This document shows positions 1 to 53,738 of a DNA stretch of 53,738 nucleotides, piece after piece. The notes under the pieces are model-generated. The model had not been told where the DNA came from. It did no database searches and was given only the letters and a program-made list of their open reading frames with translations. The translations under genes were made by a program, and so were the position numbers. The stretch's first letter is position 1. Each line of letters opens with the position of its first letter. This DNA comes from Gracilaria domingensis. Lineage: Eukaryota; Rhodophyta; Florideophyceae; Gracilariales; Gracilariaceae. The stretch is from contig VCMS01000489.1 of the NCBI GenBank assembly GCA_022539475.1, positions 1-53,738 on the forward strand, read 5' to 3'.

Positions 1-1860
1 AGACATTTGTCCATTCTTCATGGGACAAAACGCAAAGCCCTGTATAGATTGCAAACCCTCCCTCACTTATCAGTAATTCTTAACGTCATTCACTGACCCT
101 CTCAAAAACCACACTAAAAAGAGTCAGAAAGACAGACTCATCATTCTCGAATATGCAAAAACGAGGAGAAAGAAGGGTTACCGTCGTGCAAGGGAGAAGA
201 TCTAAGTCGCATACTCTCATGCTTTCTATATTCCACTTATCTCTTATTCTTTTCGTCCATCAAAACCCCTTGACCGTTTAAATTCATTCCATGGTTATAC
301 ATGCAGTCTTTCGAACAAGGAAGCTTTTCTGAACAGTTACGCAAACCTGGCATCTCGCATATTGAATCATAATACTCCAGAAATCGAGAGAGTGTCATCA
401 AACCCTAAGCACTTGCATAGAAATCAAATCGTTCACGTTCATTTAACATAACTACTCAAAATCCAACTTTACAAACGCAAAAACATCTCCCATCCATCAC
501 GTTTCTGCCAGAATTGCATATAATTTTCCACGCCAAGATAGAAACAGGTACTGATGAAACCTTCACCAAGCTGATCTCCTTCAATGACGGACCAAACATA
601 CAAAGACATACTGTTTTTCCTTTCATGAGAATTCTTTGAAAATCTGCATAGGACGCAGACACGCCCCAATGAGGAACAATTTTCTCTCAGACTCGGACGT
701 CCTTGACTACTATAGGGCAATCGTGCCCATTATAGTGAAAGCTCTATTCGCTCTTCGTCAATAAGCCTTTAAATCTCCTCGACAATGTCGCACAATCATA
801 GCATTGAAGTGAACTCTAAGTTTATCACGGCTCTTAGCGAAATGAACCTAAAACCATGCAGCATTTACAGAATCTCCACAAGACGTCGATTTATGTCTTC
901 TCTTAATGTGACAGCCTTTAATGACGGTAAGCATGCATTCATATTGCAACAATTGTCATGTGCTACAGCCAAGCACGCCTGGCTGAGGGTTTTCATGATA
1001 CCATCTGTTTCTTTACTACGGCTCTTGTTCGCGTTTTCTTTCAAGAGTTAAACTAATGAATTACATATAGGAGCTCGTTACACCCCCCGTTCTCTAACCT
1101 GTGAGGATCATGTAATATTACTTGTCAGAAACTCCATTTAATTTCTTTTTAGTGTTCGCAAAAATTCCACTACGACTATAATTCTGAATTCATGTCGTTA
1201 AGCCTTCATTGCTTTTTACCACTCCGTCCGAACAAACCAAGTAAATTCAGTAATAACATAAAACGCCAACTGGTCGCTCATGCTAGACGATATACCTCTT
1301 TCTAAATCATCGAGAATATGTTTCTCACCGAAACAAATGGTCAGTTATTTAGTTAGCTGTCTACTGTCACGTCACCTTTCACTGCCGCTCATTCCGGCGA
1401 ATTACTGCTTTCGTGCGTCGCTGTTGAGCTCTTTGTAGTTCTCACCGTGCTCTTTGGAGGAGTGTAATAGTTTAGTGTGCTTAAAACGTACACAAACTGT
1501 AAAAAACACATGTCGTTAGTTCCCTTATTAGATAGCATATTGTAGACGAAAAATAGCTGAGTCTCTGCTAAATTATATGTGCTTGCAACAAAATCTGTGA
1601 GTAATGCATCAAACTGTTTTTTGGAGGTTTAAAAACGCTGAAAAAATGTTTAATACGATAATGGGTGCGTTCTTGAATCGCTGCTTCGTTTTTAAGCGTC
1701 ATAATAATGGGAATTTACTCCATATGTACAGACTCGTGCTTACAGCCCTTTACCCTCCCGCCAATTTACGTCCAGCAGGCGTCCCACGTGTTGCGCGTGC
1801 ACCGTATATGAATGCGGGAAGGTCCAAAGGTTCTTGAATCTTCGGCATTGCTGCCAAATG
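1..1860. other. Region without recognisable genes
   Basis: Only short open frames (under 90 codons) with no family resemblance occur here, on either strand. Base composition is AT-rich with no obvious tandem repeats. I see no gene, RNA or mobile element signature in this stretch. Confidence 0.5.
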
Positions 1861-1880
1861 TGCCCAAATGTGCCCCGGGT

Positions 1881-2240
1881 GGGGTCGTGTTAGTGCTACC
1901 CTAACACCCCGACCCCCCGCCCGCGCAACGTTTCGCTTCTTTTAGAAAATGTATATTTAGCCCGCGGCGGGGTCTGTCGTGTTAGAGTAAGCTACCCTAA
2001 CACGACCGACCCCCGCCTGCGGGCCACGTTTGCGATTTGAAAAATGGTCATTTTATGCCCCGCGGGTCCGGTCGTTTAGGTACCTACCCTAACACACCAC
2101 CCCCCCCCCTGGCCGTTTTCGGCACATTCTGTACCCCACGACCTCCCAAACACACACCCACGCAAAAACGCCTCCAAAACGTTACCTCCCGCGCACGTTG
2201 GTCAATTGTGTTAGGTAAGCAACCCCTAACACAACTTACC
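1881..2240. repeat. Array of four related GTGTTAG...CTAACAC hairpins
   Basis: Four imperfect inverted repeats share arms close to GTGTTAGG and CCCTAACAC. They lie at about 1881-1916, 1968-2014, 2069-2098 and 2203-2237. The first two have longer stems because GGGGTC pairs with GACCCC outside the core. Loops are only about 4-10 bases and often read GTAAGC or GTGCTA. Spacing between copies is roughly 90-130 bases, and the linkers are GC-rich and partly alike (CCCGCC/GCGGGC blocks). The array could be a degenerate tandem repeat of a hairpin unit, a protein-binding cluster, or an end of a small transposon. No gene clearly flanks it. Confidence 0.6.
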
Positions 2241-4038
2241 TCGCCCCATACAGCAGAATGACATTATACATGTCGACGAGCGCCGTCTGCAACAAACCCG
2301 TCGCCAGGCTAACCGCCTCAAAACGCGTCGGTTCCCGGCCGCCGCCTCCGCCCCACAAAACCCCGTCCGCGCGATCCTCGCGCAGCCCTTTCGTCCCACT
2401 CGTTCCCACACCATGTTCATAAGAGCTCATTTCACATCATATGACAGCCTTTCGCAGCCGCTATGGAAGCCTATTTCTAAATCCACTGTTCGAAGCGAGT
2501 TTTATGCTGTCACCACCCTTACGAAAACGCAAGTCCCTTTGCCCGCCCGCATTGCCACCGCGCTTGGATGAGACAAACTCAATCGAAATCTTGAGAAGCC
2601 TCGCAATAAACGTAAGACTCCCAACCATCTGACTGGTGCCGCCGCGCTAGAAGAGTTCTCAAAGTCATACCATTTCCGCGCGTTGATTACGTTGGATTCC
2701 CATCATTCTCAGCCTGTGTTGCGCTGCCTCATGCTTACACGTTGCCGAATCTTTCAGATGGCCAAAATCAATTCATATGAGAAACTGTTGGTACATTTGA
2801 TGCGAGAGATACCTATCTGCTTTCAGACAAGAAATGTAGTTGAGATATATACGAACGAGTTCATGTGGATATTTACTTTCTGAAGCACTGGTCTATGCTA
2901 AGTTCGAAAACTGGGCTTGCTGGAGCATAGTTTCAACGAAACAGGCACAACTTCCTTCATCCTATCCGGAGACGAACAGACAGAAATCGTCAAGCTGTCC
3001 ATTGACAACCCGCTTTGGGCTCCGAAACCTGTTTTCACGAGATTTGCGGTATACCAAACGTTCCCCGTCTAATGAGGTTAATGCTAGAAGCGTGTCTCTG
3101 TTCGCGATGCAAACCTTTGATGTGATAGACTGTTGAGGAGCACTCATGACCGCTTTAAAGATTCCTATTACGACCGCTTATCCCGAAGACCGCTAAATTT
3201 ATGCCCAGGAGTCTTCTATCAATGTCCAATATTCTGTATAAACGATGACGACTGGCACGCATCTAGCAAAGCAATTGGTGCCTAAGATGCTTATCTGAAG
3301 CATAAAGAATAAGTTTTGCCGAAGACGAAGTATTCCCCACTTTTATGGCGGAAATTAGCTTTCAGCGAACACAGCACGAGGAGCAGTCATGGAAATCAAG
3401 AAGATTAGGACAGTTGCAAAGTTCCGATTACCCCGTCAATCCAAGGTAGCGAGCGACCATTTTTCTTCCCGAGCTCCAGTCATCCTTTTTGCTAGCTGCA
3501 ACTATCCATTGAAGTTTTGACCAATTAGAGTGAAACCCCAACAGGACATGAGTCGCATGACATTAGCTTAGCATCTTGTAAGCGAATAAGGGATTCTGAC
3601 TACCTGCAATGTTTCCAATAAACATACTACGGTGCAAACTCTTGCTCCCCACAATTTCTGGCCTCGGAGATTCTTTTTTCCTTTTAAGGCGTTCATCCCT
3701 TTGTTGATAGTGTGTCAGGCTGCCAACAGCATTGAGTCAATGAGGTGCCTCCGGTGCGTAAGAAATGATCGAACTAGTGGTGAAGACAATCGTCATGACC
3801 GTTGGTCGTGTTGAAAAAATGCAAGTTTAGACATAGTGTTTGCTTTATGTTTTTTTTATATTGGTTAAGATAAGTTTAGGCATGTTTTGAATGTTACGGC
3901 TACACTAATTGAGACCGCGAGCTAGTTGTTTAGTCAATATTATCGCTATCAGTGAACCAAGGAGGAAGCTCGCTAGCCCTCCTGGATATTCCTTTCCGAA
4001 TGTTTTTGTCGGCGGCATTGTTCTTCAAACGAAGAGCA
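2241..4038. other. Region without recognisable genes
   Basis: Several short open frames of up to about 98 codons are present on both strands, but none shows a domain, compositional signature or family resemblance. I see no tandem repeats or RNA genes. Part of it may be downstream sequence of the decayed minus-strand vWA gene that ends at 4039. Confidence 0.45.
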
Positions 4039-4960
4039 TTATACACCTGCTTCTCTTTCCTTGGCTTTTTCCCTGGACTTCTTCATTCGTTTCCTAATTA
4101 CCGGTGCGCTTCGCAATACTTGACCGTCAAACCGATAATCCGACCTTACAATCATTTCAACAAGTTTCGGCACTAAAGTAACGACATCAGCAACCGAAGA
4201 AGCGCTCAAGACGACTTCCCAGTCCCTAGCTTCGCAAGCTCAGGGTCCTGGCCCTCTCCAATACCAATTGTAACAACACGTATTCCTAGCTTCTCCATTT
4301 CCATTTTCTCTTTGAAAGCAGACTTCAATCCTTGACCACCTGCACCACTTTGGTCAATTCTCCCGCATTTATCAAGACGACACGCCGGAGTCTTCAAGCG
4401 TTCAACAGTTGTGTCTGAATGTGCTTGTTCGCGGCCGGTGGTATTATTTCATACCTGGACCATTTCAAGGCCAGATGGGCTTCCCTACACATCCCATTCA
4501 TTGCTGGTGGTACTTCTGTTGCTTGCACAGTTGGTGGCTCTTCGATGTCACCCTCACTTATTGTATGAATATCGTTGTTCTTTTCAGGATCATTAACCAA
4601 GCTGTCCACCTTTCTCAATGCATTTCCCACATTTTATCTCCGACTTCGTATATATACATGTCGTTAGTGTCCCATTTATTTGCATCGCCTTGGAATGAAC
4701 TCAGAATTCGTCTCCTAACGGCATCGAGATCCCTGTCGAGCTCAGAAACAACCACGGAGTCATACGCATACTCCAAAAATCCAACCGAGATCCGTCGTGA
4801 ACTTGCTTTTGTACATTGTCAATCACACCTCCAGGAGTAGAAAGGATCTCCTTCAGTCTACGATAATCTCTCCACGAGAGGGCACCTGATGAGTTGAAAA
4901 CGAACAAAAGATCCAGTCTCGGCTTCTCCGCCACGGCAGCTCCCCTTTTCCCTTGCTGTG
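4039..4960 (-). pseudogene. Decayed von Willebrand factor A (vWA) domain gene
   Basis: Minus-strand fragments in different frames join into one vWA fold. The first beta strand reads RLDLLFVFNSSGAL (about 4915). It corresponds to the DxSxS metal site (MIDAS), but the leading Asp is Asn. A frame change near 4790 then gives LGFLEYAYDSVVVSEL and RDLDAVRRRILSSF. A further fragment has GNALRKVDSLV (about 4628), the usual position of the MIDAS threonine helix. LGIRVVTIGIGEGQDPELAKL follows near 4240, and after another shift ASSVADVVTLVPKLVEMIV with a basic tail ends at a TAA at 4039-4041. vWA domains mediate metal-dependent protein adhesion, usually extracellularly. At least three frame changes and the altered MIDAS suggest a dead gene. 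Introns could explain some breaks: a pyrimidine-rich tract ending in TAG lies just upstream, near 5005. Confidence 0.6.
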
Positions 4961-5175
4961 GGAGTTCAGCCCCTAGTTCCGAGTTTGATCGCTCTTGGAT
5001 GAAGATGATGCTCCTAGAGACGGGAAGGAAGGGGGGTCAGAAGAGTGGGCTGACGTTGAGGAAGTAGCGTCTGATCCCGTAGAATCAGGAGACAACTGAC
5101 TCAACGCCAAACACATCCCAGGGACAGCTAGCCTGGTTATCACTTGAGGAGGACGCACACGTGCCGCACCAGGCC

Positions 5176-8076
5176 TCATAAGGCCAGCAAACTGTCCCCT
5201 ACCGCGGCAGCAGCTTCCTGCCCCATTTCCACTACTGAGTCCGACAGTTCGGATGCACTTCGCCACACTTGGGCCCATGGTGAGTCGTCATCGTCATCAT
5301 CATCTGACTCAAAGCTTATCCTGCTCGACATCAGAATACCTTCATGGTTCGAACTCTCTGAAGGCGATGAGACCGGGGCTTTTCCAAAGTCCGGAATACT
5401 GCACAAGATCTGTAAACCACGACGCCAACAACTAGAACGACAACAAGAGAACCTACTGCTATGCCGCTCATACCACCAATGCCTCCAGGAAAAGATCCTC
5501 CACCTCTGGAGCTATCCCGACCTGAGTCGGCGTTACCACTGTCACTCCCTATAACGGGAGATATGAAACGTGGAGAACTACCATCATCGTTGCCTGATTC
5601 GCCAGCGGGATCAACCCCAAGTGCAGTTCCATTAGGCGAAGGACTCACTGATGGTACCCATGGTTCAAGGCTCACCAGAGACATAGTCGGTGACTCTTCT
5701 TCGACAGGTGAGCTTTGTCGCACTATCGGGGATGGCAATACACTTGGACTCAAAACAACTGTCGAAGAGGTTTCGTCCACACTTGTCGCAGGATTGGACC
5801 CCGAAAGTTGTTCTGAATCAACACCTTCACTAGGTGACAATAGAACTGGCTCAACCCCGTCCAAACTTGGACTAGGGGAAAAAGATTCCCTCACAGCACT
5901 TGCACTCGGCGAAGCAAAGTTATCCACCTCCGAAGCGGTGAAAGACGGAGAGGTCGGGGGCAAAGAGGGTCCTGATGCACTGACTGACATCAAGTTTGGA
6001 CTCGGTGACATATCTGGGCCTGCTACTGCACTATTGCTTGGTTCCAGAGTGAGACTAGGAACCACTCCAGATGCACTTGACAGAGCTAAGCTCGGGAACA
6101 AACTTATTGCTCCCGTTATGCTTCCAAACGAAGGTGATCCACTACTAAAACTTGTCGATTCGGACAAACTGGGAGAAAACGGGACCCCTGAAACAATTCC
6201 AGGAGATGAAGATGGCAACAGCACATCATCCGAAAACGAACTGCTCGGCGACACAAGTGAACCTGAAAGAGTAGGGACATCCAAACTCACTGAAGCCACA
6301 GGACTCAGGCCGACACTGCCAATGGGTTCCATAGTTGGGCTCGCTACCACTTCTTTCCCGCTTGCAGCGGAGACACTTGGCAAGACACTTAGTTCCGCCG
6401 TAACGATTCCATGCGAAGGAGATATGCTACCCAAACTGCCAGAAAACGACGAGCTTGGAGAAAGAGAACCAGAGACTGCAGCAAAACCAAGAGCGACGCT
6501 CTCACTGACTGAAATCCCCGGGCTCGACCCTGAAACAATACTCGGTTCCACTGTTGGGCTTACAAACGAGGTACTTGGCGAAACGAATGATCCGGGTACA
6601 ATCCCAAATGACACTGAAGCAGAAGCAATCCCGTTCAATACTGAAGAACTCGTAATACGAGAGATCCTGACGCACCGGGTGATGTTAGTGAATCACTCGG
6701 ACTCACAAACATTCCCGGGCTTGTCAGTGAGCTTGTACTTGGTTCCACAGAAAGACTGGGAACTACTCCAGAAGGACTGGACTGAGAAAAGCTTGGAGAA
6801 AAGCTCAAGCTTCCTAAAGTGCTTCCAGACGTGGGTAGACCAATACTGAAACTTGTCGACACAGATACACCCGGGGAGACAAGCGATCCTGATACAATTC
6901 CAGGCGACGCAGATGAGGACAGAGGATCACCCGAATGCGAGGAGCTCGGCCGCAAAAAGGACCCGGACATACCGGCAGACAGACTTGCTCCGCTCACACT
7001 TGCAGATATTACAGCACCCAACACGGGAGTAATACTGGGTTCTACACTTGGTGTAGAGAGCAAGGAACTTGGTGATATGACAGATCCGGAAGTAAACCCG
7101 AACGATGAAGATGCAGACGCTAATCCATCCAAAAAAGATACACTTGGGGACAGAAAAGAACCTGAGACGGCAGCAGAACCAAGCCCTTCACTAGGACTAA
7201 CTCCTGTATCACTACTAAGTTCTGCGGTAGGGCTTGGGGGTGAGAAGCTAATCGACAAAAACGACCCAGAGACGCTTCCGAATGACGTAGATGGAGAAGC
7301 TAACCTGTTCGAGAATATAGAACTCGTTGGCACAACTGATGCAGATAAGGCAACAGAGGAAACGCTTCCAAATGATGTAGATGGAGAAGCTAACCCATTC
7401 GAGAATATAGAACTCGTTGGCACAACTGATGCAGATGGGGCAGCAGAGGCTTCCGAATGACGTAGATGAAGAAGCTAACACAATCGAGAGTATAGAACCC
7501 GTTGGCACAACTGATGCAGATGGAGCAACAGAGCCCAACGCTCCATTCTGGCTAATAGGCAAACCATGGCTGGGAATCACCCCTGGAATAGTCGGGGCGG
7601 AGAGGCTAAGAGAAGGAGACGGTAGGCTGCTAACTGTCCGAGTCACAATCCCCGCGACGAGGCACTTCAGCTCGGAACAGAAGTTAAGCTCGGAAGGCTG
7701 CTAACACTCGTAGTAACAATCCCTGCTGGTCATGCACCCAAGCTCGGTTGATGTTGACAGACCAGGGTAAAGAATGTTAGAAAGCTCGGAGTAGAGCTCG
7801 AGCTCAGCAAAGAACTCTAGTGAGCCCCGAATTTCGAGCCGGAGCCACTGGCGATCGTACGGCTAACTTCTCGCACCAACTGACAGAGTCACGTCCGGCA
7901 AAGAACTTCAGGTACCGATCATCACTGCCCTGGAGCTGCTTGTAACGCTTAGGTGACATGAGCATGCCGGGTGGCCAGTTCTGGCGATACGAGCTGTTAA
8001 TCTCGTACAAGCTGTTGCAGCAATGGACACCTGGCATACGCCGACAACCTAACCACCACCTAAAATCATAATTCAT
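5176..8076 (-). pseudogene. Ser-rich, mucin-like single-pass membrane protein, frameshifted
   Basis: Read on the minus strand from an ATG at 8076, a short region with Cys and aromatic residues (to about 7804) is followed by a long Ser/Pro/Val/Gly-rich stretch in at least three frames (7646-7248, 7423-6635, 6638-5331). After this comes one clear transmembrane helix, GIAVGSLVVVLVVGVVVYR (about 5460). It is followed by basic residues and, in a shifted frame, an acidic tail with seven consecutive Asp (about 5290). This is the layout of a type I membrane or wall-associated mucin-like protein: outside stalk, one helix, short acidic cytoplasmic tail. A long plus-strand frame overlaps it, but only the minus strand gives a topology that makes sense. 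Frame changes near 6640, 7440 and 5390 imply a broken gene or sequencing errors. It is not homologous by eye to the vWA gene downstream. Confidence 0.5.
7271..7545. repeat. Three-copy minisatellite, about 90 bp period
   Basis: The motif containing GCTTCCGAATGACGTAG and CTCGTTGGCACAACTGATG occurs three times in tandem, with unit starts near 7271, 7361 and 7446. The first two units are 90 bases apart. The second-to-third step is 85 bases, and this 5-base loss shifts the frame of the Ser-rich protein. Copies are close to 90% alike. Expansion or contraction of Ser-rich coding repeats is common in stalk proteins. Confidence 0.75.
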
Positions 8077-8079
8077 GTT

Positions 8080-10640
8080 CCTCGGAATTAAATAAACACC
8101 TATGGAGCACCTATGCACCACTTTGGTTAAACATCACAACCTTCTGAACATCGAAACTTTTGGCAATTTTCTACCAGGGAATGGGGGTTGTTTGATCGAT
8201 TGTTGCCGAGCCCACAGCGGCGCTGTGCTGGTGGCGCGCACGTTGCGTTGCTGTACCGCCTATCTTTCGGCCCCTTCTCAGTACAAAATGTATACACGTG
8301 CGCGTCGGTGCGTGCAAGTACATTTCGCTCTCGCGCTCATTTGACAAGTGAAAAGCACCAACGTTGGCCGTGCGCAATGGTGACTCCACGCTCATGCGAG
8401 TTCTTCTCCGTGATTTTGAAAAGACGCCAGTGCTCGAGATCTTCAACCTTATAAGCGTACTTGAGTTTGATTTCAACCGTTCAAACCAGTAGTTAAACTA
8501 TGACTCTCCACTTTTAACTGCCATACAACATCCGAGCCATTGTGCTCGCCGTGCTTTTCAGGAGAGCAAGCACAGAGTAGCTCGTCCCCGTCGTACTACT
8601 GACGTCCCGCAGTGCACCACATGTAGACTATCTCTTTGCTACACAAAACGAAAACCATCTGTTGCTCTTTGCATCGTCCTTCTCACTTGCATTTGAATCT
8701 CTGCGAGTAAACGTCTACTAACAACACAAAAACAACCAACTCTATCAAAAACCGTTCATAGCGGCACGAAAGGAGTTTTCATTCAGCTGTAGAACAGAGT
8801 ATATAATGTATCGCCTGAAATAGTTCACAGATGCCTAGGAGCACAGCGAAACATTTCTGCTTTGCAATCCTCTCCATTTCGTCATTAGCACTCATTGTCC
8901 ACGCTCGACCACCAATCAACATCCGCAACCCATGCCTCTAACGATCTTGTCACTGACGCATGTTCCACAACAACGATTAACAACTTATTGCATGGCATGC
9001 TGAGAAACAACGACCATTGAAAAGAAGCGGCGCTGCCCTCCACAACTTGAAAGAGAACTGTGAATCATTGAGAGCGACTTTAACGTTTTCTCAACCTTCG
9101 ATGGGAGATTAATCCGGGTCAAGGCAAGGTGGTTAAAAAAACTATTTAATGATATTGTAGGAAGATAATTAGTTGGCGTTAAATAGTGAAAGATGGGGGT
9201 TTGTACAGAAGATCGTCCAATGAGAACTTCGATAAGAGGAATGGGACGAATTTAGGTGAACAAAAGAAAGTGTGCCACGAGCTCAGAAGGCCGAATAGCT
9301 TAACACTCCTTGCTTGCACGGTACCGCATTGATTTCTTTGATCTAGTAAGAGCCCGGGTTTTAATGACGTCTAACGAATACGGTAAAGACAATGATCATC
9401 ATACGTCATTGGATGGGAGAGAGGTACCTTTGACGCCATTGAAAAGGCCGTTCGGATGTCAAACAACAAGTACTTGGCAGATAAAGACTGTATATGCGCG
9501 AAGAAAAGGACAAATGATGGTTAAGCGTAGACGTAGGTAAAATGGAAGGTGGAGGTGGTTATAAAAAATGGCAAAATATCCATGCTTTAAAGGACGTTAA
9601 AGATTGAAAACAGTTTGCGGAGAAAAAGGCACAAAGATGTATTTGGTGATAAAGATAAAAGCAAGGGTGGCAATGTTATGGATTGTACTTTTACTATTTG
9701 ATTGTGAATATTATGATTGAAATGGGCGGTGTGCTGCTGAGTGGGGCTGATAGTGAGCCTACGGTTGAGAAGATATTAATCCTGCGCAGCTTTTTGTTCG
9801 TTTAAGAGATGGAGATGAGATAAAACGTGTATGGTGTACTATAATGTGCGCCAGGAGGCCTAGATGAGTTGCGCAAGAGAAGCTTATTGTCCTTAGAAAC
9901 GTGATAGACGTGCTGGAGAAGGCGGTGAAAGTGTTCTGCACAAGACAAGGGTTGGTGGAGGAAAGGATGTTGAAATTGGATGTAGAAGGAAGGACAGAGA
10001 TGGGAAGTGCGGGAAGGGTTGCGGCACAGAAGGAGTTCTTTTTGACAACGAAGACGAAGGCTGGTAGTTTTGGGCACCGGAAGAGCCGTCTGACGAAGAG
10101 GCGTAAGGAGAAGAGGATGGTGATGGAAGAGGTGCCAAAGGAGGCAATCGGGGCTCCGGTCTTGACTGGGTTTTTACGTAGGGCATGAAACTGCGAACGG
10201 CCCAACGAAATCAGGCGGCGCATAAGGAGAAAAGGATGGGGAGGAATGGGAAGCTGTTTTTGGGCGACGCGGGTGTACGGGATTGGGGAGGGTTGCTACC
10301 CGTACTTCTACAGAAAAGCTTTTGGGGAGACGAACAGGAAGGATCTGAACGCAGGATCGGCGAAAAATGAGTAAAGAGTGATTGCGGTTTGGATGGGAAG
10401 GAACGTTGGGATGATTGAGGTAGGATGAGTTGTGATTTTTGTTGCAACTCAGAGGAAAATGGAAACGCAAACTAGCACGAGTGCAGTTTTGAGAGAGGGT
10501 CGCGGAAAAGAGTGAATGGGGTGGTGCGGCGAAGTAGAACCTCTACAAAAACTAGGAGACCCAAGAACTAAACTGCGCAAAATGGAATTTAATATTCCAA
10601 AATTTCTTAATTTTTTGAGTGCCAGCCTCTGCCACCCCCT
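8080..10640. other. Region without convincing genes; purine-rich patch at 9.5-10.5 kb
   Basis: No domain-bearing frame was found. From about 9540 to 10560 the plus strand is markedly purine-rich, with GGAAGGA, GAAGAGG and AAGGAGAAAAGG runs. This creates several overlapping low-complexity open frames on the minus strand (Ser/Pro/Leu-rich) and a Lys/Arg/Glu-rich frame on the plus strand. I regard these as compositional. The outer end of the left copy of the duplicated cluster probably lies somewhere between 10.5 and 10.66 kb, but its partner end is lost, so it cannot be placed. Confidence 0.4.
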
Positions 10641-10664
10641 CGCGCGCCCCAAATAGCTCCAAAA

Positions 10665-11855
10665 CTAGCTTAGTTTCCAAAGCGAACAGACTATATTCCA
10701 CTTTGCAGAACACAGACGTGGGTTGTCCTTCATTCCCATGAGGTCGTCTTCTTCCACAAAAGTCGGTCGAAAATGGTGATTCAGATGAACTGCATCCGGC
10801 CAACTGTACTTCTCTGGTACCATATACATATGGTAGCGAAACAGTGGATTTTCCGGTAATCTTCCATCTTTAGTGCCCGCACCGGCATGAAATACATCCC
10901 CCCTCCCAATAAACACAGGCATAGGTGGGACAAAGAACTTTCTCACAACCATTCCTCGTGCCAGCCCTTCAAATGCCTTTGCTGTTACAGCAAAGTGATT
11001 GTGGGATCCTTCACATATCCAAAGTGGGAATGACACAGTTCCGGAGACCATCACGAAGTACCCCGGGTTCTTCCGCTCCAGCTTGTCTTCGTTTGTCAAG
11101 GTCTCGAAGTCGGTATGTAGTTGCTGTCGCTGGCAAGCCACTCCAGTACATAAGATCCTCCCTCCCGTCTTCGGTGCGTACATTCTCTCATTCGGTTGCT
11201 TGTTGTCTTGTAGCCCCAACGCCGCACATATCTGGCCAAGCCGAGCAAATAACAACGCCCTCTTCTTCACAAGCAAATGCGTCTCCGGTCTATTCTCCCG
11301 CTCGTCCACTATACCTCTTCTCGTCGTCATATACCTCCCATTGTCCGCGTTGATTATAGAAATCCATGTAGTTCGATTCTCTGGTACCCTGAGGTCTGGG
11401 GCTTCTTCGAAACTTTTTTTTGAAGAAATCCAATAACTGGACGCTTACATCTCCATCGATGAGCTTGCTGGAACTTTCAGCCATCTTCAAAAGGTCATTG
11501 TCACAAGCAAAGCCTTTCAAAATGCAGAAACCTCTCTCCCGAAGCTCAGCCTTCTTGTTCACAAAATACATATACGCGACGGAATCGTTTTTCACTGCCT
11601 CTGCCCATAGGGTCCCATCATCAACCTCCCCCTCTCCTACCGCTTCGTTGAGAAGCTTCTGACCCTGATACGCAGCATGCCAAAACACAGCATGATGTAC
11701 TCCTTTAAAGTCCTTCGGCTCGAGCAAATGGCCTCGGTGCTACTTCCGGAGATGTATCGCATCCATCTACGGATATACCGACTTAATCCCGTCCACTCCA
11801 GCAGGCTACTTGGTAGGAACTGCTTTCAACAATTTCAACCACGAATCCCCCCCAT
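10665..11855 (-). pseudogene. Fe(II)/2-oxoglutarate dioxygenase-like protein (frameshifted)
   Basis: Two minus-strand frames (11727-11290 and 11330-10665) join into one protein. The N-terminal part has ERGFCILKGFACDNDLL, which fits the entry strand and helix of 2OG oxygenases. The second frame carries the iron site. HTD (codon about 11117) is the HxD pair. A core follows with FPLWICEGSHNHFAV, then GDVFHAGAGTKDG (distal His about 10889), and an Arg 17 residues later that would bind the 2OG carboxylate. The layout resembles phytanoyl-CoA dioxygenase-like and other double-stranded beta-helix oxygenases. An ATG at 11855 lies one base after the stop of the ParB-like gene, but its frame closes after about 23 codons, so the true start is unclear. 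The frame change near 11300 breaks the gene. The right copy is missing because the LTR element replaces it. The substrate is unknown. Oxidation of methylated nucleic acid or histone is attractive given the neighbours, but is inference. Confidence 0.6.
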
Positions 11856-11856
11856 C

Positions 11857-14449
11857 TTAAGGTCCTTCGTGTGCTTTTTTCAGCCCCGGGGGTAGAATTT
11901 CCGGGACTGTGTCGTCGAAAGGATCCGTGTCGTCTCCTCGCGTCTCAACATTCGGCGCTGAATCAGAGTCCGTGTCGCTGCTGAAGGAGATTTGATAAGC
12001 TTTGAGGAAGCTTTTGACCCCTTTCCCTCCAAGCTTACGCAGATGATTGATGAAGAATGTTTCATCTTGCGGCACTTTGTTTACTTTCGCCTTCTTCTGA
12101 GCCCTGGGGTTGTTATCGCTCATCATCTTCCTTCGTCGACGACTTCTTCTGGTGCTCCTTCTCAACCCCGCACCACTTGGCTCCACTAAAACCACGTCGC
12201 TTACCACTTCCTGAACGTCTTCCCCGGCATTCTTCGCCTTAAAAAGTTTAGGACGCGACGCCCGAATATCCGGTTTAGTGACTTGGGTCGTAGGCGTGGT
12301 CGCTTTTCCCCCTTCCGCCGCAGACGGCCCCATAGTCGAATTGAAATCCACCCCGACGGACTTCGTCAGCTTTTCACGAGCATAAGCCACCCTTCTCGAT
12401 ATCTTTCCGCCCCAGAGTTTCTTTGTAGCTGCAGTTTCCAGGCGTGCGACCTGTGTCGCAAGATACTCACGAAGGCTGAGTTTCTCAAACCTAGTGACTT
12501 CAATCTGCATCTCGTACACTTCCTTCAGAGAGAGTCTCTTTCTCTTCGATATTTCAACGGCCAGCTCATTTAGAGACCGGCAGCAAATAAAGAAATACTT
12601 TCGCATGTCTTCAAAGCGGCCCTTCAGTTTGGACTCTCGTCTCCTCGCAAAATATGCGGCCAGGGCGTCCAGGGTGAAATCGGTTGTGTCCTCATCCATA
12701 GAAAAGAACTGATCACTGGAGATACATGTAATACCAAATTCATTATACTCCCGACACACACTTTCCAAATGCTTCAGCAATCGAGGACTCTTAGCGACCT
12801 TCAAACCCATCTCCGCAAACCTCGATAGATGCCTGATATGGTACTGACCTATGATTCTGCATACATTTAAGGCACCCGCTACAGCGGTCCTTGTCATGTT
12901 GTTCAATACTTTCTTCTCCTCTTCAACCATCGCGATTATAAAGGATACAATGGAATGAACCTTGTCGGCGAAGTTCATAAGTAGGGCCTGCTTCAATCCA
13001 TCGTTCAAAGCATTACCCAGGCTCAGAAGCTCCCTCGTTTTCATCTTTTGTCCATCCTTTCTCCTCCATAAGGAAACGGTAAGTCCTTTACACAGTTTCC
13101 TTATCTTTGCATCCACCTCACATAGTTCCTTGAGTGCCACAAGACGATAAGCCCCATTTATGAGGATACACGTAACTTTCACGCGATTGCCCTATACCAT
13201 CTCCTTCTCGGAATTACACGTGATCAAAATAGCAACACCCATCGTTCCAAGGGCCTGAAGAAACCCTCTCATTCGAATATCCGCCTTCAGAGCTTCAACA
13301 TGCTCCCGAACTGTCCCTCTCACAGTTGCGTCCGGGATTTCGATTAGGTCGATGTCCACCTTCACGGACTCGCACTCATAATGGTCCAGGGTGAACTTGA
13401 GCGACGCCAGACTCATATTCACGTCAACCGAAGGTAATTCATCACCTTCGTCGAATAGTTCATTCACGTTTCCAGCCAAGCTCTCCTTCACCAAAACAAC
13501 GTCGTCATCATGCACTTCATCCACATCCACAACTTCCATTCTAGCTCCACTGCGACTCCCAGCCATTGCAATCGCTTCAGCAGTACTATTTCTGGACGAC
13601 CCAGACTGCACATTCATCGCTGGTTGCTTCCGTAATGCAGAGACCGCACTCTCTGGAATTGTGGTCAATTGTACAGTTCCTACCTTTGTAACACCCTGGT
13701 CTTGCTTAGATAGAATTTTTTGCACAGGCCCAGGCGCTGGGGGCGGTACTTCCTTCCCCCTTGGTTCTTCTGTTGTTTGCCTGGTGTTTAGGCCTGGGCT
13801 ACCTGAGGTAGCAACCGCTTCCCACTCGGTGTACGCGGGGGGGTTTCGGTGTTTCCGCCATACGCACTCGTTTCCGTCCTGTCGTGGACGCCGCATTGGT
13901 ATGCCCTGATTTCTTACTGGGCACCTGCGGCGTGGTGTTCTGAACGGTCTCACCCGAATCCATGAAGTTCAAGTCTCAAGCATAGAAACCCATCTTATTT
14001 AAGTCCGCAACGGTCTTCGAAATGGAGTCTTCATCCGTACACTTAAACGGAAACGAGTACGGTGTATGGAATTCCTTCGATACATCAGCTCGCCATATAC
14101 CGACTATATCTTCTCCCGGCTTCCCGTCCAGTTTGTGACCATGCATTTCTCTTCGATAGTCTTTGCCGTCGCCGGCACACTCGATGGCCACCACATCAGC
14201 CGTGCCAACTGGAACCTTGTCCACTCCATTCCCCGCGATAAGAAGCGTCACTTTGTCCCCCGGTGCGGGTTTCGCTTTCCCCGGGTTAGAGCTCATACTC
14301 TTCTTCGGATTCTGTGCTTCCCCACTACTCTTCTTCCCTCCTTATTTTGTCTTCTTCGCACTTTGAAGATGCGGCGCCATGGGGTTGCGAACTTTCCGCG
14401 GCTCTCAGGAGGGCCTCATCTGCCGGTTGCCCAATCCTCTTGGCTCCAT
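11857..14449 (-). pseudogene. ParB/sulfiredoxin-like domain protein, left copy (about 860 codons)
   Basis: It starts at an ATG at 14449, equivalent to the ATG at 33186 in the right copy, and ends at a TAA at 11857. An N-terminal domain of unknown type (about 14300-13970) is followed by a Pro-rich linker. Next comes a ParB-like fold at about 13365-13123: VKVDIDLIEIP, a helix HVEALKADI, then INGAYRLVALKEL, which matches the ParB box (G-x-x-R-x-x-A). A long helical region follows. The C-terminal part has Arg/Lys clusters (RRSTRRSRRRRK, about 12160) typical of a nuclear signal, and an acidic end. ParB-like domains bind DNA, and some are nucleases or CTPases. In phages they often accompany DNA methyltransferases. 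Disabling changes against the right copy are stops near 14415, 14345 and 13978 (TGG to TGA), a 7-C versus 5-C run at about 13841, and GAG to TAG at about 13192. Confidence 0.6.
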
Positions 14450-14747
14450 TATATAGCGTGTTTGAATTCAGCTTCGTGAAACACCTATAAAGCTTGAATG
14501 CAGAACAAAGCGGTAATCGTATAATGCTCTGATCATGTAAGCAAACGGCGCACTCGCTCGGTTTGAACACGGTACACGCTTCGCTGTCGGTTGAAGTGTC
14601 GCACTCGTTCGTATCGCAGATTTGTAGTGCAGGACGCGGAAATGCTCGCGTGAACATTTGCATCACTTTGAAAGAGTGGTATAGGCGGTTAGAGGCGGTG
14701 CAAAAGGCTTAGATGAATACCAGACAGCATGATAAACCCCCACGGTT

Positions 14748-15900
14748 CCCCCCTGGTACCCTCCTGTGGTAGCCGGATGCGACGTGCTCAGACCGCGGTC
14801 CGAGTGCGGTCTGAACACGTCGCATCCGGCTACCCCGCCACCCTACGGGGGGTGGGAAAGCAGGTTGTAGGGTACAACGTAGAGCTGAGTAGAGCTACGC
14901 AGAGCACATTTGTCGTTTCACATCGCAGTTTATACGTATCTACATAGAGGCAAGAAACAATTTCCCGCGGATTTGGTTTAATCGATGTTCAGTTTGAATG
15001 CCGAAGAGCAGAGCCATTCGAGAATGAGGGCAGTCGTGGCAGCACCAATCGCAATTGTACGGGTATTATGGTCATCGATTTTTGTCGTGAAAGCAGTCTC
15101 AGAAGGACCCTCACCACGTTCAGTGGCGGGCGGCGACTGTACAGATCCTGTCGTTGACGTGTTCTGCTCTTGTTGTGGGTGATTGTGTTGGCGCTGCATC
15201 ATCAACACGGTGTGAGCCAGAAAGTGCATTTCACGCAATATGCGCTAGCTCGTATCAAACTGAGTGCTTGAGACAGACATCCAGCCCGGCGGTGGGTGTG
15301 TAGCGCAGTCATTAGGCATACCGAGATCAGCAGCTGCGGCCACGGCGGCTGCAGTCGTCAAGGCAGCGCTTTTGTGGGTGTTTGCGCCTTGCGACGGTCG
15401 TTCTCATTACGTGAAAGGCGCTGCGGACGCCTGGCGAAAAGGAATGTGAGCGCTGTAAAACGTCATGCTCGTTACTACATTGGTATTACCAGTACGGGGA
15501 GTGGGAGGACCTAAGCTGCATGTTGTTCCGGACGCTCTTGTTGTTGAGTGCGACGGATGCGGTGGTCGAATGTTGCGATGACGATGGGGTCTGGACGCCT
15601 TGCGCCTGCGCAATGAAACCGCTGTTTGGGTGCGCACGGCGTTGGAGCGCAAGCGGCGAGAGTAGAGGGGGACAGCGTACTGGAGATTTGTATGCAGCCC
15701 TATGACGGCGGCTATGATGATGATGCAGATAATGATGTGGGAGGAGCCGGTCGGTGGCAAATAACGGCGATTCTGAGTCGTATAGGATCATATCTCATCT
15801 GACCCATGCGCGCTACAACCCCCTTCACACGTGGCCTGATACATGGTTTCACAGTCTCCAGACCGCGGTCTGATCACGTCGCATCCGGCCACCAGGGGGG
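14748..15900. mobile_element. 1.15 kb hairpin-bounded segment, left copy
   Basis: The segment begins with CCCCCCTGG (14748-14756) and ends with its inverse CCAGGGGGG (15892-15900). Inside each end lie inverted matches: GCCGGATGCGACGTG and CAGACCGCGGTC on the left, GCATCCGGCC and GACCGCGGTC on the right. The left end carries an extra 13 bases between the two blocks. A 67-base hairpin (14768-14834) sits at the left end. A degraded plus-strand frame inside (about 14985-15797) includes MFSLNAEEQSHSRM and Cys pairs (CERC, CDGCGG). It also has an acidic YDGGYDDDADNDVGG stretch, conserved in the other arm. It may be a small nested DNA transposon, or the element's own central control region between divergent genes. 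No convincing target-site duplication was found. Confidence 0.45.
14768..14834. promoter_or_regulatory. GC-rich 67-bp palindrome in the divergent intergenic region (left)
   Basis: The arms GGTAGCCGGATGCGACGTG and CACGTCGCATCCGGCTACC are inverted copies, continuing inward with CAGACCGC and GCGGTCTG around a short centre. The related right-arm hairpin lies at 32800-32867. A half-site with the perfect 14-base palindrome CAGACCGCGGTCTG lies at 15859-15872 (31780-31793 in the right arm). Placement between divergent genes fits a protein-binding site (ParB-like or other), a replication or transposition end, or a bidirectional control element. Function is not shown by sequence. Confidence 0.5.
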
Positions 15901-16106
15901 TTACTACTAGGTGACTCTACACAAGTCTGCGTACTACACCCGCTCTCGCAACCCTGTTCACACCCCCCTGCGTACGAATAACACCCGCTCAAATACGAAT
16001 TTAGAATAACGTTTCATCACCGCCGTCTACTACTCTTTCGAGAACTCTTCCAGCGAGTTTCATCGCCACCGCCTATTCCGCTTTCCCGAGTTCTTGCGAG
16101 AGTTAC

Positions 16107-19100
16107 ATGGCGCCCGTCGGAAACAGACCCCTCTGTGGTCTTAACAGCAGAGCGATGTCGACTACCGCATCTTCCGTGGCATCTACGGAGTCTAGCTCCG
16201 GTTAGAAGGATATTATGGCGACGCGGTTCTTTCGTTTGTTCTGCATACTTCTCGAGCTGAGAGACTCGTTTGCGGCGCCTCGAGGCGGCATTAGTTCCCC
16301 TCGTCAGGTTGGGTACACGGCTCTCATTGAGTAAGCTGTCGCAAACCGTGCCAGTCTGGCTTATGCACGGGAATTTCTCACTGATGTTACGAAGAGCACG
16401 TACGCAAACTATACGCCGCAGGAGCTGGTGAAGATAAGTACCAATGTTAGGTTCATAAGTCGGGTCTATAAGTATGTCCGTATCATTGACGTGGATGACT
16501 GGAGTGAGGATCGTCCGGTGAGGGATCTTTTCGAATGGAGTTTGGATAAGAATGTGGATGGCGGGAATTCTTTTATGGAGCGTGTGTTCTGGAATGGCTT
16601 ATTCAAAGAGCATGGCCCCGGATCCAAGCAGACGAAGAAAACTAGCTTCCGGATTGATCCTGCTACTCGTTTTCAGCAGTTGCTCTATCTATCCTTAGTG
16701 AAGCGTATCACTATGGAGAGGCGACTCCCAGTTGCGGAGAAGGCGAGGACTGCAACTGGTTCTCGGAGACAGGTGCCGTTTGTTGATAGTTTCGTCATGT
16801 CAAACCAAGCGCACATGAGGCGGATGGGTTATGCTGTGCAAATGGTATGTCTAGGATCGGATTCCTTTGCTTCCAGTCTTGCATTTCGTGACGCAGAACA
16901 AATGCTGTTACGGTTTCTTGCCATAGAGAAAGAGACGGTTTTCTTTCGGCGCAACTGAGTCCCGTTCTTCCGAATACAGCCCAGTATCGGTGTTAAAAAC
17001 ATTGGGGATCGAAGTGAAGCCAACCACGGAGGTCAACGCTACTGTGCCTTGGGTTCACAACCTTTCGGATGATATCGATGCCAAACTAAGGGATTTGTTA
17101 AAAGAGTTCCTGTCCGATTTGAACAAGGTTGTCTTAAACGGATTTCTGTACAAAATGTCCGCTACTACCAAGTGGGAACTGCTGGAAAGCTTTCGAAGGA
17201 AACTTCGGACACGGTTTCCATCTCGTTTTGATGCTTTCTCCGATGAGTATTTGGCTACTCTTCGTACCGCTGTGGTCCAGCTGAACCTAAGACCTTCCCA
17301 GCAGCTATCCCGGGCTACTCTGTCATGGCGTCAGGAAGGAAGCAACACGGTCACGTTGAAGATTGAGGATACAGTTACGGCACAGAGAACTATTTCCTCC
17401 AGGCCAAGGGCTAGGGCGGTGGGTAAAACATCCGGTAAAATATCCGCTGCAGACCCAGGTCCGGTGGATGTCACTGGCATAAACGACAGGGATGATGAAG
17501 ACGATGGAGCGCACCCCCTTTCTAATGTTCTTGGTGGTATTCTTCCACCTCACGACTTTGGCGATGTAAGGACGACGAAGGCTCTCGGTGTGGTCAAAAA
17601 GAACATGGAGCAACAGTTCTCTATGCATTTCGTTGGTGATGAAGAGTTAGTGGAGGCTCATGGTACACTGCTCCCTTCCGATAATTTCCTAGAGGGCAAT
17701 GTTCAACTCGTACTCACGGACCCACCTTATGGTATACATGACAGTGAGCATGATGAGCTTCTCGACGAAGATATGGTTAATAATACAAAAATGATGGCCT
17801 CAATGCTTCGCCCTGGCGGTCATTTTATAATTTTCTGTACTATCGAACAGTTCGCGGACTGGGAGGAGATTCTACGTTAGCACAAATCGGAGAATGCAGT
17901 GGGGAGGCAAAGTGCTTCGTTCTTAGTCGACCCCACACCGAAGCAATTCATTCGCTCTCGTACGCACAATTTGAAGAACCCCGGAAGGAACACAACACGG
18001 TTGTTCTCTGCAACCGAGTATGCCGTGCACGCAGTCCGGAATGGAAACGCGTACGAGGAGCAGAAGGTGATGGTGAAGTACAAAAATCTCAACTACGTTC
18101 TCACGCAGTACCCCGGGCATTACTCTGTTATCGATCAGGTTCCGCATCTGGAGGCTGGTGAAGGACTCCGTTGGAAGGTAAAGAAGCGTTCCAAAATACA
18201 CTCGGTTCAGGTTCGCCCCGAACAGAAACCGAGGGCACTGCTAAAGGAACTCATTGCCAGGTTCTCAAATCCCGGGGACGTTGTGGTTGATCCCTATAGT
18301 GGAACATTTTCCGGTGCCTTGGCTTGCATGGACATGGAAGAGCCCCGACGCTGTATTGGATGTGAGAGTGATGATCAGTGCTTCGCTCATGCTGAACACA
18401 ATGCTGTAGTGATGTAGGCGAGGAAGGTTTGGGGTAACGAGTTCAACGCAAGAATAATTGTCAGTAATGAGGTCGTTCAAGCCTCGTATTTAGTACAGAC
18501 AAAGTTCCCGGAAGGGAAGCAAATAATCTCGCGTATATGGATCGCTCCGAAAGGATTCCCGCCATACGCAACGTTTTGCAGAGAACCGAATCTCATCCGG
18601 CAGCACAAGGAGAAACCAGTGCACGAGTGGCCTCTGAATCTCCAATGCACATTGGAGACGATGGATGTACAGACTTTGCTCGCAGCTGAAGCAGCAGATT
18701 TATGGTTGTACAGGAAGAAATCAAACATCAAACACCCCTTAAGTGGAGATGAAGTGTTCAGTAGTAGATCGTTCTCGGAAGAAGAGGTTGTCGGGTACTT
18801 CTATGGGACATTGGTATATCATGACATAAGCCGATGCAATGCAAAACAGATGAAATACGGAAGCGGAGTGCTCGGTGCCACCGTTTCTCGTTTCAGGAGG
18901 TGTTGCATGGAAGTGAAGCTGAAAGGGCAGATGTACAGCACGCTTCCTCACTATGACTCCGAAATCAATACTGCGATTGCGTGGGTAGTACCCGCTCCTT
19001 TCTTTATAGCGGGCTAAATCAATGATGCTTCGTACCGGGATGGGGACGAAGAGAAGGATTTGGCCGAGATAGAACCCTACCAAGGCCGCTTACCAAACGC

Positions 19101-19254
19101 TATTATTGGACAGCCCTCCAAGTATCAAGCTACCACATTGTGTACACTGGCAAGCTATAGCCTACTGTTGGTGACGGCTACAAGGGGTATTCATGAACAC
19201 GACGAACTGTACGTAGACTATGGACCCAGCTATTTATGGAAGAGGTATTTGTAA
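16107..19254 (+). pseudogene. DNA amino-methyltransferase fused to SET domain, left copy
   Basis: The start is an ATG at 16107 (MAPVGNRPL), conserved at 31545 in the other arm. After an N-terminal region of unknown fold (16107-17000) and a linker, the methyltransferase has motif IV DPPYG (17719-17733). A middle region follows, then motif I-like VDPYSGTFSGALA (about 18287-18325). The order IV then I marks the beta class, which methylates adenine N6 or cytosine N4. From 16990 the frame runs to the TAA/stop at 19254 and includes a SET domain (about 18740-19250): GDEVFSSRSFSEEEVVGY at its start and HEHDELYVDYG at its end. The NHSCxPN position reads INDASYR, so the knot motif is altered. In-frame stops occur at about 16206 (TAG), 16335 (TAA), 17878 (TAG for GAG), 18415 (TAG for TAT) and 19015 (TAA for TAC), with a frameshift near 16940. 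The fusion is visible; activity is not. Confidence 0.75.
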
Positions 19255-19803
19255 CTCTCCCATGCTTTATAGTTTGACGTAGTACAAACTGTTGTAGTGT
19301 ATTTCATAACTACTGCGTCATTTATTGAATGCATTCATCATTCCAGTAAACCTATTGTTGCAGGAATCGACAACGTGGCACAAGGACACATTGTCGTGCT
19401 AAGCAAAGAGCTACCAAGAATACTCCACAGCGGTCAGAGCTACCACCTTAAAAGCAACACCTCAGAATTAACACCTCACACCCGGGAGGTTGGACCAAGG
19501 AAAAAAGGACCTTCATCATGAAGGGACCCGACAGACGGAACTGGCACATAGAACATAGCCAATGAAAAATACGGCCATGGGAAATGTGGAAAATTGGTAT
19601 GAATGTCTGCCACAGGAATGGACCAGCTCACTCAGGGCTCAAGAACCACTGAAGGTCTCCATCACCTGCTGCAAAGGGTTTACAAGCTTCCCCCCTTCCG
19701 CTTTTTCACCCCACAAAACGAGCAGAACTCCAGAAGCTTCCGTTTCCCCACTCAATAATCAGAACATAATCACTTCCTTTTCACGCGATTTTGAAGCGCA
19801 ATC
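19255..19803. other. Intergenic region between methyltransferase-SET and coiled-coil genes (left)
   Basis: This 549-base stretch is conserved in the other arm at about 27823-28369. A frame from a GTG at 19297 (about 74 codons, YFITTASFIECIHHSS) is open in both arms, but no ATG or domain supports it. It most likely carries the 3-prime end of one gene and the promoter of the next. Confidence 0.4.
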
Positions 19804-22295
19804 ATGGCTCCACAAAAGTCCAGCAACGCGGACGACCGGGGGACGAAGGGATCCCAAACAATCCCGCGATATGGTATTGGCGTCGCTAAGCGGAAGACAC
19901 CTCCGCCTGCCGCGACCCGAAGAAGTACTCGACGACGAGCTCCCCGTGTCGGGCTTACTGGAAAAAGTCTGGTTCGAAGTCAGCACTCCGGGCTTTGAAG
20001 GCAAAACCGAAACCGAAGCTGGGTGTTACTACGACCACAACGGAAGTGACGGAGAACGAAGTAGTATTACCACATCACAGCTCAGTGGGGGGGCGAGTTA
20101 CACGACACATGGCTGCAGAGGAAGTGCCAAGAATAATCTATGATGTGAATGTGGAAGAGAATATTGCCGAGAGACGTACGAGAGCGAAAGAAAGACGGAC
20201 AAGAAATTTGAGAAACAATGTCATCGAAGAAGAGTTTCACAGAAATGAAAGAGCCATCTCACCTGGTAGGACGAGGCGCATTACAAACGATTCAATTCAA
20301 CCCCTACGTAGTGGGGACGAAGAAGGAGCCGATGATATACAGCCCACTGTACGTGCGCTTGCAACATCGCGAAGGGAGATCAAAAGTCGGAACGATCCCC
20401 TTCATGCCGATCGTGCTAGTGACGAGGTAGAAGTCGATAATATAAAGTCCTCTGTACCTGCGCCCGCACCGTCGAGAAAGAGTTTCAGCAATGGAAACGA
20501 TTCCATTCATCCCGAACGTCGTACAAACGAGGAAGAAATCGACGAGATACAGCCTGCTTCTCGTACGGTCGTACCATCGCAGAATAGGTTAAACCAAATG
20601 AGAAGGAAGGGTTCGACCTCGATTTCCTTTGGCGAGATGCGTAGGGAACGGACAGAGGTGGGGTCAGAATTACCAAGAGAGACATGGAACGAAACGGGTC
20701 GTAATGCGGCAGGTCGCCGGAAAATTAACCGTACGTTTCCATCTCGTGCTCTTGCTGTTGTAGACGAAGAAGGTAAAGAAGATGAAAACCTAACGCCAGG
20801 GTACGAGCTGTTGGACAAGATTGGAGACTTGAAAGCGGATCTCTTTCGAGTAACCGAGGATAATCAAAGTCTGAATATGAGCGTAAGAATAGCACAGAAA
20901 AGCGTGACGGAAGTAGGGCAAAAGGAGAAGGAGCAAGATGTTCTAGTACAATCACTTCGAGAGGCACTGAAGCGAGGAGCAACACGGAGGGAGAGTGAAT
21001 CGCACAGGGGAAGAAAAAGATACGAGATTGATGTGAACGACGCGTATGTAGGGGTAGCGAAGACAGTATACGTGTCCATACTGCGCTACGCGAAAGACGA
21101 GACAAGGGAATTGTGCTTCGAGATGAGTTCACCGGCGAGAAACTGGGGGAATCGAAGTGAGACACTCGGATCTGAGACTGAGTACAGTGTGCTGGTCGTT
21201 GATGGGAAAGAGATTGTTCCACGCTGTCCAATGGAGGTCGCGATGGAGATTAGAGCGTATACTCCATCGATTCGTGGTACGGGTCAAAACTTGCGGATGC
21301 AAATCGTGGAGACGGAGGTAATGAAACCTCGTTGGGAATCCATCCGGGAGATGAAGATGGAAGAAGACTGCATTAGACAGCTGACCAACAACATGTGCTT
21401 ACGGAAGAGGTTGAAGCAGGCCTTGAGCGATGCGGTGGGGGTTCGAAAACGCCATGCGAAGGAGAAGTTTTTGATGGGGCTAGGGTATGAAATGTTGGTG
21501 AAGACACCATCTCATGAGAGGGAGAGGAGCATATACCTAAAACAAGCGGAGGAACTACGGGAGAAGCTTCTGCCGCTAGATGCAAAAGGGTGTGAGATTC
21601 TCTCCACATGGAGAACATCCAAAAGAGAGGACATATCATTTTCCGGGTTCAAAATGCGTAGCGAAGAGAACAAGCCGCAAGACTTGCTGTTTAGAAACGT
21701 TCTAAGCCTACAGGTCTTACGGGAGTTTATGGGTTACGATGTGAACCAAAAGGATTCGAGAAATGCGGGTGACAAGGACCCAGTGGATGGAAAAATAGTG
21801 CAGTTGGCGCGTCTAGATGCTTGGATCGCGTCAGTTGTTCGAGCTACAGAGTTTGAAGGAGGGCGGGGGGTAAAAGGCAGGTGTTTTTCTCCAACCTTTT
21901 CGGAAAGTATACTGATGGCTGTATGAATGAAAATGGAGCAGAAGTTTGGAACGTAGTTCAGGAACGACTCAATGGCTCAAGATCCACGCCATGGAAATGA
22001 TGACCGTCTGAGAACTGTGGCATACTGGATACCGTCTAAGAAGAAGCTATATCTAGCTGTTCGAGAAGATGTATTTATGGAAGAGATTACGGAACATCTT
22101 GGAGCCGTAATGGATTGCTATATTGGGTATTGTGACCCACGGGATCGCGTATACTCCCCTATAAGAGCAATCGATGAAATCCGAGATAATAATGTGATCG
22201 ATTGTAATCCGAATGTCTGGGGACAAGGTAGGGAACGAGACGGGGGAGGTGTGGACGATGAGCACGAGATGGAAGACGAGGAAGAGAATATCTAA
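19804..22295 (+). pseudogene. Coiled-coil protein with three internal repeats, left copy
   Basis: An ATG at 19804 (MAPQKSSNADD) matches the intact start at 27822 in the other arm. A one-base deletion near 19966 shifts the frame, which then stays open from 19995 to 21926. A TGA (CGA in the other arm) and a TAG interrupt it before the final part (21972-22295) with an acidic end. The N-terminus is rich in Arg (RRSTRRRAP). Three tandem units of about 36 residues follow, each with an N-D-S-I/L-H/Q-P-like start, an acidic DEE core and DxIQP. A coiled coil (IGDLKADLFRVTEDNQSL onward) then leads to a conserved globular region. I do not recognise the family. The basic N-terminus and coiled coil suggest a chromatin-bound or structural partner. 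The protein is about 85-90% identical to the right copy. Confidence 0.7.
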
Positions 22296-23888
22296 AGTAC
22301 ATGAACAGTTTATGTTAAGAATGTTACGTAGTAGGAGTATGATGAATGTGCGCTCGAGGGTTACGATAGAATCTGTTAATGTAGAAACGATGGAATTGCT
22401 AGTGAAAGGGAGGGGAAAATGGTCGGGCAGGGTAGTTTTGGCGAATGACGTGTATGGAGCCTTTGATTGAGGAGAACGGGATAAGCCCGAACCAAGGAGA
22501 GACCGTAGCAGAACGAGGTTTCATCGTTGACGTTCTTGGATGCACGGTGTGATCATGCTCGTCGTCGGTGGCCCAACGGAGTGATATACAGTTCAGAGTT
22601 TCATCAACGTTATTCAAGGGCTCTGTCACTTCGAAGAAACGAACGAGAGCGAGCTCCGATTCAGAGTTGTCTAAGGTCTTGTCCCTGACGCGAAGCAATG
22701 CAAATACTTTGCATACGCACGCTGTGGAAAACATACAGTTGGGAGGGAGTGTTCCGTGCACGAGAACCGTGGAGAACGTAGGCAACTTGGAAGGCCCGAA
22801 GGAGTTCGTAGCGAAGATGCGTTCACATAGTTGTAAATCGGGCCTTCTCAGTCTTATGCACCGAAGATCAGCCGATCGCTCAATACATCGATGACGAGGG
22901 CAAAGCCCGCTAGAAAACGTATGACAGAATCTAACGACAGTGAGTTTTGATCTCGTGAGGGTTCTTCAGCTGACTTGAATAGTTTCTACACAAAGGTTGC
23001 GAAAGGAGGAGAGAGCGTCGCGAGATATTTGGTTGATGGAACTTGCCAGTGTGGTTGTCGAGAAACGTCTTGCCAGAGCCGAAGAAGATACATGTGGGCA
23101 TGCGGATCGTAGGCGTGCGTACTAGTCAGCTGTGATGATGTGTCAAAGAGTGAGAAGAGTTACCCTGGCGAAACCATGGCTGGAACAAGCGGTTGATGGA
23201 AGGCTTCGATGAGGTTCGGAGGAGAACAGAGAAGATGACCTTCTGACCGAAAGATTGCAAATAGTTCTGCGACTATTGAATGTGCGTTCACCGTTTCCTT
23301 ATGAGCTGCTGTTTCCCTTCGAGGAAGTTCGACGATTGTGGTTCATTGAAGAGAAGATGAGCATGTTCGTACACGCCTTGCATCCGCCAAAGTGCAGGCC
23401 TGCGTACTCGCCGTATGTCTGCGTAATGATTGTGCGTTAAAGTTAAGTGAAACTTCAAGAGGTACGAAAGTTGGATTGGCGCTTGGTGCCGGCCGAGAGT
23501 GGAGACTGTGTGAAATTTGAATTCTATTAATCCTAGATTCTTCCAATTGCATCTATGCGACTGCTCCGGTTCCATTCTTGCGTAGATGTTATTAGGCGTA
23601 AGGAACGTTGTTGACTCGAGGTTCAACGCGTTAGGATTGAACACTGGGTAATACGGGGCGCAGTGATCCTCACCCACAAAGCGGTTAAACCCGAAAGAGC
23701 CAATGAAAGGCAAGGACCCATATCAAGGGTAACGGGTAGTCCTTGGCTTCCATTACATACCCGGTTGATGCCGTCTGTCGTGAAGAAACCGTGAGAGAAT
23801 TTTCTTTTTTCGGATGCTGGAGAAGTCGATGTTGAAGTCCGGATGCCGGATAGGAGCTCTCATATCGGCAGAAAATGGGCGTTGGCGT
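22296..23888 (+). pseudogene. Degraded conserved inner region of left arm
   Basis: Sequence from 22296 to about 23180 matches the inner right arm (24483-25410). Small conserved coding-like islands occur, such as FEETNE (about 22640) and DAKQCKYFA (about 22690), interrupted by stops in both copies. A Cys-rich stretch near 23050 (CQCGCRETSC) is not preserved in the other arm. This suggests a fourth gene of the plus-oriented unit, now decayed. From 23180 to 23888 no counterpart is available because the gap begins at 23889. Confidence 0.4.
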
Positions 23889-24482
23889 NNNNNNNNNNNN
23901 NNNNNNNNNNNNNNNNNNNNNNNNNNNNNNNNNNNNNNNNNNNNNNNNNNNNNNNNNNNNNNNNNNNNNNNNNNNNNNNNNNNNNNNNNNNNNNNNNNNN
24001 NNNNNNNNNNNNNNNNNNNNNNNNNNNNNNNNNNNNNNNNNNNNNNNNNNNNNNNNNNNNNNNNNNNNNNNNNNNNNNNNNNNNNNNNNNNNNNNNNNNN
24101 NNNNNNNNNNNNNNNNNNNNNNNNNNNNNNNNNNNNNNNNNNNNNNNNNNNNNNNNNNNNNNNNNNNNNNNNNNNNNNNNNNNNNNNNNNNNNNNNNNNN
24201 NNNNNNNNNNNNNNNNNNNNNNNNNNNNNNNNNNNNNNNNNNNNNNNNNNNNNNNNNNNNNNNNNNNNNNNNNNNNNNNNNNNNNNNNNNNNNNNNNNNN
24301 NNNNNNNNNNNNNNNNNNNNNNNNNNNNNNNNNNNNNNNNNNNNNNNNNNNNNNNNNNNNNNNNNNNNNNNNNNNNNNNNNNNNNNNNNNNNNNNNNNNN
24401 NNNNNNNNNNNNNNNNNNNNNNNNNNNNNNNNNNNNNNNNNNNNNNNNNNNNNNNNNNNNNNNNNNNNNNNNNNNNNNNNNN
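23889..24482. other. Assembly gap (594 N)
   Basis: A run of unknown bases separates the two arms of the inverted repeat. Left-arm sequence of about 700 bases just before it has no partner on the right, so the missing part likely includes the right-hand equivalent and the centre of symmetry. Open frames drawn across the gap are meaningless. Confidence 0.99.
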
Positions 24483-25416
24483 CGACGGTAACTCCTTTCT
24501 CACTCTTTTGACACCTCAATCACGTGACAGAAAGTACCTACGCATCGCTCCACATGTAACTTTCTTCGCCGGCGATCTCGGCCGACTTTCTTCGAACAAC
24601 TCAACTACCACTGACAGATCATCACGGCCAATCCTTCGCGACGTATTACTCCTTCGCCCCTTTGGGTGTGAGACATTAGAGCTGAAGAACTCAGGGCATA
24701 AGATCACTGTCATTATCGTGTCGTAGGTTTTAGCAGGCTGATGCCTCTCTGGATGATTACGATGGATTTGATGCATGAGAGACTGAGGAAGCCTGATGTC
24801 GACTAGTGAACGATTTCGCTAGATCCTTCGGATTCCAGGTTGTAAGTTTCCATGGTTCTCGTGCACGGAACACCCCGTCCAATGATAAGATTTTTCCACT
24901 GCGTAGAGTTGCAAAGTATTTGCATTGCTTCGCGTCAAAGACAGGAATTTAACAACTCTGAATAAAGCTCGCTTCGTTCGTTTCTTCAAAGTGAAAGGGC
25001 CTTGGATAACGTTGATAAAATCGTAACTGTTTATAACTCCATTGGCCACGACGACGATCTGCTCCACCGTACATCCAAGTAGTCAAGATGAGACTAATTG
25101 TGTTACAATCTCTCCTTGGTTCGAGTTATCCCATTCTTTCAATCAAAGCGCTATATACTTTATTCGCCAAAACTACCTACTCGTCCATTTTTCTCTCCCT
25201 TTTACTGGCAATTCCATAGTTTCTACATTAACAACTTCTATCGTAGCCTCGAGCTACATTCATCATACTTCTACTACGCAAATTCTTAAAGTAAACTGTT
25301 CATGTACTTTAGCTGCCGTCTTTCTCATGTTCATGTCGTGCTCATCGTCCACGCCTCTCGCTTTGTTCCCTACTGCGTTCCCAGACATTCATATAGCAAT
25401 CAATCACGTTCGTATA
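24483..25416 (-). pseudogene. Degraded conserved inner region of right arm
   Basis: This is the counterpart of 22296-23180. The same islands occur (FHFEETNEA near 24985, FDAKQCKYFAT near 24930) but with different stops. It likely held the last gene of the unit that also encodes the methyltransferase-SET and coiled-coil proteins. I do not recognise the product. Confidence 0.4.
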
Positions 25417-27822
25417 TTAGATTTCATCGATTGCTTTTATACGGGAGTATAAGCGATCCCGTGGGTCGCCATACCCAACATAGCAATCCAATACAGCTCC
25501 AAGATATTCCGTAATCTCTTCCATGAATACATCTTCTCCAACTGCTAGATAGAGTTTTTTCTTCGACTGTATCCAGTATGCCACAATTCCCAGAAGATCA
25601 TCATTTCCATGGGGCGGCTCTTGGGCAATTGGGTCGTTCCCGAACTCCATTCCATACTTTTGCTCCATTTTCATTCGTGCAGCCATCAGCGTACTTTCTC
25701 ACGCCTCTGGAACATACTTTCCAAAGAGATTAGAGAACAACACATGGCTTTTACCCCCGTGCGTTCCTTCAAAATCTGTAGCTCGAACAACTGACGCTAT
25801 CCAAGCGTCCAGATGCGCCAGCTGCAATATTGTTCCATCCACTGGGTCTTTTTCTCCGCCATTTCTCGAATCGTTCTGGTTTACCTCGTAACCCAGAAAC
25901 TCCCGTAAGATCTGTAGGTATAGAACGTTTCTAAACAGCAAGTCTTGCGGCTTGTTCTCTTCGCCACGAATTTTGAACCCGGAAAATGGTATGTCCTCTC
26001 TTTTGGATGTTATCCATGTGGAGAGAATCTCACACCCTTTTGCATCTAACGGCAGAAACTTCTCCCATAGTTCCTCCGCTTGTTTTAGGTATATGCTCCT
26101 CTCCCTCTCATGAGATGGTGTCTTCACCAACATGTCATACCGTAGCCCCATCAACAACTTCTCCTTTGCATGGCGTTTTCGAACACCCACCGCATCGCTC
26201 AAGGCATGCTTCAACCTCTTCCGTAAGCACATGTCGCTGGTCAGCTGTCTGATGCAGTCTTCTTCCATCTTCATCTCCCGGATGGATTCCCAACGAGGTT
26301 TCATTACCTCCGTCTCCACGATTTGCTTTAGCAAGTTATGACCCCTACCACGAATCGATGGAGTATACGCTCTGATCTCCATCGCGACCTCCATTGGACA
26401 GCGTGGAACATTCTCTTTCCCATCAACGACCAGGACACTGTACTCAGTCTCAGGTCCGAGTGTCTCACTTCGATTCCCCCAGTTTCTCGCCGGTGAACTC
26501 ATCGCGAAGCACAATTCCCTTGTCTCGTCTTTCGCGTATCGCAGTATGGACTCGTATACTGTCTTCGCTACCCCTACATACGCGTCGTTCACATCAATCT
26601 CGTATCTTTTCCTTCCCCTGTGCGAATCAAGCTCCCTCCGTGTTGCTCCTCGCTTCAGTGCCTCTCGAAGTGATTGTATTAGAACATCTTGCTCCTCCAC
26701 CTTTAGCTCTAGTTCCGTCACGCTTTTCTGTGCTATTCTTACGCTCATCTTCAGACTTTGATTATCCTCGGTTACTCGAAAGAGATCCGCTTTCAAGTCT
26801 CCAATCTTGTCCAACAGCTCGTAGCGTGGCGTTAGGCTTTCATCTTCTTCACCTTCTTCTACCACACCAGCAAGAGCACGAGATGGAAGCGTATGGTCAA
26901 TTTTCTGGGGACCTGCCACATTACGACCCCTTTCGTTCCATGTCTCTCTTGGTAATTCTGACCCCACCTCTGTCCGTTCCCTACGCATCTCGCCAAAGGA
27001 AATCGAGGTTGAACCCTTCCTTCTCATTTGGTTGAACCTATTCTGCGATGGTACGACCATACGAGGAGCAGGCTGTATCTCGTCGACTTTTTCCTGGTTC
27101 GTACGGCTTTCGGGATGAATGGAATTGTTTCTATTCCGGAAACTCTTCCTCGGCAGTGCGGGCGCAGGTACAGAGGACTGTATATTATCGACTTCTTCCT
27201 CGTCACTAGCACGATCGGCATGAAGGGAATCGTTCCGATTTTTGATCTCCCTTTGCGATGTTGCGAGCGCACGTACATTGGGCTTGATACCATTGGCTTC
27301 TTCTTCGTCCCTACTACGTAGAGGTTGAATGTAATCGTTTGTAATGCGCCTCGTCCTACCAGGTGAGAATGCTCTTTCATGTCTGTCCAACTCATCTTCG
27401 ATGACATTGTTTCTCAAATTTCTTGTCCGTCTTCCTTTCGCTCTCGTACGTCTCTCGGCACCATTCTCTTCCACATTCGCATCATCGATTATTCTTGGCA
27501 CTTCCTCTGCAGCCATGTGTCGTGTGACCCGCCCTCCCACTGAGCTGTGATGTGGTAGCACTACTTCGCTCTCTGTCACTTCCGTTGTGGTCGTACTAAC
27601 ACCCAGCTTCGGTGTCGGTTTTGCCTTCGAATCTCGGAGTGATGACTTCGAACCGGACTTCGTTCCAGTAAGCCCGACACGGGGAGCTCGTCGTCGAGTA
27701 CTTCTTCGGGTCGCGGCAGGCGGAGGGTCCTTGCGCTTAGCGACGCCAATACCATATCGCGGGATTGTTTGGGATCCCTTCCTCTCCCGGTCGTCCGCGT
27801 TGCTGGACTTTTGTGGAGCCAT
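25417..27822 (-). pseudogene. Coiled-coil protein with three internal repeats, right copy
   Basis: This is the better-preserved copy. An ATG at 27822 opens 707 codons to a TGA near 25699, and the frame resumes from about 25686 to a TAA at 25417. The early stop comes from about 21 extra bases between two AAAGTA repeats (25690-25720), absent in the left copy. By residue: Arg-rich segment 39-50, RRTRAKGRRTRNLR (124-137), three acidic tandem units about 160-265, coiled coil about 330-392 (LELKVEEQDVLIQSL), globular region to the end. The left copy also carries an acidic tail that this copy loses to a stop (CGA versus TAA). No enzyme motif was seen. It follows the methyltransferase-SET gene by about 550 bases on the same strand. 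Confidence 0.7.
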
Positions 27823-28369
27823 GATTGCGCTTCAAAATCGCGTGAAAAGGAAGGGATTATGTTCGGATTATGGAGTGGGAAACGGAAGCTTCTGGAGTTC
27901 TGCTCGCAGTGTGCGGTCGAAAAGCGGAAGGTGGAAGCTTGTGAACCCTTTGCGGCCGGTGATGGAGACCTTCAGTGGTTTTTGAGCCCTGAGTGAGCTG
28001 ATCCACTCCTGTGGCAAACATTCATACCAAATTTCCACATTTCCCATGGCCGTTTTTTTCATTGGCTTTGTTCTATGTGCCAGGTCCGTCTGTCGGGTCT
28101 CTTCATGATGAAGGTCTTCTGTTCCTTTCTCCAACCTCCAGGGTGTAAGGTGTTAGTTCTGAGATGTTGCTTTTGAGGTGGTAGCTCTGACCGCTGTAGA
28201 TTATTCTTAGTAGCTCTTTGCTTAGCACGACAATGTGTCCTTGTGCCACTTTGTCGATTCCTGCAACAATAGGTTTACTGGAATGATGAATGCATTCAAT
28301 AAATGACGCAGTAGTTATGAAATACACTACAACAATTTGTACTACGTCAAACTATAAAGCATGGGAGAG
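27823..28369. other. Intergenic region between coiled-coil and methyltransferase-SET genes (right)
   Basis: This is the counterpart of 19255-19803. The same non-ATG open frame (about 28327-28103) is conserved. No independent support for a gene. It probably carries promoter and 3-prime end sequence. Confidence 0.4.
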
Positions 28370-31300
28370 TTACAAATACCTCTCCCATGGATAGCTGGGT
28401 CCATATTCTACGTACAGTTCGTCGTGTTCATGAATATTCCTTGTAGCCTTCACCAACAGTAGTCTACAGCTTGCGAGTGTACCCAATGTGGTAGCTCGAT
28501 GCTGAAAGGGCTGTCGAATAATAACATTTGGTAAGCGGCCTTGGTAAGACTCCATCTCGGCCAAATCCTTCTCTTCGTCCCCATCCCGGTACGAAGCATC
28601 ATTGATGTAGCCCGCTATACAGAAAGGAGCGGGTACTACCCAGGCAATCGCAGTATTGATTTCGGAATCATAATGAGGAAGCGTGCTGTTCATCTGCCCT
28701 TTCAGCTTCACTTCCATGCAATACTTCCTGAAACGAGAAACGGTGGCACCGAGCATTCCGTTTCCGTATTTCATCTGTGTTGCATTGCGTCGGCTTATGT
28801 CACGATATACCAATGTCCCATATAAGTACCCAACAACCTCCCCTTCCGAGAACGATCTACTACTGAAAACTCCATCTCCACTTATGCGGTGTTTGATATT
28901 TGATTTCTTTCTGTACAACCACAACCCTGCTGCTTCAGCGGCGAGCAAACTCTGTACATCCATCGTCTCCAATGTGCCCTGGAGATTCAGAGGCCACTCG
29001 TTCACCGGTTTCTCCTTGTGCTGCGCGATGAGACTCGGTTCTCTGCAAAAGTTGCGATGTAGGAATTGATATGAAACGGGAAACATTGGTATGGCGGGAA
29101 TCCTTTTGGTGCGGTCCATATACGCGAGGTTCTTTGGTTCCCTTCTGGAACTTTGTCTGTACTAAATACGAGGCTTGAACGACCTCATTACTGACAGTTA
29201 TTTTTGCGTTGAACTCGTTACCACAAACCTTCCTCGCATACATTACTACAGCATTGTGTTCAGCATGAGCGAAGCACTGCTCATCCCTCTCACATCCAAT
29301 GAAGCGTCCGGGCTCTTCCATTTCCATGCACGCCAAGGCACCGGAAAATGTTCCACTATAGGGATCAACCACAACGTCCCCGGGATTTGAGAACCTGGCA
29401 ATGAGTTCCTTTAGCAGTGAACTCGGTTTCTGTTCGGGGCGAACCTGAACCGAGTGTATTTTGGAACGCTTCTTTACCCTCCAACGGAGTCCTTCACCAG
29501 CCTCCAGATGCGGAACCTGATCGATAATGGAGTAATGCCTGGGGTACTGCGTCGGAACGTAGTTGAAATTTTTGTAGTTCACCATCACCTTCTGCTCCTC
29601 GTACGCGTTTCCATTCCGGACTCCGTGCACGGCACATTCGGTTGCAGAGAACAACCGTGTTGTTTTCCTTCCGGGGTTCTTCAAATTGTGCGTACGAGAG
29701 CGAATGAAATGCATCGGTGTGGGGTCGACTAAGAACGAAGCACTTTGCCTCCCGACTGCATTCTCCGAATTTTGCTCACGTAGAATCTCCTCCCAGACCG
29801 CGAACTGTTCGATAGCACAGAACATTATAAAATGACGGCCAGGGCGAAGCATTGAGGCCATCATTTCTGCAGTATTAACCATATCTTCGTCGAGAAGCTC
29901 ATCATGCTCACTGTCACGTATACCAAAAGGTGGGTCCGTGAGTACGAGTTGAACATTGCTCCCTAGGGAATTATCGGAAAGAACAGTGTACCATGAGCCT
30001 CCACTAACTCTTCATAACCAACGCAATGCATGGAGAACTGTTGCTCCATGTTCTTTTTGACCACACCGCGAGCCTTCGTCGTCCTTACATCGCCAAAGTC
30101 GTGAGGTGGAAGAATACCATCAGGAAAATTAGAAAGGGGGTGCGCTCCATCGTCGTCATCATCCGTGTCGTCTATGACAATGACATCCACCGCACCCGGG
30201 TCTGCACCGGATGTTTTTACCGGATGTTTTACCCACCGCCCTAGCCATTGGCCTGGAGGAAATGGTTTTCTGTGTCGTAACCGTATCCTCAATCTTCACC
30301 GTGACCGTGTTGCTTCCTTCCTGACGTCGTGACGGAGTGGCCCGGAATGGCTGCTGGGAAGGTCTCAGGTTCATGTGGAAAATAGCGGTACGAAGAGTAG
30401 CCAAATACTCATCGGAGAAAGCATCAAAACGAGATGGAAATGTGTCCAAAGTTCCCTTCGAAAGCCTTCCAGCAGTTTCCACTTGGTAGTAGCCGACATT
30501 TTGTACAGAAATCCGTTTAAGACAACCTTGTTCAAATCGGACACGAACTCTTTTGACAAATCCCTTAGTTTCGTATCGATATCATCCGAAAGGGTGTGAA
30601 CCCGAGGCACAGTAGCGTTGACCTCTGTGATTGGCTTCACTTCGATCCCAAATGTTTTGCACACCGATGCTGGGCTGTATCCGGAAGAACGGGACTCAAT
30701 TGCGCCGAAAAAAGCGTCGCTTTCTCCATGGCAAGAAACGGTAACAGCATTTGTTCTGCGTCACGAAATCCAAGACTGGAAGCAAAGGAATCTAATCCTA
30801 GACATACCATTTGCACAGCATAACCCATCCGCCTTATGTGCGCTTGGTTTGACATGAAGAAACCATCAACAAACGGTATCTGTCTCCGAGAACCAGTTGC
30901 AGTCCTCGCCTTCTTCGCAACCGGGAGTCGCCTTTCCATAGTGATACGCTTCACTAGGGATAGATAGAGCAACTTCTGAAAACGAGTAGCAGGCTCAATT
31001 TGGAAGGTAGTTTTCTTCGCCTGCTTGGATCAGGAACCATGCTCTTTGAATAAGTCATTCCAGAACACACGCTCTATAGAAGAATTCCCGCCATCCACAT
31101 TCTTATCCAAACTCCATTCGAAAAGATCCCTCACCCGATGATCCTCACTCCAGTCATCCACCTCAATGATACGGACATACTTCTAGATCCGACTTATGAA
31201 CCTAACATCGGTACTTATCTTCACCAGCTCCTGCGGCGTATAGTTTGCGTACGTGCTCTTCGTAACATGCGTGAGAAATTCCCGTGCACAAGCCAGACTG

Positions 31301-31545
31301 GCACGGTTTGCGACAACGTTTTCAACGAGAGCCTTGTATCCAACCTGACGAGGGGAACTAATGCCACCTTGAGACGCTGCAAAGGAGTCTCTCAGCTCGA
31401 GAAGTATGCTGAACAAACGAAAGAACCGCGTCGTTATAATATCCTTCTCACCGGCGCTAGACTCCGTAGATGCCACGGAAGATGCGGTAGTCGACATCGC
31501 TCTGCTGTTAAGACCACAGAGGGGTCTGTTTCCGACGGGCGTCAT
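28370..31545 (-). pseudogene. DNA amino-methyltransferase fused to SET domain, right copy
   Basis: An ATG at 31545 (MTPVGNRPL) starts a frame that meets a TAG at 31183 (TAT in the left copy). The remaining protein is readable in segments: 30972-30637, 30664-30371, 30482-29963, 29882-28935 and 29119-28370. Motif IV is DPPFG (about 29936-29922), motif I-like VDPYSGTFSGALA lies near 29360, and the SET domain runs from about 28860 to 28370. It retains YINDASYR and HEHDELYVEYG. This arm is intact at all of the left-arm stop positions I compared (GAG, TAT, TAC). Between the methyltransferase and SET parts it has about 33 extra bases plus two single-base losses (about 29050-29110), which disconnect the domains in this copy. 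The fusion is therefore read directly only in the left arm. Confidence 0.7.
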
Positions 31546-31751
31546 GTAACTCTCGCAAGAGCTCACGAAAGCGGTATAGACGGTGGCGATGAAACTCGCT
31601 GGAGGAGTTCTCGAAAGAGTAGTAGACGGCAATGATGAAACGTTATTCTAAATTCGTATTTGAGCGGGTGTCAGTCGTACGCAGGAGGGTGTGAACAGGG
31701 TTGCGAGAGCGGGTGTAGTACGCAGACTTGTGTAGAATCACCAAGTAGTGA

Positions 31752-32887
31752 CCCCCCTGGGGGCCTGATGCGACGTGTTCAGACCGCGGTCTGGAGACTG
31801 TGGTACCAGGTATCAGGCCACGTGTAGAGGGGGTCGCAGCGCGCATGGGGCAGAGAAGATATAGTCCTATACGACTCAGAATCGCTGTTCTCCGCCACCG
31901 ACCGGCTCCCCCCACATCATTATCTGCATCATCATCATAGCCGCCATCATAGGGCTGCATATAAATCTGCTGTACGCTCTCCGCCTCTACTCTCGCCGCT
32001 TGCGCTCCAACGCCGACGCGCACCCAAAGAGCGGTTGCATTGCGCAGGCGCAAGGCGTCCAGACGCCATCGTCATCGCAACTTTCGACCACCGCATCCGT
32101 CGCACTCAACAACAAGAGGTCTTCCCACTCCCCGTGCTGGTAGTACCAATGTAGTAACGAGCATGACGTTTTACAGCGCTCACATTCCTTTTCGCCAGGT
32201 GTCCGCCGCGACTTTCACGTAATGAAGACCACCGTCCCAAGTCGCAAACACCCATAATTGCGCTGCCTTGACGACTGCAGCCGCCGTGGCCGCAGCTGCT
32301 GATCTCAGTATGCCTAATGACTGCGCTACACACCCACTGCCGGGATGGATGTCTGTCTCAGGCGCTCACTTTGATACGAGCTGGCGCATATTGCGTGGAT
32401 TGCACTTTCTGGCTCACACCGTGTTGATGATGCAGCGCCAACACACTTCTTTGCACCCACACTAAGAGCAGAACACGTCAATGACACAATCTGTACAGTC
32501 GCCTTCCGCCACTGAACGTGATTGGGGCCTTCTGAGACTGCTTTCACGACACACAGCCATGACCATAATACCCGTACAATTTCGATTGGTGCTGCCACCA
32601 CTACCCTCATTCTCGAATGGCTCTGCTCTTCGGCATTCAAACTGAACATCGATTAAACAAAATCCGCGCGAAATGGTTTCTTGCCTCTGTGTAGATAGGT
32701 ATAAACTGCGATATGAAACGACAAATGTGCTCTGCGTAGCTCTACTCAGCTGTACGTTGTACCCTACAACCTGCTTTCCCACCCCCCGTAGGGTGGCGTG
32801 GTGGCCGCATGCGACGTGTTCAGACCGCGGTCTGCACCGCGGTCTGAACACGTCGCATCTGGCCACCACAGGAGGGTACCAGGGGGG
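31752..32887. mobile_element. 1.14 kb hairpin-bounded segment, right copy
   Basis: Bounded by CCCCCCTGG (31752-31760) and CCAGGGGGG (32879-32887). It mirrors 14748-15900 and has the same internal conserved frame on the minus strand, with QPYDGGYDDDADNDVGG near 31940. Outside the boundaries, the flanks match those of the left copy. The segment was therefore already present, or is native, in the ancestor of both arms and was not inserted twice. Confidence 0.45.
32800..32867. promoter_or_regulatory. GC-rich 68-bp palindrome in the divergent intergenic region (right)
   Basis: GGTGGCCGCATGCGACGTG pairs with CACGTCGCATCTGGCCACC. The inner GTTCAGACCGCGGTC is followed by its inverse around CTGCA. 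Compared with the left copy, several stem positions have changed on both sides (GGTAGCC/GGCTACC versus GGTGGCC/GGCCACC). These paired changes keep the stem, which hints that the fold matters. Confidence 0.5.
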
Positions 32888-33185
32888 AACCGTGGGGGTT
32901 GAGCATGCTGTCTGGTATGCATCTAAGCCTTCTACACCGTCTCTAACCGCCTATTCCACTCTTTCAAAGTGATGCGAATGTTCACGCCAGCATTTTCGTG
33001 TGCTGCACTACAAATCAGCGATACGAACGGATGCGACACTCCAACCCACAGCGAAGCGTGTACCGTGTTCAAACAGAGCGGGTGCGCCGTTTGCTGACGT
33101 GATAAGAGCATTATACGATTACCGCTTTGTTCTGCATTCAAGCTTTATAGTTGTTTGACGAAGCTAAATTCAAACACGCTATATA

Positions 33186-34946
33186 ATGGAGCCAAGAAAA
33201 TTAAGGAACCGGCAGATGAGGCGCTCCCGAAAGTCGCGGAAAGTTCCCAACCCCATGGCGCCGCATTTTCGAAGTGTGAAGAAGACAAAAGAAGGAGCGA
33301 AGAAGAGTAGTGAGGAAGCACAGAATCCGGAGACGAGTATGAGCTCTAACCCGGGAAAAGCGAAACCCGCACTGGGGGACAAAGTGACGCTTCTTATCGC
33401 GGGGAATGGAGGGGACAAGGTTCCAATTGGCATGGCTGATGTGGTGGCCATCGAGTCAGCCGGCGACAGCAAAGAATATCGAAGAGAAATGCATTATCAC
33501 ACACTGGAAGGGAAGCCGGAAGAGGATATAGTCGGTATATGGCGAGCTGATGTATCGAAGGAGCTTCATACACAGTACTCGTATCCCTTTAAGGGTACGG
33601 ATGAAGACTCCATTCCGAGGACCGTTGCAAACTTAAACAAGATGGGCTTCTATGCTTGGGACTTGAACTTCATGGATTCGAGTGAGACCGTTCAGAACAC
33701 CTCGCCGCAGGTGCCCAGTAAGAAATCAGGGCATATCAATGCGGCGTTCACGACAGGAAGGAACGAGTGCTTATGGCAGAAACATCGAAACCCCCGCGTA
33801 CACCGAGTGGGAAGCGGTTGCCACCTCAGGTAGCCCAGGCCAGAACACCAGGCAAACAACAGAAGAACAAAGGGGGGAAGGAAGTACCGCCCCCAGCGCC
33901 TGGGCCTGTACCTAAAACTCCATCTAAGCAAAACCAGGGTGGTACAAAGGTAGGAACTGCACAATTGACCACAACTCCAGAGAGTGCGGTTTCTGCATTA
34001 CGGAAGCAACCAGATATGAATGTGCAGTATGGGTCGTCCAGAAAAAGCACTGCTGAAGCGATTGCAATGGCTGGGAGTCGCAGTGGAGCTAGGATGGAAG
34101 TTATGGATTTGGATAAAGTGTATGATGATGACGTTGTCTTGGTGAAGGAGAGCTTGACTGGAAACGTCAATGAACTATTCGACGAAGGTGATGAATTACC
34201 TTCGGATGACGTGGATATGAGTCTGGCATCGCTCAAGTTCACCCTGGATTATTATGAGTACGAGTCCGTGAAGGTGGACATCGACCTAATCGAAATCCCG
34301 AACGCAACTGTTAGAGGAACAGTTCGGGAGCATGTTGAAGCTCTGAAGGCGGAGATTCAAAGAAAAGGTTTCTTCAGGCCCTTGGAACGATGAGTGTTGC
34401 TATTTTGATCTCGGGTAAGTCTGAGAAGGAGATAGTGGAGGGCAATCACGTGAAGGTTACGTGTATCCTCATAGATGGGGCCCATCGTCTTGTGGCACTC
34501 AAGGAACTATGTGAGGAGGATGCAAAGATAAGGAAACTGTGTAAAGGACTTACCGTTTCCTTATGGAGGAGAAAGGATGGACAAAAGATGAAAGCGAGGG
34601 AGCTTCTGAGCCTGGGTAATGCTTTGAACGATGGACTGAAGCAGGCCCGACTTATGAACGTCGCCGACAAGGTTCAATCCATTGTGTCCTTTATAACCGC
34701 GATGGTTGAAGAGGAGAAGAAAGTGTTGAACAACATGAAAAGGACCGCTGTAGCGGGTGCCTTAAGTTTATGCGGAATCATAGGTCAGTACCATATCAGG
34801 CATCTATAGAGGTTTGCGGAGATGGGTTTGAAGGTGGCTAAGAGTCCTCGATTGCTGAAGCATTTGGAAAGTGGGTGTCGGGAGTAAAATGAAATTGGTA
34901 TTACATGTATCTCCAGTGATGAGTTCTTTTCTTTGGATGAGGACAC
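33186..34946 (+). pseudogene. ParB/sulfiredoxin-like domain protein, right copy, cut by LTR
   Basis: An ATG at 33186 (MEPRKLRNRQMRR) opens an undisturbed N-terminal region to about 33760, where a base missing relative to the left arm shifts the frame. A second one-base loss near 34345 shifts it again, and a TAG stands at 34807 (TCG in the left arm). The ParB-like domain (about 34274-34514) is clear: VKVDIDLIEIP, helix HVEALKAEI, IDGAHRLVALKEL. The C-terminal half is absent because the retrotransposon LTR starts at 34947. Where this copy shifts, the left copy stays in frame, and the reverse holds at the C-run near 13841. The ancestor was therefore one continuous gene joining the unknown N-terminal domain to the ParB-like part. 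Confidence 0.65.
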
Positions 34947-35920
34947 TGTGGAGCAACGCATTTTGCGTGGTTATCAGGATGATGCGTCTCATATACTCAG
35001 GGGAGTGATGCGAGGATGCACTCGAAGAGTTATGAGTTGGACCCAATTTTGGCGGTTACTTTTGGAATGGCTTTCCCACAGTTACCTGTAATCAGGGTTG
35101 CCATTGCTGGCCAATACCGCTAGGTGGACGCGTGTACTACACCACCGTGTGTGTGCATATTACGGGACAATAGGTAGTGCACCTGAGGTGCCTGACACTG
35201 GGCTAGCCACGTGTACGGACCCCCGCGGGTGTGCACCACGTGTACATAGTTAGTTTAGACCTACTTAGGTGAGCTCGACCTCGTCGTCGCGAGCACCTTT
35301 GTAAAGTCAACCCGAGCACTTCTAAGTGAACTCTTTGTCGAGTAGCGCTCTCCTGAGTGGACTCTACACGAGTGAGGCTCTGGCGCCAGCCGCCTACGTG
35401 GGTTATCACTCTCGCGAGTATAGCCACGTCTGGTTACGGTGGTCCTACCCTCTCGGTACCTTTGAGGAACATCTGTCGTTGATGTCGGGACCTGAGGGTC
35501 GTACCAAGGAGGTATAGGACTAGATTACGAAGTGATCCGACTCTGTATAGAGTTTTGCCGTGTTTACGGAAACCCGTGCATTACCGTTGGAGGATCTCGC
35601 CCCGCTCCGGGCACAGTGCCGAGGAGGCCCTACCCGTCGCGTGTGGGTGTTGTTTGGTTGTTGTTTTCTGTTGCTTTCCCTCTCGGGACTACACCTGTCG
35701 TTGGTCGTGTTTCATCGTTGCCGATACCACCCCATCTCAGGAGTTTCTCATCGTTTCCTCACCACGTGGCCTATCACCTCTGTAGGTATAGCCAGTTGCC
35801 ACTTCGGCCTTACAACCGAGTTACGGTGGTACAGAGGGCTCTGTCACTGGTCTGCCCTCTCTCACGAGAGCGGACCTTCGGACAGTCTGGTGGGTTTCAC
35901 TCTTCCGAGTTTGCCCCACA
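34947..35920 (+). repeat. 5-prime LTR
   Basis: It begins TGTGGAGCAACG and ends TTTGCCCCACA, giving the canonical TG...CA ends. It matches 49354-50326 with about seven substitutions, mostly G/A, and one indel in a C run. It should carry promoter and polyadenylation signals. I did not assign a TATA box with confidence. Confidence 0.95.
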
Positions 35921-35923
35921 AAG

Positions 35924-35941
35924 TGGTCTCCCGACCTAGAA
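35924..35941 (+). other. Candidate primer binding site
   Basis: TGGTCTCCCGACC starts three bases after the LTR. TGG would pair with the CCA end of a tRNA. I could not match the rest to a specific tRNA. Confidence 0.4.
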
Positions 35942-36162
35942 CCGTTTTAGGTCACTGTCGTGGAATTGACTTGATTGTCGACGGATCACCGTTTTCTGAC
36001 AACGATCAGGGGACTCTTTAGAGTTTTGGAGGTTGACAACTTTTGAACGTGAACCGCTGACGTGGTGGTTTACCGAGAAGGTTTATTGAGTTTTCTTGTT
36101 CTTTGGGGACTCGTGTACGAGTTTAACTGGATCATCTGGATCAGATTGCCTACTGGTTTCCA

Positions 36163-38211
36163 GTATGCCGCAACCGCCTCGAGGTTCTCGAGCTGGTTCA
36201 GCGCGGTCGTCAGCTGCGGTTCCACCCGTTGCACCGACGTCCCGGTCTATCCCAGATGAGGCGCAATCTCTTGAGGTCGTACCCCGCCCCGGAGAACGCG
36301 CTCAGTTACGGAAGCACCTAAGGAAAACGTAGGTTCTGCTCAACCCGTCGTTGAGACACCATCCATGGTTAACCCTAACGCTGCTACCGTAGCCGAGTTG
36401 GCTAGGTTGGAATCCCGCTTGGATATTAATCACGCTGCTCACGTGGAACTCCTACAGGATGTTACCTCGTTGAGGACGCAGGTTGATAATGCCCAGGTGA
36501 GGGATGTCTCAGGAGACTTACGTCTTCTGAGAAGGGACGTGAATTCCATTATGGAAAATCTGGGTACCCCAGACGTCTTCGTCACGGAGTACCGGGCATT
36601 TGTCGAGGAAATGCGCACCGATATCGGTCGAATTCGTTCGCGCTTGGAAACGCTGGAGGATACAATCCGTATGGATGAAGCTGTGGACGCACAGGTTCCT
36701 CAAGGAAATCCATCTGCGGATGAAGACCATCGTTCGGTGAAGCAGAAACGTCGACACCCAAACGAGTTCACTATGATTCGGATTCATCGCGCTCTGACTC
36801 GAGCGGCATGACTGAAGACAGTTCGTCAGATTCATCTGATAGTGATGACAACCGTCATAGGTCACGTTCGACACGGTCGAAAGCGACGCAGTCTACTCAG
36901 GCAGTGATGAGATCACGCGTGAAAGGACGGCGCCACTTGGGACTCAAAGAGTTAAAGCCGACGGACCCGCTCTACACAAAGCTGTTGTCGTATCGCTATT
37001 ATCGGTTGGAGGATGTTACTTCGAATCGCTCCTCGCGAGGAACCGGTAAGGTGAAGGACTACATTCGAAGGTTGAATGTTACTCTTGAAACAAGGAAGTT
37101 CTCGGGGACAGATCCTATCCTTGTCTTGGATTTCCTTGCCAGGTTCGTCCAGGAGGCCGATATACTCGGTATGAGTGAAGCACAGGCATATGTGGCACTG
37201 CCGTACTTCCTAACAGGGACTGCGGAAGATCAGTACAACTCAGTTCGAGGAACCTCGAGAGCCTCGGAAGGAGGAGTCACGTGTTGGCCGGAAGCCGTGA
37301 ACTACCTTCTCAGGTCGTACGCGACTTCCAACGCGATTTACAGCGCTACTCTTGCTGTTCGCGACACTAGACAGAAGAGTGGAGAATCTGAAACGGTTTA
37401 TTCAACGCGGTTGAACAAAGCGTTTCACCGATGTGGTAATGTGTATTCCGCACAGGAGCGGTGTACCATGTTTGTTGATGGTTTGGACCCCACCATTCGG
37501 TCGTTGGTCGCTCGCCGACGCGAGGAAAAACGCCGAATGACGTACCTAGAGTTGGTTAATTACGCCCAGGCGGAAGGAGAGACGTATCGAGCCCGCAACC
37601 CGGGGCAGCGCCGCTCGAAAGCGCTACTCGCGGAGAGTTCGTCACCATCGATGTCGGTTTTGCGACGTGAAACCGCTGTCGGTGATGCTGATAACGTCCA
37701 CTTCATCGGAAGTAACCCCGATTCTTACGGATCTACGGACCTGCCGTCAACCTCGATTCCGAGCACGGAAGAAGACCCCGCATTGTATGCCCAAGGTGTC
37801 CGGGTGCCTGCAGCCCCGCTGCCTTACGCTAACAATTCGTCGCGTCTGAACCGTCCAGGGTGGAAGGACACAGCACCACAACGTCAAGTGGACAATCGCC
37901 CTCGGGACAAACCGGCCTCGGTCATATGTTACCAGTGCTACCTTCCAGGTCACGTATCGACGCAGTGCGTATTTCCGCCGTCGCACAGGCCGAAAATTAT
38001 TGCGTATTACGACGCCCTCACGCCCGAGGAAAAGGAATCTGTTCCACGAAAGGAATATGATAAGGCCAGAGCTGAACTGGGATTACCGGTTCCGGTCTAT
38101 GCTCAGCCCTCCGTTCCGGCACAGGCACCTTCGAACCAGGTTCAAGGCGAAGTACCTACGCATGGGGTTCAGTTAGGCCCCCGAACGGAGTTCACGCACC
38201 GAATTCGGTGA
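36163..38211 (+). CDS. gag: Gag polyprotein with CCHC zinc knuckle (frameshifted)
   Basis: An ATG at 36163 (MPQPPRGSRAG) opens the first frame. The central part continues from about 36310 in another frame, and near 36730 the frame returns to that of 36808-38211. A helical N-terminal region (LARLESRLDIN, coiled-coil-like), a Ser/Asp-rich linker and a retrotransposon Gag capsid-like region (LDFLARFVQEADILGMSEAQAYVALPYFLTGTAEDQY, shown here in parts: LDFLARFVQEADILGMSEAQ) follow in order. The nucleocapsid knuckle CYQCYLPGHVSTQC (about 37927) fits Cx2Cx4Hx4C. The protein packages element RNA in cytoplasmic particles. The two frame changes are single-base and may be sequencing errors. The stop at 38211 overlaps the pol frame by about 33 bases. 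Confidence 0.8.
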
Positions 38212-40707
38212 GCCCCGTTCAGAAAAACTGACTTCGGGAGTTTCCCCTACGGGAGGGGCGCCTTCCGAGCCGAAGTTAAAGGCGCCCGAGGCGTCACAGC
38301 TTCGCTCCCCAGCTGTTAGAATCCTTTCAAGGATAGCGGCTAAAACTGACGTGAGCTCAGAACACCTTTCGGTTCTACGTCGTCCGTGGATACGGTCCGT
38401 AATCTCCGTATTCCGGAAAGAGTTCTTGTGATGGCCAAGAGAAACTACAAAGTTTATGCCGATCTTGGCTTGTCTAACCAGTTCATGGTTCGACAGTTGT
38501 CTGTGTTGGATACAGGAGCTGCACCGAACCTGATTCACCTTGAGTTGGTGCCACCCGCGCTACGGGATGAAATTCGTCATGGTCCAGGTTTGGATATCGC
38601 GGATGCCAACAATAACCCGTTGCGTACTCTTGGGTACATACCTCTCATGGTACGATTAGGAACCTGTATGGTTAAAGTGGATTTCATGGTTTGCAAAAGC
38701 ATTCCCGCACCGGTGATACTCGGTTGTGACTTTTGTGATCGTTTTGTTGAAGCGATTCGACCTCGAGCTCGAGTTGTTACCATGGATGATGGTTCCGAAA
38801 TACCGATTGTAAGGAAACCGCTAAAGAGAGCTACACGCAAGCGCGTCCCGCTCCCTGCTGCACAGGAAGTTCCAACCGTCGACCCGGTATCATCTAAGCT
38901 CCATGTGGCTCATGCCATCGCAATCCCTGCGCAATCCCAAGTTTGGGTCACCATAACTACTAAGCAGTCTGGTCTACGTGTGGTACAACCATTGCCATCA
39001 TTGTATGATCAGAAGCAACTCGCTTTGGCGAACGGAGTAATCTCGGTGGAACCCGACAAACCATTCAGAGTTTTGGTCGCCAACTTTGGCACAACCCGAC
39101 AGTGGTTAGCTAAAAACCAAATCCTTGGTACCACTCTCCCACACCCTGCTGCTATCGTACCGACGAAGATACCCGTTGCGGATGTTCTCGGTATAACCGA
39201 TGCTAAGGAGGGGGAGGGATCAGCGGAAACCGCGTTTACCGCATCGGTTACCCCGGCGAGCGAAGTTACCGAATCGCTGGCACCCACCGAGGGTAAAGCG
39301 TTGCCACCAGGAACGGAAGATACAGACCCTGTCAAGGAACTGGAACAGTTGAATTTTAATCATGTACCTGAATCTCATAGAGGTAAGCTAAGAAAAATGT
39401 TGAGGGAGTTCACCTCCATGTGGGATGGATCCCTCGGGACAATTGGAATCACGGAACACCGTATTGACCTACTTCCAGGTACTAGCCCATTTCCCAACAC
39501 CCATACCGGGCTGGTCCCAAAGCTAGGGAAGAAGAGCAATCTCAGGTTGAGAAGATGTTACGCGCTGGCGTCATAGAGGCGGCTCAATCCGCTTGGGCCT
39601 CACCTGTGGTGCTAGTTCCAAAAGCGGACGGATCGTGGCGATTCTGTATTGATTACCGTCGTCTAAATTCGGTCACCGTCAAAGACGTTTATCCCATACC
39701 CAGGATGGACGAATACATTGACTCGCTTGGGAGTGCTACAGTGTTCACCGCCTTGGATGCCAATTGGGGATACTGGCAAGTTCCGATCCGTGAAAAGGAT
39801 AAGGACAAAACTGCTTTTGTGTGCCACCAAGGTTTGTACCGGTTTAAACGAATGCCGTTCGGATTAACCAACGCGCCGGCTACGTTTCAACGTGCTATCG
39901 ATATCCTCTTGGCTCGATTCAAGTGGAAGACCTGCTTGGTGTATCTTGACGATATCATCGTGTTCTCCGATAACCTTGATGACCACTTAACACACGTCCG
40001 GGACGTCATGAGAGTCCTCAGGGACGCGGGCATTACGCTGAAACTCAAGAAGTGCGAGTTCTTCACAGATTCTGTCAATACCTAGGGCATATCATTCGAC
40101 CTGGACAGCTCTCAGTTGACACAGTTCGCGTGAAGTCGCTGAAGGAAGCGAAACACCCTACGACACAAACGGAACTCCGCAGTTTTCTGGGTCTTTGTAA
40201 TGTATATCGGCGTTTTGTCCCGAACTTCGCAGATATTGCGACCCCCCTTAACCACCTTTTGAGAAAGGTCAACCAGTTCAACTGGAACTCCTAGGCGACG
40301 CGGAAGCGTCTGCCTTTTCGGCATTAATTGACGCAGTAACGTCACCGCCAATCTTGGCTTTGCCAAGCTAGGACTTCCATTCGAAATAGACACTGACGCC
40401 AGTGCACACCAGGTTGGTTGCGCCCTGTTTCAGGTCACGGAAGACGGCGCGAGACATCCAATTGGATACTGGTCGCGATCCTTGAACGTACACGAACGTA
40501 ACTACTCAGTTTCGGAGAAAGAGTGCTTAGCCGTTGTATGGGCTCTAACTACACTGAGCCATATCTTATGGGCAACCATTTTAACGGTACATGACGGAGC
40601 CACTCATCTGCTCGCGATGGCTTCTGGAATTCTCGGAACGCTCAGGACGCTTGATGCGTTGGGGCTTGAAGGTTCGGTTCGATTTCAGCAGTTAGTACAA
40701 AAAGGAA
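37297..40707. repeat. Internal duplication of the retrotransposon, copy 1
   Basis: It matches 40709-44146 nearly base for base. Its last 150 bases (40560-40707) are dense with single-base errors, and it ends at a lone N (40708). Its differences from copy 2 are mostly homopolymer indels. The pattern fits two contigs that overlap but were joined end to end. Confidence 0.85.
38179..40707 (+). CDS. pol: Pol polyprotein (protease-reverse transcriptase), copy 1
   Basis: The pol frame opens after a TAG at 38176, in +1 relative to gag. The aspartic protease has LDTGA (Asp codon about 38509). Reverse transcriptase follows: FCIDYRRLN (about 39640), FTALDANWGYWQ, RMPFGLTNAPATFQ, and the catalytic YLDD (39942-39953). 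The RNase H start, TDASAHQVGCALFQ, lies near 40395. Frame changes occur near 38395 (a C is missing relative to copy 2), 39490-39555, 40078 and 40270. Where this copy is broken the other is often intact, which points to base-calling errors. The copy stops at the N at 40708, before integrase. Confidence 0.85.
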
Positions 40708-40708
40708 C

Positions 40709-41658
40709 NTGAACTACCTTCTCAGTCGGTACGCCGACTTTCCACGCGATTTACAGCGCTACTCTTGCTGTCTTCGACACTAGACAGAGACGTTGCGAGG
40801 GAGAATCTGAAACGGTTATTCAACGCGAGTTAACAAAGCGTTTCACCCGCATGTGGTAATTATGTATTCCGCACAGGAGCGTGACCTGTTTGTTGAGTGG
40901 TTTGGACCCCACCTTCCGTCGTTGGTGGCTCGCCGACGCGAGGAAAAACGCCGAATGACGTACTTAAGAGTCGTATTACGCCCAGGGGAAGGAGCAGACG
41001 GTATCGAGCCCGCAACCCCTGCAGCGCCGCTCGAAAGCAGCTTACTCGCGGAGAGGTTATCGTCACCATCGATGTCGGTTTTGCGACGTGAAACCGCTGT
41101 ACGGTAGATGCTTGATAACGTCCACTTACATCGGAAGATAACCCCGATTCTACGGATCTATACGGAACTAGCCAGATCAACTCGATTCCGCAGCACGGGG
41201 AAGAAGGACCCCGCATTTGTAATTCCCAAGGGTGTCCGAGAGTGCCTGCAGCCCCGCATGCCTTAACGCTAAACAAATATCAGATCCGTAACTGAACGTC
41301 CAGGGTGGAAGGACACAGCACCACAACGTCGAAGTGGACAATCGCCCTCGCGACAAACCGGCCTCGGTCATATGTTACCAGTGCTACCTTCCAGGTCACG
41401 TACCGACGCAGTGCGTATTTCCGCCCGTCGCACAGGCCGAAAATTATTGCGTATTACGACGCCCTCACGCCCGAGGAAAAGGAATCTGTTCCACGAAAGG
41501 AATATGATAAGGCCAGAGCTGAACTGGGATTACCGGTTCCGGTCTATGCTCAGCCCTCCGTTCCGGCACAGGCACCTTCGAACCAGGTTCAAGGCGAAGT
41601 ACCCACGCATGGGGTTCAGTTAGCCCCCCGAACGGAGTTCACGCACCGAATTCGGTGA
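40709..41658 (+). pseudogene. Gag fragment, copy 2 (error-rich)
   Basis: It begins inside the capsid-like region and repeats 37299-38211 with many one-base insertions and losses, so only short pieces can be read until about 41305. The Cys/His knuckle is visible near 41375. It has no start and no N-terminal half. Most likely a low-quality contig end and not a biological pseudogene. Confidence 0.7.
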
Positions 41659-44146
41659 GCCCCGTTCAGAAAAACTGACTTCGGGAGTTTCCCCTACGGG
41701 AGGGCGCTTCCGAGCCGAAGTTAAAGGCGCCCGAGGCGTCACAGCTTCGCTCCCCAGCTGTTAGAATCCTTTCAAGGATAGCGGCTAAAACTGACGTGAG
41801 CTCAGAACACCTTTCGGTTCTACGTCGTCCGTGGATACGGTCCCGTAATCTCCGTATTCCGGAAAGAGTTCTTGTGATGGCCAAGAGAAACTACAAAGTT
41901 TATGCCGATCTTGGCTTGTCTAACCAGTTCATGGTTCGACAGTTGTCTGTGTTGGATACAGGAGCTGCACCGAACCTGATTCACCTTGAGTTGGTGCCAC
42001 CCGCGCTACGGGATGAAATTCGTCATGGTCCAGGTTTGGATATCGCGGATGCCAACAATAACCCGTTGCGTACTCTTGGGTACATACCTCTCATGGTACG
42101 ATTAGGAACCTGTATGGTTAAAGTGGATTTCATGGTTTGCAAAAGCATTGCCGCACCGGTGATACTCGGTTGTGACTTTTGTGATCGTTTTGTTGAAGCG
42201 ATTCGACCTCGAGCTCGAGTTGTTACCATGGATGATGGTTCCGAAATACCGATTGTAAGGAAACCGCTAAAGAGAGCTACACGCAAGCGCGTCCCGCTCC
42301 CTGCTGCACAGGAAGTTCCAACCGTCGACCCGGTATCATCTAAGCTCCATGTGGCTCATGCCATCGCAATCCCTGCGCAATCCCAAGTTTGGGTCACCAT
42401 AACTACAAGCAGTCTGGTCTACGTGTGGTACAACCATTGCCATCATTGTATGATCAGAAGCAACTCGCTTTGGCGAACGGAGTAATCTCGGTGGAACCCG
42501 ACAAACCATTCAGAGTTTTGGTCGCCAACTTTGGCACAACCCGACAGTGGTTAGCTAAAAACCAAATCCTTGGTACCACTCTCCCACACCCTGCTGCTAT
42601 CGTACCGACGAAGATACCCGTTGCGGATGTTCTCGGTATAACCGATGCTAAGGAGGGGGAGGGATCAGCGGAAACCGCTTTTACCGCATCGGTTACCCCG
42701 GCGAGCGAAGTTACCGAATCGCTGGCACCCACCGAGGGTAAAGCGTTGCCACCAGGAACGGAAGATACAGACCCTGTCAAGGAACTGGAACAGTTGAATT
42801 TAATCATGTACCTGAATCTCATAGAGGTAAGCTAAGAGAAATGTTGAGGGAGTTCACACCCATGTGGGATGGATCCCTCGGGACAATTGGAATCACGGAA
42901 CACCGTATTGACCTACTTCCAGGTACTAGCCCCATTTCCCAACACCCATACCGGGCTGGTCCCAAAGCTAGGGAAGAAGAGCAATCTCAGGTTGAGAAGA
43001 TGTTACGCGCTGGCGTCATAGAGGCGGCTCAATCCGCTTGGGCCTCACCCGTGGTGCTAGTTCCAAAAGCGGACGGATCGTGGCGATTCTGTATTGATTA
43101 CCGTCGTCTAAATTCGGTCACCGTCAAAGACGTTTATCCCATACCCAGGATGGACGAATACATTGACTCGCTTGGGAGTGCTACAGTGTTCACCGCCTTG
43201 GATGCCAATTGGGGATACTGGCAAGTTCCGATCCGTGAAAAGGATAAGGACAAAACTGCTTTTGTGTGCCACCAAGTTTGTACCGGTTTAAACGAATGCC
43301 GTTCGGATTAACCAACGCGCCGGCTACGTTTCAACGTGCTATCGATATCCTCTTGGCTCGATTCAAGTGGAAGACCTGCTTGGTGTATCTTGACGATATC
43401 ATCGTGTTCTCCGATAACCTTGATGACCACTTAACACACGTCCGGGACGTCATGAGAGTCCTCAGGGACGCGGGCATTACGCTGAAACTCAAGAAGTGCG
43501 AGTTCTTCACAGATTCTGTCAAATACCTAGGGCATATCATTCGACCTGGACAGCTCTCAGTTGACGCAGTTCGCGTGAAGTCGCTGAAGGAAGCGAAACA
43601 CCCTACGACACAAACGGAACTCCGCAGTTTTCTGGGTCTTTGTAATGTATATCGGCGTTTTGTCCCGAACTTCGCAGATATTGCGACCCCCCTTAACCAC
43701 CTTTTGAGAAAAGGTCAACCAGTTCAACTGGAACCCCTAGGCGACGCGGAAGCGTCTGCCTTTTCGGCATTAATTGACGCAGTAACGTCACCGCCAATCT
43801 TGGCTTTGCCTAAGCTAGGACTTCCATTCGAAGTAGACACTGACGCCAGTGCACACCAGGTTGGTTGCGCCCTGTTTCAGGTCACGGAAGACGGCGTGAG
43901 ACATCCAATTGGATACTGGTCGCGATCCTTGAACGTACACGAACGTAACTACTCAGTTTCGGAGAAAGAGTGCTTAGCCGTTGTATGGCTCTAACTACAC
44001 TGAGGCCATATCTTATGGGCAACCATTTTACGGTACATACGGACCACTCATCTCTCCGATGGCTCATGGAAATCTCGGAACCATCAGGACGCTTGATGCG
44101 TTGGCGCTTGAGGTTATCGGAGTTCGATTTCACAGTTACGTACAAA
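40709..44146. repeat. Internal duplication of the retrotransposon, copy 2
   Basis: It starts with GAACTACCTTCTCAG, as at 37299, in sequence so error-rich for about 700 bases that gag is unreadable. From about 41440 it is nearly identical to copy 1, and it ends where AAAAAAGGAACGTTGAATC continues into sequence not present after copy 1. Confidence 0.85.
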
Positions 44147-46136
44147 AAAGGAACGTTGAATCTGCAGGCAGATGCACTCTCCCGCTTGGGACAGATGCAG
44201 AAGCGGCACCAGTTGACGATCTGGACATACCATGCTTTATGGTGGAAGAACAAGCAGGTTGGGTCGAATCCTTGTCGGATGACATCTGTGACGACATCCT
44301 GCTCACTTCTGAGAAGTTGGATCCCTTGACTGGATCTTTTGTACCCATCACTCCCGAGGAGATGATCCGAGAACAGCAAACGGATGAGTTTTGTACGCGA
44401 ATTCGCGCTCGTCTCAATGGAGGAGATCGTATACCTTTTCAGGTTAACGATCAGGGGTACCTGGTTAGGTTGTCGAAGCGTATACCCAAATTGTGGTCCC
44501 ATACTCGCTGCAAAACCGTGTGTTGGTCATGACACACTATGTGAAGTAGGAGCCCACCCAGGAGGTCGAAAACTATACTTGACCCTGCGTAGGGATTTTT
44601 ACTGGCCGTCAATGGCATTGGACTGCTACGCAGTACGACGCTCTTGCACCGAGTGCGCTAAGAATAACGTGAAACTTCGTAAGTACTCGAAGAAGTTAAC
44701 GCTGTTCCCAGCACGGTCTCCTTTGGAGTTTATCGCTATCGATATCTTAGGTGAATTGATCAGAACCGCAAGAGGTAATCGATACCTTCTGGTTATCACC
44801 GATCGGTTCTCTAAGTTGGTACGGACAGTCCCGCTGAAACGGATTACGGCCACCGTGGTTGCACAAGCTTTTGTCACCCACTGGGTCTTTGTGTACGGTC
44901 CACCGGTTCATCTATTATCAGATAACGGTTCACAGTTCACGTCGAAGTTTTTCCAGGACGTCTGTCGGATCTTGAGTGTCAAGAATCTATTTACGACCAC
45001 CTACCACCCCCAAACAAATGGTCAGTAGAACGATTTAACCGTACCATGCTGAATGCATTAAGATCTTATGTGGCAGATCATCCTAAGGATTGGGATTTGT
45101 ATACGGACGCTATTACGTATGCGTACAACACCCAAGTCCACCGGGTAACGAAGCTAGCACCTTTGAGTTGGTATTGTCAAGAGTACCGCCACCGGTTGCA
45201 ATCGAGGCTCAAGAAACGCTTTCTACGTACCCATCTGTTGGGTTATACAGGAACGCTTGGAAGGATTGGTTAACCAAAATGGTACCGGTCGCTCGCACAG
45301 CGATGGATAAGGCGCAGGCCGCTTATAAGCGCAACTTCGACGCGAAGGTTAAGACCCCATTACCAAAGGTCAAACCAGACGATATGGTATTTCTCCGCAA
45401 AGAATACTATAATCCGGAGAAGGAACGCCGCCACAAGCTCTCGCCTATCGCGGAAGGACCCTACAAGGTTATTTCCGTCACGGACGATACCGTAGTATTG
45501 GATATCAATAATCTCCACGAACGGATATCGTTAGACCGTGTCGCGCTGGCCCCACCACCCTACGTTCACGTTAACACCCAACTGGGTGAAGCTACAGGGG
45601 ACGACCAGGTCGTATCTTCGCGCCCTGCGACTCTCCGCCCTGATCGCGGCTTATCGGATCTACCGAAGTCAGAATCACCCACGCGGGTAGCACAACCCAT
45701 TGCGGGAGACGAAGAGGAAAACTCAACTAGAGTTGACCCCCCACCGGACGTCGTGGCTCCCGTGCCACCGCCTAAGGAGGGGGAGGAAAGTACGGAACCC
45801 GTTACACCGGCGTCGCACGGTCACACTGTGTCGCAAGGTACCGCCACCAATCTCGCGGTCTCTACCGATAGCGTTGTGGTGCGCCGAGGCGCTGTACCTC
45901 GTGGTGATACTCCGTCGAGTTCGTTGAGCAATGCGCTGGAAACGACACGACCCACCCAGGGGGTACACACCGCTGTGGATAACGTAACCCCGTCGGGAAC
46001 ACCACAACTGAGTGAGGTCACCACCCGCAGAGCGGAGAAGACAGTATCTGTAGACCCGGGCTTCCCGGAGAACGCAGAGCCGCAAGCGGTAGATCAGCTC
46101 AATATACCGACCGGTGTTAACCACGCCGTGGTATGA
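41626..46136 (+). CDS. pol: Pol polyprotein (protease, RT, RNase H, integrase), copy 2
   Basis: Protease LDTGA lies at about 41955 and reverse transcriptase YLDD at 43385-43396. RNase H runs from TDASAHQVG (about 43842) to NLQADALSRL (about 44160). Integrase has a HHCC zinc site: a His in MTHY (about 44530), AHPGGRK, and CTEC (about 44650). Catalytic Asp residues are in FIAIDILGEL (about 44740) and LLSDNGSQF (about 44920). The catalytic Glu region (HPQTNG then ERFNRT) is split by a one-base loss at about 45028. A C-terminal GPY-type module (SPIAEGPYKVISV, about 45445) is followed by a long Pro/Thr/Ser linker ending at 46136. It reverse transcribes element RNA and inserts the copy. Frame changes near 42405, 42805, 42930, 43280, 43990, 44180 and 44545 make this assembled copy unreadable as one protein. 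Confidence 0.85.
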
Positions 46137-46700
46137 GGAAACGAGAAGTCGTACTTACCCGCGTATTATTTGGGAAAACAACCTTGGAAAGGTGAAGTAC
46201 GAAGTACGAGTTTGGAAACCGTCGATGGTGCACCCACGCCGCGTGGCAGAGGACTCATGACACACCCAAGTGGAGAGTAACACGTTGTGCGACGTGGTGA
46301 CGTATGGAAAGCACCGCCGACGCGGGGAACTGCTGACAGTAAGTCGCGTGCGCGAGTACCACACGTGCACGGTGCACGATGTACGGTCGCCAACCGTAGG
46401 CGAACGGACACCTGTTAGGGTAACTCGTGGCTCACACGTGCCACCGCCTGGCCAACCAGAAGGCCGCGATATGCACCGTGATTGGTCAATCCGCCTCCAT
46501 GGCGCACGAGCGAGACCCTGCCCGTTCTCCGTCGCACGGAAGATCCTTCTGATAGCAAGAGGGAGCTCAGAATCCCGAAGCTACCGTTGGACGGTTGGAA
46601 GCTCAACCAAAACGAGCCGAAGCTCGTCAGACTCAAGAAGAGAGTACTTCAAGAAGAACCTTTCAGGTTGAAGATTGGACGCTCCTGGCGTAAGTTGTAG
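46137..46700 (+). other. Region between integrase linker and chromodomain
   Basis: Plus-strand frames remain partly open, for example about 46270-46671 with VVTYGKHRRRGELLTVSRV, so this may be coding sequence interrupted by base errors. No family was recognised. If it is coding, it would join integrase to the chromodomain in a single polyprotein. Confidence 0.4.
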
Positions 46701-47054
46701 TTGTCGCGCAGCGAGGAACTCCTAGTGAGTCGTGACTGGTTAAGTCCAAGAGGAACCCCTCTAGAGGTTAGCCGGCCACCACCTCGCCACCCTCGAAGGT
46801 ACGAAACCACAATGGGTGAAGGAGAGCAGTCAAACACCGAGGTGTATCCGCAGGAATACGTGATCGAACGTATCGTACGTCATGTTGTAGACCCCGATGG
46901 GACGGTACTGTACCAAGTGCGATGGTATGGCTACTCCGCCGAGGAGGACACCATGGAGCCGGTCGAGCACCTACCGAGGTCGAAGATCGTTTCATACCAC
47001 CGTCGCACTCGGTCAGCCTTGCCGTCCAACCTGGACCAAGCCCAGGTGGGATAA
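46701..47054 (+). CDS. Chromodomain module of the retrotransposon
   Basis: The open frame has an ATG at 46812. The chromodomain spans about 46855-47010: EYVIERIVRHVVDPDG, LYQVRWYGYSAEEDTMEP, VEHLPRSKIVSYHRR. Chromodomains on Ty3/Gypsy integrases guide insertion by reading histone marks. The first Tyr and the Trp of RWYGY are present. The third cage aromatic (usually Trp before EP) is Met, as in chromodomains with a weakened methyl-lysine cage. It is separated from the integrase frame by about 560 bases. It may be the C-terminus of pol reached through sequence errors, or a separate reading frame. Confidence 0.8.
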   Translation: MSRSEELLVSRDWLSPRGTPLEVSRPPPRHPRRYETTMGEGEQSNTEVYPQEYVIERIVRHVVDPDGTVLYQVRWYGYSAEEDTMEPVEHLPRSKIVSYHRRTRSALPSNLDQAQVG

Positions 47055-47421
47055 GAACCGTTCCCGGTGAGGAGCTTTCAAATATACCGCGATGCGGAAG
47101 ACTCAGAATGGAGAGTTGACCCCTCTGTGTGGGGATGAATGAAGGAAGAAGACCAATGAAGCGGTGAAGACTTAACTAGAGGAAGTGAGAAGAAAGAAAG
47201 AAGAGCATACCGAAATGCCGGTTGTACCGATTTAAAACGGTTAGAGTAGAAGAAGCACCAAAGAAGTGAAGTACACTTGAACACAGTGTGAGTGAAGAAG
47301 TAATCGAAGATCGATCAAGTTGTGGAGAACAGGCAAAAGGGTGAAGGGAAAGTTACCACTAGATGGTTTTACTGTTTCTATCTTATACTAAGGACCAAGT
47401 CCTCCAGCCCTGCTGGTCATC
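47055..47421. other. Non-coding stretch after the chromodomain
   Basis: Purine-rich plus strand (GAAGGAAGAAG runs) without recognisable coding sequence. It lies between the sense chromodomain frame and the end of the antisense frames, so it is a likely site for convergent transcript ends. Confidence 0.4.
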
Positions 47422-47775
47422 TTACACCCCCGATGAGGGACCGGCACCGCCGCTACCGGAGAGACCCTGCGAAGGGTGCGGAACGGCGTAAGCCAGTATC
47501 CCTGCCATAGTGGTGAGATGATCGGGCACGATAATTCCAGCGTTCTGGAGACTGGCGCGCAACATCGCGATGTTCGCCGGAGAATCTCCCGGAGCGACCG
47601 GAGCTGTCGGGGCCGGAAGGACCGAAGGAACGGTAGCCGCTACAGGGGCCGGACCCACCACCGGAACACTCGCTTGAGTCGGAACATTCCAACCCACAGG
47701 AGCCTGGGGTACCCCGCCGCTGGCGTGCAACACCTGATTCGCCGCCGGTAGGTCGTTCACCAACTCCTGGTCCAT
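47422..47775 (-). CDS. Small antisense ORF, Pro/Ala/Val-rich
   Basis: An ATG at 47775 opens 117 codons ending at 47422. It overlaps the last 19 bases of the longer antisense ORF in a different frame, so the two may be expressed by frameshifting or coupled translation. The sequence is low-complexity, with repeated VP/AP pairs, a short helical part (NIAMLRASLQNAGIIVPDHL) and a Gly/Ser-rich end. No family recognised. Confidence 0.5.
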   Translation of the reverse strand: MDQELVNDLPAANQVLHASGGVPQAPVGWNVPTQASVPVVGPAPVAATVPSVLPAPTAPVAPGDSPANIAMLRASLQNAGIIVPDHLTTMAGILAYAVPHPSQGLSGSGGAGPSSGV

Positions 47776-49274
47776 CTCGACGAGTGCTCCCGCCGCCTCT
47801 CCACGGTATCCATGTTCGGATCATCCAGATCTACTGGGGCGACCCAGTTGTCACTGAACATGAACCCAACGGGGTGACTGTCTGGAATCGACCGTGGCTG
47901 GTTCGCTGCCCACTCGGCATATGCGCTAGTCGTCATCGTACCCTCCCATGGGTCGTAATACACGAAATCTCCTGCGGTGGGATGTCTCCTACCGGGTGAG
48001 CGGTCGTAGTGACGACGAGGACCTTTCCCACGCTGCGAACGGGGCACCGTTTCCCAATCGACTCCATCGATAACATCCAAGATGTAATGGATCTCATCCA
48101 CGTTCTCTTCGGACCCCAAGGGAGTGTGCAAATCCAGCGAGCGGATAATGTTGCGAAGCATCGGCGGAATATACCAAACACGGTAGTTGTCGTAAGCCTC
48201 CCAGAGGAGAAACGCTGCTACGCGTGCCGCCCACTCGCCGGCTACCAGACCCCACCATCCTGAACGCGGATCGCTGATCAATCGGGAGCCGATGTAACTC
48301 AAGCACGGAGGCAGTTCTGCAAAACACCCTTTGGGTACCTCCACATCACGCCACCATTCTGGTAGAGGAGGGAACCGTCCAACAAAGGCCTGCGGTCTGT
48401 ACCTCTCGGTCTCGATATTCGGGTACGGAATCAGATACCCATGACGGGAACGAGCTTTCCGCTCAAACCGAATGCGGTTGACGAACCCACCCTGGGAAGC
48501 GTTCTTGCGAAGATAACGGAACTCCGCTCGGAGTATGGGCCGATTCCAGCACAACATCAACCTCGATGTGGTCGGGCCATCGCCAGCGTACCGCGCATGG
48601 TCGAACGTCGCCAAGTTGTCTCCATATCGGACTTCACCGAAAGTACGGTAGAACGGAGTATCGAACCCATATGACGGTGGAACCAGGTGCTCGAGGTGCA
48701 CTCGACTGAGTCTCTTGTACGCCAACTTCGCGTGTTCCGCGCGCGCGGTGTTCAGATTCTCACCCTCGCGGGTATCGTACCGGAGGAGCATCGGGTCGAT
48801 CGCTATACGAACTTTCCATTCTGGGGATTGCACTACCGCTAACGGCAGACCGCCCGGTAGGAAGCCGTTTTCGGCATACGACTCCAGGAGAGTGTCATCG
48901 TTAACAGCTACCGGATGAAACCACGGTGCACGGCTGAACGCAAACCCATCACGGAGTGGATCGCGTACTGCGAGAGATTCCTTCGATATCCAACCAGCTT
49001 GGTTCGCCATCAGCGGCATCGCTTGCGCTGAATTCCATAACGGAACGTTCACCGGGACCATCGGTTGAGACTGAGGCAGTGGAGCCGTCGCAGAACCCGG
49101 CTGAGGGTAGTTCGACGCGCTCGCCTGACCCGTCGGGTGATGAGGAAACTGATTCGGGTTCATCGGAATGACAGATGATGTACTGTGATCGAGTTCGGAT
49201 ACTTGAATACTCTGTTCGCTTGAGTGTGTATCGCGCTTGCGAGGTATAGAAACCGAGGAGTTGGTACCGCTCAT
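47757..49274 (-). CDS. Antisense ORF of the retrotransposon, about 505 aa, unknown function
   Basis: An ATG at 49274 (MSGTNSSVSIPRK) opens an uninterrupted minus-strand frame to 47757, in an element whose sense genes are all disrupted. It starts 80 bases inside the 3-prime LTR boundary, so an antisense promoter in or near that LTR would drive it. The N-terminal 100 residues are Ser/Pro/Gln-rich. The rest looks globular and rich in Trp, Tyr and Arg, with segments such as PLPEWWRDVEVPKGCF and WGLVAGEWAARVAAFLLWEA, and ends in an Asp-rich and Arg-rich tail. Some plant Ty3/Gypsy elements also have extra or antisense frames near the 3-prime LTR, but I see no specific similarity. The integrity and amino-acid make-up argue against chance. 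Confidence 0.65.
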   Translation of the reverse strand: MSGTNSSVSIPRKRDTHSSEQSIQVSELDHSTSSVIPMNPNQFPHHPTGQASASNYPQPGSATAPLPQSQPMVPVNVPLWNSAQAMPLMANQAGWISKESLAVRDPLRDGFAFSRAPWFHPVAVNDDTLLESYAENGFLPGGLPLAVVQSPEWKVRIAIDPMLLRYDTREGENLNTARAEHAKLAYKRLSRVHLEHLVPPSYGFDTPFYRTFGEVRYGDNLATFDHARYAGDGPTTSRLMLCWNRPILRAEFRYLRKNASQGGFVNRIRFERKARSRHGYLIPYPNIETERYRPQAFVGRFPPLPEWWRDVEVPKGCFAELPPCLSYIGSRLISDPRSGWWGLVAGEWAARVAAFLLWEAYDNYRVWYIPPMLRNIIRSLDLHTPLGSEENVDEIHYILDVIDGVDWETVPRSQRGKGPRRHYDRSPGRRHPTAGDFVYYDPWEGTMTTSAYAEWAANQPRSIPDSHPVGFMFSDNWVAPVDLDDPNMDTVERRREHSSRWTRSW

Positions 49275-49340
49275 GATTGTGACGTATTTACGTACTTGCG
49301 TTTCGCACAAAACTTCAGCCTCGAAGTCGTTCTCGGCTCT

Positions 49341-49353
49341 AAGGAGGGGGAGA
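49341..49353 (+). other. Polypurine tract
   Basis: AAGGAGGGGGAGA lies directly against the 3-prime LTR, the expected plus-strand primer for reverse transcription. Confidence 0.9.
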
Positions 49354-50326
49354 TGTAGAGCAACGCATTTTGCGTGGTTATCAGGATGATGCGTCTCATA
49401 TACTCAGGGGAGTGATACGAGGATGCACTCGAAGAGTTATGAGTTGGACCCAATTTTGGCGGTTACTTTTGGAATGGCTTTCCCACAGTTACCTGTAATC
49501 AGGGTTGCCATTGCTGGCCAATACCGCTAGGTGGACGCGTGTACTACACCACCGTGTGTGTGCATATTACGGGACAATAGGTAGTGCACCTGAGGTGCCT
49601 GACACTGGGCTAGCCACGTGTACGGACCCCGCGGGTGTGCACCACGTGTACATAGTTAGTTTAGACCTACTTAGGTGAGCTCGACCTCGTCGTCGCGAGC
49701 ACCTTTGTAAAGTCAACCCGAGCACTTCTAAGTGAACTCTTTGTCGAGTAGCGCTCTCCTGAGTGGACTCTACACGAGTGAGGCTCTGGCGCCAGCCGCC
49801 TACGTGGGTTATCACTCTCGCGAGTATAGCCACGTCTGGTTACGGTGGTCCTACCCTCTCGGTACCTTTAAGGAACATCTGTCGTTGATGTCGGGACCTG
49901 AGGGTCGTACCGAGGAGGTATAGGACTAGATTACGAAGTGATCCGACTCTGTATAGAGTTTTGCCGTGTTTACGGAAACCCGTGCATTACCGTTGGAGGA
50001 TCTCGCCCCGCTCCGGGCACAGTGCCGAGGAGGCCCTACCCGTCGCGTGTGGGTGTTGTTTAGTTGTTGTTTTCTGTTGCTTTCCCTCTCGGGACTACAC
50101 CTGTCGTTGGTCGTGTTTCATCGTTGCCGATACCACCCCATCTCAGAAGTTTCTCATCGTTTCCTCACCACGTGGCCTATCACCTCTGTAGGTATAGCCA
50201 GTTGCCACTTCGGCCTTACAACCGAGTTACGGTGGTACAGAGGGCTCTGTCACTGGTCTGCCCTCTCTCACGAGAGCGGACCTTCGGACAGGCTGGTGGG
50301 TTTCACTCTTCCGAGTTTGCCCCACA
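49354..50326 (+). repeat. 3-prime LTR
   Basis: It begins TGTAGAGCAACG and ends TTTGCCCCACA, the partner of 34947-35920. The few differences suggest either a fairly young insertion or LTRs taken from two close copies. Confidence 0.95.
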
Positions 50327-50332
50327 ACCCCT

Positions 50333-51186
50333 TGTAGGTGCATCCTGCATAGGAGGTTATTTTGACAATTGTAGTAGTAGTCCACGTGGTGGATTTGGCA
50401 GTTAGATATTTTGTGCCACGCCCGTTGGGAGGCCTCGGCCCCCCTGACAGTGGGTCGTCCACGTGTAGAACCCTCATCGAGGTGTGCACAGTAGTACTGT
50501 AGTGTAGTATATATGCTCGGGTGATCTCAACCTTGAGCGTCTAAGTAAATAGACAGCTGAGTCGACAATCGTGTCGTATCCTGTTCAGGATTGGGTTCAA
50601 GTAACACGCTACTTACGTAGCTTCACTACTCCTATAGGAGGGTAACCACGGTTGGTCTTAGCACTACTACCCTCAGGGTCATTTAGGAAGCATTCGTCTT
50701 GCCATTTCTGGAGTCTGTTGATATACTTACCGTTGCGTCGGTCTCTTTTTGTGCGTCTTTATTATTCTGTGTGCGTCGTTGTTTCTTGCTGTTCACCTGG
50801 TTTAGGTACCGCTTCCGCCCCTGTATAGGGTTTATTTCGACCACTTGCCTTTGCGTCGCTGCGCCCTCAGACCTGTCTCCGCCGGTTGGTACTGTCCGTG
50901 GCTCCGCTCCGGTGGGTCTCACTGTGAGCTTTCATCGTTGATACGGTTTCCCTTTTCCTTTTTATTTCTTGTTCCACTTCCACCTTTATCTTTGGCTCTA
51001 CACTGTTCTTTGTATCTCGTCTTTGTAGGTATAGCCCGTCACCGTCTCCGGTCATACAACCGGCTTGTCTCTCGACTCGAGCACAGACAGAGGGCTCTAT
51101 TGCTGAGTCTATCTCGTAAAGGGAGCGGTACTTGGCATTCGGGTGAATTTGTACCCATTGTACCTGTTGCATTCTTTTGCTCTACA
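50333..51186 (+). mobile_element. Solo LTR of a related family
   Basis: It begins TGTAGGTGCATCC and ends TTTTGCTCTACA. It shares short blocks with the LTR next to it, in the same order: a GTGGGTCGTCCACGTGTA-like block, TTTGTAGGTATAGCC, TACAACCG, AGAGGGCTCT and a TTTGC-YCYACA end. The rest is diverged. There are no internal genes and no second LTR. The bases on either side (CCCCT and CAGAA) do not form a target duplication. It lies six bases beyond the Ty3 element. Confidence 0.7.
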
Positions 51187-53738
51187 CAGAACACACAAAG
51201 AATGTTTGTGATGGGTCATTTCGGCTGGTCAAGAGAAAGCTAGAGCAACAAAATGTAATACAACCATTGGAGATGATGAAAGTAATTGAGCACAGTTTGA
51301 ACATGCAAGGAGTCCTTTGCGGTGATAGAAGTAGATGAACCGACTGGAAGAGGTTTTTAACTGAGTTTTTTTCTGTTCGAAGTTCATTCATCATTACAAG
51401 GTATCATATCTTCCAAATATCTGGAGCATAACGCGAATTTGTGTCGTTAAGAGAGGTTTCAAATTGTTCAGAGAGCTTGAGTATGAAGGTTTTAAAGAGA
51501 GGTGTTTTAGTCGAAAAAATTGTATTAAGGTCATCGGAGAACGACATTGGAACGTTTAAGTCGAAGCATAAAAAGCTTTGAAAGGTAGCATCACCTCAGG
51601 AAGGGAATAGAGAGAGCTATCTAACAAAGAACATATTGGATCGTTATTATCTGCATGATGCAAAGTTGCGAGCTTTGTACTTCTTTCGTGGATTAAACTG
51701 GGCCGATAGTGTTTAAAATGCTCTGGACATATCTTCGGAACTACTTACGCAATTTATGTCATGTAAAGTTTGTTTAGATCTGTTCAGCATGGTAAAGAAG
51801 ATTCATTTTATGGCCCACAGAGGACCAAACGCAGTATTTGGGGTGTTTCTTCAGTTCCCCGTATTTGCAGCAGAGAGTTTTGAAGTGGAACCAGACACAT
51901 AATACAAACCATATAGCAATATGAAATAAAAACTTTTAACATATTACTATATGCAGTAAATGTATACGCTTTTTCAATTTCTAATATACCATATGCATCG
52001 CCTTTACAGCGATAACTTTCATCAATGAGCCTACTACATAGGGAAAAAAACGTAAACACTTCCGTGAAGGATGCTATCTATGACAAAATGCTTTGTGTCA
52101 CTTGCTCAAATTCTACTTATATCAATAATAACTTGGATCTTTCATTATTGTAGTTGCACAATGGTAGGAAGCCAGAGCTATCTTCTAGTACATTGCATCT
52201 TCTCATTTGGTTATATCTTTCTCTTTGACCACTGCTGAATACTACAGGGTCGACTACGGCCAAATTTGTCTGACCTTATTCCTTTAAACCGCTGACTACA
52301 AGTAGTCCCCAATATACCCCTGCCATAACTCCATTAAGCTGTACAGGACGTGGAGAACAAGACAAGTAGGAGAGTTAGCGTCAGATGAAGACAGTATCGG
52401 TTGCTATAGGGTTCAACGTAGGGTTTCTAGCTGCAATAAGTTTGGATCGTTGTTTAATATTAGAGCAAGTATGTTGCCTGATCTTGTTGCGTAACATTTT
52501 CGCAAAAATGCAAGGACAAATTTCATGAAAAGCAATAGAGAAGTAAACAACTGCGGAAACAAAAAGCATGATAAGCTAAAGACCAGCTTCGACAACAAAA
52601 AACTCCATCAACCTGCGTATCGTTCTTATGTTGGTGTTTAAAATGAATATTTAGAGATTGGAAAGAAAAACAATGAAAGAATAAGATATGGAAAGCATAC
52701 TAAAGCCATATTAATTTTTAAGCATCTAATGTTGTCTTTGATTGTTCAGAATAGCATTACAAAGTTTTGTTGAAGTGCAAGTCACCAATATGCAAAAGAA
52801 GACAGTGAAACATTTTATCACATGATTAGTTTTAACCGCAAGCAAAGTCATCTGAAAAGCGAATTGAATGACATGCTATATATAACAGAACAAAGCTTTT
52901 ATCTTCTTCAAATTATTGTTAATTTGCGACGATAATGTATATTCTTATCAAGAAGCTCAAAGTGAATATAGAAAAAATGAATAAAGAATAATTTTTCAGA
53001 TAAAAGCGAAAGATATAAGATTTTAAACTAGACTTAAATAAATATATTAAAAATCCGTACATAGAAATAAATAAATATATACATATTTTCAAATGACAAA
53101 CAAAATATACGATGTAACAAGCAAAGAGCGCCAGTAAAACTAATATTAAGGCAACATTTCTAAAGGAAAGAAGAAAAGTAACAAATATAGATAGGAAATG
53201 TAAAACAGCTACAACCAACAAACTATACGTAAAATAAAAGAAGTAAAATATCACAATAACAAGCGAAGAAGGAAAAAAGAATAACTGTGTATCACCCACA
53301 TTGACCACTTAAGACTTTAAACTTGATAAATGAATCCTCAGGACTCAAAACAACCTATCGAAATATATGCACATAATCAAATAATTCTTAATTCACTACA
53401 CCAAGTATTCATTTGCTCATCATTATTAAACAATAAAATTGCCATCAAAACATTCCAAAAGTCTTCTCTTATGGGCTGGAGTTTGTTTCATTCCGTAATA
53501 CTAATTTCCTACTGTTATACATATCCACAATCTCATTCACAGAATTAGCCATATTTATACTGTATGAAATTCTTTCAGAGGGTAAAAACCCAATGCATAT
53601 GTCTCTGAGCTGGCCATTAAATCCTCAATATGGTGCACTATCGCAGAAGTTGGAAAATGCGCATGAAGATGTTATGTCGCTTTCTGTTCCGTCAAGTTTG
53701 GTTGACACCTTATCTTGCAAACCGAGGGTCGTTACCAA
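51187..53738. other. AT-rich region without recognisable genes
   Basis: Base composition drops to strongly AT-rich, especially after 52600. The open frames here are short. The longest (about 53308-52919, minus) is a Phe/Ile/Leu/Tyr run typical of AT-rich noise. No repeats, RNA genes or element ends were seen. Confidence 0.5.

Follow-up and report, generated by a model that had tools for sequence, protein, structure and literature searches.

At 10.7–23.9 kb of the analysed stretch of Gracilaria domingensis (red alga) DNA (53,738 nucleotides, hereafter the window), a methyltransferase-SET gene, ParB-like and 2OG-like parts and a coiled-coil gene form two divergent units around a palindrome-rich centre, as an earlier note on this DNA had described. 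The locus raises the question of what kind of genetic unit this cluster represents, how it moves and what its genes may do for it. Sequence comparison identifies the cluster as one copy, truncated and decayed, of a DNA transposon of approximately 20 kb with terminal inverted repeats that is dispersed in the genome; none of its copies was read from one end to the other with every gene open.

Copies in the Window and in the Genome

10716..23888, plus strand: transposon copy 1, both termini missing (from alignment to seven copies elsewhere)
23889..24482, unstranded: run of 594 N separating copies 1 and 2
24483..34946, minus strand: transposon copy 2, inverted, ending at an LTR retroelement; 92.5% to copy 1 in the shared segment

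By querying the whole genome with the cluster, as the earlier note had suggested, long matches by the dozen, dispersed over contigs, were obtained and shared termini were defined. Copy 1 is cut by other repeat sequence at approximately 10716 and by the N run at 23888, and showed 87–94% identity to seven copies on other contigs in the main alignment blocks. An inverted match of 88–92% between 12686–23164 and 34946–24487 agrees with the statement that the cluster is present twice, and dozens of further copies exist. Since the inverted pair is joined over 594 N, its local arrangement depends on scaffolding. Both window copies are broken by in-frame stops and frame breaks.

Over a shared segment of 2.1 kb, copies 1 and 2 are 92.5% identical, and their identity to copies on other contigs reaches 93.5%; being no nearer to each other than to the latter, they appear to be independent insertions. 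The outcome that the earlier note had named as speaking against its own reading, one local duplication of a single-copy locus, was not found: the copies are dispersed and the window pair are not sisters. Furthermore, a tree of ten copies was star-like, and no CpG decay was seen in the element copies. Scans of the window for tRNA and Rfam families yielded nothing, and PADLOC matched the methyltransferase alone.

Terminal Repeats and Plavaka-Type Transposase Gene

A 25-bp terminal inverted repeat was found at both element ends in family-1 copies. Its 24-base form, with at most three mismatches, gave 112 matches vs. 0 in the reversed control. Left ends in the correct orientation were detected at 20 of 40 places, 17 of which fall at 4.4–4.8 kb, and right ends at 13 of 40 (at 5.3–5.8 kb), the wrong-orientation controls giving 0 and 1, respectively. 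In the window, the repeat was not found with up to five mismatches allowed. Identical 2-bp flanks occurred at only three of ten end pairs (GT, CA and GT; approximately 0.6 expected, p = 0.02), the Plavaka criterion for target site duplication being 2–3 bp. The termini read CGTCTGTG..CACAGACG, and since this is neither TGT..ACA nor CATCA..TGATG, the element belongs to neither of the fungal subgroups PlavakaA and PlavakaB.

The earlier note had seen no transposase, which holds for the window but not for the element, as a Plavaka-type gene (PF18759) is located close to the right end of its relatives. PF18759 was identified inside five family-1 copies (C78, C157, C219, C132, C351) with 64–79 bits at a curated cut-off of 26.3, and a piece in C36 remained under this cut-off (21.7 bits, E = 1.4e-4). 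The Plavaka frames of the copies that were read are broken and showed, by eye, a suggestive FHNFH and a late E, membership of the CMCT clade being defined by DDE catalytic residues together with C(2)C and H(3-4)H motifs. One fragment in the window may derive from this gene region, as judged by eye against the C36 frames, and Pfam gave no match on it:

23291..23722, minus strand: fragment similar to the C-terminal portion of the Plavaka gene region in other copies

Dispersed copies, common termini and a transposase gene in relatives bear out the selfish mobile element that had been proposed.

The Methyltransferase-SET Gene

16335..19014, plus strand: DNA methyltransferase-SET fusion gene, broken (pieces 16335–16955, 16927–17877, 17881–18414, 18418–19014)
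28373..30011, minus strand: methyltransferase-SET gene of copy 2 (open reading frames 28373–29161, SET, and 28938–30011, DPPF-type methyltransferase motif)

Pfam assigned 17881–18414 to the DNA methyltransferase family PF01555 (E = 1e-13), and the alignment showed the features of class-beta adenine methyltransferases, namely PF01555 (E = 2.5e-14) and DPPY before an FxGT-like motif. The nearest solved structures are DpnA, CcrM and MboIIA for the methyltransferase part and KMT5A for the SET part. The predicted enzyme is expected to be of the adenine type. In the window, the reading contains three TAG in frame.

PF00856 (SET) just missed its cut-off of 22.4 on 28373–29161 of copy 2 (22.0 bits, E = 2.3e-4) and is precomputed in three of five homologues; Pfam detected no SET domain in the copy-1 piece 18418–19014 or in the 811-aa frame of C132, which ends inside that domain. 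An 811-aa open relative lies at L010:4735-7167, and in the homologues P0001–P0005 (968–1311 aa) both regions align within one protein. Thus, the DNA writer and possible histone writer of the earlier note are both present as domains, but not as separate genes. SET domains usually carry NH at a position that reads ND in the alignment, and the catalytic capacity of the predicted domain is uncertain. Scans of viral contigs and of a prokaryote collection gave five loci each, matching the methyltransferase part only and methyltransferase residues only, respectively; an earlier single-sequence scan of such collections gave no loci.

The ParB-Like/2OG-Like Gene and the Coiled-Coil Gene

10668..11739, minus strand: 2OG/Fe(II)-dioxygenase-like part, frame-broken (open reading frames 10668–11444, 11293–11739; homologues P0007–P0010)
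11860..14341, minus strand: ParB-like part, broken (open reading frames 11860–13191, 13195–13968, 13979–14341)
33168..34390, plus strand: ParB-like gene of copy 2, N-terminal part (open reading frames 33168–33830, 33722–34390; from alignment to copy 1)
19890..22292, plus strand: coiled-coil gene (open reading frames 19890–21923, 21957–22292)
25702..27831, minus strand: coiled-coil gene of copy 2, open frame of 710 residues

A ParB-like module and a possible oxidative eraser had been proposed. Both parts were found, with weak labels, but in family 2 they share one open frame, which in C140 extends over 1326 residues without a stop, the 2OG-like part being in phase and open; the two-gene reading was revised, and the 2OG-like part probably forms the 3' portion of a single gene that also contains the ParB-like part. 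In C187, the ParB-like open frame comprises 732 aa.

Comparison with PHROG ParB, applied to two sequences, gave a borderline match for P0012 (E = 0.016) and none for the family-2 sequence; hhalign against phage-type ParB gave a weak one (E = 0.059), and Pfam none. The ParB label of the predicted part is thereby weakly supported. Dioxygenases of the 2OG-Fe(II) type carry HxD..H metal ligands followed by R, and the 2OG label is based on an H-x-D...H pattern. Among eight aligned sequences read by eye, D and the distal H are present in all, the first H in seven and R in six; P0008, P0011 and C140 lack the arginine expected past this histidine, and C140 keeps HxD and H. Pfam, PHROGs, NCBIfam and PDB profiles, TET/JBP included, gave no convincing match to this part, and scans of the viral and prokaryote collections with its alignment gave no loci; the putative dioxygenase is likewise a weakly supported assignment. 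The coiled-coil protein of copy 2 is 36% identical to a family-3 protein over 390 aligned columns.

Palindromes between the Divergent Genes

14768..14834, unstranded: palindrome of copy 1 with 29-nt arms and 9-nt loop, a shortened form of the longer palindromes of relatives
14835..15860, unstranded: segment of approximately 1 kb flanked by palindrome-derived arms (14767–14800 and 15861–15894), absent from C351
32798..32869, unstranded: palindrome of copy 2

Long palindromes lie between the two divergent core genes. Those of copies 1 and 2 score 25 and 26 and are the only ones reaching at least 16 in the window parts scanned (1–9700, 10700–23888, 24483–34946, 34947–53738); none of 20 shuffles of copy 1 scored above 11. 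Among four further loci, one (L051) reached 17, and a strong palindrome is lacking in C278, C353 and C612, three of the eight other copies that were scanned. The symmetry recurs in family 3 with a different sequence, the gap between the divergent genes being short in family 2, and could reflect conversion between the arms instead of selection. An invertible promoter was rejected, as the 1-kb segment keeps one orientation in the copies compared.

Conservation of the Cargo in Related Families

Related families likewise have both divergent core genes next to Plavaka, with about 60% and 35–50% identity, and in two such families the main cargo genes keep their order and strands. Family 2 comprises the methyltransferase-SET gene, a palindrome, the ParB-like/2OG-like frame and a membrane gene; family 3 comprises a coiled-coil gene, the methyltransferase-SET gene, palindromes and a 2OG-like gene, the first two genes lying between Plavaka and 2OG. 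The ParB-like and methyltransferase-SET genes are divergent at 2.2–5.1 kb in 26 of 30 pairs, and Plavaka lies on the opposite strand to the latter at 6.3–7.2 kb in 13 of 15.

Between families 1 and 2, dN/dS was 0.123 for the ParB-like part, 0.129 for the methyltransferase N-terminus and 0.078 for the 2OG-like part, rough values since dS (1.6–2.5) is near saturation; within family 1 it was 0.48–1.11. Moreover, family-2 cargo frames are open in many of the places listed. These results show signs of a multi-gene cargo under purifying selection across families.

Proposed Mechanism and Alternatives

The findings are likely to be explained jointly by a cut-and-paste Plavaka-type transposon with a self-marking or anti-silencing cargo of two divergent fusion proteins. 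The transposase would cut at the 25-bp terminal repeats and reinsert the element. The ParB-like/2OG-like protein may recognise the palindromes in the divergent promoter, cluster or spread along the element, regulate both divergent genes and take off a competing mark, and the methyltransferase-SET protein would put an adenine methyl mark on the element DNA and also methylate a histone or another chromatin protein. The marked element would stay expressed, or its copies would be recognised, against host silencing, a step that we infer by analogy. Since the conserved genes are apparently able to mark DNA and chromatin, the element may manage its silencing by the host; its conserved domains suggest that it could manage its own DNA or chromatin marks. 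A centromere-like marking is conceivable, if doubtful: the ParB-like protein would nucleate at the palindrome and recruit the DNA and histone writer, the 2OG part would reset the marks, and the self-propagating label would keep copies active or co-localised.

It is unlikely that a Plavaka transposon passively captured host or bacterial genes that hitch-hike without a role in its life cycle. Decay of the family-1 genes (dN/dS 0.5–1.1) and the movement of TET/JBP cargo between lineages by fungal transposons, as reported in parts of PMC12730594, are in line with passive cargo, whereas the order and strands kept in related families, the between-family dN/dS of 0.08–0.13 and the open family-2 frames in many listed places argue against it. 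Less probable again is a module altering the chromatin of the host or of rival elements (e.g., in gametes) instead of its own: writer and putative eraser domains can in principle act in trans, and the membrane protein has no obvious self-marking role, but a ParB-like gene next to palindromes within the element suggests a self-directed target.

That Plavaka is an unrelated neighbour and the cargo moved by other means is very improbable; the family is abundant in this genome (123 rows of PF18759 matches) and the window has just one unproven fragment, yet the distance and strand of Plavaka relative to the methyltransferase-SET gene are constant in two families, and the gene sits between the terminal repeats in copies such as C78, C157, C219 and C351. 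Finally, an endogenised virus-like element is hardly credible, as its large size, multiple intron-poor genes and the viral insertions adjoining Plavaka-flanked giant repeats in Amoebidium (in the relevant parts of PMC11244446) are set against a transposase gene with short terminal repeats, no capsid, polymerase or packaging matches among the scanned open reading frames, and viral-contig loci limited to the methyltransferase part, with none for the 2OG-like alignment.

Comparison with Known Systems

Single epigenetic genes are known from transposons; what related families of this genome retain is a cargo of several genes predicted to modify DNA and chromatin. One transposon protein with a bacterial-type adenine methyltransferase and a SET domain would directly couple two marks, and the divergent gene beside it seems to unite a ParB-like part with a possible eraser. 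As the copies lack CpG decay, this genome is suited to asking whether adenine methylation controls or protects red-algal transposons.

Fungal Plavaka transposons of the CMCT clade carry TET/JBP cargo, with escape from silencing proposed (Kojima 2025, PMC12730594, in the parts considered here). They have in common with the algal element a Plavaka transposase, inverted repeats at the termini, a putative 2OG dioxygenase as cargo and the proposed escape. The algal element is approximately 20 kb long and has the termini CGTCTGTG..CACAGACG in place of the fungal TGT..ACA or CATCA..TGATG. Furthermore, none of the families tested matched the algal 2OG-like part, which lies in one frame with the ParB-like part, and the methyltransferase-SET gene, palindromes, coiled-coil and membrane genes are additional. 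The same parts of that paper cite Phytophthora HarbingerS and MuDR transposons that likewise carry a SET methyltransferase; these belong to other transposase superfamilies, and a DNA methyltransferase fusion is unmentioned there.

For the Plavaka giant repeats of Amoebidium, whose genes' only matches included dinoflagellates or red algae, the sections of PMC11244446 concerned describe tandem clusters with tyrosine recombinases and no methyltransferase-SET or ParB-like gene; those repeats are hypermethylated, whereas the algal copies are free of CpG decay. N4CMT of bdelloid rotifers, according to the portions of PMC8885841 used here, similarly combines a bacterial-type amino-methyltransferase with a chromatin domain in a eukaryote and is linked to transposons, but is a captured host gene with a chromodomain and SPPY (4mC) instead of a transposon gene with SET and DPPY. 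In the viral contig L064, ParB-like and adenine-type methyltransferase functions also occur together, the ParB part matching phage ParB records; there they form one fused protein, whereas the algal element distributes them over two divergent genes, the methyltransferase-SET gene and the ParB-like/2OG-like frame.

Copy number, termini and length of the element

The gene cluster under study lies twice in the window (contig C489; other C-numbers denote further contigs of the Gracilaria domingensis assembly), beside a retroelement:

10716–23888, copy 1
23889–24482, run of 594 N
24483–34946, inverted, copy 2
34947–50327, LTR retroelement adjoining copy 2; its LTR stretches (~975 bp) share 99.2% identity

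In the earlier note, a whole-genome query with the cluster segment was proposed as a check of its mobility. Within the 77.9-Mb assembly (680 contigs, window included), many further copies with common termini were found. Window positions 12000–13900 yielded at least 43 matches at 85–100% identity, mostly near full length (best 40 of 115 candidates scored), and positions 20000–21900 at least 41 at 80–100% identity (best 40 of 151 candidates scored); both are minimum counts, with the window's own copies included. All seven copies read with their flanks extend beyond the segment present in the window. The copies share the terminal repeat CGTCTGTGTTCTCGTTTTGCTAGTT, of which the right end carries the inverted form; its 24-base form occurs 112 times at ≤3 mismatches vs. 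0 for the reversed control.

Distances were determined for 100 of the 112 repeat places around 40 element places within a radius of 9 kb. The left repeat was located in correct orientation at at least 20 of the 40 places, 17 of these being 4.4–4.8 kb off, and the right repeat at at least 13, 5.3–5.8 kb off; the wrong-orientation controls gave 0 (left) and 1 (right). A full-length element of ~20 kb is therefore deduced. The copy on C36 measures 22.5 kb from repeat to repeat, inserts included. Repeat pairs merely 7–10 kb apart (C184, C21, C37, C122 and C128) probably represent internally deleted derivatives.

The search for target duplications, also proposed earlier, gave a mixed outcome. Identical 2-bp flanks were observed in three of ten end pairs (C184, GT; C21, CA; C37, GT), with ~0.6 expected by chance (binomial p 0.02). 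Flanks differ in the remaining seven, namely C128, C122, C36, C106, C187 (interrupted by 1301 N), and C157 and C73, whose ends, at a distance of 34–38 kb, may have been paired wrongly.

Transposase and related families

The previous statement that no transposase is visible holds for the window, where both copies stop at the 594-N run, the transposase part is absent and a Pfam scan of fragment 23291–23722 gave no match; it does not hold for the element. Five relatives of the same family (family 1) carry a match to the Plavaka transposase (PF18759), all exceeding the curated cut-off of 26.3 bits: C78 (78.8 bits), C157 (69.2), C219 (67.6), C132 (67.1) and C351 (64.0). In the C36 copy, a frame on the minus strand of the right part matched Plavaka below this cut-off (E=1.4e-4, 21.7 bits). 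Genome-wide, at least 123 Plavaka matches were obtained from 672 candidates.

Searches with the ParB-like and methyltransferase-SET genes revealed a second family with ~56–66% identity and many open frames, as did the membrane gene (~54–66%, in a few places 42–50%). A third family was recognized on a 7-kb stretch of C20, where the coiled-coil gene (36% identity) and a methyltransferase-SET gene spread over several frames (≤49% identity to homologue P0001) sit between Plavaka and 2OG-like genes. Among the matches listed (56 methyltransferase-SET, 61 ParB-like, 123 Plavaka and 62 2OG-like places), 26 of the 30 ParB-like/methyltransferase-SET pairs lying within 25 kb are divergent and 2.2–5.1 kb apart, Plavaka lies on the opposite strand to methyltransferase-SET at 6.3–7.2 kb in 13 of 15 pairs, and six of 15 Plavaka–2OG pairs are 12.9–13.0 kb apart on one strand. 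Family 1 is the one family in which every gene was found; the comparison covered the methyltransferase-SET, ParB-like, 2OG-like, membrane and Plavaka genes in family 2, and the coiled-coil, methyltransferase-SET, 2OG-like and Plavaka genes in family 3.

Encoded proteins

An 811-residue open frame on C132 matched five methyltransferase-SET homologues (968–1311 residues, 27–38% identity). Methyltransferase and SET regions were alignable in all five, SET being precomputed for three; in the C132 frame, which ends within the SET region, Pfam did not call SET. The solved structures that come closest are those of three adenine methyltransferases (DpnA, CcrM, MboIIA) and of a lysine methyltransferase (KMT5A).

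In the family-2 copy on C140, the ParB-like match (148226–150310) lies inside a 1326-residue stop-free open frame, and the 2OG-like part (151031–151897, 70% identity to that of the window) is in phase with it; the 1-kb stretch downstream of the ParB-like match that holds the 2OG-like part contains zero stops. Because of the common phase and the stop-free frames, both parts are predicted to form a single protein in this copy, continuity across 150311–150899 resting on open-frame length rather than on sequence read. Their treatment as two separate genes was dropped after this shared frame was found. In family 1, one C187 frame and gene model P0006 extend from the ParB-like tail into the 2OG-like start. 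Open 2OG-like frames of up to 1308 residues among the matches to paralogue P0009 would fit such a fusion. Both labels are weak: ParB matches reached E=0.016 (PHROG) and E=0.059 (hhalign), and the 2OG label comes solely from residues, of which the arginine is variable. Contig C382 carries three copies of P0009, one within an 876-residue ORF.

The membrane protein has four hydrophobic stretches; family and profile searches with it and the coiled-coil protein gave nothing convincing.

Selection, age and CpG content

Between families 1 and 2, dN/dS was 0.123 for the ParB-like part (530 codons), 0.129 for the methyltransferase N-terminus (89 codons) and 0.078 for the 2OG-like part (288 codons, including the frame-shifted start of the window copy), ratios that are rough since dS (1.6–2.5) is near saturation. 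Four comparisons inside family 1 gave 0.48, 0.79, 1.11 and 0.71. The tree of ten copies (2.1-kb segment, 90.5–94.2% identity) is star-like, reflecting an apparent transposition burst with decay afterwards.

C/T differences amounted to 4.7% at CpG, barely above the 4.3% elsewhere, C-to-A/G differences were likewise raised (4.7% vs. 3.5%), and CpG observed/expected was 1.0, i.e., without depletion. Judged by C/T at CpG and CpG observed/expected, the copies compared show no clear sign of 5-methylcytosine decay; therefore, 5mC erasure is not preferred as a role for the 2OG-like part in this element.

Palindromes between the divergent genes

Palindromes in the window copies scored 25–26 vs. ≤11 in 20 shuffles of copy 1; a host locus carries one scoring 17. 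The intergenic region of C132 contains a 130-bp palindrome, that of C187 a 118-bp palindrome and a second one by folding, and that of C351 a long one by folding, to which the strict scan assigned 53 bp. C36, C110 and the two window copies have shorter ones; no palindrome of the required strength was detected in the intergenic region of C278, C353 and C612. An extra palindrome lies near the right end of C132 (score 18) and C36 (score 28). The family-2 palindrome consists of 68-nt arms, 99% complementary and without a loop, and its core also occurs in family 1. In family 3, several palindromes of different sequence lie directly upstream of methyltransferase-SET. Since symmetry was kept while the sequence changed, the palindromes suggest a candidate protein-binding site. 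The symmetry could also be maintained through conversion between arms.

A ~1-kb segment (window 14835–15860) is bounded by palindrome-derived arms. It is absent from C351, and family 2 has no room for it; its history may be a nested insertion or a deletion.

Neighbouring and other sequences

Reverse transcriptase, RNase H and integrase were all matched in the LTR retroelement, which also contains a tandem duplication of 3.4 kb in its interior (37298–40708/40710–44154, 96%). Left of copy 1, window 9701–10718 recurs in C351 beside the same transposon with a different internal breakpoint; several kb farther out on that contig is a frame similar to the 2OG paralogue P0008. At 7267–7533, a tandem repeat of approximately three 85–90-bp units lies within long open frames, of which those scanned matched no family.

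On C106, 53931–54200 is a short match to the RNA polymerase second-largest subunit with three stops, possibly a foreign remnant. Four strong matches to this subunit exist besides; that of C680 is a cyanobacterial/plastid-type rpoB, found with eight strong and two weaker phycobilisome matches.

Comparison with known Plavaka elements

In a search of the open-access literature, no report of this gene set was found; subscription papers or Repbase may describe it. Plavaka elements with TET/JBP are described for fungi (PMC12730594), and Plavaka giant repeats for Amoebidium (PMC11244446).
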